Origin: Bacillota bacterium
Lineage (GTDB): Bacteria; Bacillota; Desulfitobacteriia; Desulfitobacteriales; JAJXUE01
Length of the DNA stretch: 46,461 bases
NCBI GenBank assembly: GCA_021811155.1
Contig: JAJZPO010000015.1
Location: forward strand, 1 to 46,461
Direction of reading: 5' to 3'
Of this stretch, positions 1 through 46,461 are shown in pieces. Both the position numbers and the translations under genes were made by a program. Every line of letters begins with the position of its first letter. The first letter of the stretch is position 1. Below the pieces are notes generated by a model. It searched no databases and was not told the DNA's origin. It saw only the letters and a program-made list of their open reading frames with translations.

Positions 1-5
1 ATACG

Positions 6-618
6 GTTTCAATCCACGCACCCGCATGGGGTGCGGCTTAGCAGTTTCATGGCCAGTATTATTGTCTGGGGTTTCAATCCACGCACCCGCATGGGGTGCG
101 GCTTTTTCCAGAGAGGTCGACCTTTTGCTTATCAGTTTCAATCCACGCACCCGCATGGGGTGCGGCTACAGGAGGTGGCCTGTGGGTTCCACAACTACAG
201 TTTCAATCCACGCACCCGCATGGGGTGCGGCCAAATTGAGTACATCATGAGTCTTTACCCGGAGTTTCAATCCACGCACCCGCATGGGGTGCGGCATTTG
301 GTCATCATTGACATGCACTTTCGGCGGATGTTTCAATCCACGCACCCGCATGGGGTGCGGCGCAAATTGAGTACATCATGAGTCTTTACCCGGAGTTTCA
401 ATCCACGCACCCGCATGGGGTGCGGCCATTGCTGTACGCCACATAGACATTCCCTGACGTTTCAATCCACGCACCCGCATGGGGTGCGGCATTTTGGATT
501 GGTCTGGAATGGAGATGCAGAAGTTTCAATCCACGCACCCGCATGGGGTGCGGCTTAGAACCAGCAAGGCTGAAGCTGTACGCGTAGTTTCAATCCACGC
601 ACCCGCATGGGGTGCGGC
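6..618 (-). CRISPR. Type I-C CRISPR array, 10 repeats and 9 full spacers, truncated at the left edge
   Basis: Ten identical 32-bp repeats begin at 6, 71, 135, 200, 264, 330, 395, 459, 523 and 587. On the plus strand each starts GTTTCAATCCACGCACCC and ends GGGGTGCGGC. Spacers are 32-34 bp (33, 32, 33, 32, 34, 33, 32, 32, 32). Read on the minus strand the repeat ends in ATTGAAAC, the type I-C 5' handle, and holds a 7-bp stem (CGCACCC/GGGTGCG) around CATGC. Transcription is therefore leftward from a leader at 619-773, and the newest spacer is at 555-586. Bases 1-5 belong to a cut spacer, so the array continues outside the window. Spacers 232-263 and 362-394 are nearly identical (see findings). 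No repeat is degenerate, so the array's far end is not in view. Confidence 0.98.
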
Positions 619-773
619 TATCCACATGGCGCACACTGAGTAGCACCGCTTTTCAAGGCTGTGTTGTGCGAACCCCATTTTTATTGGGCTAAGTTGACTC
701 AATGTCATACCCTAAAAGACCTCTTACGCCTTGCAGTGCTTGTGGTGCGAACCATCCGCTAAACTAATGATAA
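619..773 (-). promoter_or_regulatory. CRISPR leader with probable crRNA promoter
   Basis: This AT-richer stretch lies between the cas2 stop and the first repeat and has no gene. On the minus strand a promoter-like pair ATGACA (708..703) and AATAAA (685..680) is separated by 17 bp, placing the start of transcription about 55 bp before the first repeat. A 9-bp direct repeat GGTTCGCAC (minus strand) occurs at 666-674 and 745-753, which may be a leader motif for integration. The position is fixed by the repeat orientation; the promoter itself is inferred. Confidence 0.6.
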
Positions 774-1076
774 CTACGGGTTCGCATCCACAATGATCAC
801 TCCCTCAGGGTCATAAGTTTCTTTTGCTCCATAATGCTCCACGTGCCTTTTCCAGTTGCTGCCCAGAAAATAGTATCTTAGACTATCTGTCTTAGCGTCG
901 ACAATACTCTCTAACCGGTGCTTTAGCTCAGCGAACTGGGTGGGATCGACGAGACATTCAAACACTGAGTTCTGAACTCTCTGACCAAAATTTTGACATT
1001 GCTTGGCAACCCTTCGCAAACGCTTCTTTCCTGTATCAGTGGTAACATTTACATCATAGGTAATCAGTACCATCAT
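774..1076 (-). CDS. cas2: CRISPR-associated endonuclease Cas2 (type I-C)
   Basis: Cas2 forms the spacer-integration complex with Cas1. The 100-residue product begins MMVLITYDVN, the typical Cas2 beta-1 strand with the conserved Asp of the ferredoxin-like fold, and contains FGQRVQNSVFEC, the usual second conserved block. The frame stays open upstream to 1124, but that extension lies inside cas1. The ATG pair at 1076/1073 follows GAAGTGAGG overlapping the cas1 stop, so I start at 1076. It is the last cas gene, 10 bp after cas1, and its stop abuts the leader. Length matches the family. Confidence 0.96.
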   Translation of the reverse strand: MMVLITYDVNVTTDTGKKRLRRVAKQCQNFGQRVQNSVFECLVDPTQFAELKHRLESIVDAKTDSLRYYFLGSNWKRHVEHYGAKETYDPEGVIIVDANP

Positions 1077-1086
1077 GTGGAACGCC

Positions 1087-2118
1087 TCACTTCCAAAAAA
1101 ACGGAGGATAGTCTTCCAAATCACCTCTTATGTGTCTTGCTAGGAGCATAGCTTGGATGTAAGGCACAAGTCCTAACGACACTTTTTCTTCCAGATAAGG
1201 ATGTACTATTTCTTCCTGCTTGCGTTTCTGCCAGGCAATCAATACCTCCTTTCTCGTAGTGTCATCCATAATAACCGCACCGTTTTCTTTGATGACAAAT
1301 CCATCTGAATTAATCTGGTTACGGTTAATCAGAGTGACGGCGAGCCTATCCGCAAAATGAGGCCGTAGTTCTTCCATCACATCTAGTGCCAGGCTTGGCC
1401 TTCCTGGTCTATCCCGATGGAGAAAACCGGCTTGGGGGTCAAGTCCAATGCTTTCCAGGGCAGCAACAACCTCATGAGTCAATAACGTGTACAGAAACGA
1501 CAGCAGAGCGTTCACCCGATCCAGCGGTGGACGCCTGTTTCTGCCATCCATATAAAAGGCATCTTTTTGAGCAAGTATCAGTTGATTAAACCCGCTAAAA
1601 TACAAATTTGCAGCCTGTCCTTCCAACCCCCTTATCGTATTCAAGTCCTCTGCTTTATCCAATAGGTTTACCGTGCTTGCCAAACCTTTCATCAGACTGT
1701 TGAGTAAGTCAGTATCGACGGCATTAGAATGGTCTCTGATGGCCCGGTGCAAAACTGCTCTGCTGTTAATTATCTTTGCCGTAATAAAACGCTTCGCTAA
1801 TCTTACCGGTGCAGAATGGGTTTCCGTCCACCGGTACTGATTTCTCCTCAATAAAATGTTTCCAGAAACTTTACCCGTGACACGCCCCATGAACTTCCCG
1901 TATTCTGTCAGGAAGGAAAGCGCCACCCCTCTTTCGCAGCACAGATGCATTAATCCGGGGCTTGCTCCGGCAAAGCCAAAACATACAATTCCTTCGAGAT
2001 TGTGAACCGGAACACGGAACTTGATAGTATTGTCAACTTTTATAACGACGTTCTCCCCATCACAGGCCAAATAGGCATCCGGCATGGTTACGTAAAGTGT
2101 GTTGAGAAGCCTTCTCAA
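1087..2118 (-). CDS. cas1: CRISPR-associated integrase Cas1 (type I-C)
   Basis: Cas1 is the metal-dependent integrase that inserts new spacers at the leader end. The product opens RRLLNTLYVTMPDAYLACDG, the standard I-C Cas1 N-terminus, and carries the C-terminal helical domain with GLEGQAANLYF (catalytic Glu), the LSFLYTLLTHEV block, and GLDPQAGFLHRDRPGRPSLA with its catalytic His followed by the Asp of ALDVMEELRP. The frame is open to 2217, but the TTG at 2118 gives 343 aa, the usual I-C length. It is preceded by GGAGGTGAAGGAGG and overlaps the cas4 stop (TTGA). The upstream 33 codons overlap cas4 and look non-coding in this frame. Confidence 0.95.
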   Translation of the reverse strand: MRRLLNTLYVTMPDAYLACDGENVVIKVDNTIKFRVPVHNLEGIVCFGFAGASPGLMHLCCERGVALSFLTEYGKFMGRVTGKVSGNILLRRNQYRWTETHSAPVRLAKRFITAKIINSRAVLHRAIRDHSNAVDTDLLNSLMKGLASTVNLLDKAEDLNTIRGLEGQAANLYFSGFNQLILAQKDAFYMDGRNRRPPLDRVNALLSFLYTLLTHEVVAALESIGLDPQAGFLHRDRPGRPSLALDVMEELRPHFADRLAVTLINRNQINSDGFVIKENGAVIMDDTTRKEVLIAWQKRKQEEIVHPYLEEKVSLGLVPYIQAMLLARHIRGDLEDYPPFFWK

Positions 2119-2807
2119 TCCTCCTTCACCTCCAGAGCAACCATTCGAGCCAAATATGCCTTCACTGGCCGGTGATATATTGTAAGACTCGGCTGGCAAA
2201 TTTCTTTTAGTGAACATAACGAGCAGTGTTTACCCTTTTGTGCTTTCGGTGTTCGACCTTCTTCCATCAGTTTGTGCATATTTCTCACGAGCTCTTCGAC
2301 TCGTATCCGTAAGGTCTGACCAAAAGTGACAGGCTCTCTGCGCCGGGTCTGACCGTAATAGAGAAAGCCGCTGGGTATGGATATGTTAAGCATCTCCTCC
2401 AAGGCTATAGCCTGGGCACAAAGCTGGACCGCATCACGGTCGTCGGCTTTAGGCCGTCCGCGCTTGTATTCAATCGGGTAAGGCTGCCACCAGCCTTTTC
2501 GCTTTTCAAGCCGCACCGCAAGTCCAGCCCCTGCATCTTCTGTTCTGTGGAATTCAATAACATCAGCAACCCCACGCAATCCCAGTGCATGTGACACAAG
2601 CGGCATTGCCCTGACGACTCGGATATCTTTGCGCGTTTCATCTTCAAACCGGTCGTCAGGGCGTTCATGCAGGTGCTTTCCCTCGATGGTCCGAACATTT
2701 TCCGCCCAGACTTGTTCGATGTGGATGAGTGACCACTGCCGCTCGCAAAATGCCATATGCTGAATGCCGGAGAGCAGGAGAAAATCCTCTTCCGCATAGT
2801 TACCCAT
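2115..2807 (-). CDS. cas4: CRISPR-associated exonuclease Cas4 (type I-C)
   Basis: Cas4 is a RecB-family nuclease with an iron-sulfur cluster that trims prespacers and enforces PAM choice with Cas1-Cas2. The 230-aa protein has Cys21 in AFCERQW and the C-terminal cysteine cluster CSLCSLKEIC for the 4Fe-4S site. The RecB nuclease motifs GVADVIEF and PIEYKRGRPK (acidic and Lys catalytic residues) and the QLCAQAIALEEM helix are all present, so it looks active. It starts immediately after the cas7 stop (TAGATG, no gap) and its stop overlaps the cas1 TTG. Length is normal for I-C Cas4. Confidence 0.95.
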   Translation of the reverse strand: MGNYAEEDFLLLSGIQHMAFCERQWSLIHIEQVWAENVRTIEGKHLHERPDDRFEDETRKDIRVVRAMPLVSHALGLRGVADVIEFHRTEDAGAGLAVRLEKRKGWWQPYPIEYKRGRPKADDRDAVQLCAQAIALEEMLNISIPSGFLYYGQTRRREPVTFGQTLRIRVEELVRNMHKLMEEGRTPKAQKGKHCSLCSLKEICQPSLTIYHRPVKAYLARMVALEVKED

Positions 2808-3728
2808 CTAAAGTATCTCGGTCAGCGTTACCCCTGGAGGAATCTTCTCTGTCTCCACCGAGACCTGGTAATCACTGAACTCCCTCGCAGGTTTTCTTTC
2901 GTCAGCGCGCTTGACAGTAATCGAGTCAAAAAGTTTCTGGACCGACGCATTCCCCATCATCGATTCATGTTCAAAGATATACAATTTCCTGGTTCCCATT
3001 AGGCCACGCGCCGCAGAACGGTCATGCTCAAACATATTTTCCAGCGCCTCCCAGAGGAGCTCCAAGTCATCCTCTGAAAAACCGGTCTGCTTGGCCAGGG
3101 GAGCTGAGATAAAACCATGGGCCCGGTAAAGCCCGTAGGGCACGGTGAACTTCCGACCCATCGTCCGGTTATCGCCACCTTGTTTCTCCGCTTCAGCTTC
3201 AGTGGCAACGGCCATGCGCGTGATGCTGTGTTCAAGGGAAACAATCGGGTCAACCGACCGGGCGAAGGTCAATTGCACAGGACCGCGAACCTGTCCTGCG
3301 TTGGCTCCTGTCTGAAGAACTGCCCCAAAAGTCCTAATGTCGAAAAAGTTCTGGCATAAAAACTTCCTCGCACGGTCAATTTCTTTGCCCTGGCCTTGTC
3401 CTGGTTTATTACGTTTTTTGCCATCTGCTGGATCGCTGGGAGGTTCATTTAAATCAATATTCAGGCTGAGATAAGCTTGCTCAATTGCCTTGTTCAGTAT
3501 GGCCTTCTCCTTAACAAAGATTCCGTATGGCGGCTGGTCGTCCATTTTTAAGCCAACATAGTTTCGTACCTTGCGCTTTAGACAAACATCCGTAATCAGG
3601 CCATGTCCTGTCTCCGCATCAATCCGCGGCAGATTCCCTGCATCCGGGTCACCGTTTGGATTACCGTCCTTTACGTCAAACAGAATTACGAAATCATAAC
3701 GTTTTTGAACCAATACGTCCTTACTCAT
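2808..3728 (-). CDS. cas7: Cas7 backbone subunit of type I-C Cascade (Csd2)
   Basis: Cas7 polymerises along the crRNA to form the Cascade backbone. The 306-aa product has the family start [20 protein letters not shown] and the glycine-rich [20 protein letters not shown] block, both diagnostic of Csd2/Cas7c, plus [19 protein letters not shown] and [19 protein letters not shown] later. The start overlaps the cas8c stop by 4 bp (ATGA), so translation is coupled. In I-C complexes this subunit is made in high copy. No truncation is seen. Confidence 0.95.
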
Positions 3729-5497
3729 TGTTTTTCTTCCTCTCCCATCTCCGAATTATTTTGTTTGTTGTTCTTCGTGCTAAAAAACGCTTGCCTCTGG
3801 TGATAATAGCCAATAGCAAAGCGTCCCTGTTCATGTAAGTCAAGGTGGGCAGGAAAATCACTCAGATTTCCCATGATTTCACCCAACAGCCGCTCGAATT
3901 CAATTACCCTGCCTTTATGCTCGAGCTTAGCTAAATGATGGTTTTTCAGACGGAGTAAATTCGCATAGACAGTAACCGGCGTGGCACAGGCTGCTCCATA
4001 AAAACGCTCCCGAATCGTGGCATTTATCCCCGGGTTCGCCTCTTCCTGAATCTTTTCCAAAGTGGCAAACAGCCTTCCCAATTGGTAGCCGACAGACGGT
4101 TGATTTACATCCAACTCCATGTTAACCTCCTTGCAATTTGGATCCGGGTAAAAACGGTGGTAACGGTTCAAGTAGGCTTTGATGAGCGCAGCCCGAATCG
4201 GCTTAACTCTGTTTTCCGTGTCACTTCGAATCCGCCGTAGCACAGCTTGGAGAAGTGTGGCAGGGTACGGTGTTCCATCAATAATTGAGCGCATAAAATC
4301 TCCGGCCAAATTTGGTGGGATGTTTTCACTCTTGTCTTGGGTGGCTAGGTTCACCAAGATGCGCCAAATTGAATAATACTGTAGCTCTTTCGGAGGTTTG
4401 ACGATGGCGAAGTCATCAAAGTACTGTCTGATCCGGGATGCAAATTCTGAAATAGTTCCCACTTGCCAGAAGCGGATGGCAATCCGGGCGGCATTAGGGG
4501 CAAGCCCTAAGATATAAAACCTGTCACTCCCATCATCAGTCAGATAGGTTCCACTGTGTACAGATTCAAACAAGGCCTTTACTTTGTGGGTTCCGGCATC
4601 AGGATTATCCTTTTCCGGCTCTTTGAAGAACAATGAGAAATCGGATTCAAAAGTTGATTGCTTTTCTGACCAGAAAACAGTAGATGCATCCCCGATATGG
4701 ATACACTGGCGGGGCGAATCAAGCAACTTATTTAAGGCCTTGCCGTACTGAGATGCTGCAACCTTACTGACAGGGGCGTTAATACTTTGCGTTTTACCGT
4801 AGGAGTTAAAGGCATCTTTGTTAAAGCTGACAATGCACGCACCTGCGGACTGAGCTCCCCATACTCCCTTTGTTACAGGATGTGTAACCTGAATCGGGAC
4901 ATTGTTGCCTCCTGTAACCAGACAGGTCCCAAACACAGTCTCCGCACCCTCCTCGTGACTGCCTAGTGCATTGTCTACAACTGGGGAATTGAAGACCACT
5001 CTGTACCCGGTCTGCGGAACTGAGAAACTGATTTTCGCATTGCCTTCCTGAAGCAACTCACCAAATTCGGAATGATTTAGAGCCGGATTGAAATGGAGCC
5101 GGTCTTTGAGGCCTCTAGTGAGAAATTGTCTTACCGCAGAAACACCGACGTCGCTTGTTTCGCCAATCCATTTGTCAATTGCTTCTATCATGCTTTGCAG
5201 TCGTAAGTTCCCCTTATCACCCAACCCAAAAACAAATCCTGCATTGTCCCAAAGCAAATTGGCGTCCTTACCGCTCATTGAATGTTTTAGTGCCTGATTC
5301 CCAATGTTAGGCACATCCATTTGGCGGGAGACTCTCTTTTTCCCGTTCATTTCACGCAAATCTGAAATGCCCATTATGTCTCCATTGGGATCAAGCTCTA
5401 ACAGAAAATCGATTCCTCCCCTTATCCAGCCATCTTTGGCAATCAGACCTTCTACAGCCTTCCGGTCATAATACTCTTTCAGTGCCTGAAGTATCAT
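3725..5497 (-). CDS. cas8c: Cas8c large subunit of type I-C Cascade (Csd1)
   Basis: Cas8c recognises the PAM and opens target DNA. In I-C systems its 3' end also encodes an internally started Cas11-like small subunit. The 590-aa product starts [14 protein letters not shown], typical of Csd1, and contains the family blocks [22 protein letters not shown] and [13 protein letters not shown] (sperm-whale-like FNxxAFxSYG). The C-terminal ~150 residues are helical and could serve as Cas11. I could not identify an internal start with certainty. It overlaps cas5 by 4 bp upstream and cas7 by 4 bp downstream. Confidence 0.93.
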
Positions 5498-6228
5498 CCT
5501 CTCACCTCCACCTCCCTTCTGTCCGTATTTACCACCCCTTTGTCGATTTGTGCCCGGAAAAACAACGGAGACGGATCGCTTTCATCTCGCCCAAAATCCA
5601 TATCATACAACATAAAGCCCAAGTGTCTTGTCTCATCGATTAATTCAACCGGTCCCTCTTCAGGATTTACTAATCTGAAATCACAGGAAAACTCCCGGCA
5701 TCCGAGATAAGGCCTATGGAAACACTGGCCCTTTTTCGCCCGTCTCGCAAACATCGCCGCATATTTTGCCTCTGTTTCGTCCATCCGGACAGTTTCCCTC
5801 TGCTCCAGTTCGTCTGCCCAATACTCAGGCATGATGGAGCGGTTTGTCTTGCGCTGCTCCGGCGGGATGAAGTCGAAATAGCCATGAATGCGATACCTGA
5901 CGTCCTTCAAGAAAAGTCCGGCGCGCTGCTGTCGCTCATCTTCAATAAAGATGCCCATTGGAGCGCCCAATACACCCGCCATTTGTTTGGCCGTCGGTGT
6001 GGACACTACCTTGCCAACCTCATTGCGGCGTACGGAAATCCACTTGATTGGATTGACAACCTCAATTCTGGTTACATTCCACTTAATAGCCGGCTTCCAC
6101 AAAATGGCCTCGAAAATCGCTCTGGCCGCAGAAGGTGTCATCACATCATAGCTCACCCGTTCAACTTTCATCTCCGGCCTGGTAAAGCAGGCGTAGTCGC
6201 CCCACACTTCCAAACACCAGTTGTGCAT
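5494..6228 (-). CDS. cas5c: Cas5 of type I-C, pre-crRNA processing nuclease (Cas5d/Cas5c)
   Basis: In type I-C systems Cas5 replaces Cas6: it cleaves the repeat and stays on the crRNA 5' handle. The 244-aa protein has the family start LEVWGDYACFTRPEMKVERV followed by YDVMTPSAARAIFEAILWKP and NPIKWISVRRNEVG. No cas6 is present in the locus, consistent with this role. Its ATG is 9 nt from a strong AAAGGAGG that lies just past the cas3 stop (17-bp gap). Its 3' end overlaps cas8c by 4 bp. Confidence 0.95.
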   Translation of the reverse strand: MHNWCLEVWGDYACFTRPEMKVERVSYDVMTPSAARAIFEAILWKPAIKWNVTRIEVVNPIKWISVRRNEVGKVVSTPTAKQMAGVLGAPMGIFIEDERQQRAGLFLKDVRYRIHGYFDFIPPEQRKTNRSIMPEYWADELEQRETVRMDETEAKYAAMFARRAKKGQCFHRPYLGCREFSCDFRLVNPEEGPVELIDETRHLGFMLYDMDFGRDESDPSPLFFRAQIDKGVVNTDRREVEVRG

Positions 6229-6245
6229 CGCTACTCACCTCCTTT

Positions 6246-8489
6246 CTAAAATACAAATCCCTCAGGATTAAAAGGGGTTTCCTCTACTAATAACCCCGTA
6301 TCCCCGGAATAATCGAGATTGGTTGTCAGAGCATAGATTTTTGGCTGGACTTCTTCGACTGAGCCACGCTGCAGCAATTGACTAAAGTCATAATTATAGA
6401 CATTGACCGTATACCTTTGAAGTTGCCGCATTAACCTACGCTCTGGACCCCTGGACTTGAGCACATCTATTAGTTCCTCTCCTTTGCCGTATCGGACCAG
6501 AATCGTTTTCTGCTGGGCATCTTCGATAAGATGAAATCTGCTGGCGGCTGTCCGAAAATAGATTCCCAAGTCCTGTCGGTCAGGTTTTAACAGGGGCAGA
6601 ATTTCCTTTGTGTCCAAGGAATTTGCTTTCCAATACAACTCGGCAAAGTATTCCTCAAACAAATCGTTACTCAAGGGATCCTCTCTGTTGCGAGAAATAA
6701 TGCCACGGGAGGTGTCGGCTGCTTTGCGCAATAACCCAGGCGGCGCTTGTTTCGGCGGAACAAAGACAACCACTCTGCCCGGGTGAGGTAATTTTCCCTC
6801 CCTATTGCAGCGGCCGGCAGCCTGGGCAATGGAATCCAAGCCGGCAAGCGCCCTGTATACTACCGGAAAATCCAGGTCCACTCCCGCCTCTACAAGTTGA
6901 GTACTTATGACTCTGACCGGTTCACCGTCTTTCAATTTCTCTTTTATCTTCTTGATGACCACACTACGGTGCTGTCCGCACATCAGAGCGGAGAGGTGAA
7001 ATGTTCCTTGTGGCATCAAACTGTGCAATTCACGGCAGCTCTTTCTGTCTGAGACAACACACAAAACCTGCTCGTAAGCGGCTAACTCCTTGGCGATTTC
7101 TTCCCAGCCTGTAGCCTCATGCAGATCAGCCGGAAGATGAACCTGATATCTCCTCAAAGCCTCATAGAGCGATGTTACATCTTCTCTGCCGCCGATAATT
7201 TCTTTAATGTCTTTTAGCCCGGGAAACATTTGGCCGTCAACCATCCGTTCACCAATCGCCGGTTGTGTCGCCGTCGACAACACAAAACTAACGTGATAGT
7301 GGGCGACCAGCAGCCGGATTGTTTCCAGAATCGGGGCCAGATAATCAACCGGGACTAACTGGGCTTCATCCAAAATAATCACGGAATTTGCGATGTTGTG
7401 CAGTTTCCGGCAGCGACTGGATTTTGCGGCAAAAAGTGATTCGAAAAACTGTACAGAAGTAGTCACAATCACCGGAGCGTCCCAGTTCTCTGCAGCCAAA
7501 CGCGATTTCGGTGTGCTATCGTCCTCCTCCAGAGTGGAATGATGCTCAACGACTTGGTCCTCGCCAACGGCAGAACGCAATACATCCGCGTTTTGCTCAA
7601 TAATGCTTGTATAGGGAATCACGTAAATAATCCTGTCCAGGTTGTGCTTGACAGCGTGTTTCAGGGCAAAGGCAAGACTCGACAACGTCTTGCCCCCGCC
7701 TGTCGGTACCGAGAGAGAAAATATGCCTTGAGCTTCCTCAGCCATTTGCACACATTTGGCTCGGATGTCCCTTCTAATTTTATTTACCCTGGTGTCTTCC
7801 GCCTGTTCATCCATGCGAACGGCAAATGCGTTGAACCGGTCCAGCAACTCGGGCATAAAACAATACCCGGCCCGGATACCGGCCTTTTCCGTATCCATGT
7901 AATATTCTGTGTCGAGAAAATCGGCATCAACGAGGCTTGAGTACAACATCCTCATCCATAACGCCACGTCCAGACCTTCTTCAAAGCGCCAAGGCGGCAT
8001 GGTAGGCCTTGCTGCCCGTATTTGCTCTATGATAATTTGATCAATGTCGCCCACATCTTTTACCTGGCTCTGCTGAAACTGGAGTGAAGCTTGTCCCGCT
8101 CCCTCTGCGCTTGACCAATCCGGCAGACCGGCATGATGTCCCGCTATACAGTAAGCCAGTAACCTGCCAACACCCGTCCCAAACAAGCTCTCAACCAATT
8201 TGGCCCCATGAATGGCATGGGGTATCTTGCCAGTTTTGCTTTCTAAATGCGCTTCTTCATCAAACCCGCTTTTTGCCTGAAGGTACTGTTGCCATAATAA
8301 TCTTCCCTTGCCGGCATCGTGTGCCAACCCGGCTGCCTTTCCCCATTCCCCCGACTGAAACTTGGCAGCATTGGTCTCAGCCAGGCTTGCCGTTCTCTCT
8401 AAGTGATTCAACAGTGGCTGAGGAGCATCCCAAGAACCGTCAACGTTCTTGCGCACATGAGCGATTAATTCACTGCTCATTTTCTCCAC
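6246..8489 (-). CDS. cas3: Cas3 nuclease-helicase (HD + DExH), first gene of the cas operon
   Basis: Cas3 unwinds and degrades DNA bound by Cascade. The N-terminal HD nuclease is visible as NHLERT (His29), AHDAGKGRLLW (His57-Asp58) and IAGHHAGLPDW. The helicase follows with Walker A SVPTGGGKTLSSLA, DEAQ box IILDEAQLVP, STATQP, and motif VI QAAGRCNREG. All catalytic residues appear intact in 747 aa, normal for I-C. I keep the GTG at 8489 because AAAGGAGG sits 7 nt upstream; an ATG three codons in is the alternative. It leads a minus-strand run through cas2 with gaps of 17 bp or less. No convincing promoter was found in 8490-8740. Confidence 0.96.
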   Translation of the reverse strand: MEKMSSELIAHVRKNVDGSWDAPQPLLNHLERTASLAETNAAKFQSGEWGKAAGLAHDAGKGRLLWQQYLQAKSGFDEEAHLESKTGKIPHAIHGAKLVESLFGTGVGRLLAYCIAGHHAGLPDWSSAEGAGQASLQFQQSQVKDVGDIDQIIIEQIRAARPTMPPWRFEEGLDVALWMRMLYSSLVDADFLDTEYYMDTEKAGIRAGYCFMPELLDRFNAFAVRMDEQAEDTRVNKIRRDIRAKCVQMAEEAQGIFSLSVPTGGGKTLSSLAFALKHAVKHNLDRIIYVIPYTSIIEQNADVLRSAVGEDQVVEHHSTLEEDDSTPKSRLAAENWDAPVIVTTSVQFFESLFAAKSSRCRKLHNIANSVIILDEAQLVPVDYLAPILETIRLLVAHYHVSFVLSTATQPAIGERMVDGQMFPGLKDIKEIIGGREDVTSLYEALRRYQVHLPADLHEATGWEEIAKELAAYEQVLCVVSDRKSCRELHSLMPQGTFHLSALMCGQHRSVVIKKIKEKLKDGEPVRVISTQLVEAGVDLDFPVVYRALAGLDSIAQAAGRCNREGKLPHPGRVVVFVPPKQAPPGLLRKAADTSRGIISRNREDPLSNDLFEEYFAELYWKANSLDTKEILPLLKPDRQDLGIYFRTAASRFHLIEDAQQKTILVRYGKGEELIDVLKSRGPERRLMRQLQRYTVNVYNYDFSQLLQRGSVEEVQPKIYALTTNLDYSGDTGLLVEETPFNPEGFVF

Positions 8490-8658
8490 CAGACTGCCTC
8501 CTTTTTAATAATCTTCTGTTAATTGGAGTTGCTATACAGTTAGTGTAACTTCCCGTGCCGACATCACTTTGCAGGTTCACTGGATTGGTTCGAAATCCCA
8601 TAGGATACATCTTCCACACCCGTTTCCAAATTCCTACCAATATATTGGCCATATCCCA

Positions 8659-8699
8659 TAAAAAAACAAAAACTGCCAAACTAAGACGGTTTTGGCAGT
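8659..8699 (-). terminator. Rho-independent terminator-like hairpin without an obvious gene
   Basis: Perfect 9-bp arms ACTGCCAAA (8672-8680) and TTTGGCAGT (8691-8699) enclose a 10-nt loop. On the minus strand they are followed by TTTTTGTTTTTTT. This is a good terminator for leftward transcription, yet the only leftward genes to its right (the glutamate synthase operon) already have a terminator at 8930-8967. It may insulate the cas operon from read-through. Confidence 0.6.
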
Positions 8700-8793
8700 A
8701 CTTTGACATTTGTTTTTTTGCGTGACATCTTGGTATACCCATCGGAACCCATAGAGATAATAATAGGAGTAAAACAAGGGAAGTGACCCAAGT

Positions 8794-8922
8794 ATGCTGG
8801 AAGAGATCAAGAACCTGCCAAAAAAAGTGGTAAATAATTTGGATGCCGGAATAAAAAACTATTCAAAACCGCTATCCCCGTGCGCAGCGAACATAACTGG
8901 GCGACAAAATACCCTGGCGTAA
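8794..8922 (+). CDS. Possible 42-aa small protein, unknown
   Basis: An ATG frame of 42 codons begins MLEEIKNLPKKVVNNLDAG and stops at TAA 8920-8922. Upstream is AGGAGTAAAACAAGGGAAG, whose SD-like part is rather far from the ATG. The product is Lys/Asn-rich and I recognise no family. It lies alone in the 497-bp gap between cas3 and the glutamate synthase operon, on the opposite strand to both. It could be a remnant or chance. Confidence 0.2.
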   Translation: MLEEIKNLPKKVVNNLDAGIKNYSKPLSPCAANITGRQNTLA

Positions 8923-8929
8923 AACCAAA

Positions 8930-8967
8930 AGGTCCACTTCTACCGGCTTAAGGGCAGAAGTGGACCT
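8930..8967 (-). terminator. Terminator of the glutamate synthase operon
   Basis: Perfect 12-bp arms AGGTCCACTTCT (8930-8941) and AGAAGTGGACCT (8956-8967) with a 14-nt loop lie 20 bp past the stop of the last gene. The minus-strand tail is TTTTGGTTTT. Confidence 0.85.
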
Positions 8968-8986
8968 AAACTATCCATACAAAAAC

Positions 8987-9724
8987 TTAATAGGTGCAGT
9001 ACAAATTCCCGTAAGGCCGCTTGTTAAAGGGAATCAGCTTGTAAAACTTCTCCGCCAGCACTTCTGCCGGATCATAACCGAAATAGGAGCAGAACTCTTC
9101 CACCAGCTCTTTCACCTTGGCATCATCCACTTCTGTCATCTCCACGACCTTGACTTCCTTACCCAGCTTGTACTCGGGCACCTCGCCCCGGACGTACATC
9201 ACACCGCCGTGCATGCCGGTGCCGCAGTAGTTGCCCACCATCTCCTGGCCCTCTGGCAGGTCAAGACCCAAAAGCATCAGGATGCCCCCGGCCATATATT
9301 CGCCGAAAAAGTCCCCTGCTTTCCCGCCGACAACGATAGCCGGCACCTTGTCCTGATACTCCTTCATGTGAATCCCAACGCGGTAGCCCACGTTGTTCCG
9401 CACGAAGACCTTGCCGCCCCGCATGGCATAGCCCACCGTATCTCCGGCGCTGCCGTGGATGACGATTTTGCCGTCGTTCATGGTGTTGGCCGGGGCGTCC
9501 TGTCCGTTGGCATTGACAATTAGTTCAGGACCGTCCATGTAGGCCGCCATGTCGTTGCCCGGGGTGCCGTTAATCACTATCCGCACATCCCCCCGCACAC
9601 CGTCTCCGATATAGCGCTGGCCGTTGATGTTGTCCAGGACGATTTCTTTTTCCCCCTGCGCCACAGCCTCTTTCACCAATTGGTTTAACTGCCGATAATA
9701 CATGCCTTTGGCGTCGATTCTCAC
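8987..9724 (-). CDS. Glutamate synthase GXGXG-domain subunit (GltB3 type)
   Basis: This stand-alone protein equals the C-terminal beta-helix domain of the glutamate synthase large subunit, a structural part that links the amidotransferase and synthase halves. Repeated glycine motifs are visible: GDGVRGDVRIVINGTPGND, GKIVIHGSAGDTVGYAMRGG, GGKAGDFFGEYMAGG and GNYCGTGMHGG. The product is 245 aa. The start is GTG at 9724, overlapping the upstream TGA (GTGA), so it is translationally coupled to the oxidoreductase. It is the last gene of the operon, just before a strong terminator. In archaea and some Clostridia the three GltB domains are likewise separate genes. Confidence 0.92.
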   Translation of the reverse strand: MRIDAKGMYYRQLNQLVKEAVAQGEKEIVLDNINGQRYIGDGVRGDVRIVINGTPGNDMAAYMDGPELIVNANGQDAPANTMNDGKIVIHGSAGDTVGYAMRGGKVFVRNNVGYRVGIHMKEYQDKVPAIVVGGKAGDFFGEYMAGGILMLLGLDLPEGQEMVGNYCGTGMHGGVMYVRGEVPEYKLGKEVKVVEMTEVDDAKVKELVEEFCSYFGYDPAEVLAEKFYKLIPFNKRPYGNLYCTY

Positions 9725-10989
9725 GCAGTCCGCCCCCCTTTGAGCATCTTGGCTTTCCGCTCCGTCACAGGGAAGTTGATATAGCCAAAGTCATCCCTGA
9801 GGATTGACTGCTTGAAGGCCTTCACGGTAGCTTGCTCTTTGATTAAACCGGTGATGATGCCGGCGCGGTCTACCTTGTTGAGGTAGATAAAGCCCACAAT
9901 CACATCGTCCCTGAGCACGATTTTCTTATAGCTCTTTCCGGCTGGGTCTGAAGCGATGAGGGATTCAAACTCATCCCCTTCGGGCTTTATTATTCCCGCG
10001 GTTATCATGGGATAATCGAAGAAGCCGATGGCGTTCATGGCGAACCCGCCTTTGTAGGCGCTCTTCTCCCCGGCCATATTTTTACCGGCGTTTTCTCCCT
10101 GCTGATAAGCGTTGGGCAGTATTGGCAGGACCCGCTGGGCCTGGTAAATCAGGTCATACCCTTCCGAAACGTCCCCAGCTGCATATACTCCAGGCACATT
10201 GGTTTCCATCTGCTCATCCACCACAATGCCGCGGTTAATCACAATATCGGTCCCTTTGGCCAGGTCTGTGTTCGGAACCACACCGATAGCCACAATCACA
10301 AAATCGCAGTCCAGCTGTTTGCCGTTTTTCAGGCTTACACCGCTGACCTTGTCCCCGCCGAGGATCTCTTCCACGGTGGTGTTCAGCTCGAATTTGACGT
10401 TGTGCTCTTCCAGGTTCCGCTGCACAAAGGCGGCGGCCTCTTCATCCAAAATGGCGCTCAAGACCCGGTTGGCCAGTTCGACCACTGTGATGTCCACCCC
10501 GAGCTTCGCCAGGCCTTCCGCGGCTTTAAGTCCGATAAGGCCGGCGCCGATGATCACTGTCTTACTGCCAGGCTTTGCCACCTGTTGCACTGCTTTGACA
10601 TCATCCAGCTTGATAAAGCTGTACATGCCCTGTTTGCTCATGTCCAGGTTCGGCGGCACAAAGGGCTTGCCGCCGGTGGCCAGGAGCAGCTTGTCATACC
10701 CAACGCTCCGGCCGTCAGCCAGGCTGACGCTCCGCTCTGCAGTATTCAGCCCCGTGGCTTTTACCCCGAGAATGGTTTCCACTTGGTTGGCGCGGTAAAA
10801 ATCCTCTTTGCGGTAGTACATCTTCTCCTGGCTTACCTTGCCGGCCAAATAGTAGGAAATCAGGGGGCGGGAATAGGTATGATAAGGCTCATCCGAAATC
10901 AGGGTAATGGGGCTCTCTTTATCAATTTGGCGGATTCCTTCCACTGCCCCGATGGCAGCGGCGGAATTTCCGATGATTACATAATTCAT
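9721..10989 (-). CDS. FAD/NAD(P)-dependent oxidoreductase of the glutamate synthase cluster
   Basis: A pyridine-nucleotide-disulfide-type flavoprotein of 422 aa, likely the electron-input subunit standing in for GltD. The N-terminal FAD Rossmann motif is MNYVIIGNSAAAIGAVEGI. A second nucleotide fold is VIIGAGLIGLKAAEGLAKLG with an acidic end (VVE). The C-terminal FAD motif is GVYAAGDVSEG. No redox CxxxxC pair is visible, so it resembles NADH oxidase/ferredoxin reductase relatives rather than disulfide reductases. The frame is open to 11127, but ATG 10989 with GGAAGGTGAGAAG just upstream fits the fold start. It sits 25 bp after the ferredoxin gene and overlaps the GXGXG gene by 4 bp. Confidence 0.88.
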   Translation of the reverse strand: MNYVIIGNSAAAIGAVEGIRQIDKESPITLISDEPYHTYSRPLISYYLAGKVSQEKMYYRKEDFYRANQVETILGVKATGLNTAERSVSLADGRSVGYDKLLLATGGKPFVPPNLDMSKQGMYSFIKLDDVKAVQQVAKPGSKTVIIGAGLIGLKAAEGLAKLGVDITVVELANRVLSAILDEEAAAFVQRNLEEHNVKFELNTTVEEILGGDKVSGVSLKNGKQLDCDFVIVAIGVVPNTDLAKGTDIVINRGIVVDEQMETNVPGVYAAGDVSEGYDLIYQAQRVLPILPNAYQQGENAGKNMAGEKSAYKGGFAMNAIGFFDYPMITAGIIKPEGDEFESLIASDPAGKSYKKIVLRDDVIVGFIYLNKVDRAGIITGLIKEQATVKAFKQSILRDDFGYINFPVTERKAKMLKGGRTA

Positions 10990-11014
10990 CTTCTCACCTT
11001 CCCTTTCTGCCCTG

Positions 11015-11461
11015 CTACCTTTCTTCAAAGACCAGCGCGTTGTTAGGACAATTCTTGACACAGGCCGGTGTATAGCCCAAATCGCTGCAGAGGTCACACT
11101 TGGAGGCAACTTTCTTGCCTTGTTCATTCCGGGAGATAGCGCCGTAGGGACAGGCCAGAATGCAGGTCCAACAGCCCACGCAGCGGGATTCCTCGTTGGT
11201 TACCACGCCGGTCTCAGGGTCTTTTTGCATCGCGCCGGTTATGCAGGCCTTGGTGCAGGGAGCATCCTCACAGTGCCTGCACTGCAGGGCGAAGGAGATG
11301 GGCCTGTTTTCTTCCACGAGTATCCGGGGCAGGGGCCGCGGATTTTGCTTTTTGAAAGCTTTGACTATATCATTCTTGTAATCCGAATGAGCTACGATGC
11401 AGTGCACCTCACACACCCGGCAGCCCACGCAGTATTCCTCTTTGGCATATACCCTTTTCAT
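11015..11461 (-). CDS. 4Fe-4S ferredoxin-type electron-transfer subunit (HycB/DmsB-like)
   Basis: A 148-aa iron-sulfur protein with several clustered cysteine motifs: CVGCRVCEVHC near the N-terminus, CRHCEDAPCTKAC, CVGCWTCILACPYGAI and CDLCSDLGYTPACVKNCP. This predicts three to four 4Fe-4S clusters of the HycB/DmsB type. It probably relays electrons between the flavoprotein encoded next and the Fe-S synthase subunit. I start at ATG 11461, 5 nt after GGGGGG, rather than 14 codons upstream where no SD is seen. A hairpin-rich spacer separates it from the synthase gene. Confidence 0.9.
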   Translation of the reverse strand: MKRVYAKEEYCVGCRVCEVHCIVAHSDYKNDIVKAFKKQNPRPLPRILVEENRPISFALQCRHCEDAPCTKACITGAMQKDPETGVVTNEESRCVGCWTCILACPYGAISRNEQGKKVASKCDLCSDLGYTPACVKNCPNNALVFEER

Positions 11462-11495
11462 GTTTACCCCCCAATCCGGTTTATCGCTGTCCAAG

Positions 11496-11591
11496 ACTCC
11501 CACTTCTATAAATGGGAGTGGTTACTCCGTATTCTGCTTCGGTGGGGGTAGAGTCCCCCACCGAAGACCCGATGTTTAGCGGAAGCTAAAC
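11496..11591. repeat. Three consecutive hairpins inside the glutamate synthase operon, PATE/MITE-like
   Basis: The 134-bp space between the synthase stop and the ferredoxin start holds three perfect inverted repeats: ACTCCCA/TGGGAGT (11496-11502, 11513-11519), CTTCGGTGGGGG/CCCCCACCGAAG (11537-11548, 11555-11566, 6-nt loop) and GTTTAGC/GCTAAAC (11574-11580, 11585-11591, GGAA loop). No U-run follows on the minus strand, so they are not standard terminators. The style resembles the subterminal hairpins of IS200/IS605 elements and their non-autonomous derivatives; this is inference. Confidence 0.6.
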
Positions 11592-11595
11592 GAGT

Positions 11596-13098
11596 TCACT
11601 CGCCCGCCGCTTTGATACCCAGGATGTTCAGGTCACGGTCCGAGAGCCATACGCCGCGCAGCATCAGGCGGTTTCCTCTCAGGCTTTCCAGGGCGTTGAT
11701 GCCCATGCCGCCCAGCATTTCCTTGATTTCATGCTTCCAGGCCCTGATCAGGTTGGCGGCCCTTTCTGCCCCGATTTCGGGGTTCAAGCGTTTGGTCAGA
11801 TTGGGGTCCTGGGTCGCGATACCCCAGTTGCACTTGCCGGTATTGCACTTTTGGCACATGTGGCAGCCCAGGGAAATCAGGGCTGCGGTGCCGATATAGA
11901 CCGCATCGGCGCCCAAGGCGATGGCTTTGACCACATCCGAGGAGTTTCTGATGCTGCTGGCGGAGATGATGGAGACCAGGCCCCGGATCCCTTCGTCCCT
12001 GAGGCGGGTGTCCACGGCAGCCAGGGCCAGTTCGATGGGAATGCCCACGCTGTCCCTGGTACGCAGCGGAGCGCTGCCGGTACCCCCTCTGAAACCGTCG
12101 ATGGTAATAAAGTCAGCTCCCGCCCGGGCAATGCCGGAGGCAATAGCGGCCACGTTGTGTACCGCGGCTATTTTCACTCCAACCGGCTTTTTGTAATTTG
12201 TAGCTTCCTTTAGTGAAAAAATCAGCTGGTGCAGGTCTTCGATCGAGTAAATGTCATGGTGCGGGGCGGGTGAGATCGCGTCAGTTCCCTCGGGAATCAT
12301 CCTGGTTTCAGACACTTCCCAGTTCACCTTCTCGCCGGGCAAGTGACCCCCGATCCCTGGCTTGGCCCCCTGACCAATCTTGATTTCGATGGCAGCGCCG
12401 GCATTCAGATACTCAGGGTCAACGCCAAATCTGCCCGACGCCACCTGGACGATGGTGTTGCCGCCGTACTGATACAAGTCCTTATGCAGGCCGCCTTCCC
12501 CCGTATTCCAGAAGGTCCCTTCCTGTTGGGAAGCACGGGCCAGGGACTTATGCGCATTCAGGCTGATAGAGCCAAAGGACATGGCCGAAAACAGAATCGG
12601 CACATCCAGTTCCATCCGGGGCGGGAGCTTTGTGATCAGCTTGCCCTCCTTGAATTCCAGCTTCTCCGGCTTCCGGCCGATGAAGGTTTTTAACTCCATG
12701 GGCTCCCGCAAGGGGTCAATGGATGGATTTGTTACCTGGCTCGCGTTTAAGAGCATGTGATCCCAGTAAATAGGATAGGGCTTATCATTACCCATGCCTG
12801 TGCTCAATATCCCGCCCGTTGCCGCTTGTTTGTAGATATCCTTAATCGTACGCCCGGTCCATAAGGCATTTTCCCGGAACTCCAGGGGGAAACGCCGGAT
12901 GGACAAAGCGTGGGTCGGACACATTACAACGCAGCGCTGGCAGGCGACACATTTTTCATCTTTGGAAACAACTTTTTCCTCCTCGGCATCGAAGGAGTGG
13001 GCCTCGTTGGCACACTGGCGGACACACACCTGGCAGTCGATACAGCGGTTGCGGTCCCTTTCTATTAAAAACTCAGGCGTTAAAAGGTCCAAGCTCAT
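11596..13098 (-). CDS. gltB: Glutamate synthase FMN-binding central subunit with N-terminal ferredoxin domain (GltB2 type)
   Basis: This subunit converts 2-oxoglutarate plus ammonia to glutamate on FMN. In 500 aa, residues 1-65 carry two 4Fe-4S motifs (Cys19/22/25/29 and Cys50/53/56/60). The TIM-barrel synthase domain follows, with SFGSISLNAHKSLARA, NTGEGG, GQGAKPGIGGHLPG, the flavin/oxoglutarate region ISPAPHHDIYSIEDL and FRGGTGSAPL. The 3Fe-4S ligands are in CHMCQKCNTGKC. The fused ferredoxin domain replaces wiring normally given by GltD. The start ATG 13098 overlaps the amidotransferase stop (ATGA). The archaeal-type order amidotransferase-synthase is kept. Confidence 0.95.
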   Translation of the reverse strand: MSLDLLTPEFLIERDRNRCIDCQVCVRQCANEAHSFDAEEEKVVSKDEKCVACQRCVVMCPTHALSIRRFPLEFRENALWTGRTIKDIYKQAATGGILSTGMGNDKPYPIYWDHMLLNASQVTNPSIDPLREPMELKTFIGRKPEKLEFKEGKLITKLPPRMELDVPILFSAMSFGSISLNAHKSLARASQQEGTFWNTGEGGLHKDLYQYGGNTIVQVASGRFGVDPEYLNAGAAIEIKIGQGAKPGIGGHLPGEKVNWEVSETRMIPEGTDAISPAPHHDIYSIEDLHQLIFSLKEATNYKKPVGVKIAAVHNVAAIASGIARAGADFITIDGFRGGTGSAPLRTRDSVGIPIELALAAVDTRLRDEGIRGLVSIISASSIRNSSDVVKAIALGADAVYIGTAALISLGCHMCQKCNTGKCNWGIATQDPNLTKRLNPEIGAERAANLIRAWKHEIKEMLGGMGINALESLRGNRLMLRGVWLSDRDLNILGIKAAGE

Positions 13099-14192
13099 AA
13101 GGTCTCCTCCCCTTCCAGCAAGCCGATTACCGGTTCGCCGCCCTTAGGCGCCCAAACCGTATCCGGGTCAGGGCAAATCTCCCGGATGCCAGATTCTTCA
13201 CTGGAGACATACAGGAAATCACCCTTGGTGGCAGCCACCAGCGAACGCAGCTTAACACGGTCATTCAAGGCCATCATGCCTTTGCGGGATCCGAGGATAA
13301 TTGAAAAAGGTCCGTTTAAGAGCAGCGGCCCGTAGAGGTTGCGGATTGCTGTCACAGCTTCCCGCTGGTCTTCCGGCATGCGGGCGATGTCGCTCCAGAA
13401 AGGGGCGGCCAGCGCTGTCACCGCGACCTCCAGCGGCACTTTGTGCTGGCGCAGGAGCAGGTCAAAACAATAAGTGATGGCTTCTGTGTCGGTCTGCAGG
13501 GCAAGCTTGTAGCCGAACATCTCCAGGTAGCGCTTATTGGCGCCATAGGATGAGATTTCACCGTTATGCACTATGGACCAGTCCAGGAGGGTAAAGGGAT
13601 GAGCGCCACCCCACCAACCCGGCGTGTTGGTCGGAAAACGGCCATGGGCAGTCCAGATATAAGCCTTGTATTCCTCCAGCTTGTAGTACTCACCCACATC
13701 CTCCGGATAGCCTACGGCTTTGAAGGCCCCCATATTCTTGCCGCTCGAGACCACAAACGCGCCGGGTATGGTGTCGTTGATTTCAAACACCAAACGGGCG
13801 ACAAAATCGTCTTCGCTCAATTCCAGTTCTGATAATTTTTCCTCCTTGGGCTTGACGAAATACCGCCACACCTCAGGGCCGGAGCCTATTCCCTTCACCT
13901 TTCTGGTAGGCACCCGGTCACTGCCGTCCACCACAAAATTCAGGTGGAAAAAGTGCTCCACATCTTCTTTGGCAGTCACATCATCGTAAAACATGTGAAA
14001 GGCATAATGCTCCGCATACTCCGGATAAATACCGTAAGCCGCAAAGCCGCCCCCAAGACCATTGGAACGGTCGTGCATCAAAGCGATGGACTTAATGATA
14101 TCCTCTCCGGAGAAGACCTGGCCTTTTTTATTCATGATACCGCTGATAGCGCAGCCTGATGGTATCCTGATTTCTCCCTCACGCAGTAACAA
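13095..14192 (-). CDS. Glutamate synthase glutamine amidotransferase subunit (GltB1 type, class II)
   Basis: A stand-alone class II (Ntn) glutamine amidotransferase that releases ammonia from glutamine for the synthase. The nucleophile Cys is at residue 14 in IPSGCAISGIM; the mature enzyme must expose it by processing. Other family blocks are WTAHGRFPTNTPGWWGGAHPF, VHNGEISSYGANKRYLE and TDTEAITYCFDLL. The frame is open to 14222, but AGGAGG lies inside that extension, 7 nt before a TTG at 14192, so I take TTG 14192 (365 aa). First gene of the operon, about 80 bp downstream of a strong sigma-A promoter. Confidence 0.92.
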   Translation of the reverse strand: MLLREGEIRIPSGCAISGIMNKKGQVFSGEDIIKSIALMHDRSNGLGGGFAAYGIYPEYAEHYAFHMFYDDVTAKEDVEHFFHLNFVVDGSDRVPTRKVKGIGSGPEVWRYFVKPKEEKLSELELSEDDFVARLVFEINDTIPGAFVVSSGKNMGAFKAVGYPEDVGEYYKLEEYKAYIWTAHGRFPTNTPGWWGGAHPFTLLDWSIVHNGEISSYGANKRYLEMFGYKLALQTDTEAITYCFDLLLRQHKVPLEVAVTALAAPFWSDIARMPEDQREAVTAIRNLYGPLLLNGPFSIILGSRKGMMALNDRVKLRSLVAATKGDFLYVSSEESGIREICPDPDTVWAPKGGEPVIGLLEGEETL

Positions 14193-14249
14193 CCAAACCC
14201 CTCCTTCAATGTAAAAATACATTTAATTTAATTTAATATAAAAAAGAAA

Positions 14250-14281
14250 AGTCAATAAGTCTGAGTATAGACTTACTGACT
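14250..14281. promoter_or_regulatory. Operator-like palindrome over the glutamate synthase transcription start
   Basis: AGTCAATAAGTCT (14250-14262) and AGACTTACTGACT (14269-14281) form 13-nt arms with a single mismatch around a 6-nt centre. It begins next to the -10 box and covers the expected start (~14275), the place expected for a repressor site. It does not match the TnrA/GlnR box TGTNAN7TNACA. Confidence 0.55.
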
Positions 14282-14310
14282 ATTATATTAAAGGTATAAA
14301 ATACTGACAA
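14282..14310 (-). promoter_or_regulatory. Sigma-A promoter of the glutamate synthase operon
   Basis: Minus strand -35 TTGTCA (14310..14305), exactly 17 bp, then -10 TATAAT (14287..14282). The match is 11 of 12 to consensus. The leader to the TTG start at 14192 is about 80 nt. Confidence 0.85.
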
Positions 14311-14323
14311 TTACTTTTGCCCG

Positions 14324-14358
14324 TGTATTCAGTATAATACAAATGTATTCTGTATAAT
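14324..14358. promoter_or_regulatory. Tandem 15-bp direct repeats upstream of the glutamate synthase promoter
   Basis: TGTATTCAGTATAAT (14324-14338) and TGTATTCTGTATAAT (14344-14358) differ by one base and are 20 bp apart, two helical turns. They are centred about -56 and -76 from the predicted start, the classic place for a dimeric activator. The protein that binds is not known from the window. Confidence 0.5.
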
Positions 14359-14384
14359 TAATTCGTGCAAGCATGATGCATGAG

Positions 14385-14578
<194 letters not shown>

Positions 14579-14583
14579 TGCTG

Positions 14584-15516
14584 TCAGAGCGGCAGCGACG
14601 CCAAAGCCAGGAGCTTTCTGGCGTAGGATTCAATCTTTTCCCGCTGTACGATTTTGGCCCGCCAGGCTTCCGGAATGCCGTCTTCGCCGTAGTAAGCCCC
14701 CGCCAGCTGCCCGAATACCGCTCCCGTGGTATCCGCGTCATCTCCCAGGTCCACCGCCATCAGAGCGCCTTCCCGGTAAAATGAACTGCGGTAAAAGGCC
14801 CACAGTGCGGCTTCCAGGCAAGCAACCACGTACCCTGTGCCGCGTATCTCCCCTGGCTGCTTATGTTTGAAAGACCCTGCAGCTATCTCCGCGACCCGCG
14901 GCGCCAGGGGAGCATCCTGCCACAGTCCAGGTACAGGTGTAAAGTGGTCGGAGAGGAGTTCCTCTTTGCTGAAACCCAGTAATGCTCCCACCAAAAGGGC
15001 CGCCAGGTAGCGGCAGGCATCCACCGCTTCCCGTGCCCCATGGGTTGTGCGGGAACTGTCAGCTGCCATCTCAATTGCTTCCCTGGGTCTGGATGCGTAA
15101 AACAATATAACAGGCGCCAGGCGCATCAGGGAACCATTTCCTGCCTTGGCCGGGTCCACCGGTCCGCAGTATGGCGCAGGGGTGCGTTCAAACCTGGCCA
15201 GAGCCTCCCGTACCGTATTGCCGATATCATAACGTTCACCGATACTACTCAGGTGTTCCTGACGGTACCAGTTGAGGTAACGCTCCAGCTGGTCTACAGG
15301 GTTAAATCCTTTACAATCGATCAGGCTCTCCGTCAGGCACAGTGTGACGGAAGTATCATCGGTCCAGGCGCCGGGTTTGAGGCCCAGAGGACCGCCTCCG
15401 ATCATGTCTGCCAAGGGCCGGAAGGAACCAGTCGCTTTAAATTCCAGGGTTGTGCCCAGAGCATCTCCCACAGCCAATCCAAGCAGACTGCCGCGGTAGC
15501 GCTTGATAAGATCCAT
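14584..15516 (-). CDS. ADP-ribosylglycohydrolase family protein (DraG-like)
   Basis: Hydrolyses ADP-ribose from proteins or related substrates using a di-Mg centre. The 310-aa product has RYRGSLLGLAVGDALGTTLE at the N-terminus, the metal ligands in WTDDTSVTLCL, PAKAGNGSLMRLAP in the middle and the C-terminal LGDDADTTGAVFGQLAGA, all hallmarks of the ARH/DraG family. The frame is open to 15897, but that extension overlaps the divergent comFB-like gene; ATG 15516 preceded by GGGGGAAAGG gives the usual length. It lies next to the glutamate synthase operon, which may hint at nitrogen control as with DraG, but its target cannot be read from the sequence. Confidence 0.88.
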   Translation of the reverse strand: MDLIKRYRGSLLGLAVGDALGTTLEFKATGSFRPLADMIGGGPLGLKPGAWTDDTSVTLCLTESLIDCKGFNPVDQLERYLNWYRQEHLSSIGERYDIGNTVREALARFERTPAPYCGPVDPAKAGNGSLMRLAPVILFYASRPREAIEMAADSSRTTHGAREAVDACRYLAALLVGALLGFSKEELLSDHFTPVPGLWQDAPLAPRVAEIAAGSFKHKQPGEIRGTGYVVACLEAALWAFYRSSFYREGALMAVDLGDDADTTGAVFGQLAGAYYGEDGIPEAWRAKIVQREKIESYARKLLALASLPL

Positions 15517-15618
15517 GCCTTTCCCCCATTTAAACTCTAAATAATCCGTCAAGTTTATCATTTTCTCTTGCGAGGACACCCATTGTCGTTTATGATATAA
15601 ACAAAGGCAGAATATGGC

Positions 15619-15930
15619 ATGAGGGTGATCGATTTGACCCTGATGAACTATACAGAAAAGGTCGTCTATGAGCGGTTGAAAGAATATGCGGACCAACACC
15701 GGGATGAATTTTGTACCTGCAAGAAATGTGTGGAGGACATCATGGCCTTTGCCCTTAACCGCTTGCCGCCGCATTACGTGGCAACCAAGCTGGGCGAGGT
15801 TGTGACCGATGTCAAACTGACCGAGGCGCCGGACCGAGTCAAAGTTCTGACGGAAGTGGTCCGGGCCATCCGCCAAGTTGCCCAGCACCCTTCCCATTCA
15901 GACAACAAGCCTTCTGCTCTCAGGGAGTAG
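15619..15930 (+). CDS. ComFB-family protein (late competence development protein)
   Basis: A small protein of up to 103 aa with NYTEKVVYERLKEYADQH, a Cys cluster CTCKKCVEDIMAFALN and LPPHYV, the signature of the ComFB/DUF2603-like family in which the cysteines bind zinc. Function in Clostridia is unknown; in cyanobacteria related proteins bind cyclic dinucleotides. The start is uncertain: ATG 15619 has a weak SD, while GAGGGTGAT precedes a TTG at 15634 and an ATG at 15643. It is divergent from the ADP-ribosylglycohydrolase gene with about 100 bp between starts. Confidence 0.75.
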   Translation: MRVIDLTLMNYTEKVVYERLKEYADQHRDEFCTCKKCVEDIMAFALNRLPPHYVATKLGEVVTDVKLTEAPDRVKVLTEVVRAIRQVAQHPSHSDNKPSALRE

Positions 15931-16323
15931 GGGGCTTCCTTTATCATGATCAGCGAGAAGACTCCCGGCCTCTACAAAGGTTTCTGCGCTATTAGGATTA
16001 CCAACTTGAGCCAGACAAACCGGAAGATTCTGCAGTACCGGCCGGCATGCCGCAGCCATTATAGTAACGTAATCTTCGGCAAATTTCAAGGTATTTAGCG
16101 CTTGTCACAATATTACGCCGATGCTAAAGTTGCCGAGTATACTTTCTTACGAAAAACGCTACTTAGAAGTTAAGCTGCTTCAGGGAGGATGAACTCTTCT
16201 GCAGCAAATTTTCACCTGGCTCCTGGAAGTCCCGAGCCGCCGTGCTGACCGTCAGCCAAGGAATGCATGTGTAGGCGGCGTTCTTGATGAAACACGGGAA
16301 AGCATAGGAGGGCCATTTCAAGT
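15931..16323. other. Region with no convincing gene
   Basis: Only short minus-strand frames occur (63 codons at 15898-16089 and 63 codons at 16163-16354). Neither has a clear SD or a family I recognise. The second begins inside the 69-bp repeat at 16324-16392 (MKNADGGSWYDLKWPSYAF), so it may be the tail of a decayed element. No RNA gene or CRISPR-like structure was seen. Confidence 0.5.
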
Positions 16324-16392
16324 CATACCAAGACCCACCATCAGCGTTTTTCATCCCACTTGGTGACCCATAAGGTCATGGTTGTTTCCTGA
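16324..16392 (-). repeat. 69-bp perfect dispersed repeat, copy A
   Basis: Reverse complement of 24462-24530 over all 69 bases, with no mismatch by eye. The match stops abruptly on both sides. Like the other copy it lies next to a terminator. See findings. Confidence 0.9.
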
Positions 16393-16398
16393 GGTAAA

Positions 16399-16436
16399 AA
16401 AAATAACCCTTATCCTATCGGATAAGGGTTATTTTT
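16399..16436. terminator. Strong bidirectional terminator after the AOR-MoaD pair
   Basis: A perfect 17-bp stem (16399-16415 and 16420-16436; core AACCCTTATCC/GGATAAGGGTT) with a TATC loop, flanked by A-run and T-run on either side. It ends leftward transcription of the aor-moaD genes seven bases after the stop. Confidence 0.9.
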
Positions 16437-16442
16437 CTTGCA

Positions 16443-16682
16443 TCACCCGCCGCCGATGGAGGGAAAGATGCCAATCCGGTCGCCCTCTGCCAGGCTTTGG
16501 GCCAGGTCCTGCCTGCGGCCGTTAACCATAAAGGTGAATACCTCTTTCACCGGTACATTCAGGCTGTGCAGCAGTTCATATCCGTTAGAGCCATCCCGGA
16601 CTTCGAGCGAAAAAGACTCACCTGGAACGGCTCCGGCGATATACCTGTGCAGCCCCGCAAAGGCCCTCACTTCCAAACGCAA
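16443..16682 (-). CDS. MoaD/ThiS-family sulfur carrier protein
   Basis: A ubiquitin-like sulfur carrier of 79 aa ending in Gly-Gly-Gly (FPSIGGG), the C-terminus that is thiocarboxylated to supply sulfur for the pterin dithiolene of molybdopterin/tungstopterin. VFTFMVNGRRQDLAQSLAEGDRIGIFPSIGG matches MoaD. The frame is open to 16793, but AGGAGG sits 6 nt before a TTG at 16682, which gives the normal size. Ten bases after the aldehyde ferredoxin oxidoreductase stop, so it likely serves that enzyme's cofactor. Confidence 0.88.
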   Translation of the reverse strand: MRLEVRAFAGLHRYIAGAVPGESFSLEVRDGSNGYELLHSLNVPVKEVFTFMVNGRRQDLAQSLAEGDRIGIFPSIGGG

Positions 16683-16692
16683 GTTTACCCTC

Positions 16693-18417
16693 CTAAAAGT
16701 TGAACACAGTGTCCAGTTCTTCATCCGGGACGTCAAACACTTCCCCATGGGGAGGCAGGGTCTCATATTTGAAGAACTCCGGCAGGCGGTCATGGGCCTT
16801 GGTGAAACCGGCCTTGGCGTTAAAGTCGCGTTCTGCCCTTAGTGTATCTTTCCCGATGTCCAGCGCCCCGGCCACGTCCAAAGCCAAACCGTACTGGGCA
16901 TTGATCATCTCAACCACGGTGGGAAGCCCATCAGGATTGTCCAGGAGAGCAAAGGCCACAAACAGGCATAAGCCTGTAGAATCCACCAAAGCTGTAGCAA
17001 TTTGCAGATTGCGGGACAGTTCCACCTGTCCTTCTTTTTTCAGCGGGTCGACGAAGCCGCCGACTTTCAGCACGTTGGCTGTGATGGAATACCCGGCAGT
17101 ATGGTCTGCTCCCATGGTGGAAGTGGCGTAAGTAACGCCAATGCCTTTTGCCCCTCTGGGGTCGTAGGCCGGCATGTGCTGGCCCTTGACGGCTGCCACT
17201 TTGGATACACCAAAGGCTTGGCCGGTAAACACAGAGCCATTCCCTATAATCCGGCCCATGGGGCTGCCCTTACCCACTTCTTCCAACAGTTCTACAGCCT
17301 TTTCCCCATCCCCCCAGGGAATAATCCCTGCTTCCATAGCGACACCCAAAGTACCACCCGCTTCGATGGTATCAAGCCCGACATCGTTGCAGATGTAGTT
17401 CAGCTTGGCGATAATGTCCAGGTCTTTGATTTCACAGTGAGGCCCTAAGGACCAGGCGGATTCGTATTCAATCGGGGAACAGACTGTGCCGTCCGGCATG
17501 GGATAGGAATTGGAGCAGCGCATCACGCAGCCCGGGTGGCAGGCATGGGTTGCAAGGCCGCCGCGTTGGACAGCCACTTCCGCCAGGGTCTCTCCCCCGA
17601 CTGCATTGGCGTATTCAAACCGGCCGCGGGAAAAGTTTCTTGTTGGCAGGGCGCCTGCTTCACTGATTACATTCATCAGTACGTTGGTGCCAAAAGCAGG
17701 CAGGCCTTCCCCGCTGACAGGATGTCCGGTAAGAATTGAAGTGAACTTTTTGGCGGCTGCCCTGAACCTTTCCAGATCCGCCACAGGAGCGTTGATATAG
17801 CTGGGTGAGTCTATCACGATAGCTTTAATCCCTTTAGCGCCCATGACAGCGCCAAGCCCGCCCCGTCCGGCGTAACGGCTGGAGTTGCCCTCCACATCAC
17901 AGGTAGAAACACCGGCGTTGGTCAGTTTCATTTCCCCTGCCGGGCCGATGGAAATAATGGCGGTTTTTTCACCATGTTTCGCGCGCAGGGCTTGTACCAC
18001 TTCATATGTGCCCTTGCCGGCAAGCTCGTTCTCCTCAGTCAAGCTTTCGCCATCCTGGTCGATTCTTAACACATACCACTTGCCGGGTGCCGGGGCCCCC
18101 TCGATAATCAGGGCCTTAACTCCGGCATTGGCCAGGCGTTGGGCTGATATTCCGCCTGCGTTGGCTTCCTTGATCCCGCCTGTAAGCGGGCTTTTTGACC
18201 CTACGGAAAGGCGTCCGGAGGATGGTGCGCCGGTACCCGACAGGAGTCCAGGGGCGAAAACCAGTTTGTTGTAGGGCCCGATAGGATTGCAGGTGGGATC
18301 GACCTCATCGGCGACTATCCTCGAGGTTAAAGCCCTGCCGCCCAAAAATCGATACTGTTCCGGGACCTCCTCCTGTTTGATTTCCAGCTTGGTCATGTCA
18401 AGCCTTACAATCCGCAC
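16693..18417 (-). CDS. aor: Tungsten/molybdenum aldehyde ferredoxin oxidoreductase
   Basis: Oxidises aldehydes to acids (or the reverse) with ferredoxin, on a bis-pterin tungsten or molybdenum centre. The 574-aa protein has the AOR N-domain (FLGGRALTSRIVADEV, PGLLSGTGAPSSGRLSVGSK, GGISAQRLANAG), the pterin-binding AGRGGLGAVMGAKGIKAI, and 4Fe-4S ligands CHPGCVMRC plus the later Cys in STGLCLFV. GTG at 18417 follows AAGGAG with 8-nt spacing. Its length is slightly under the ~600 aa usual for Pyrococcus AOR. Substrate cannot be told from the sequence; amino-acid-derived aldehydes are plausible next to amino-acid catabolic genes. Confidence 0.92.
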   Translation of the reverse strand: MRIVRLDMTKLEIKQEEVPEQYRFLGGRALTSRIVADEVDPTCNPIGPYNKLVFAPGLLSGTGAPSSGRLSVGSKSPLTGGIKEANAGGISAQRLANAGVKALIIEGAPAPGKWYVLRIDQDGESLTEENELAGKGTYEVVQALRAKHGEKTAIISIGPAGEMKLTNAGVSTCDVEGNSSRYAGRGGLGAVMGAKGIKAIVIDSPSYINAPVADLERFRAAAKKFTSILTGHPVSGEGLPAFGTNVLMNVISEAGALPTRNFSRGRFEYANAVGGETLAEVAVQRGGLATHACHPGCVMRCSNSYPMPDGTVCSPIEYESAWSLGPHCEIKDLDIIAKLNYICNDVGLDTIEAGGTLGVAMEAGIIPWGDGEKAVELLEEVGKGSPMGRIIGNGSVFTGQAFGVSKVAAVKGQHMPAYDPRGAKGIGVTYATSTMGADHTAGYSITANVLKVGGFVDPLKKEGQVELSRNLQIATALVDSTGLCLFVAFALLDNPDGLPTVVEMINAQYGLALDVAGALDIGKDTLRAERDFNAKAGFTKAHDRLPEFFKYETLPPHGEVFDVPDEELDTVFNF

Positions 18418-18420
18418 TTA

Positions 18421-18835
18421 GCTCACTCCTTTTCATTTTAAACGTTCTATACAACGCAATGATCAACTTACTCTTTCGCTGCCAAGATGGATTTTCCTGT
18501 CACTAAAAGCAAATTGTCTGAATTTTTGTGAAATTGTCGAAAGCTGTCTTGTTAGCCGCTGTTTCATTTTCAATAACAGAAAAAACGTTCCACGTTAATG
18601 GAGCGTTTTCATTGGTCGTCGCTTGTTCACTCAAGAGTGCCTCTTTCATTGGTAAGCCGGATTTCCTCATCCCGTTACGGAGAAAAAAACCTCCTGCAAA
18701 AACAGGAGGCAGCATCGAAGATCCATTTCAAGGTATCCGGGGTAATTCCGCTGTACGACAAGACGCTTCGTTTTGCCAAGAGAGAACCGTCCCAAGTGGC
18801 TCTTTTCGCTAGGACGCGGGAACCTTCCCCGCTTC
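18421..18835. other. Gene-free region between AOR and the ATC-hydrolase-family gene
   Basis: It contains the terminator at 18683-18709 and one short REP-like hairpin, AAGAG...CTCTT around GAACCGTCCC near 18779-18804. Two short overlapping frames (18503-18715 minus, 18528-18812 plus) run through the terminator, have no SD and look random. Confidence 0.5.
18683..18709 (-). terminator. Terminator downstream of the ATC-hydrolase-family gene
   Basis: Arms CCTCCTG (18690-18696) and CAGGAGG (18703-18709) with a CAAAAA loop on the plus strand. On the minus strand the hairpin is followed by seven T (18689-18683). It ends leftward transcription about 130 bp past the stop at 18836. Confidence 0.8.
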
Positions 18836-19339
18836 CTAATCAACTTTGCTGAACACCAGACGGCAGCATTTGTCCCCGGCGCCGATGCGGCTTTGAATAT
18901 CCAGCTTGAAAGCGGAAAACTTGCTCATGATGCCGCGGTCTCCCTCCATGGCCCAATCGCACAGGCGGTCAGTTTCAGTTTGGTCACAGCCCAGGCGGCG
19001 CCAGCATTCAACAAGCGGGCAATAGTTAAATTCCAAAACGGCACGGTCGGAAGAGACTTCCCGCAAGTCCATTTCAAAGACTCCCTTGGAAACCTCACTG
19101 GCAAACTGCCCCATAAACTCCCGCAAATCATCTGTCTCTTTCAGTTTGCCGCCTTTTAGGCAGCCAAACTGAAAGATGGCTTTCCGGGCCAGGCTTTCTT
19201 CATCCAGACCCGCCGCCGAAGCTTCTTTGAGCAGCAAGTAAAACCAGGTAGCCCTGTCGTCTATGGCTTTGCGCACATATTCAACCGCCTGCTCCCGCGT
19301 GAAAGTATTGTTATCCATACGGTTCTCGACCAGATGCAA
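18836..19339 (-). CDS. L-2-amino-thiazoline-4-carboxylic acid hydrolase family protein
   Basis: A 167-aa soluble protein with the C-terminal block FNYCPLVECWRRLGCDQ, LCDWAMEGDRGIMSKF and IGAGDKCCRLVF. This CP-E-W / D-AMEGD / GD-C-F pattern marks the ATC hydrolase family, where cysteine and acidic residues line the active site. In Firmicutes most members have no known substrate. The start is TTG 19339 after AAGGGGG (11 nt), with ATG 19318 as an alternative lacking an SD. It stands alone, between a terminator and the phosphate transporter genes. Confidence 0.75.
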   Translation of the reverse strand: MHLVENRMDNNTFTREQAVEYVRKAIDDRATWFYLLLKEASAAGLDEESLARKAIFQFGCLKGGKLKETDDLREFMGQFASEVSKGVFEMDLREVSSDRAVLEFNYCPLVECWRRLGCDQTETDRLCDWAMEGDRGIMSKFSAFKLDIQSRIGAGDKCCRLVFSKVD

Positions 19340-19448
19340 GATCCGGTCATCCCCCTTCCGTAAATATTACCCTTAATCATACCAGCCTGTTCGCTCCCCA
19401 ACAACCCCCAGCACCCAAAAGGTATGAAAGTCCGCTCCTTACAGCCGC

Positions 19449-20444
19449 TTAGACAATCAGGCTTGCCAGGAAATAAAACCCGGCCCCGAGCAGGGCAGTG
19501 GCCGGAATGGTCAGGACCCAGGCCACAGCCATCTGCCGGGCCACTGACCAGCGTACCGCGGACAAACGCTTGGTCGCCCCCACGCCCATGATTGCTCCCG
19601 AAACCACGTGGGTGGTGCTAACCGGCAGGCCGAATTCCGTTGCTATCCAGATTACCGTAGAAGCGCTCAGTTCCGCGGCACAGCCGTAGATGGGCTCGAT
19701 TTTAAAAATCTTGCTGCCCATGGTGCGGATAATGCGCCAGCCACCCGAAGCCGTACCCAGCGCCATTGCGGCGGCACAGGCCAGTTTGACCCAAAGGGGT
19801 ACATCTGTATTGGCAATAGCTCCTGCGCTGAGCAGAGCCAAGGTAATAATACCCATGGATTTTTGGGCATCGTTGGACCCGTGGTTGAATGATAACAGAC
19901 CTGCAGTCAGAATCTGCAGCCGCAGGGAATTCTTATTCACCTTGCTTGGGGACATACTGCCAAACAGCCATAAGAGCACGTACATAATCCCCAAGCCAAT
20001 AAGCGCGCCCAATATAGGGGATATGACCAGCGCAATTACGACCTTCTCAATCCCGCCCCACTTCAACGCCCCCAGGGAACCGACCTTCAACACCGCCGCG
20101 CCCATGACCCCGCCAATAATCGCATGGGAAGAACTGCTGGGTATCCCATAGTACCAGGTAACCAGATTCCAGGCTATGGCCCCAAGCAGGGCCCCGATTA
20201 CCACTTCCTGAGTCACTATAGCTGAGGAGACAATGTCATTGGCTATGGTTTTGGCTACCGCAGTTTTGTACAAGGCGCCCACGAAGTTGAGCAGCGCTGA
20301 CATGACAATCGCTTTACGGGGAGAGAGAGCCCGGGTTGAGACCACCGTTGCTATGGCATTTGCCGTATCATGAAAGCCATTGATGAAGTCAAAGGCCAGG
20401 GCCAGGAAGACCACCACCATCAACAAAACCGTGGTGTTAAGCAT
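19449..20444 (-). CDS. pit: PiT-family inorganic phosphate transporter
   Basis: A low-affinity phosphate/cation symporter of 331 aa with about ten hydrophobic segments. The PiT signatures are visible twice: DFINGFHDTANAIATVVSTRAL at the N-terminus and FNHGSNDAQKSMGI in the second half, plus PSSSSHAIIGGVMGA and PVSTTHVVSGAIMGVG. The ATG at 20444 overlaps the stop of the DUF47 gene by 8 bp, so the two are coupled. Such Pit-DUF47 pairs are common, and the DUF47 partner is thought to regulate the transporter. Confidence 0.95.
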   Translation of the reverse strand: MLNTTVLLMVVVFLALAFDFINGFHDTANAIATVVSTRALSPRKAIVMSALLNFVGALYKTAVAKTIANDIVSSAIVTQEVVIGALLGAIAWNLVTWYYGIPSSSSHAIIGGVMGAAVLKVGSLGALKWGGIEKVVIALVISPILGALIGLGIMYVLLWLFGSMSPSKVNKNSLRLQILTAGLLSFNHGSNDAQKSMGIITLALLSAGAIANTDVPLWVKLACAAAMALGTASGGWRIIRTMGSKIFKIEPIYGCAAELSASTVIWIATEFGLPVSTTHVVSGAIMGVGATKRLSAVRWSVARQMAVAWVLTIPATALLGAGFYFLASLIV

Positions 20445-21063
20445 ATTTCAGCACGGCCCCCTTAAGCATGTCCCCCACGTCTTCGCACAGGTCAAGGGCC
20501 CCTTCCAGGTGTTCCAGGATTTCCTTCCATTTGATAACCGCAATGGGGTCTTTCTCTTCCTCAAACAAGCGTGCCACTTCCTGGCGGTAGAGCTTGTCAC
20601 CCTCGGACTCCAGCTGGTTCAGGCGCGAAACGGCTCGTAAAATATCCTCCCGGTTGCCGCGCAGATTGCGCAAAAGGTTGTAGCAGACACCTATCTCATC
20701 CGTGGCCTGCACCAGCAGCCTGACCAGTTCCTGGGCGCCTCCGCTGGGTTTGCCGGCCCGGTAGAGCAGCATCCTTTCCGCTGACCCCTGGACAAAGTCG
20801 ATAATGTCGTCAAGGCCCTGGGCCATGGTGTAGATATCTTCCCTGTCCATAGGAGTGATCAGGTTCTTGTTGATGCGGTCGATGATTGCCGTTGTCACGT
20901 CATCAGCCTGATGCTCTATGTCAATTAAATCTTGAAGTTTTGCCGGCAGGGTTTCCGGTGTCTCCATTATCTCCGCCAGAACCCGGGCCGCCTTGCACAC
21001 CAGCTTGGTACTTTCCGCAAACATGTCATAAAATTTTTCTTCGCGGGGTTTTAGTCCGAACAA
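20437..21063 (-). CDS. DUF47/PhoU-like regulator of phosphate transport
   Basis: A 208-aa all-helical protein with repeated acidic/His motifs as in PhoU: DLIDIEHQADDVTTAIIDRI near residue 45-65 and LESEGDKLYRQEV near 150, bracketing DREDIYTMAQGLDDIIDFVQ. These are the metal-binding E/DxxxD repeats of the family. TTG at 21063 has AGGAGG 8 nt upstream. It is first in a two-gene unit with the PiT transporter. Confidence 0.92.
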   Translation of the reverse strand: MFGLKPREEKFYDMFAESTKLVCKAARVLAEIMETPETLPAKLQDLIDIEHQADDVTTAIIDRINKNLITPMDREDIYTMAQGLDDIIDFVQGSAERMLLYRAGKPSGGAQELVRLLVQATDEIGVCYNLLRNLRGNREDILRAVSRLNQLESEGDKLYRQEVARLFEEEKDPIAVIKWKEILEHLEGALDLCEDVGDMLKGAVLKYA

Positions 21064-21178
21064 TTGCTCCGCCTCCTAAAAAGAAAACATCCAAAAGAAG
21101 TTATTTAGTCAGCTAACCGTAAATTCCTCCAGCTCCAATGTTAACTTTTTGTTAAATTTCCACAATAATTGTAAAAGG

Positions 21179-21210
21179 CAAGGGTCCAGGCAGTTTAGCC
21201 CGGACCCTTG
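21179..21210 (-). terminator. Probable weak terminator of the Na/Pi cotransporter gene
   Basis: Arms CAAGGGTCC (21179-21187) and GGACCCTTG (21202-21210) are perfect over 9 bp. The minus-strand tail is GCCTTTTAC, so the U-run is short. It lies six bases past the stop at 21216. Confidence 0.55.
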
Positions 21211-21215
21211 AAGCG

Positions 21216-22841
21216 TTATACAATTCCCATTACCACCCGCGCAATATTAACGCTGTGTTCGTCCACCCGGCGCAAAAGGTCAAGCAAATCCACCAGGGCA
21301 AAACCCAGTTTCTCCTCTCCCTCGCTGCCGTCCTCCGCGCACGCAGGCCGACCCAGCAAGGAAAGCTGGAGCATGCGCTGCTCCAGCAGGATTTCCTGGT
21401 TTTCCCGGACTACCCTGCCGGCAAGGTCCTCATCCCATTGGCGAAAGGCCTGAAGAGTCAAAGAATAATTGGTGGCAACCCGGTCATACAGACCTTGCAA
21501 ATCCGTCCAATTCTCCGGCGGCAGTTTCAAAGCATGACTGTGCAGCGCAAGGACAAGCTGGGCTATGTTAGCAAAGACATCTCCGGTATATTCCAATTCC
21601 TTCAAGACAAATTGAGCCTTTAGACTTTCTTCCCTTTGTTCCTCGGTCAAACCTATTCTGGTCAGTTGGGTAAGGAAGTGTGAAATCCTGACATAGAACC
21701 AGTCCACCTCGGACTCAGCCTGAAGGATTTGCTCTGCCGGGGCGTTGCCTGGGTCCAAAAGCGCCTCCGGTATCCGGCGGGCCATTTTCTCTTCTACCGT
21801 TTCACCCACCCTGCAGATTTCCTTGAAAACTTGCTTCAAGGCCACGGCCGGCACCTCGAGCGAGGACTCCTCAAGATATTTAAGGCCAGGACGCTGGGCA
21901 AGGTCACGCCGTTCCGGCAGCCAGCGCTCCAGTCCTCTGGCAATAAGCGAGTTAAGCGGGAAAAAGATGACTACCATGAGCAAGGCAAACAAGAGATGAG
22001 CGTTGGCTACCTGGCGCTGCAGATCCGGCGTCGTCCACTCTACCACCCGGGTGAACCAGGCCAGCAAAGGGTACACCATGATTGTGGCCGCCACTTTGTA
22101 GCCTGTATTGGCAATTGCTGTGCGCTTGGCATCCATCTTTCTGGCAGTCAAGCTCGAGAACAGCGTAGTTATGGTCCCGCCCGTGTGGGCGCCGATTACC
22201 AGGGGTACGACAGCGTTCAAGTTCAGGAGATGGTGGCCCGCCAAGGACATCATGATGGCAAAGACCGCCGTGCCGCTTTGGAACAGCGCCGTCAGGACCA
22301 GCCCGAGGACAATAGCCAGCAAAGGCTGTGTTCCCAGGTTCTCCAGCAAGGCCTGCAGCCCGGCAGCGTGTTTTAACGGAGCCGTGGCATCAGACATATT
22401 GGCCATGCCGACAAAGATCAGGCCAAAGCCAATCAAGGCTTGTCCCAGGTATTTCCCCTGGCCTTTGCTGAACGCATAGAGCAGAAAGCCGGCAAAGGCT
22501 GCCGCCAGAGCAACGTCCAGAATCTGAAAGGCAATCAGCTGAATCGAAACAGAGGTTCCCACCGCCGAACCAAGCACAATCCCCAGGGCCTGAGCCAGAG
22601 TCAGCATTTCCGCATTGACAAATTCCACCACCAGCACTGTGCTGGCTGCGCTGCTCTGAAAAGCCACAGTCATGATTATGCCAAAAAAAATGGCCAGAAA
22701 GGTCCTTTTGGTGAGTGAATGGAGAATCTGCCTCAGCCGGTTGGCGGCGAATTTCTGCAGCCCGTTTGAGGTAGTTTCCACTCCAAACATGAACAGCCCC
22801 AAACCGCCCAAGAAGACGGCCGCGGTACCTAAAACAGTTAT
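21216..22841 (-). CDS. Na/Pi cotransporter (NptA family) with C-terminal PhoU-like domain, possible ATA start
   Basis: Sodium-coupled phosphate carrier. The membrane half contains the paired family motifs QSSAASTVLVVEF and QSGTAVFAIMMSLAG, plus IGAHTGGTITTLF. From about residue 320 on it is a soluble helical PhoU-like domain. The first canonical start is TTG 22811, but that codon lies inside the first membrane segment (FLGGLGLFMFG) and has no SD. Ten upstream codons (ITVLGTAAVF) also look family-like. The frame then hits TGA, leaving ATA at 22841, 10 nt after GAGGGAG, as the best start (541 aa). If TTG is used the protein is 531 aa. Confidence 0.85.
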   Translation of the reverse strand: MTVLGTAAVFLGGLGLFMFGVETTSNGLQKFAANRLRQILHSLTKRTFLAIFFGIIMTVAFQSSAASTVLVVEFVNAEMLTLAQALGIVLGSAVGTSVSIQLIAFQILDVALAAAFAGFLLYAFSKGQGKYLGQALIGFGLIFVGMANMSDATAPLKHAAGLQALLENLGTQPLLAIVLGLVLTALFQSGTAVFAIMMSLAGHHLLNLNAVVPLVIGAHTGGTITTLFSSLTARKMDAKRTAIANTGYKVAATIMVYPLLAWFTRVVEWTTPDLQRQVANAHLLFALLMVVIFFPLNSLIARGLERWLPERRDLAQRPGLKYLEESSLEVPAVALKQVFKEICRVGETVEEKMARRIPEALLDPGNAPAEQILQAESEVDWFYVRISHFLTQLTRIGLTEEQREESLKAQFVLKELEYTGDVFANIAQLVLALHSHALKLPPENWTDLQGLYDRVATNYSLTLQAFRQWDEDLAGRVVRENQEILLEQRMLQLSLLGRPACAEDGSEGEEKLGFALVDLLDLLRRVDEHSVNIARVVMGIV

Positions 22842-23182
22842 GGTCTTTCAACTCCCTCAGCTTCACTGTGTGATGCCCGCCGGGGCCCTGCCCGCTGCGA
22901 TAAATTGCTCCGCAAAAGTTAAAAGTAATTATATAGTACCCATGTGGTTTCAGCAACTCTGCAGATATGCCATGTCGTTTTACCTTCGGTAGTTCGTTTT
23001 TATAAGAATACTTCTCTTTGGTCCTTACGACAACTATCCTAACACAGGGGGGAGAGTGTTTTCGGACTTTTGCCAAGTCGTGCGGGGGCCGGTAAATTTA
23101 CGTAATCGGGGGGAGTGACAACTCCTGTACTAAACTGCCAAACGAGATTAGTAAGTATATAGTAATCAGGGAGGTGGGCTGG
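22842..23182. other. Intergenic region between divergent transporter and deacetylase genes
   Basis: It holds the upstream regions of both divergent genes. I see SD sites for each but no promoter that stands out, and no RNA gene or repeat. Confidence 0.4.
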
Positions 23183-23935
23183 TTGAGGCTTTTCGTAGTT
23201 CTCAAGCGGGACAGCGCAGTTGCAATACTGCTTTGCCTAATCACCCTGCCCGGCGCCTTCTTCCTCTTCCGCTCCCTGGAGTCAATCCCTTCCCTGCGCC
23301 GCACGCCGGGAACCTTCTACATGGTACACACCCAGAACAAGGTTGTCGCCCTGACCTTTGACGACGGTCCTGATCCTCTGTTCACAGGCCAGGTTCTCGA
23401 CATCCTGAAACAGCAGCAAGTGAAAGCAACCTTTTTTGTCCTGGGGCAGGGTGCAGCCGAAAACCCCGGCCTGGTTGCCCGCATTCACGCGGAAGGGCAT
23501 GAGATCGGCAACCACGGCTTTACCCATGATTACCGCCAACGCAAACTCGTAGCTGAAATAGTCAGCACCGATAAGGCTGTATTCGAGGCTGCCGGCGTCC
23601 ACACCCGCTTTTACCGTCCTCCGGGAGGGGGCGTGAACAAGGAGCAGCTGGAGCAAATCAAACTCAACGGTCACATTGTGGCCCTTTGGAGCCTGGACAG
23701 CAGAGACTGGCTGAATCCCGGCAGCAAGCAGATAGTCAGGTCTGTTACCCGCGGCGCCTTCCCCGGAGCCATAATCCTGCTGCACGACGGCGGGGAAAAG
23801 CGCGGCCAGACTGTAATGGCCCTCGAACCTATCATCGCAGCGCTGCGGGCCCAGGACTACCGCTTCGTAACCTTAAGTGAACTGTACGCCCTGGCCCGCA
23901 ACGATGACACCCTGCCCACCGGTTCCGGCAACTGA
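23183..23935 (+). CDS. Membrane-anchored polysaccharide deacetylase (NodB domain)
   Basis: A carbohydrate esterase family 4 enzyme that removes N-acetyl groups from peptidoglycan or a similar polymer. Residues ~8-30 are one hydrophobic anchor (AVAILLCLITLPGAFFLF), so the domain faces outside. The NodB motifs are intact: VALTFDDGPDPLFT (catalytic and metal Asp), HEIGNHGFTH (metal His pair), YRPPGG, and LLHDGG at the end. TTG 23183 has AGGGAGG 8 nt upstream and is preferred over GTG 23174, which overlaps the SD. In a spore former a cortex or wall role is possible. Confidence 0.9.
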   Translation: MRLFVVLKRDSAVAILLCLITLPGAFFLFRSLESIPSLRRTPGTFYMVHTQNKVVALTFDDGPDPLFTGQVLDILKQQQVKATFFVLGQGAAENPGLVARIHAEGHEIGNHGFTHDYRQRKLVAEIVSTDKAVFEAAGVHTRFYRPPGGGVNKEQLEQIKLNGHIVALWSLDSRDWLNPGSKQIVRSVTRGAFPGAIILLHDGGEKRGQTVMALEPIIAALRAQDYRFVTLSELYALARNDDTLPTGSGN

Positions 23936-23986
23936 ACTTAAAATCTTTGTAAGGCTCACTCTCTCCATAAACACCCGCAGCAGGAC

Positions 23987-24016
23987 AGAATACACTATTA
24001 CCAGATAAAGGTAATA
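23987..24016 (+). promoter_or_regulatory. Possible sporulation-type (sigma-G/F) promoter
   Basis: AGAATA (23987-23992) followed after 17 bp by GGTAATA (24010-24016) resembles the sigma-G pattern GNATR-N17-CATNNTA. The -35 is good, the -10 is 5 of 7. It lies just before the 44-aa gene. Low confidence. Confidence 0.25.
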
Positions 24017-24039
24017 TTCAGTGGAAGGAGTGATACCGC

Positions 24040-24174
24040 ATGCCGTTTTTCGGTTTTTTCCCTGGGCTCTTGTTTGGAGCCCTGTTGGGCACCGCTTTGA
24101 TGCCGCGTTACTCTTATCCGTCTTATCCCCCGTACTACCCCCCGCCATACCCCTATTATCCTTATTACAGGTAA
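24040..24174 (+). CDS. Small Tyr/Pro-rich protein 1 (44 aa)
   Basis: Starts MPFFGFFPGLLFGALLGTAL, a glycine/phenylalanine hydrophobic segment, then a tail of Tyr-Pro-Ser repeats (YPSYPPYYPPPYPYY) ending in Arg. AAGGAG lies 9 nt before the ATG. It is a paralogue of the next gene (FFPGLLFG-LLG and YPSYPPYPYY shared). Such tails occur in spore-coat and exosporium proteins, but no named family is recognised. Confidence 0.7.
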   Translation: MPFFGFFPGLLFGALLGTALMPRYSYPSYPPYYPPPYPYYPYYR

Positions 24175-24233
24175 ATTTATGACGCGGCACTGGTTAATCC
24201 AGCGCCCTCAACGGCTAAGAAGGAGTGATTGAC

Positions 24234-24422
24234 ATGGCGTTTCGTGCAGGTGCAGGATTCCGCGGAGGATCCCGTGGTTTTCGCCCCGGTTTCGGAGGTG
24301 TCCGTCCCGGTTTTGGCGGTTTTTTTCCGGGCCTCTTATTTGGAACCCTCTTAGGCGGTGCGGCGGCCTCCCCTTATTACTATCCGCCCTACCCCTCTTA
24401 TCCCCCCTACCCTTACTATTAA
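24234..24422 (+). CDS. Small Gly/Arg- and Tyr/Pro-rich protein 2 (62 aa)
   Basis: The N-terminal third is Gly/Arg/Phe repeats (GFRGGSRGFRPGFGGVRPGF), then GGFFPGLLFGTLLGGAAA and a YPPYPSYPPYPYY tail. AGGAG is 8 nt before ATG 24234; a GTG three codons earlier overlaps the SD. It follows the 44-aa paralogue by 59 bp and is closed by a terminator, so the two form a unit. Function unknown; self-assembling surface or spore-coat material is a guess. Confidence 0.75.
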   Translation: MAFRAGAGFRGGSRGFRPGFGGVRPGFGGFFPGLLFGTLLGGAAASPYYYPPYPSYPPYPYY

Positions 24423-24429
24423 GTTTCTA

Positions 24430-24453
24430 AAAGGGCGCTGTTTAGCGCCCTTT
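24430..24453 (+). terminator. Terminator of the Tyr/Pro-rich pair
   Basis: Perfect 10-bp arms AAAGGGCGCT (24430-24439) and AGCGCCCTTT (24444-24453) with GTTT loop, 7 bp after the stop. Confidence 0.85.
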
Positions 24454-24461
24454 CTTGCACT

Positions 24462-24530
24462 TCAGGAAACAACCATGACCTTATGGGTCACCAAGTGGGA
24501 TGAAAAACGCTGATGGTGGGTCTTGGTATG
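24462..24530 (+). repeat. 69-bp perfect dispersed repeat, copy B
   Basis: Identical to the reverse complement of 16324-16392. It contains an inner TGACC/GGGTCA hairpin and ACCAAG/CTTGGT arms that could fold the unit. It sits between a terminator and the histidine-kinase stop. Confidence 0.9.
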
Positions 24531-24564
24531 CGCGTTTTTTCCTGCCACCGGGACTTAGGTACAA

Positions 24565-25803
24565 CTACGACTCCAGGGCTTGATACGATTCATACTTGTC
24601 CGGGCCAGGTATTAGCAGGCTGACCCTGGTCAGCCCCGGGGCGGAGGATATTTTTACGCCGAATTGCCGGCCAAACTGCAGCCGCAGGCGCCGGTCCACG
24701 TTGCGCAGCCCGATCCCGGCGGCAGTCCCCATGCCCTGGTCTCCGGCCACAAAGTTTTCTGGCATGCCCACTCCGTCATCGACTACCGCGATTTCCGCCT
24801 GGTCTCTCCCCGGTATCCCCTGAATCCACAAGCGCCCTGCCCCCTCTTTCGGCTCAAGGCCGTGGATACAGGCGTTTTCCACCAGGGGCTGCAGGCTCAG
24901 AAAAGGAACCTGCAGCTCCATAAGCTCATCAGGGACGTCAATCATCACTTCCAGCCTGGAGCCAAACCTGTTTTTCTGAATCAACAGGTAGTTTTCGACG
25001 TAACCCAGTTCCTGGCGCAAACTTACCGTTTCCCCCGGGTGGTCAAGATTATGACGGAGCAAATGGGCCAGGGCATACAGGGTGTTAAGCCCTTTTTCGT
25101 TTTGGCCCAGAGTGACAAAGCCCGTAATGGTGTTTAAGGTATTAAAGAGGAAGTGCGGTTTGATCTGGGCCTGCAGGGCCTTAAATTCGGCTTTCTGCAA
25201 GGTATGCTCCAGCTCCATGATGATCCGCTCTTCCTCGGCAGCTCTTAGTTTTTGCCGGTTAAGCTCTTCCTGCATTTTGGACCGGTATACCAGTTCCACG
25301 ATGTAATTCACCACAAACTGGATCAAACCGCCGGCGGCCCGGCATTTCTCCATGCTGATCACCTGAATCTCGCGGAAGGTTTCAGCCATGTGCCTGGGGT
25401 CAAGTCCCAAATCGGCCGTCCCCCTCAGCATGCCGTTCACTTCCCTTTCCCCCGGCCTTTCCAGGTGCATCTGGCCGCAGGTAATGGAGCCCCAGAACTG
25501 GCCGTCCACCACGATGGGGACGGCCATGAGCATCACCCCGGCGTGGCACTTGCCGAGGCAGGAAGAACCCTCTTGCACGGTCTTGAAACCCAGTTCAGCG
25601 TTGGATTCAATGCAGCGCCTGAGTCCTAATTCTGTTGAGCGGACAGCCCGGCAGAAGCCGTAGAAATAGTTGTGCTGCACCACAGGATAGCCCCTGGCGT
25701 CATTGATGTCTATGGTAATGTCCGTAGCCTTGGTAAAACTCTCAATTATCCGTACGAGTTTTTTCTTGTCAATCAGCTGTGTCAGTCCGTTTTCCATTGC
25801 CAT
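24565..25803 (-). CDS. PocR-domain sensor histidine kinase (LytS/YesM type)
   Basis: A soluble two-component kinase, 412 aa, with no membrane segment. Residues ~5-170 form a PocR sensory domain: TQLIDKKKLVRIIESFTKAT, then conserved cysteines in GFCRAVRS, RRCIES and SSCLGKCHAGV. A coiled linker (~170-205) leads to the His-kinase box LQAQIKPHFLFNTLNTI. The ATPase follows with LVENACIHGL and VVDDGVGMPE. The start is uncertain between GTG 25809, ATG 25803 and ATG 25797. No regulator is adjacent; the AraC-type response regulator at 44133-45179 is the typical partner class. Confidence 0.88.
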   Translation of the reverse strand: MAMENGLTQLIDKKKLVRIIESFTKATDITIDINDARGYPVVQHNYFYGFCRAVRSTELGLRRCIESNAELGFKTVQEGSSCLGKCHAGVMLMAVPIVVDGQFWGSITCGQMHLERPGEREVNGMLRGTADLGLDPRHMAETFREIQVISMEKCRAAGGLIQFVVNYIVELVYRSKMQEELNRQKLRAAEEERIIMELEHTLQKAEFKALQAQIKPHFLFNTLNTITGFVTLGQNEKGLNTLYALAHLLRHNLDHPGETVSLRQELGYVENYLLIQKNRFGSRLEVMIDVPDELMELQVPFLSLQPLVENACIHGLEPKEGAGRLWIQGIPGRDQAEIAVVDDGVGMPENFVAGDQGMGTAAGIGLRNVDRRLRLQFGRQFGVKISSAPGLTRVSLLIPGPDKYESYQALES

Positions 25804-25817
25804 CACCACCGGTTTTT

Positions 25818-25953
25818 GAAGTAGTCAGTAGTCAGAATACTCTCCAGACCGTTCTTTCATGTCCCCGCCTAAAAAAGCGCATCTTAATGATGCTGCAATT
25901 CAGCCATGAGCGTCTGCCAAAATTCTGACTTCTGACTCCTGACTCCTGAATTC
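25818..25953. repeat. GTCAGGA/GACTCCT heptamer repeat element, copy 2
   Basis: The left end (25818-25840) reads GAAGTAGTCAGTAGTCAGAA; the right end (25921-25953) reads ATTCTGACTTCTGACTCCTG and closes with GAATTC. The ends are inverted as in copy 1 (14385-14578) while the core differs. It lies between the acetyltransferase stop and the kinase start. Confidence 0.65.
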
Positions 25954-25977
25954 TTGCTCCCAAGCAGTACCCGAAAG

Positions 25978-26466
25978 CTACAGCATCAGCTGAACGCTTA
26001 CCACATCAAGCCACTGCTCAAATTTCCTGCCCACTTCCCGGTATCTGCCGACCTCTCTGAAGCCATATTTTTCAGCCAGAGCCAGGCTGACCGTGTTGCC
26101 GGCCGAAATCACCCCGATGACAGAATGAAATTCCGCCTCCCTTGCCCGCCGCAGCAGATCCGCCAGTAGCGAAGACCCTATACCCCTGCCCCTGTAGTCT
26201 ATGTGGGCATAGACAGAAAACTCCGTCGTGGGGCTGTAGGCCGGACGGGTGTGAAAAGGGGACAAGCTGCCCCATCCCGCCACACGGCCGTCGACAACCG
26301 CTGAAACCAGAGGATAGCGGGGGTGCTGATGCGAATCAAACCAGGTTTGTCTCTCAGTCAGGCTTTTGGGTTCGGTGTCAAAAGTGGCGACCCCGTTTAA
26401 AACTTGTTCGTTATAGATAGCCGTTAATGCCGGCAAGTCTTCCGGCACACTCAGACGAATTTGCAT
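25978..26466 (-). CDS. GNAT acetyltransferase (phosphinothricin/L-amino-acid N-acetyltransferase type)
   Basis: Transfers acetyl from acetyl-CoA to an amine. The 162-aa protein has the family start IRLSVPEDLPALTAIYNEQV, the substrate strand FSVYAHIDYRGRGIGSSLL (acetyl-CoA loop RGRGIG) and the late motif SLALAEKYGFREVGRYREVG, as in PAT/YncA enzymes. The exact substrate is unknown. It lies 83 bp after gerC set 1 on the same strand and could be read through from it. Confidence 0.9.
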   Translation of the reverse strand: MQIRLSVPEDLPALTAIYNEQVLNGVATFDTEPKSLTERQTWFDSHQHPRYPLVSAVVDGRVAGWGSLSPFHTRPAYSPTTEFSVYAHIDYRGRGIGSSLLADLLRRAREAEFHSVIGVISAGNTVSLALAEKYGFREVGRYREVGRKFEQWLDVVSVQLML

Positions 26467-26549
26467 TGAGCCAACACCCCGTAAAACTTAATCACTCCCA
26501 TTTTACCGAGTGGCGGGGGTAAACTCAATCCTTTTCTCCCGACAAACAG

Positions 26550-27731
26550 CTATTGTTTCAACTCCATTTTCCTGCCGAGCTTGCCTGTATTTAATACCTT
26601 GGCCGTCACCTCGACTTCGATATCAGCCGCGCGGAAGCTTTCCCGCCAATGGGGGGCAATTTCCCGCCATACTGCCGGCTCGGAACGATGCAGTTTTTCG
26701 CTGCAGCCCAAAAAATCGGAATTGTATTCCTTGGCTTGACGGATGGTTCGGAGGGCCAGCTCCCGGATGCTCCCGGCGCAGTCAGCTTCAACCTCAGGCA
26801 TCGTTTCCGCCGTTAAGTCAAGTCCGTTACTGTCGATAATCGCTCCTGCGGTTTCGATCCGGATGAGATAAGCAAGCTTGTCGCCGGTCAGTTGGGGTTC
26901 AATCCTGCTTTTGGTCTTGTGAATGAAGTAGGTGAAACACCGGCCGCCTTTTGTGACCGGCAGGCGGATTTCCACCCCACTCAGCTTTTGTGTAAGAAAC
27001 AGATAACCCTGCGTTTCCTGTCTGTTCAGCCAGCCCACTAACCTGGCTCCGCGAAAGACGCCCAAGCCTTCGACAACCTGGGTTTTCGAGACTGAGGCCT
27101 CGCTCTTCTCCTGGGGCCGGATGACCTTGATCTCCGGCAGCACGGCATCCCTGTCCGGGCTTAACAGCCATTGCGCAAACTCACTGAGGTTGACGCTGCC
27201 GGACAGGCCGGCGAGCTTGGCTGTATCCGCGGCCATACTCTTGCTTTCTTTCGAATTCGTTTTGGCCATTTCGGGCTCTGTCTGCAGGATGGAAAAAGCG
27301 TCTCCCCTGGCTACCAGCAGATTGACTCGGAAACGCATCTCGACAAACCTGGTGAGCACCTCCAGGACATCCTCCGTTTTTTCCCGGGCCGCTTTTTCCC
27401 CGACGATGGCCGTACTGGCGTGGGCGTAAAACGGCTGACGCGGCAGACGTTTGGCGACGTCCCCTACCGCATCCTCAATGGTAATCCCTTTCCCTTGCAT
27501 GAGAACCTCCTGCGAACTGCCGCTCGGTGCCCCGCCTCCCCCCGTTGTAATGGTAGACTGGATCATGCGCGCGGACACTTGCCATTGGTCTATCCCGTCT
27601 TCGCTGATCCTGTCGATACCGACGGAGGTAATAATGGCCAAATCCTGAACTTCCCTGCCGCTCCAGCAACCCGTCGCAAATAGTATTAGGCAGATGCTCA
27701 GGCAGGACTCTAACGCTCGTCTTCGCTTCAT
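26550..27731 (-). CDS. gerC: Germinant receptor lipoprotein subunit GerC, set 1
   Basis: The C subunit of a spore germinant receptor, a lipoprotein on the outer face of the spore inner membrane. A signal peptide with lipobox LFATGC places the lipidated Cys near residue 22, followed by WSGREVQDLAIITSVGIDR, the GerC hallmark. Further family blocks are VEGLGVFRGARLVGWLN, and the C-terminal SDFLGCSEKLHR and WREIAPHWRESFRAADIEVEV. 393 aa, normal. Its ATG overlaps the gerB stop by 4 bp. Confidence 0.93.
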   Translation of the reverse strand: MKRRRALESCLSICLILFATGCWSGREVQDLAIITSVGIDRISEDGIDQWQVSARMIQSTITTGGGGAPSGSSQEVLMQGKGITIEDAVGDVAKRLPRQPFYAHASTAIVGEKAAREKTEDVLEVLTRFVEMRFRVNLLVARGDAFSILQTEPEMAKTNSKESKSMAADTAKLAGLSGSVNLSEFAQWLLSPDRDAVLPEIKVIRPQEKSEASVSKTQVVEGLGVFRGARLVGWLNRQETQGYLFLTQKLSGVEIRLPVTKGGRCFTYFIHKTKSRIEPQLTGDKLAYLIRIETAGAIIDSNGLDLTAETMPEVEADCAGSIRELALRTIRQAKEYNSDFLGCSEKLHRSEPAVWREIAPHWRESFRAADIEVEVTAKVLNTGKLGRKMELKQ

Positions 27732-28828
27732 GGCGGTCCCTCCCTTCGTTTTCCCCTGATCAGGGCAACAAGCAGCAGGAGCAAAGGCAGGACCAGTTCA
27801 AATATGAGGGCATAAGGCGGCCAATATTGGCCGAGGATCTCGCCCAGTTCCCCCATACTAATCAATGGGTAACTGGCCGCCAGGATTTGCACGAGAGCGA
27901 GCGGATAAAGCGCAGGCCGGTAAGCTGTCAACCCCAGGACCTGAGCCGTTGCCAGAGCCAAGACATAGCTGACCAAGGCTACTTTAATGGTCATGCCCGT
28001 AATCCATAACACGGCAACCACACTTTCCACCCGCTGCAGATAATTGCCGTATTCGATGTATTTGGCTACATTCCAAAAAGGAAACTGGAGATAACCGGTG
28101 AATTCAGGCCCGAAGATCCCCAGGGTAATCAGAGTATCCACGCTCAGAAATCCGGCCACAGCCAGGATGGCCAGATATCCCCGGCTTTTTGCCTCCCGGG
28201 GTTTGTTAACCGCGGGCAGCAGCATGGCCAGCACGATCACTTCCCCGTACCAGGAAGCAGGGGTTACCGAACTCCGGATGATGGGCAGAACCCCCCCTTC
28301 CAGGAGCGGCAGCAGCTTGCCCGGTTCCATGGCGGGGATAGCTAAGACGAAGATGAACAAGGTACCCGCCACAAAGAAGGGCAGGACAAACTGGGTCATG
28401 CGGGCGATAACCTCTATTCCCTTCGCTGCAGCGTAGCCGCCCACCAGTACGATGGCAATGTTCAGGATATAGTGCGGCGTTTTTGACAGCACGGTGAGCG
28501 TTAAGAATTGGGAGAACTCCCGGATCACCAAAACGTTGAAGACCAGAAAAAAGAGGATATAGGCTCCTCCGACCAGCTTGCCTGCTGCTTTGCCGAGCAG
28601 AACGACGCTATATTGGGCTAAGGTGTGCTGCGGAAAACGCTGCCCTAACTTCCAGGCCGTCCAGAGCGTGGCAAAACCCGTGAGAACAGGCAAAAACAAC
28701 GGGACGAGCCAGGCGGACTGTTTGGCCTTGGCTGCCGTAATCCCCGGCACGAACAGGATGACGGTAGCCATGACCAGGATAAATAAAAGCATTGCCAGTT
28801 GAGTGCCGGAGATTTTCTCCTTGTCTAT
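27728..28828 (-). CDS. gerB: Germinant receptor membrane subunit GerB, set 1, probable ATA start
   Basis: GerB is the amino-acid-permease-like subunit of the germinant receptor, with about ten membrane segments. The first ATG (28792) would remove the conserved N-terminus: the 12 codons before it read DKEKISGTQLA, matching the KISxxQ start of GerB proteins. No ATG, GTG or TTG exists there. The codon 9 nt after GGGAGG is ATA at 28828, overlapping the gerA stop (ATAG). That start gives 366 aa, the usual length. If ATG 28792 is used the protein is 354 aa and lacks the block. Confidence 0.9.
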   Translation of the reverse strand: MDKEKISGTQLAMLLFILVMATVILFVPGITAAKAKQSAWLVPLFLPVLTGFATLWTAWKLGQRFPQHTLAQYSVVLLGKAAGKLVGGAYILFFLVFNVLVIREFSQFLTLTVLSKTPHYILNIAIVLVGGYAAAKGIEVIARMTQFVLPFFVAGTLFIFVLAIPAMEPGKLLPLLEGGVLPIIRSSVTPASWYGEVIVLAMLLPAVNKPREAKSRGYLAILAVAGFLSVDTLITLGIFGPEFTGYLQFPFWNVAKYIEYGNYLQRVESVVAVLWITGMTIKVALVSYVLALATAQVLGLTAYRPALYPLALVQILAASYPLISMGELGEILGQYWPPYALIFELVLPLLLLLVALIRGKRREGPP

Positions 28829-30435
28829 GGCCTTTTCCCTCCCTTGTCCGGTTGAGCCGGACCCTGCCGGGGGTCTTGTCTGATCGGTTCCTTAGCGCCG
28901 AAAAAGCGCGGCCGGGTTTTCATCAGCGGCCAGGGCACCCGGATGAAGCTGTCTTTCAAATCGCGCAGACTCAACGGGGCAAACGGCGATAAATAGGGAA
29001 TGCCAAACGAGCGCAAGCTGCAAAGGTGAGCCAGAATAACCATTAAGCCCAATATGATCCCTACACTTCCCAGAACTGCAGCCAGGATGATCATGGCGAA
29101 ACGTAAGATCCGGATGCTGTTCTCCGCCGCATAGCTGGGCAGAGTGAAAGAGGCGATTGCCGTCAGGGCGACGACGATAACCGTGACGGGGCTGATGAAC
29201 CCGGCGCTCACCGCGGACTGGCCGATCACCAGGCCGCCTACGGTGCTCACAGCCTGGCCAATTGTCTGGGGCAAACGGGCCCCGGCTTCCTGCAATAATT
29301 CAAAGAGAAATTCCATCAGGATGATTTCCACAAAAATAGGCAGGGGCAGGTCTTGCCGGGTATTGGAAAGGGTTTCGATCAGCTGGGTAGGCAGGAAGTC
29401 CTGGTGAAAGGAAAGGACGGCTACGGTCAGGGCCGGCAGCAGCAAAGCGATATTCAGAGCGATGAAACGCAGTGCCCTGATAAAGGTGGCAAAAGTGGCG
29501 GCGTTCGAATAATCCTCGCTTGCTTGCATGAGGGGCAGGAAGGTACAGGGAACAAGCAGGACCGAGGGGGTGTTGTCGACGACAAGCGCGATTCTCCCTT
29601 CCAAAAGCGAGCCTGCCGTACGATCCGGACGTTCTGTGTACTGGATGAGGGGAAAGAGCGAGAAGGATTGATCTGCGATAAACTCTTCGATATAGCCGCT
29701 GGCCAGGACACTGTCTGTGTTGATCCGCCGCAGGCGTTGTTTGACTTCCGCCACGATCTTGTCATTGGCGATTCCCTGAATGTAACAGACGGCAATCTTC
29801 GTTCTTGTCAGGGCTCCTGCCTCAGCGGTCTCTATTTTCAAGCGGCTGGAGCGGATCCGGCGCCGGATGAGGCTGAGGTTCGTGCTCAGATTCTCCACAA
29901 ATCCGTCGCGTGGTCCCCGCACGTTGGGCTCAGTGGTGGGTTCATCAACAGCCCTCTGTTTCATGCCCTGAACGCCAGCGATGATGGCGGCGCTCGAACC
30001 GTCGATCACCAAAGCGAGCTGACCTTCTAAGACAAAATGGACCAACTGCAGAATATCTGTGCTGGTTTGGGCTTTCCCAACGTTCAACAGCCGTTCCAGG
30101 ATGACTTGTTGGAGATTGGCCTGGGTCAGCTGCAAGCCGGCAGGCAAGGCGGTAATTTCCTGCATGATGGGCTTGAGAATTGATTCGTTGATCTGGGTCG
30201 GGTCACATAAACTGTCGGAAAAAACAATAAAAGCCCTGGGCGAGTTCCCGGCATTCAGCCGCAACTCCCGGAACGTAATGTCGGCACAGAGGTCGAAGAC
30301 CTGCCGCAAAGCCAGGAGGTTATCCTCGATATGCGAGGACAGGGGCCGTTCTTCCTTAGGCTGCCCCTGGGAATTCTGGCTCGAATCTTTTTTTTCTCTG
30401 AGGGTTAAGATTTTATTGAACATTTTATTGAACAT
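28825..30435 (-). CDS. gerA: Germinant receptor subunit GerA, set 1
   Basis: The A subunit of a spore germinant receptor. It has a soluble N-terminal part (~1-290) with RGPRDGFVENLSTNLSLIRRRI and YIQGIANDKIVAEVKQRLR, then YTERPDRTAGSLLEGRIAL. The C-terminal part has four to five membrane segments with FVEIILMEFLFELLQEAGARLP, GQAVSTVGGLVIGQSAVSAG and SLRSFGIPYLSPFAP. The 536-aa length is usual. The ATG at 30435 follows GGAG; a second in-frame ATG four codons on repeats the same 12 bases. Operon order A-B-C is intact. Promoter of the forespore type is expected but not clear. Confidence 0.94.
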   Translation of the reverse strand: MFNKMFNKILTLREKKDSSQNSQGQPKEERPLSSHIEDNLLALRQVFDLCADITFRELRLNAGNSPRAFIVFSDSLCDPTQINESILKPIMQEITALPAGLQLTQANLQQVILERLLNVGKAQTSTDILQLVHFVLEGQLALVIDGSSAAIIAGVQGMKQRAVDEPTTEPNVRGPRDGFVENLSTNLSLIRRRIRSSRLKIETAEAGALTRTKIAVCYIQGIANDKIVAEVKQRLRRINTDSVLASGYIEEFIADQSFSLFPLIQYTERPDRTAGSLLEGRIALVVDNTPSVLLVPCTFLPLMQASEDYSNAATFATFIRALRFIALNIALLLPALTVAVLSFHQDFLPTQLIETLSNTRQDLPLPIFVEIILMEFLFELLQEAGARLPQTIGQAVSTVGGLVIGQSAVSAGFISPVTVIVVALTAIASFTLPSYAAENSIRILRFAMIILAAVLGSVGIILGLMVILAHLCSLRSFGIPYLSPFAPLSLRDLKDSFIRVPWPLMKTRPRFFGAKEPIRQDPRQGPAQPDKGGKRP

Positions 30436-30608
30436 TGTTCTCCGTTACCCGTCTGTACGCGTTTGGTGTGCCAATTTACTACTTTATAATTCCACATTTG
30501 CGCATTTATACTCAGGCCGGAGGCATTTGTTAGTCCGTTTTCAACGGGTTCCGCCGAATTCCAAACAGGAATATACTACAGTGGAATTACTGCTGGGGGT
30601 GGGTTGGA

Positions 30609-30734
30609 TTGCATCCGCAACTACAAGCCCAAATTATGTTATTTATGTATTGGCTTTTTTGGCTCGTGCTGTCGTTTGTATTATCCATTTCACTAGGCTG
30701 CGGCATTCTCTGGCTGGAATCCGGGGCTTATTAG
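30609..30734 (+). CDS. Small membrane protein, 41 aa (cluster ORF 1)
   Basis: Starts at TTG after GGGGGTG (7 nt). The product opens LHPQLQAQIMLFMYW and is mostly one membrane helix (LFWLVLSFVLSISLG), ending GILWLESGAY. No family recognised. First of eight close-packed plus-strand ORFs that diverge from gerABC set 1; 10 bp separate it from the next. Confidence 0.5.
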   Translation: MHPQLQAQIMLFMYWLFWLVLSFVLSISLGCGILWLESGAY

Positions 30735-30744
30735 GTGTACGCCT

Positions 30745-30897
30745 ATGTATAAGGCAAAATATTATGGAGAATTTCTTCCCTTTAACTTTTTATGGACATT
30801 GCTGATAATCATCCTCTTGCGTATCTTCATTCACGTTTTTGGGCTTGAGGTGTTTAGTCCGAGGGGGGAGGTACCGCAGGATGAGTTCATCCGATAG
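30745..30897 (+). CDS. Small membrane protein, 50 aa (cluster ORF 2)
   Basis: ATG 30745 has AGGTG 7 nt upstream. The product starts MYKAKYYGEFLPFNFLW, has one membrane helix (TLLIIILLRIFIHVFGL) and a short polar tail with several acidic residues (SPRGEVPQDEF). It overlaps the next ORF by 17 bp, suggesting coupled translation. Unknown family. Confidence 0.55.
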   Translation: MYKAKYYGEFLPFNFLWTLLIIILLRIFIHVFGLEVFSPRGEVPQDEFIR

Positions 30898-31303
30898 GAG
30901 AACACTATCATTACAAACTGCAGACCTTGTCCCAGCCATTGACCCTGAGCCTGAAGGATTTGATTCCGTTCAGTTACTTTCCTCAGGTGTACAAATTTAC
31001 TTCACCCTCAGCAAAGATTTTCAAACCCAGGTGGGCATTTTTTTTAATACCATGGGAAAAATCGAGTTTTGGCTTCAGCAGAGTGCGATCCCTAATAATG
31101 TACTGGTTCAAATCAAGGTTATCGAGTTGCACGTCCCAACCGCCTTAGGATTCATGTTCTTTTTTCTTGGCATAGCCACTCTCCAGCTAAAGACCTTGAT
31201 CCTGGACAACCGGTCCGAAAAACTGGAGACCATCCAGGAAATGAAAAACTGGCTGGACATGGTGATTAGCAGCAAGGAAAGGAAAGCAATAAAGAGCAAG
31301 TAG
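30881..31303 (+). CDS. Membrane protein with one copy of the novel repeat module (140 aa, cluster ORF 3)
   Basis: ATG 30881 lies 9 nt after GGGGGAGG; the open frame reaches 30839 but without an SD. Residues 26-125 match each of two modules of the 282-aa protein at 31881. The block VGIFFNTMGKIEFWLQQ (51-67), then IPNN (70-73) and IKVIELHVPTALG (78-90) aligns to LGILLMDFRRLEFSIKQ, EPNE and IRIFDICAPFPL. A membrane helix follows (GFMFFFLGIATLQL), and a charged helix ends the protein (SEKLETIQEMKNWL, then KERKAIKSK). No known family is recognised. Confidence 0.75.
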   Translation: MSSSDRRTLSLQTADLVPAIDPEPEGFDSVQLLSSGVQIYFTLSKDFQTQVGIFFNTMGKIEFWLQQSAIPNNVLVQIKVIELHVPTALGFMFFFLGIATLQLKTLILDNRSEKLETIQEMKNWLDMVISSKERKAIKSK

Positions 31304-31314
31304 GAAGTGAGCCA

Positions 31315-31437
31315 ATGTTTCTCGGCTTCGGCATCTCAGTCCCATTGTCTTTTTCAGCCACATGTCTGGCATTTACTGCATTTGCCGTCACTTTATTTCT
31401 AATCATCGGCGTTCAGCAAGTGCTCCGGGCCAGATGA
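31315..31437 (+). CDS. Small membrane protein, 40 aa (cluster ORF 4)
   Basis: ATG 31315 follows AGGAAGTGA. The product starts MFLGFGISVPLSFSAT and continues as one membrane helix (CLAFTAFAVTLFLIIG) ending VQQVLRAR. The SVP-then-helix layout resembles the end of the repeat module in ORFs 3 and 7, though too short to be sure. 11 bp after ORF 3. Confidence 0.5.
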   Translation: MFLGFGISVPLSFSATCLAFTAFAVTLFLIIGVQQVLRAR

Positions 31438-31517
31438 CCCTTTGGTTTACTGTGTGCCTCCCCTGGCAACACACGGGTCCAAAAGACATATACTGGAAAT
31501 AAGATGGAGGGGGTATT

Positions 31518-31649
31518 ATGGTTACTTGGGAATCTGGCTCTTTGTGCCTGATCCAAAGCTACTGGATTATCTGGCTGGTGGGCTCAGCCGTTGTGGCCAT
31601 AGTGTTAGGCGCGGTCATTATCAGAAATTATCAAGCGGTTAAGTGCTGA
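31518..31649 (+). CDS. Small membrane protein, 43 aa (cluster ORF 5)
   Basis: GGAGG stands 7 nt before ATG 31518, the strongest SD in the cluster. Product MVTWESGSLCLIQSYW then one helix (IIWLVGSAVVAIVLGAVII) and RNYQAVKC at the end. An overlapping 66-codon frame at 31442 has no SD and no hydrophobic core and is not preferred. Confidence 0.55.
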   Translation: MVTWESGSLCLIQSYWIIWLVGSAVVAIVLGAVIIRNYQAVKC

Positions 31650-31652
31650 AAA

Positions 31653-31865
31653 ATGGAACCATGCAAGAACAGCTCCCCGCGGCTTTGCAGGGAAAGAATC
31701 ATCTCCGCCAACCCGAACAGCAAATTCTGGGGGATCTGGCTGCCTGTACCCACCATCATCGCCATCATCGTTACTCTCTTTTTTAACTGGCTAATCTTAC
31801 ACACCGTCGGATATACCGAAGATCCGATTGAGAAGGCGGGAAAACACATCATCGAGGAATTTTAG
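31653..31865 (+). CDS. Small membrane protein, 70 aa (cluster ORF 6)
   Basis: Starts 3 bp after ORF 5. A basic N-terminus of about 24 residues is followed by FWGIWLPVPTIIAIIVTLFF, one strong membrane helix, then NWLILHTVGY and an acidic/basic tail (TEDPIEKAGKHIIEEF). The SD is weak, as expected for coupled translation. Unknown family. Confidence 0.6.
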   Translation: MEPCKNSSPRLCRERIISANPNSKFWGIWLPVPTIIAIIVTLFFNWLILHTVGYTEDPIEKAGKHIIEEF

Positions 31866-31880
31866 AGGGATGGTGTTGAG

Positions 31881-32729
31881 ATGCGGCGCGTTGACCTCAG
31901 CAATAAATTGCTGCAGAGCGTTCATCAATACCTGGCGCCTCTCCTTGCGCGCTGCCGCACCCCGGAACAACGCCGGCACGTATACGACAAATACTATCCG
32001 CTCATCCTCAAGCATGTTCGCAAATGGTATGCCGGAAAACTAAACCCCTTCAATTTGACTCCTCGGACGATCATGATCTGGCTCCTCATCCGGCCCAATA
32101 ATGCCATTGGAGTCAGTCTGATCGGCCTCCAGAAAATTGCTATCTATTGGCGGCAGCAGCTGGAACCGAATGAAACCGTCTTTTTACTGATCAAGCTGAT
32201 TGACTTGCGTGTGCCCTTCCCCTTAATGCTGCTCATTGCTTTTGGCAGCATTGGACTGATCGTCACCGATGGCGCCAACCGCCTGGTCAAAGCCGCGCAA
32301 ACGCAGTTTGAAGAGGTAATTAATAACATCCAGGCGAAGCTGGATGGGTTATCGGATACGCCGGCGGATCTCCTACAGTCGATCGCAAATATGGCAGCGT
32401 CAGAAGAACGTCAACAAGCCGTCAAGCTCTTTGATCCGTTCAATTTGACCACGCGCATGTCCGTCTATCTCCCGATCTATAACTACCAGACCACCTTGGG
32501 AATACTCTTGATGGATTTCAGGCGTTTAGAATTCAGCATCAAACAAGCTTTGGAACCGAATGAGACGTTCCTTAGCATCATTCGTATTTTCGATATCTGC
32601 GCCCCTTTTCCGCTCCCGATCATGGTGATTTTATTGTCGGTTGGGCTATTCTTTGTGGGCAAAATTCAAGATTTAATCCAGGCAGCGCGTGAAGATATCA
32701 TAAACGACGTAAAGCGGAGCATGCCTTGA
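31881..32729 (+). CDS. Membrane protein with two tandem copies of the novel module (282 aa, cluster ORF 7)
   Basis: A basic N-terminus (1-53) precedes two modules exactly 130 residues apart: PFNLT at 56 and 186, EPNET at 95 and 225, V/A-PFPL at 111 and 241. Each has an amphipathic stretch, the EPNET turn, an IK/R-hydrophobic-D block and a membrane helix (LMLLIAFGSIGLIV; PIMVILLSVGLFFVG), then a charged helix (KAAQTQFEEVINNI; QAAREDIINDVK). The same module occurs once in ORF 3. I know of no family with this pattern. GAGGG lies about 11 nt before the ATG. AT-richer than the flanking ger genes. Confidence 0.82.
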   Translation: MRRVDLSNKLLQSVHQYLAPLLARCRTPEQRRHVYDKYYPLILKHVRKWYAGKLNPFNLTPRTIMIWLLIRPNNAIGVSLIGLQKIAIYWRQQLEPNETVFLLIKLIDLRVPFPLMLLIAFGSIGLIVTDGANRLVKAAQTQFEEVINNIQAKLDGLSDTPADLLQSIANMAASEERQQAVKLFDPFNLTTRMSVYLPIYNYQTTLGILLMDFRRLEFSIKQALEPNETFLSIIRIFDICAPFPLPIMVILLSVGLFFVGKIQDLIQAAREDIINDVKRSMP

Positions 32730-32757
32730 TGCTGCATCGGTCTTAGGAGTGGTTTAC

Positions 32758-32919
32758 ATGTCACTCAGCTATCTTTGGGCACACGGGACAGTCTTATGCG
32801 TACAACCTTTCCCGTATTTTGCGCCGCTCATATCGTTGGGCGTCTTCCTCTTAATCGTGTTCATCATCACCGCGCTGAAACTGGTATTGGAGAACCCAAT
32901 CCAGCGCCTATTGTGGTAA
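32758..32919 (+). CDS. Small membrane protein, 53 aa (cluster ORF 8)
   Basis: ATG 32758 has AGGAG 8 nt upstream. Product MSLSYLWAHGTVLCVQPFPY then one membrane helix (APLISLGVFLLIVFIITAL) and KLVLENPIQRLLW. C-x-x-PFP before a helix recalls the ICAPFPL block of ORF 7. 28 bp after ORF 7 and 72 bp before the DUF421 gene. Confidence 0.65.
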   Translation: MSLSYLWAHGTVLCVQPFPYFAPLISLGVFLLIVFIITALKLVLENPIQRLLW

Positions 32920-32924
32920 GAGGA

Positions 32925-32984
32925 CCCTTTCCGGAATAACCCCGGCTCGAAAGGGAAAAATTATATGGAGATTCCGGAAAGGAG
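32925..32984 (+). promoter_or_regulatory. RNA hairpin that would mask the DUF421 ribosome site, with an alternative pairing
   Basis: CCTTTCCGGAAT (32926-32937) is perfectly complementary to ATTCCGGAAAGG (32971-32982), whose end is part of the SD AAAGGAG (32978-32984). The left arm can instead pair with AAAGGG at 32950-32955 (CCCTTT 32925-32930). Two exclusive structures would hide or free the SD. No ligand-binding riboswitch class is recognised. Confidence 0.5.
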
Positions 32985-32991
32985 TACTTTC

Positions 32992-33684
32992 ATGTTAATC
33001 ATAGTAGTCCGAACGTTGATTCTCTTTGCCCTGGTGGTCCTGGTCATGCGCCTGATGGGCAAACGCCAGGTGGGACAGCTCCAGCCCTATGAACTGGTCG
33101 TGGTCATCCTGATTTCCGAGTTGGCGGCGGTGCCCATGGAGACCACCGCCATCCCGCTTTTCAGCGGCATCGTGCCGATCCTCATCCTGCTCATGGCCAG
33201 TGTGACCCTGTCCTACATATCCTTAAAGAGCGAGAAGGCCCGGGCTGTAATTTGCGGCAAACCGACCATAGTCATTGAGCGCGGAAAAATCCTCTACCCC
33301 GAGCTGGAAAAACTGCGCTACAACATGAGCGATTTGCTGGAACAGCTGCGGGTCAAAAACGTGCCCAATATAGCTGACGTGGAATACGCCATTTTGGAGA
33401 CCAACGGTGAGTTGAGCGTGATTCCCAAGTCCCAGAAACGTCCGGTTATCCCGGAAGACCTGCAGGTAGCCACAAAATACGAGGGCCTGCCCCTGATCCT
33501 GGTGGTGGACGGAAAAGTCAGCCGGCAGAACATGGACAAGGCCAAAGTTGACATGAACTGGCTGCAAAACGAGCTCAAACGGTTTCAAATCGATAAGGTG
33601 GAAGAGGTTCTCCTGGCAAGCCTGGACTCGACCGGCAGCCTGTTTGTCCAGGAAAAAACTCCGGCTGCCCAAAATTTGCATTAG
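32992..33684 (+). CDS. DUF421 (YetF-like) membrane protein
   Basis: A 230-aa protein with three N-terminal membrane helices and a cytosolic DUF421 domain. Signatures: VVRTLILFALVVLVMRLMGK, RQVGQLQPYELVVVILISEL, then ARAVICGKPTIVIERGKILY and MSDLLEQLRVKNVPNIADVE. Family members occur in spore-resistance loci of Bacillus (2Duf) and next to germination genes in Clostridia. AAAGGAG is 7 nt before ATG 32992, so the nine upstream codons of the open frame are excluded. Followed 12 bp later by the DUF4363 gene. Confidence 0.92.
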   Translation: MLIIVVRTLILFALVVLVMRLMGKRQVGQLQPYELVVVILISELAAVPMETTAIPLFSGIVPILILLMASVTLSYISLKSEKARAVICGKPTIVIERGKILYPELEKLRYNMSDLLEQLRVKNVPNIADVEYAILETNGELSVIPKSQKRPVIPEDLQVATKYEGLPLILVVDGKVSRQNMDKAKVDMNWLQNELKRFQIDKVEEVLLASLDSTGSLFVQEKTPAAQNLH

Positions 33685-33696
33685 GCAGGTGACAGT

Positions 33697-34077
33697 ATGC
33701 GCACCATTACGGTAGTAGCCATCGGTTTTCTCCTGATTCTGGCGTTTGGCATCGGCGCCTACGCCTATGTCAACTCATCGGCCAGCCAAATGGCGGGACA
33801 ATTGAAAACTGCGGAAGATGCAATCCGCGCCCAAAAATGGGAGCTGGCGCAGGGCCAGCTGGCATCGGTCCAACAAAACTGGGACAGGGCAAAAAGCCGG
33901 TGGGCGGTATTGCTTGACCATGAGGAGATAGATAACATTGACATCAGCATCAAGCGCCTGGCAGAGTATGTGAAATCAAAGGGCAGCGCCCTGGCCCTGG
34001 GGGAGGTTTCAGCCCTGCGGCTCCTGGTGGAACACATCTCCGATAAGGAAGCCCCCAACATCAAAAACATCCTATAG
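33697..34077 (+). CDS. DUF4363 protein
   Basis: A 126-aa protein with an N-terminal membrane anchor (ITVVAIGFLLILAFGIGAYAYV) and an outer helical domain. WELAQGQLASVQQNWDRAKSRWAVLLDHEEID and LAEYVKSKG, ALALGEVSALRLLVEHI match DUF4363, commonly paired with DUF421 in spore formers. AGGTGACAGT lies just before the ATG. Function unknown. Confidence 0.88.
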   Translation: MRTITVVAIGFLLILAFGIGAYAYVNSSASQMAGQLKTAEDAIRAQKWELAQGQLASVQQNWDRAKSRWAVLLDHEEIDNIDISIKRLAEYVKSKGSALALGEVSALRLLVEHISDKEAPNIKNIL

Positions 34078-34092
34078 GCGATAGATAGAAGG

Positions 34093-35655
34093 GTGGTTAA
34101 GGCGCTGTTCCAAAAACTTTTTCCTCGCAATAATTCAGGCAGAAAGCAGGTTTTGGGTTCGAAGCAGAAGAGTGATCGCCCTATCCCTGCTTCTATTGAA
34201 CAAGCCGCAAACGAAGTTCAATCAGTCATGGGCAACAGCGCAGATCTCATGGTCCACCGGTTTCAGGCCTTTGCCGGGAAGAGCGAGTGCGCTGTAGTCT
34301 ATCTTAAATCCTTTACAGATATTGAAGAACTGAACAAGTCCGTACTGGCTCCCCTGCAGCGCTTTACAAGTCTTCCCAAGGATATGGAAAGCCTGGGGAA
34401 GATTTTGCCTCAGGCCGGGACCCGGGTAATTGCATCTATACAAGCGTTGAGCAAAGCCATAGCCTGGGGCGACACGGTCCTGCTGGTTTCCGGCTTCAAG
34501 TCCGGACTGGAAATCCCGCTCAAAAAATACCAGCAGCGGCCAGTAGAGGAACCCGACAACGAAAAGATAGTGCGGGGACCGCGGGACGGATTTGTCGAGT
34601 CGATCTGGTCCAATGCCGGACTGCTGAGGCAGAGGATAAAGAACCCTGATTTCAGGCTGGAAGTCCTTACCCTGGGTACCAGGACTTCCGTCGAAGTTGG
34701 AATAGTATATGTGGAAGGGATTGCCAACCGGCAAATCGTCTCGGAAGTCAGGCAAAGGCTTGAGCGGATCGAGGTGGACAGGCTGCTGTCCTCCGGCTAT
34801 GTCGGTGAATTCACTACAGATTCCCCCTGGTCGCCCTTTCCTACCAGCCAGTTCACCGAACGCCCGGACCATGTCACCGCCGCCCTGCTGGACGGACGGA
34901 TAGGCATACTCATCGACGGCACTCCCATCGTTACCATCGTGCCGGTGGTATTCTGGGACTTTCTGAAGTCGCCCGACGACTACATCGAAAGCCCTTACTT
35001 CGCGACCTTGGTCCGCCTTATCCGGCTTTTGGCCCACCTGGTAACCCTTCTGCTCCCAGGCGCCTATGTGGCTGTGACCACTTTCCACCTGGAGATGCTG
35101 CCCCAGACCCTGGCGATGATTATCGCCGGCGCCCGCACGCGAACCCCGTTTCCCGTCGCCATCGAGATGCTGACGATGGAGTTGACCGTGGAAATCCTGC
35201 GGGAAGCCGGCCTGCGCATGCCAGGCTCGTTTGGCCAGACCATGAGCATCGTGGGGGCCCTGGTCATCGGGGAAGCGTCGGTCACCGCCGGCTTGATCGA
35301 ACCGATTATCGTGGTGATTGTTGCCTTTACCACCTTAGCTTCCTTTATCGTGCCGGGCTATAACGCCGCCATCGCCATCCGACTGCTGCGCTTTCCGCTC
35401 GTGTTGCTGAGCGCTGCCATGGGCATTTTCGGCCTGGCCCTGGGGGCCATGTTCTACCTGTACCACCTGGTCAGCCTGCGGTCCTTTGGGGTGCCATATT
35501 TTGCTCCCGTTGCCCCTCTTTTTCTCAAAGACATGGGGGACACGTTCATCCGTCTGCCGTGGTACTTGCAGTCCCGCCGCCCAACTTATTACCGGGCGGA
35601 AGATGAAATCAGAGAAGGCCGGGACAACAGGCCCGGGCCGGAAAAGGAGTCCTGA
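34093..35655 (+). CDS. gerA: Germinant receptor subunit GerA, set 2
   Basis: GerA family, 520 aa. N-terminal soluble region with VRGPRDGFVESIWSNAGLLRQ and YVEGIANRQIVSEVRQRLE, TERPDHVTAALLDGRIGI; then membrane part with AIEMLTMELTVEILREAGLR, GQTMSIVGALVIGEASVTAG and SLRSFGVPYFAPVAP. It is clearly diverged from set 1, so the two receptors likely sense different germinants. The GTG at 34093 is poorly spaced from AGAAGG; the true start is uncertain by a few codons. 15 bp after DUF4363. Confidence 0.93.
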   Translation: MVKALFQKLFPRNNSGRKQVLGSKQKSDRPIPASIEQAANEVQSVMGNSADLMVHRFQAFAGKSECAVVYLKSFTDIEELNKSVLAPLQRFTSLPKDMESLGKILPQAGTRVIASIQALSKAIAWGDTVLLVSGFKSGLEIPLKKYQQRPVEEPDNEKIVRGPRDGFVESIWSNAGLLRQRIKNPDFRLEVLTLGTRTSVEVGIVYVEGIANRQIVSEVRQRLERIEVDRLLSSGYVGEFTTDSPWSPFPTSQFTERPDHVTAALLDGRIGILIDGTPIVTIVPVVFWDFLKSPDDYIESPYFATLVRLIRLLAHLVTLLLPGAYVAVTTFHLEMLPQTLAMIIAGARTRTPFPVAIEMLTMELTVEILREAGLRMPGSFGQTMSIVGALVIGEASVTAGLIEPIIVVIVAFTTLASFIVPGYNAAIAIRLLRFPLVLLSAAMGIFGLALGAMFYLYHLVSLRSFGVPYFAPVAPLFLKDMGDTFIRLPWYLQSRRPTYYRAEDEIREGRDNRPGPEKES

Positions 35656-35660
35656 CCGGA

Positions 35661-36749
35661 TTGAACGGAGAACGGATTTCCTCACGCCAGTTGACCTGGC
35701 TGCTCATTATCATCAATATTTCCACTTCCACCGCGCTAGTGCCGGGAATTGTCATTTTTTATGCCAGGCAGAGCGCCTGGCTGGCAATCCTGCTGGCTGC
35801 CGCAGCAGCTGCGGCAGGGGTTGTCTTAAACCTGACTTTGGCAGGACAGTTTCCCGGGCAGACCGTCGCCCAGTATGCACAAGGTTTGCTGGGAACCTGG
35901 CTGGGCAGACTTGCAGGGTTTTTCTACAGCCTGACCTGCCTGTATCTAGTTGCTGTCTGCATCAGAACTATTACACAGGTGATCAAGCTTTCGATCATGC
36001 CGGAAACCCCATTATGGCCGTTTGTTACCGGTTTTGTCCTACTTACAGTATACAGCGCCTGGTTGGGGCTTGAACCGCTGGCCAGGGCTGGTGACATAAT
36101 GTTCCCCTTTGCCCTGCTGGTGTTAACATCTCTCTTTCTGCTGGCCCTGCCCGAAGGGAAATTGTACCGCGCCCTGCCGGTGCTGCAGTTCAATCCTGCC
36201 GGAATTGTCAAAGGTGCGTTTCCCTCTTTTGCCTGCCTGGGAGAATCCTTTGTTATCCTCCTTTTGGCTCCCGCGCTCAACAAACCGGCAGAGCTGAAAT
36301 CAGCCTCCCTGAAGGGGTCACTCTTGTCAGGCCTGATTCTCGTCGTTCTGACCCAGACCCTCCTGTTTGTCCAGGGAACCTACCGGACTTCAGCCTATCT
36401 TTTTCCCATCCTCAGGACTGCCGGGGAACTTAATGTCCTGGATGTTTTTGAACGATTCGCGCCTTTCGTTCTCACCGCCTGGTTCACCGTTAACAGCGTC
36501 AAAATAGGCGTGCTGGCGTACTGCTTTGCCCTCTCTGCCAGCCAAACCATAGGCCTAAAGAGCTGCCGGCCGGCCCTGCTTGCCGCCTTGGTCGCTATTC
36601 CCCTCCTCTCCCTTGCTCCCAGAAGCCTGGCCGAAAGCCTGACTGTTTGGGTTGACCTGATAGCTTTTAAAATCCTTATTCCTACTGCTTTTTTGTTCCT
36701 GCCCGCACTGCTGCTGCTGATAGCGAAGGTGAAAAAACATCATGGTTAA
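35661..36749 (+). CDS. gerB: Germinant receptor membrane subunit GerB, set 2
   Basis: GerB family transporter-like subunit, 362 aa with about ten membrane segments. It begins MNGERISSRQLTWLLIIINI, with the conserved ISxxQ block intact, and has LLGTWLGRLAGFFYSLTCLYL, then FPSFACLGESFVILLLAPALNKP. TTG 35661 follows AAGGAG by 11 nt and lies 5 bp after gerA. Its stop overlaps gerC by 8 bp. Confidence 0.93.
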   Translation: MNGERISSRQLTWLLIIINISTSTALVPGIVIFYARQSAWLAILLAAAAAAAGVVLNLTLAGQFPGQTVAQYAQGLLGTWLGRLAGFFYSLTCLYLVAVCIRTITQVIKLSIMPETPLWPFVTGFVLLTVYSAWLGLEPLARAGDIMFPFALLVLTSLFLLALPEGKLYRALPVLQFNPAGIVKGAFPSFACLGESFVILLLAPALNKPAELKSASLKGSLLSGLILVVLTQTLLFVQGTYRTSAYLFPILRTAGELNVLDVFERFAPFVLTAWFTVNSVKIGVLAYCFALSASQTIGLKSCRPALLAALVAIPLLSLAPRSLAESLTVWVDLIAFKILIPTAFLFLPALLLLIAKVKKHHG

Positions 36750-37995
36750 ACGTATTTTGGTCTTTAGTTTGCTGCTGTTTCAGCTGATCTTAACCGGCGG
36801 GTGCTGGAATCGTCTCGAACCTGAGCACTATGCCTGGCTCAGCTGGCTTGGCCTGGACAAGGCAGAAGGAGGGAAGGTTAAGATAATGACCGTAGTCTCT
36901 CCCCCGCTCAGCCCGGTCCCAACCGGAGCAGCCCCACCGGAAGATTTAATGCTAACTTCCTCTGCCACGGGTGATACAGTATTTGACGCCGTGCGCAATA
37001 TCAATGCCCACCTGCCCAAGCGCCTGTTCTGGCCCTACCTGCAGGCTGTGGTCCTGAGCGAAGACATAGCCCGTTCAGGCGTGGAGCAGCATCTGGACGC
37101 CCTGTTCAGAAACGTGAGAGTCCGGAAAAACGCCTGGGTGTTTATTACCAGGGGGCCGGTTGATTCGGTGTTCAAAATAGATCCCCAAATAGAAAGGAGC
37201 CCGGCAGCGTTAATCGATGCATTGGTCAAGGCTGAACAGGATTTCCTGGGGAAGAGCCGGGTGCTCAGGCTCAAGGAGTTCCAGCGCGAGCTGGCTAGCC
37301 CAGGTTTTGACCCCGTGGTCAGCGTCCTCGGGGTTTGGGACCCAAAAGAAGAAAAGGTCCTGCCCCCAGGGGCCAAGGTCCCCAAGAAGGCGGAGCTGGC
37401 GCTTGACGGCAGCGCTGTATTCCAGGGGGATAAATTGGTGGGATGGCTTTCCCCGGCAGAGTCCCAGGCCTACCTGCTGGGCAAAGGGGAAATGAAGACA
37501 GGACTCATCGCAGTACCCCATCCGGATAACCCTCAGAACCTGGCTGGAATTGAAATTATCAGGAGCAGCTCCAAGCTCAGGGCGGAAATAGCGGGCGGCA
37601 GGGCTGTGGCAAAGATCGAGGTCAAGATAAGCGCTAACCTGGGGGACCAGCGGTTTAACGCGCCGGGACGCGAGGCGGAAGACACCGACGAAGACCCGGA
37701 CTTCTACCTCAAGCTTGGGGAACAACTTGAGAGAAAAGTTAAGTCTGACCTGGAAAAACTGGCGGCGAAGTCACAAACCACCTTTGATGCGGACATATTT
37801 GGCATCGGCGACTACATCGCCAACCGCTACCCCAATGACTGGGAGCAAATCCAGTCCAACTGGCGGGATTACTACAAACAGGCGGCAATAGAGATAGAAG
37901 TCAAGGCCAACATAGCTGCCGCGAACATTATGCGTTCCCACCCACCGCGGACGGATAACCAAGAGCAGAGCGGGAGTGCCGCCGGAGAAGAGTAA
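36742..37995 (+). CDS. gerC: Germinant receptor lipoprotein subunit GerC, set 2
   Basis: GerC lipoprotein of 417 aa. Signal peptide with lipobox LILTGGC (Cys near residue 21) followed by WNRLEPEHYAWLSWLGLDKA. Later blocks: LDGSAVFQGDKLVGWLSPAE, IFGIGDYIANRYPNDWEQI and NWRDYYKQAAIEIEVKANI, typical of the GerC C-terminus. Last gene of the plus-strand run; a hairpin at 38115-38143 follows. Confidence 0.93.
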   Translation: MVKRILVFSLLLFQLILTGGCWNRLEPEHYAWLSWLGLDKAEGGKVKIMTVVSPPLSPVPTGAAPPEDLMLTSSATGDTVFDAVRNINAHLPKRLFWPYLQAVVLSEDIARSGVEQHLDALFRNVRVRKNAWVFITRGPVDSVFKIDPQIERSPAALIDALVKAEQDFLGKSRVLRLKEFQRELASPGFDPVVSVLGVWDPKEEKVLPPGAKVPKKAELALDGSAVFQGDKLVGWLSPAESQAYLLGKGEMKTGLIAVPHPDNPQNLAGIEIIRSSSKLRAEIAGGRAVAKIEVKISANLGDQRFNAPGREAEDTDEDPDFYLKLGEQLERKVKSDLEKLAAKSQTTFDADIFGIGDYIANRYPNDWEQIQSNWRDYYKQAAIEIEVKANIAAANIMRSHPPRTDNQEQSGSAAGEE

Positions 37996-38114
37996 ACCTC
38001 TTGAGCCCACAAGCGACCGGTCTGATTTTCAGCCTCTTACCCCAGACACGCCAACCCGTGACAGGGCTGTCGACTCTGCTTTAACCTCAACCTTATGCTT
38101 GTCCACACAGCAGA

Positions 38115-38143
38115 AAAGCCCCCTGGCGCTGCCAGGAGGCTTT
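38115..38143. terminator. Bidirectional terminator between gerC set 2 and the aldehyde dehydrogenase gene
   Basis: AAAGCCCCCTGGC (38115-38127) and GCCAGGAGGCTTT (38131-38143) pair over 13 positions with one mismatch and a GCT loop. It serves two converging units. The A- and T-flanks are short. Confidence 0.7.
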
Positions 38144-38158
38144 AAATCTGCTCTGAGT

Positions 38159-39700
38159 CTATAGTTTCTCCGAGACTGATTTGGCCTGGCTGAAGAGAAG
38201 CAGGTAGTCCCGCCCCCCGGCCTTGGAGTCAGTGCCTGACATGTTGAAGCCGCCAAAGGGATGTACACCCACCAGGGCGCCTGTACACTTGCGGTTAAAG
38301 TATAGGTTGCCGCAGTGCATGTCAGACCGGGCCCGCTCGATCTTCTCCCTGTTGCTGCTGTAAAGGGAGCCGGTGAGACCGTACTCGGTATTGTTGAAAA
38401 TCTCCAGGGCATGCTCGAAGCTTTCCGCTTTGATCATAGCCAACACCGGCCCGAAAATTTCTTCCTGGGCCAGACGGGCCTCAGGCGCAATGCCGGAGAA
38501 GACCGTTGGCTGGATATAATAGCCGTTACCTTCGGCCTTAAGCCCGCCAATTTCCAGCTTTCCTTCCTGTTTGCCAATTTCGATGTACTCCAGGATTTTC
38601 TTCTGGGCAGCCGCGTCGATAACCGGGCCGGCCGGGAAATTCTCCTCAGCGGGGCCGACCTGCAGCTTTCTCACCCGTTCCACCACCAGTTCCACGACCT
38701 TGTCATAAACATCCTTGTGCACGATGGCTCTGGACCCGGCGGAACACTTCTGGCCCTGGAAGCCGAAGGCGGAAGCTGCGATGCCGTCGGCAGCGTCCTC
38801 CAGGCTGGCATCAGCATCAACCACCACCGCGTCCTTGCCGCCCATTTCGGCGACCACCCGTTTCAGCCAGATCTGGCCGGGCTGGTGCCTGGCCGCCAGT
38901 TCATTGATGCGCAGCCCCACATCCTTGGAACCTGTAAAGCTGATAAAGCGGGTCTTGGGGTGAGTCACCAGAAAATCCCCCACTTCGCTGCCGCTGCCTG
39001 GCAGGTAGTTGATGACGCCCGCCGGGATTCCTGCCGCCTCCATAATCTCCATAAACTTAAAGGCGATGACCGGGGCGGCGCTGGCAGGTTTTAATACCAC
39101 AGTGTTGCCCGCCACCACGGCGGCTGTGGTCATGCCGGCTAAAATCGCCAGAGGGAAGTTCCAGGGCGCGATAACCACTCCCACTCCCAGCGGGATGTAG
39201 GTCAGGCGGTTGTCCTCCCCGGGCAGAACGGTCACAGGCTGGTTGCCTCCCAGGCGGATTGCCTCCCGGCCGTAAAACTCCATAAAATCGATGGCCTCGG
39301 CCACATCGGCATCAGCCTCAGCCCAGTTTTTACCGGCTTCAAAGCAAAGCCAGGCCGCCAGTTCAAATTTGCGGCGCCGCATGACTGCAGCCGCTTTAAA
39401 CAGGTAACCGGCACGGGCTGCGGGAGTAAACCTTTTCCAGCTTTCAAACATTTCCAGGGCAGCGTGCAGGGCCTTAGCGGCCAGGGTACGGTCCGCTTTG
39501 CCTACGGTTCCCACCACCTGGTCCAGGTTTCCCGGGTTTACAGAGGTAATTTTCTGTTCGGTGAAAACTCTTTCACCATTTATGACCAATGGATAATCCT
39601 GACTTAATTCATTTTTTACGAGAGCAACGGCCTCCGCCATTTTGGCTTTGGTTGCCGGGTCAGCAAAATTGCTGAAAGGCTCATTCTTAAACTCTATCAT
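38159..39700 (-). CDS. pruA: L-glutamate gamma-semialdehyde dehydrogenase (1-pyrroline-5-carboxylate dehydrogenase)
   Basis: Second step of proline catabolism: glutamate semialdehyde to glutamate with NAD+. The 513-aa RocA/PruA-type enzyme has VVIAPWNFPLAILAGMTTAA, NTVVLKPASAAPV, the cofactor loop FTGSKDVGLRI, general base in VAEMGGKDAVVV and the catalytic Cys in FQGQKCSAGSRAI, then PFGGFNMSGTDSKAGG. ATG 39700 follows GGAGGAG by four bases; the open frame begins five codons earlier inside the SD. It follows the proline dehydrogenase gene by 24 bp and is co-transcribed with it. Confidence 0.95.
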   Translation of the reverse strand: MIEFKNEPFSNFADPATKAKMAEAVALVKNELSQDYPLVINGERVFTEQKITSVNPGNLDQVVGTVGKADRTLAAKALHAALEMFESWKRFTPAARAGYLFKAAAVMRRRKFELAAWLCFEAGKNWAEADADVAEAIDFMEFYGREAIRLGGNQPVTVLPGEDNRLTYIPLGVGVVIAPWNFPLAILAGMTTAAVVAGNTVVLKPASAAPVIAFKFMEIMEAAGIPAGVINYLPGSGSEVGDFLVTHPKTRFISFTGSKDVGLRINELAARHQPGQIWLKRVVAEMGGKDAVVVDADASLEDAADGIAASAFGFQGQKCSAGSRAIVHKDVYDKVVELVVERVRKLQVGPAEENFPAGPVIDAAAQKKILEYIEIGKQEGKLEIGGLKAEGNGYYIQPTVFSGIAPEARLAQEEIFGPVLAMIKAESFEHALEIFNNTEYGLTGSLYSSNREKIERARSDMHCGNLYFNRKCTGALVGVHPFGGFNMSGTDSKAGGRDYLLLFSQAKSVSEKL

Positions 39701-39724
39701 CTTACTCCTCCACACATTTCAAGT

Positions 39725-40630
39725 TTAATTGAACAGGTTTTTCAGGATAAACCAGACATTGGCGGGCCGCTCGGCCAAACGCCGCATGAAGTAGCCGTAC
39801 CAGTCCGTGCCGTAGGGAACATATACCCTGACTCTGTACCCTTCCTGTACCAGCTGCTTCTGCAGATCCGTGCGGATACCATAGAGCATTTGAAACTCGA
39901 ATCTGTCCCGCGCTATGTTTTGCTTGGAGGCGAACTCCTTGGTATGGTTTATGATGTTGGCATCATGGCTGGCTATGGCGGCATAATCCCCATTCTTGAG
40001 CTGAAGCTCAATCAGGTGTTTGTAGTTCTTATCGACATCCGCCTTGAGGGGAAAAGCCACCTCTTTCGGCTCTTTATAGGCTCCCTTGACCAGCCGTAGG
40101 TTCGCCCGTAAATCGTTAAGGTCCTTTTCCGTTCTGTAGAGGTATGCCTGCAGTACCAGTCCCACATTGTCAAATTTCTGGCGTAGAGCCTTAAAGATGT
40201 CAATAGTTAGCTGACAGCGCAGCGAGTCCTCAATATCAATCCGGACAAAGTTGCCGTGTTCCTTGGCCCGAGTGAGAATTCTATCCATGTTGGCCAGACA
40301 GAAATTTTTATCCAGGTCCATCCCCAGTTGAGTCATCTTAAGAGACAGATGGGATTGCACCTTGGCTCTGGCAATTCCGTCCAAAGTATCAATACATGTC
40401 TGGGCAGCTTCCAGAGCTTCCTCCCTGGAACTGATGAATTCACCCAAATGATCCATGGTGGCCATAATCCCCGCCTGGTTCAGGCGGCGGATTTGCTCCA
40501 ATGCCTCATCCAAAGTGGACCCGGCCACAAATCTGCCTGCGCCAAACCTAAGTCCATACTTTTTGGCGGCATCGTTCAGGCCGCGGTTTTTGGACAGGGA
40601 GAGAAGAGCAGAACGCATTAATGCTTCCAA
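39725..40630 (-). CDS. Proline dehydrogenase (monofunctional, FAD)
   Basis: Oxidises proline to 1-pyrroline-5-carboxylate. The 301-aa TIM-barrel enzyme shows KMTQLGMDLD, FVRIDIEDSLRC, VGLVLQAYLYRTEKDL, LRLVKGAYKEPKEVAF, AIASHDANIINH, FEFQMLYGIR and the C-terminal WYGYFMRRLAERPANV whose paired Arg bind the proline carboxylate. TTG 40630 has AAGGAG 8 nt upstream; GTG 40639 overlaps the SD. A sigma-54 promoter lies 70 bp upstream. Confidence 0.94.
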   Translation of the reverse strand: MEALMRSALLSLSKNRGLNDAAKKYGLRFGAGRFVAGSTLDEALEQIRRLNQAGIMATMDHLGEFISSREEALEAAQTCIDTLDGIARAKVQSHLSLKMTQLGMDLDKNFCLANMDRILTRAKEHGNFVRIDIEDSLRCQLTIDIFKALRQKFDNVGLVLQAYLYRTEKDLNDLRANLRLVKGAYKEPKEVAFPLKADVDKNYKHLIELQLKNGDYAAIASHDANIINHTKEFASKQNIARDRFEFQMLYGIRTDLQKQLVQEGYRVRVYVPYGTDWYGYFMRRLAERPANVWFILKNLFN

Positions 40631-40699
40631 CCCGGACACTCCTTTCTTTATAAGTCTTCTGCGAGTCGGTCGGCCGTAAAGCCGACTTCATTGATACTT

Positions 40700-40715
40700 A
40701 GCAATTTCCATGCCA
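40700..40715 (-). promoter_or_regulatory. Sigma-54 promoter of the proline catabolic genes
   Basis: Minus strand TGGCATGGAAATTGCT, i.e. -24 TGGCA and -12 TTGCT with exact GG-N10-GC spacing. The start would be near 40689, about 60 nt before the proline dehydrogenase start. The divergent gene encodes a sigma-54 activator, which supports the call. Confidence 0.8.
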
Positions 40716-40874
40716 CCGGCGCACCGAACCCGGGTCCAGGCTGAGAACTGCTGCCTGCAGCCTCCTTCACACCCTTTATTGCTGTAGGAAGCCGGATCCG
40801 GACCGGCTTTGCCCGCCATCCGGATGCCGGCGGCAGCCCTGTTAACGGCCTGGCACCCCTCGATTCAGTGTCAA

Positions 40875-40911
40875 ATGTTTAAACACATCTTAACAATGTG
40901 TCTAAACACAT
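40875..40911. promoter_or_regulatory. Probable upstream activator sites
   Basis: ATGTTTAAACACAT (40875-40888) and ATGTGTCTAAACACAT (40896-40911) are two palindrome-like sites sharing TAAACACAT, 23 bp apart. They lie ~190 bp upstream of the sigma-54 start and 58-94 bp before the activator gene, fitting enhancer sites for that activator and possibly autoregulation. Confidence 0.55.
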
Positions 40912-40968
40912 GTCTAGGCAAAAACCTGTGTTTTATGTTACAGTTAAACTAGGGAGTTGATGCTGCTG

Positions 40969-42693
40969 ATGAAAAATATCCAGCCCCTGGGCAGGTTGGC
41001 CGAAAGCAATTTCCGCTTGGTACAAAACAGGACAAGCATCCAGGAAGCTCTGGCCCTGGCCCGGGAAAATCATCTGGTGATTCTGCAGGGGGAACGTCCC
41101 GTCGGCACTCTTACCATGGAAGAAGCCCGGCAACTGCCTCCTGCCGGCGTACGATTAAATGAAATAGCCTGGGCGCCTCCCCTCATGGCAGGGTCTGAAA
41201 CCGATACTCTGGCCTTTTGCCGGGAGCATGCCCAAGATCTCCGCTCTGTGGTGGTGTTGGATGATTCCGGCAGAGTTACAGGCTTGGTTACACTCACCAA
41301 GCTGCTCAATGTCCTGCTTGAAGCCTGGGAAGTATGGAACGCCTTTTTCAACACCTTGTTGGACACTGTCAACGAGGCTATTACCGTAGTCACCGAGAAC
41401 GGAACTGTGAGCCACTGGAACCTGGCGGCTCAGGAGATGTATAACATTTCGGGTCAGGCTATTATCGGCAAGCCCATAGCGGGTTTTTTTGAACGGGAGG
41501 CCCTGGCTACCCTGAAGATGCTGGATGAAGGACGTCCCATCCGGCAGTCTTACCACCGCCCCCGTTCCGGTACCCATGTGTTGATCAATGCATCACCTGT
41601 ACTTAGCCAGGGTAAGATCGTGGGAGCTATATCCAGCGAACAGGATATAACCCAGGTGGTGCGCCTGAACGAGGAGCTGTCACACGCCAGTTCGCAGTTG
41701 CGAGATCTGAAGCAAAAAATAGGCCCCTCCGATGATCCTTTTAACAGAATCATCGGCAGGGGCAGCACAATTCACCGGACTATGGCACTGGCCCGCAAAG
41801 TCGCGGCCAGTGAAGCCACGGTCCTGATCACCGGCGAAAGCGGCGTAGGCAAAGAGTTGTTCGCCCACGCCATCCATGCCTCGGGACAAAGGGCAGACAA
41901 ACCTTTTATCGCCATTAATTGCGGCGCCATTCCCAATGCCTTGTTTGAGAGCGAGCTTTTCGGTTACCAGGGCGGCGCCTTCACCGGGGCCGAACGCAGG
42001 GGCAAACCGGGCAAGCTGGAACTGGCCCACGGCGGGACCATCTTCCTGGATGAAGTTGGCGAACTTCCGGTAGAACTGCAAGTCAAACTGCTGCGGGTGC
42101 TGCAGGACAAACGTTTTTACCGGGTTGGCGGCACTGAACCCGTCACAGTAAATACGCGGATCATCGCCGCCACTAACCGCGACCTGGACAAAATGATCCG
42201 CAGCGGGGAATTCCGCGAAGACCTGTACTACCGTTTGAATGTTATCGCGCTCGAGGTCCCTCCCCTGCGGGAAAGGACAGAAGACATCCCCGAACTGATG
42301 CAAATGTTCCTGCAGGAGTTCGCCCTCAAATACAACAAGCCTATTCCCGCTCTGGACCCGGAGCTTGTCGTCACCCTTTTAGGCTACCCCTGGCCCGGCA
42401 ACGTACGGGAACTGCGCAATGTGGCTGAGCGTCTGGCCATTTTGGCGGAGGAGGCTCCCCTTGACACCCAGTTCCTGCCCCCAACCCTGCAGCGTCCCAA
42501 ACCGCCGGCACCGGTCCCTGCTCCCATGTCCCAGGCAAGTGTCCCCGCCTCCCATCAGGACCTGTCTGCGGAGGCCAGGCGGATTCTTCAGATGCTGGAA
42601 CAAACCAAGGGCAACAAAGCGGCGGCGGCCAAACTGCTTGGCCTTTCCCGCGGTACCCTTTATTACAAGCTCAAAGGTTACGGCCTGATCTGA
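40969..42693 (+). CDS. Sigma-54-dependent transcriptional activator with CBS-like and PAS domains
   Basis: Bacterial enhancer-binding protein, 574 aa. Residues ~1-115 resemble a CBS pair ([20 protein letters not shown]), ~125-235 a PAS domain ([20 protein letters not shown]). The AAA+ core has Walker A GESGVGKE, the sigma-54 loop GGAFTGAE, Walker [13 protein letters not shown] and the R-finger region; the C-terminus is a Fis-type helix-turn-helix ([20 protein letters not shown]). It likely drives the divergent proline genes. The start is uncertain: TTG 40957, ATG 40960 and ATG 40969 are in frame; I use 40969 because the others crowd the SD AGGGAG. Confidence 0.93.
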
Positions 42694-42786
42694 AAGCCTG
42701 GGTGAACCTCCCCCGCCTGCATAGAAAACCAACTCCAGGCAAAAACTACTAATCGTCTAAACAGTTTGCCAAAAGGAGCTGAGACC

Positions 42787-42891
42787 ATGCAATTTAACCG
42801 GGAAACTATCCAGGAAGTTAAAGACGGGGAGTCCCTGCGCAAGGCTTTGCTGGAAGCGGAGGTGGTTGAAGATGCAGGACAAATGTACTGA
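42787..42891 (+). CDS. Tiny protein, 34 aa, unknown
   Basis: ATG 42787 has a strong AAGGAG 8 nt upstream. Product MQFNRETIQEVKDGESLRKA then acidic tail (EAEVVEDAGQMY). It is short, charged and helical in look; no family. It lies 93 bp after the sigma-54 activator and overlaps a second tiny ORF. Confidence 0.5.
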   Translation: MQFNRETIQEVKDGESLRKALLEAEVVEDAGQMY

Positions 42892-42922
42892 GCTTATCAA
42901 CCTGCTGGGCGGCGAGTTTTAA
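42872..42922 (+). CDS. Possible 16-aa peptide overlapping the 34-aa ORF
   Basis: ATG 42872 is 6 nt after GGAGGTGG. Sequence MQDKCTELINLLGGEF. A terminator follows 15 bp later. It is very short; the good SD is the main evidence. Confidence 0.3.
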   Translation: MQDKCTELINLLGGEF

Positions 42923-42936
42923 AGGTAAAATTAATA

Positions 42937-42966
42937 AGCACCCCTCCGAAAAGGGGTGCTGTTATT
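42937..42966 (+). terminator. Terminator after the tiny ORFs
   Basis: AGCACCCCT (42937-42945) and AGGGGTGCT (42952-42960), 9-bp perfect stem with a 6-nt loop, then GTTATTTTA. Confidence 0.8.
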
Positions 42967-42990
42967 TTAGCCTGATTAATTTTCAGTGTA

Positions 42991-43188
42991 TCAGCCGAAA
43001 GACCCGCTCTGCATAGAACTCTTGTTGCGGAATTTTTCCACAAACTCTTCCAGGGTGTAAGTTACTCCTTTCCCCTTAAGTTCTACCGAAACTTTGCGTT
43101 CTGTTGGATTAAAGCCGATAAATTTCATTCCCAGACGTTTGGCCATGTTGTTCAGTTCAATGCGCAGTCCTCTGCCCAAATCTTTCAT
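42991..43188 (-). CDS. Small conserved-looking protein, 65 aa, unknown
   Basis: ATG 43188 lies 11 nt after AGAGG (GTG 43200 is the alternative). Product begins MKDLGRGLRIELNNMAKRLG and has MKFIGFNPTERKVSVELKGK and YTLEEFVEKFRNK. Basic, soluble, with a beta-hairpin look; no family recognised. Convergent with the tiny-ORF unit; its 3' end faces the terminator at 42937-42960. Confidence 0.55.
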   Translation of the reverse strand: MKDLGRGLRIELNNMAKRLGMKFIGFNPTERKVSVELKGKGVTYTLEEFVEKFRNKSSMQSGSFG

Positions 43189-43359
43189 ACATCCACGCAC
43201 CTCTCGCCAATTTTGAGTTGGAAAGATTCAGCATTTCCGGCTTACGGGTAAACCATCCCTCCCTTCGGTCTTATACTATATAATTCGCCATAGCTAAAAA
43301 ACTTTCCTGCCAATACCCTGACGCTCGAAGAATTCTATTATTGGGACGCGGGGAGAAAG

Positions 43360-43677
43360 TCAAAGACTCTTATAGGTGTCTTTCGGAGCAGTCTGGGGCT
43401 TGGCAGGCCCGCTCGGGACGTCATCTCCGGTAAATTGCTCCAAAAAGTCTGCCGCTTCTTTCAGACCCTGCTGCACAACTTTCTTGTAAACCTCCCTGTG
43501 GGATTCATCGGTAAGGGTCCTGATTTCTTGTTTGACTGCTCTGGCCCCTGTCACCAGGGGATCAGCCTTTTTCTGTCCTGCCTGAAGCGCCGTGCTCACT
43601 GCATGGCTGTCCACTACATAGGAACCCACCACCAGGATCAGGAGCAAGGCAATAATGGTCTTAAGCAAGAAACTCAT
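43360..43677 (-). CDS. Secreted or membrane-anchored protein, 105 aa, unknown
   Basis: N-terminal hydrophobic segment MSFLLKTIIALLLILVVGSY then a helical, charged outer part (AGQKKADPLVTGARAVKQEI, YKKVVQQGLKEAADFLEQF) and a Pro/Ser-rich end. ATG 43677 follows AAGGAAGAG; ten upstream codons of the open frame are basic and lack an SD. Unknown function. Confidence 0.6.
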   Translation of the reverse strand: MSFLLKTIIALLLILVVGSYVVDSHAVSTALQAGQKKADPLVTGARAVKQEIRTLTDESHREVYKKVVQQGLKEAADFLEQFTGDDVPSGPAKPQTAPKDTYKSL

Positions 43678-43743
43678 TTCACTCTTCCTTTTCTGGTTTT
43701 TTACCATTATTTCCCGTCTGAAGTCAACCTATGCATACAATTA

Positions 43744-43766
43744 AGCCGGGGTTGATATCCCCGGCT
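43744..43766 (-). terminator. Terminator-like hairpin after the 85-aa membrane protein gene
   Basis: AGCCGGGG (43744-43751) and CCCCGGCT (43759-43766), perfect 8-bp stem. The minus-strand tail is TTAATTG, a weak U-run. Confidence 0.5.
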
Positions 43767-43850
43767 AAAGCAACTTATTACCCTTGTTATTTATCATTCA
43801 CCCCCACAACATGTCCAGCTCCTAGCTCTTCTTACTTGGCAGCAGGAGGT

Positions 43851-44108
43851 TCACGATTTCCCGAAAGATGTCAATTGATTCAACTGTTTCATGGACTGTT
43901 CCAAGCGCCAGGAGTCAGCGGCGCTTTTGATTATGAGATAGATGGAGAGAACTGCCCCTGTGATGCTGACCAGCATCAACAGACTGAGCGGCAGGTTGTT
44001 GCGCCACATAGTGTACACCGCCAGGCCGGAGTAGATAATCAGAGCAAGCTGCAGGTAAACCAAAATCCGCATTTTCAGAAAGTACTTGTCCCAGAGGCGC
44101 TTTTCCAT
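43851..44108 (-). CDS. Small two-helix membrane protein, 85 aa, unknown
   Basis: ATG 44108 follows AGGGGG with 6-nt spacing. After MEKRLWDKYFLKMR come two membrane helices (ILVYLQLALIIYSGLAVYTM; LSLLMLVSITGAVLSIYLII), then SAADSWRLEQSMKQLNQLTS. No family recognised. It is 24 bp after the response-regulator stop on the same strand, so the two may be one unit. Confidence 0.65.
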   Translation of the reverse strand: MEKRLWDKYFLKMRILVYLQLALIIYSGLAVYTMWRNNLPLSLLMLVSITGAVLSIYLIIKSAADSWRLEQSMKQLNQLTSFGKS

Positions 44109-44132
44109 AACCATCCCCCTCAATAAATTGTT

Positions 44133-45179
44133 TTAGGCCTGATGCCGCGCCCGGTATTCCGAGGGCGTCACTCCTTCATGTTTCTTGAACACAGCAGTGA
44201 AATAGCTGTTGGAGCTAAATCCTGCGGCTTCTGCAACCTGCTCAATAGTCTCATCCGAAGTGCGCAGCAGGTGTTTGGCGTGTTTCAACCGTAGCTTAAT
44301 CAGGTATTCCGTAAAACCCAACCCTGTTTGTTTGGTAAAAATACGGCTAAGGTAGGCGGGGCTCAGGTGTACCTTGGCGGCCACAGAACTCAGGGACAAT
44401 TCAGAGGCAAAACGCTCTTCCATGTAGGCTATGGCCTTGCGCACCGGTATCAGATCGTTTATTGGCTTTTGGCTTTGCAGCAGAATGCTTTTTTCCAGCA
44501 TCCCCTCGCCCCAGGCACTCAACCCCGCCCGAGACCCTACCCGGGCCAGATCCTGGGCCAGCTCGCTTTCCAGCTTTTCTGCCTTTGCCGGATCAGCCCC
44601 GGCAGAAAGCACAGCCTGAACCGCAATCACCAAGACACGCAGGCCGAAGGAACTGAGCAGGGCAGGCGAGAGTGCGGGTTCTTTGGCGGCGAGAAGCTCC
44701 ACCAGCAGGTGAAACTGCCGTTTCGCCTCCTGCAAGCTGCCCGCTTTCACCTGCTCTTCCAATCGCGCCAAATCCAGCAGCGGTCCTGGTTGAAATCTCT
44801 GCGCCAGCTTGTCTATCGCTTGTCTAACGGATTCGATCAATTGTTGGGGCTGAACAGGTTTTAGCAGGTAGTCCGACGCCTGGGCCTTGATGGCTTGCTG
44901 CGAGAAGGAAAATCTCCCGTAGGCGGTTAAGATAATTATCTCCGCCACTGGGTAAATCTCTTTGATGCGCCTGGTTGCTTCGATACCGTCAATGCCTGGC
45001 ATTTTGATGTCCATGATGATAATGTCAGGTTTAATGAGCCCGGCTAGTTTCAAACCTTCCCGGCCGCTGGATGCCTCACCAGCTATTTCGACAGGAAGGC
45101 CGGAATTTTGTAGGGTAAAGCTTAAAACCTTGCGTTCAAGTTCCTCATCGTCAACCAGAAGTATCTTGTATAAGCCCAA
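44133..45179 (-). CDS. Response regulator with AraC-type DNA-binding domain (YesN-like)
   Basis: REC domain at 1-125: ILLVDDEELERKVL (Asp10, Asp11), phospho-acceptor Asp57 in IIIMDIKMPGID, Thr85 and Lys107 (DYLLKPVQP). A helical linker follows; residues ~245-348 are two AraC helix-turn-helices (LSLSSVAAKVHLSPAYLSRI and IEQVAEAAGFSSNSYFTAVF). TTG 45179 has GAGGTGA 7 nt upstream. It has no kinase next to it; the PocR-domain kinase at 24565-25803 is of the class that normally pairs with such regulators. Confidence 0.93.
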   Translation of the reverse strand: MGLYKILLVDDEELERKVLSFTLQNSGLPVEIAGEASSGREGLKLAGLIKPDIIIMDIKMPGIDGIEATRRIKEIYPVAEIIILTAYGRFSFSQQAIKAQASDYLLKPVQPQQLIESVRQAIDKLAQRFQPGPLLDLARLEEQVKAGSLQEAKRQFHLLVELLAAKEPALSPALLSSFGLRVLVIAVQAVLSAGADPAKAEKLESELAQDLARVGSRAGLSAWGEGMLEKSILLQSQKPINDLIPVRKAIAYMEERFASELSLSSVAAKVHLSPAYLSRIFTKQTGLGFTEYLIKLRLKHAKHLLRTSDETIEQVAEAAGFSSNSYFTAVFKKHEGVTPSEYRARHQA

Positions 45180-45221
45180 AATTTTTTCACCTCGCCCCGG
45201 CTGAACGTTTACCTCTAATTC

Positions 45222-45250
45222 ATTATAACCAATGCTTTACGCCCTGCCCA
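45222..45250 (-). promoter_or_regulatory. Probable sigma-A promoter of the response-regulator gene
   Basis: Minus strand TGGGCA (45250..45245), 17 bp, TATAAT (45227..45222). The -10 is perfect, the -35 is 4 of 6. Start near 45215, 36 nt before the TTG. Confidence 0.55.
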
Positions 45251-45418
45251 GTAAGGAGCGCAGCAAGATTTTGCTATTAAAGTAAAAATCCCTATAGTCA
45301 TCTGTCTCGTTAAACGACAATATTTTATAAGTTTTGCGCATGGTTTTGGCTGGTAATTTTCTCCCGCTATGAGATGATTAAGCTGAGCGCAGTGCGTAGA
45401 CTGAAAGGAGAGTATCTG

Positions 45419-46461
45419 ATGATTGTAGGAGTTCCGAAGGAAATCAAGAATAATGAAAACCGGGTTGCCCTGACCCCGGCCGGTGTACAGGCTTTTCACA
45501 AAGCCGGGCATCGGATAGTGGTCGAAAGCAATGCCGGTCAAGGCAGCGGTTTTTCTGACCGGGAATTTGCGGCGGCCGGGGCTGAAATCCTGCCCGACGC
45601 AGCGGCAGTTTTCGCAGCAGCGGACATGATCATGAAAGTAAAGGAACCCTTGGCTGCAGAATACGATTTGTTCAAAACAGGCCAGCTCTTGTTTACTTAC
45701 CTGCATTTGGCGCCAGAACCGGAATTAACCCGGGCGCTCCTCAGCAAAGAAGTGGTTGGCATCGCCTATGAAACCGTCCAGCCTGCTGACGGCAGCCTGC
45801 CCCTCTTGACACCCATGAGCGAGGTGGCCGGCAGGATGTCTGTCCAAATCGGCGCCCAGTTCCTGGAGAAACCCCACGGCGGCAAAGGAGTGCTCCTGGG
45901 CGGAGTGCCCGGGGTTTCCCCCGCCAAAGTCACTATCGTCGGGGGCGGAATTGTGGGAACCAACGCCGCCAAAATTGCCCTCGGCATGGGCGCTGACGTA
46001 ACTATCCTGGATATCAGCCCGGCAAGGCTGCGCCACCTGGATGACGTGTTCGGCGCCCGGCTCAAAACCTTGATGTCAAACAGCTATAACTTGACTCATG
46101 CGGTTGCCGAGGCTGACCTGCTCATCGGCGCGGTACTCGTTCCCGGCGCCAAAGCGCCGAAACTGGTTACGGAAGAAATGATAAAAGCCATGAAACCCGG
46201 CTCGGTAATTGTGGATGTGGCGATTGACCAGGGAGGATGTGTGGAAACCGTGGACCGCGTGACTACACACTCGGAACCGACCTATGTCAAACACGGAGTA
46301 GTGCATTACAGTGTGGCCAATATGCCCGGGGCCGTGGCCCGGACCTCGACGTTCGCCCTGACCAACGCCACCCTGCCCTATGCCCTTAAGCTGGCTAACC
46401 TGGGCTACAGGGCTGCGATCGGCAGCGATCTGGCCCTGGCCCGCGGCGTCAAAGATCGGAA
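45419..46461 (+). CDS. ald: Alanine dehydrogenase, cut by the right edge of the window
   Basis: Converts L-alanine to pyruvate and ammonia with NAD+. The frame starts at ATG 45419, 8 nt after AAAGGAG, and runs to the window end (347 codons of about 370). It has [20 protein letters not shown], the catalytic Lys in MIMKVKEPL and His in [10 protein letters not shown], the NAD fold [20 protein letters not shown] ending in LDIS, and the Asp-containing VDVAIDQGG. The C-terminal tail is missing only because of the edge. In spore formers alanine is also a common germinant, but a link to the ger genes is not shown. Confidence 0.95.

Follow-up and report, generated by a model that had tools for sequence, protein, structure and literature searches.

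What is encoded by eight short membrane-protein genes that lie in a row just ahead of the germination genes of a spore former? This question is raised by one part of the 46,461-nucleotide stretch of DNA analyzed here (the window), where eight ORFs, o1 to o8, precede genes for a DUF421 and a DUF4363 protein and a gerABC operon. The initial annotation had read the cluster as an undescribed multi-subunit spore membrane complex, tied to germination or spore resistance and possibly acquired as a block. The analysis presented here upholds a multi-component membrane system outside known families and linked to sporulation, while the tie to germination proves weak.

Organization of the cluster

All eight ORFs were recovered with the coordinates and sizes given in the initial annotation (Table 1). 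A plausible Shine-Dalgarno (SD) sequence precedes most of them, the weakest start being that of o1 (TTG), and each product has at least one strongly hydrophobic segment of 19 residues. The cluster is also AT-richer than its flanks, with a GC content of 0.43-0.50 against 0.54-0.57 in the ger and DUF421 genes. For the DUF421 gene, a start at 32992, which has a good SD, is likelier than one at 32965. The genes had been thought to continue without a terminator into DUF421; no convincing plus-strand terminator was indeed found after o8, but o5-o8 have a sigma-K-like site of their own upstream, so that a single continuous run is no more than a possibility.

Table 1. Position and assignment of the genes, predicted protein modules and promoter elements of the cluster and its downstream neighbors (TM, transmembrane segment).
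Feature	Position	Strand	Assignment	Support
-10-like element upstream of o1	30568..30578	+	GGAATATACTA; half of a sigma-K-type promoter, no AC at the expected distance	
o1	30609..30734	+	type II A', 41 aa, one TM, uncertain TTG start	A profile match
o2	30745..30897	+	type II B', 50 aa, one TM, Y-Y/F-G-x-F-x-P motif	B' identity
o3	30881..31303	+	type II C', 140 aa, one predicted beta-meander module plus TM helix	
o3 module	30986..31294	+	residues 36-138 (predicted strands 36-84, helix 87-138)	AlphaFold2 model m9270aaf3c4e5, pLDDT 73.9
o4	31315..31437	+	type II D', 40 aa, one TM	D profile match
Sigma-K-type site directly upstream of o5	31469..31495	+	AC-N16-CATATACTG	
o5	31518..31649	+	type I A, 43 aa, one TM	in 16/17 loci
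o6	31653..31865	+	type I B, 70 aa, K-F/Y-W-G-I-W-L-P-V-P-T before TM	in 17/17 loci
o7	31881..32729	+	type I C, 282 aa, two tandem modules	
o7 module 1	32043..32333	+	residues 55-151; predicted strands 63-70, 74-81, 85-93, 100-110, helix 113-155	
o7 module 2	32433..32714	+	residues 185-278; predicted strands 191-200, 204-210, 215-223, 230-240, helix 245-280	
o8	32758..32919	+	type I D, 53 aa, Q-P-F-x-Y-F before TM	in 17/17 loci
DUF421 gene	32992..33684	+	neighbor outside the cassette; DUF421/YetF-family protein, PF04239	E 1.1e-40
DUF4363 gene	33697..34077	+	neighbor outside the cassette; DUF4363 protein, PF14276	E 1e-31

Two paralogous cassettes in tandem

Relatives for a survey of the locus were collected by a whole-genome search with o7, which matched 17 of 61 genomes, the window's own genome among them. 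The survey took in 17 loci (one genome contributed two) and regions of up to 17 kb, in which each of the eight ORFs was searched for. All 17 loci proved to contain o6, o7 and o8 counterparts, BLAST located an o5 counterpart in 16, and those 16 keep the order o5-o6-o7-o8 on one strand. The order has diverged in locus L036, which reads C-A-B-D (A, B, C and D being the counterparts of o5, o6, o7 and o8) and where A was detected by profile. In the neighborhoods of the fetched loci no other gene recurred across loci in general; given that only its own genes do so, we regard the cassette as a stand-alone A-B-C-D unit. An orphan protein found near the cassette in two loci was considered as a fifth partner and discarded, for it occurs in 43 of the 74 genomes of the host order (see below) and is generally unlinked.

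The comparison also brought out an arrangement that the initial annotation had missed: o1-o4 and o5-o8 are tandem paralogous four-gene cassettes. Judging from the predicted modules of their largest products, o1-o4 are classed as type II, with a single-module C', and o5-o8 as type I, with a double-module C. In profile searches (Z=1000) the A profile, representing the o5 family, matched o1 at E 9.6e-7, the C profile matched o3 at E about 1e-6 and the D profile matched o4 at E 2.6e-7, while the relation between o2 and o6 is weak (E 0.18, not significant) and rests on position. The position of o1 is that of A' in loci L088, L113, L114 and L116. Clear counterparts of o2, o3 and o4 were found in divergent loci of other genomes, o2 sharing 27-40% identity with B' of eight other loci, with G8, F10 and P12 invariant, and o4 sharing 35-48% with D' of seven. 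Such type II counterparts occur in about nine genomes and their order rotates, being A'-B'-C'-D' in L113, L114 and L116 and B'-C'-D'-A' in L090, L091, L115 and L117.

Conservation of the small ORFs

Purifying selection acts on the type I ORFs. In close pairs, dN/dS was 0.11-0.26 for B (o6), 0.15-0.32 for C (o7) and 0.02-0.12 for D (o8); the values for A (o5), 0.12-0.6, are inflated by uncertain starts. B and D are usually more similar between genomes than C, the tiny ORFs often outdoing the large protein in conservation. Identity reaches 35-72% for o6 across the 17 loci and 35-74% for o8 among intact copies, the copy in locus L037 being frameshifted, and the residues Q13, Y15, W16, W19, L20, L30, G31 and N37 of o5 are invariant. 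The neighborhood survey of the 17 loci thus bears out that the tiny ORFs are kept in other genomes. Conservation in eight or nine loci suggests that the type II ORFs are likewise real. It had also been proposed that the tiny ORFs echo the C-terminal half of the module present in the larger proteins. This did not survive profile-profile comparison, which gave probabilities of 0.3% for D with C and of 0.1% for B with D, and their origin as module fragments was rejected. A faint likeness between A and B was seen in comparisons of the same kind (probability 12.6%).

The weak start of o1 and the frameshifted o8 of L037 might lead one to see in the cluster a set of chance hydrophobic ORFs or a decayed remnant. 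We find this scarcely credible, in view of dN/dS values well below 1 and of the order, motifs and promoter conserved across many genomes: such a reading is refuted for o5-o8 and very unlikely for o2-o4.

Modules and predicted fold of the C proteins

The two modules of o7 are exactly 130 residues apart, as had been noticed, and P56/P186 and P96/P226 are invariant or nearly so in 16 homologues. The third copy reported in o3 proved real, since a type II profile (A8, made of o3 and 11 relatives, two of them third-arrangement sequences that may help to bridge the types) matched both o7 modules, at E 3e-14 and 2e-10, and a common four-strand-plus-helix fold was predicted when o3 and o7 were each modelled with AlphaFold2. 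In these models every C module consists of a four-stranded antiparallel beta meander followed directly by a long TM helix, at moderate confidence (pLDDT 77 for o7 and 74 for o3, pTM 0.59 and 0.44, respectively). Homologues of o7 carry a net positive charge before the first main membrane helix and a net negative one in the loop between helices, and nearly all homologues of B have a positive N-terminus and a negative C-terminus. The topology, judged from hydrophobicity and charge, would place one o7 module on each side of the membrane. The helices are devoid of invariant charged residues and there is no catalytic-looking set of residues, which favors a structural or anchoring role over that of an enzyme or transporter.

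In profile searches the module, taken as unknown in the initial annotation, matched no known family. Scans against Pfam, NCBIfam, PHROGs and PADLOC yielded no credible match for any component, sequence-profile searches of the PDB with C and D gave none, and neither did Foldseek against the PDB and viral models at E <= 0.001. No homology with GerA, GerB or GerC was found with Pfam and NCBIfam, the anti-phage defense models of PADLOC were not matched, and with regard to phage holin or lysis functions there was no match to phage protein families and none in phage genomes. According to these results and a brief literature search, the four-protein set is undescribed and in no family or fold library tried here.

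Distribution and horizontal exchange

A scan of contigs with the single o7 sequence found no hosts, and an alignment search with o6 led to named ones: Desulfosporosinus lacus, D. acididurans, D. sp. FKB, D. fructosivorans, Gracilibacter and Peptococcaceae genomes. From these names and their taxonomy, the order of the hosts is probably Desulfitobacteriales. The C profile matched 22 of the 74 genomes of the order, a patchiness that speaks for a dispensable function, and did not match the other two genomes of the window's family. Outside the order, no homologue was detected with this profile in phylum samples of 399 genomes, and the cassette had no match in viral contigs, phages or plasmids.

At nodes with strong support the o7 tree disagrees with that of SpoIVA, and its groups join D. 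fructosivorans C with Gracilibacter, f3 G050 with f2 G011, and the window with f2 G013 (all 100/100). This disagreement is the evidence that now backs the suggested acquisition as a block and, along with the absence from the other two genomes of the window's family, it fits horizontal exchange within the order. Sequence comparison shows the linkage of the four genes and purifying selection on type I, and supports horizontal movement within one order.

Promoter and timing

The link with sporulation is now backed by a promoter motif. Ahead of their first gene, as a rule at a distance of 10-30 bp, most of 29 cassettes have in common the motif GGMATAWTATGGTA, whose alignment scored 389 where shuffles reached 229 at most, and in many cassettes MATA is preceded by an AC at 16-17 bp. 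In the same genomes dpaA has AC-N17-CATATAATG, the window genome's own dpaA having CTCATATACTG upstream, and spoIVA does not. A sigma-K promoter drives dpaA in C. difficile, and at the -35 position sigma-K uses AC and sigma-E uses ATA (PMC3789822); the sigma-K consensus of B. subtilis is described in PMC517825.

The strict pattern AC-N16/17-MATANNNTG is present just upstream of 16 cassettes out of 29; it also precedes dpaA in 24 of 26 records, among which some genomes appear twice, but none of 16 spoIVA genes and a single one of 151 control genes. The associated Fisher P of about 4e-14 is optimistic, as the pattern was formulated once the cassettes and dpaA had been inspected and as related cassettes lack independence, and the contrast with the control genes is the fair measure of enrichment. 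The pattern is absent from 13 of the 29 cassettes, o1-o4 of the window among them, so that about half of the cassette copies have a strict sigma-K-type site like that of dpaA. The features of a sigma-K promoter (AC at -35, CATANNNTR at -10, spacing of 16-17 bp) are all present for o5-o8. Likeness to a sigma-E promoter, with spoIVA as reference, was not observed, and a scan for the sigma-E pattern upstream of o1 and o5 found nothing. Strict sigma-F and sigma-G scans upstream of the ger and DUF421 genes gave no pattern either. In a genome-wide scan the exact promoter string occurred at chance level, so the case for the promoter rests on position and enrichment and not on rarity.

Possible role of the cassette

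The initial annotation had placed the cluster in germination, as a membrane module working with the GerABC receptors. The cassettes of the window do sit between two ger operons, and ger genes are found within 3 kb of three of the 30 cassettes outside the window, above an expectation of 0.38 (P about 0.007, for a distance chosen post hoc and ignoring contig ends; each genome has 2-9 gerA genes). There is, however, no ger gene within that distance in the other 27. As for the three cases, L088 (G061) has a divergent gerA whose product shares no more than about 31% identity with the GerA proteins of the window, L118 (G059) has a gerB about 300 bp downstream, and in L117 (G071) a gerA lies 2.1 kb downstream with a transposase-like gene in between. 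The GerABC receptors are forespore products in B. subtilis, and a mother-cell promoter of sigma-K type would thus put the cassette in a different compartment. DUF421 and DUF4363 were in none of the other cassette loci scanned and for this reason are assigned to the ger operon rather than to the cassette. Adjacency to ger genes is therefore local and occasional; a link in a minority of genomes is possible, but as a general role germination seems unlikely.

With moderate confidence, we favor instead a horizontally exchanged membrane complex of the late mother cell, probably situated in the outer forespore membrane or at the base of the coat. Going by the promoter, genes A-D would be switched on late in the mother cell, and their products would insert into mother-cell membranes, the outer forespore membrane included. 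Their co-conservation suggests that they could assemble there, or at the coat base, into one complex, in which A, B and D might act as small single-pass helical partners that hold C in the bilayer and the beta modules of C might offer assembly or docking surfaces on one or both faces of the membrane. The set would then probably be a part of the spore's outer layers, in a compartment deduced from the promoter. A bolder proposal, which we put forward as possible if doubtful, is that of a new, horizontally exchanged endospore envelope machine of four obligatorily linked small membrane proteins made by the mother cell. Its scaffold protein would bear inverted blade-like modules on both faces of the outer forespore membrane and anchor or pattern the coat, and lineages would swap its variants much as surface structures are swapped among other bacteria.

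Other functions could be envisaged for membrane proteins made at that time. A promoter matching that of dpaA, and several single-pass subunits that could form a channel together with a larger scaffold, would suit a pore that carries dipicolinate, a metal or another small molecule across the outer forespore membrane, in a place comparable to that of SpoVV. We consider such a pore rather improbable: the cassette is patchy whereas dipicolinate loading is general in spore formers, its invariant residues map to the beta modules and the edge of the membrane instead of appearing as charges in the helices, and no transporter family or fold was matched. A late mother-cell lysis or holin-like set would also consist of tiny single-pass membrane proteins with the inferred late timing, and in three Desulfosporosinus loci there is a gene for an NlpC/P60-like endopeptidase (domain named by eye), about 1.1 kb past the cassette in L022 and L032 and just upstream of it in L033. 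Yet the lack of holin, PHROG or viral matches, the predicted folded beta domains and conserved motifs of C, and a four-way co-conservation that a holin does not need, make this reading decidedly unlikely.

Relation to known systems

Outer forespore membrane proteins, and the way they connect with the coat, belong to the spore components that are understood less well; what is known of them comes mostly from Bacillus. The cassette is a compact, conserved four-protein set of spore formers such as the sulfate-reducing Desulfosporosinus, whose tiny ORFs are likely to be missed by annotation pipelines, and the whole set is small enough to be expressed. If the favored reading is right, it would offer direct access to the way in which membranes of the late mother cell attach to spore layers, and would mean that such envelope parts are exchanged between lineages.

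With the spore-envelope operons of the sigma-K regulon (cot, dpa) the cassette shares the AC-N16/17-CATANNNTR layout and the inferred late mother-cell timing, but its four products are small integral membrane proteins for which no coat or dipicolinate homology was found. The GerABC receptors (PF03323 and partners) are also a spore membrane complex and adjoin the cassette in the window, although they are unrelated to it in sequence and adjacent in a small minority of genomes. The spoVA2mob operon is likewise exchangeable and encodes spore membrane proteins, among them 2Duf, a DUF421/DUF1657 protein for which a position in the spore inner membrane is considered likely (PMC10126465); a DUF421 gene adjoins the cassette in the window. 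As described there, spoVA2mob has no gene in common with the cassette itself, and the inner-membrane position of 2Duf contrasts with the mother-cell-type promoter of the cassette. A last likeness, of shape only, is that of the o3 model to a blade of a WD40-type beta-propeller, also a four-stranded antiparallel meander; the best Foldseek shape matches to this model include single blades (8iqf, 47 columns, 2.1 A), without reaching significance (E 0.65). Unlike a propeller, C would have only one or two blades, joined to a membrane helix.

Further observations on the cassette loci and on the window

The sigma-K-type promoter of the cassettes (four-gene sets, A-B-C-D, of small membrane proteins) also precedes a gene in a relative's locus, L037, which by eye was named potassium-channel-like and shares one contig with a second cassette. 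In that cassette the counterpart of o8, the type I D gene, is frameshifted, and decay of single cassette members is therefore possible. The remnant in L118, another such locus, is consistent with a cassette disrupted or moved by a mobile element. In two separate loci (L029 and L036) the cassette is adjoined by a DUF2935 gene (PF11155), possibly another sporulation-linked gene.

An orphan membrane protein with a GLTIFAPVSSVPGSASFFFLQPLLTG motif, for which a Pfam search gave no match, was found in 43 of the 74 genomes of the order (probably Desulfitobacteriales), including that of the window. Its layout is like that of the C module, a likeness by eye only.

In the window, the o1-o8 cluster lies between two complete, mutually diverged gerABC operons on opposite strands. 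A further run holds ORFs named by eye as Cas1, Cas4, Cas7, Cas8c, Cas5 and Cas3-like, and, judged in the same way, looks like a candidate type I-C CRISPR-cas operon.

Table. Positions of the features described
Feature	Sequence	Position	Strand	Remarks
Cassette remnant and its integrase-like neighbours	L118	2120-4729 and 5409-5867		D alone found; the integrase-like genes beside it are several
Potassium-channel-like membrane protein	L037	5359-6084		
o8 counterpart	L037	11977-12168		Genome G013
gerABC operons	Window	26550-30435 and 34093-37995		
CRISPR-cas-like ORF run	Window	1087-8489	-	
Orphan membrane protein	L027	9849-10589		
Orphan membrane protein	L026	386-964		
Orphan membrane protein	G000:C1	33163-33789
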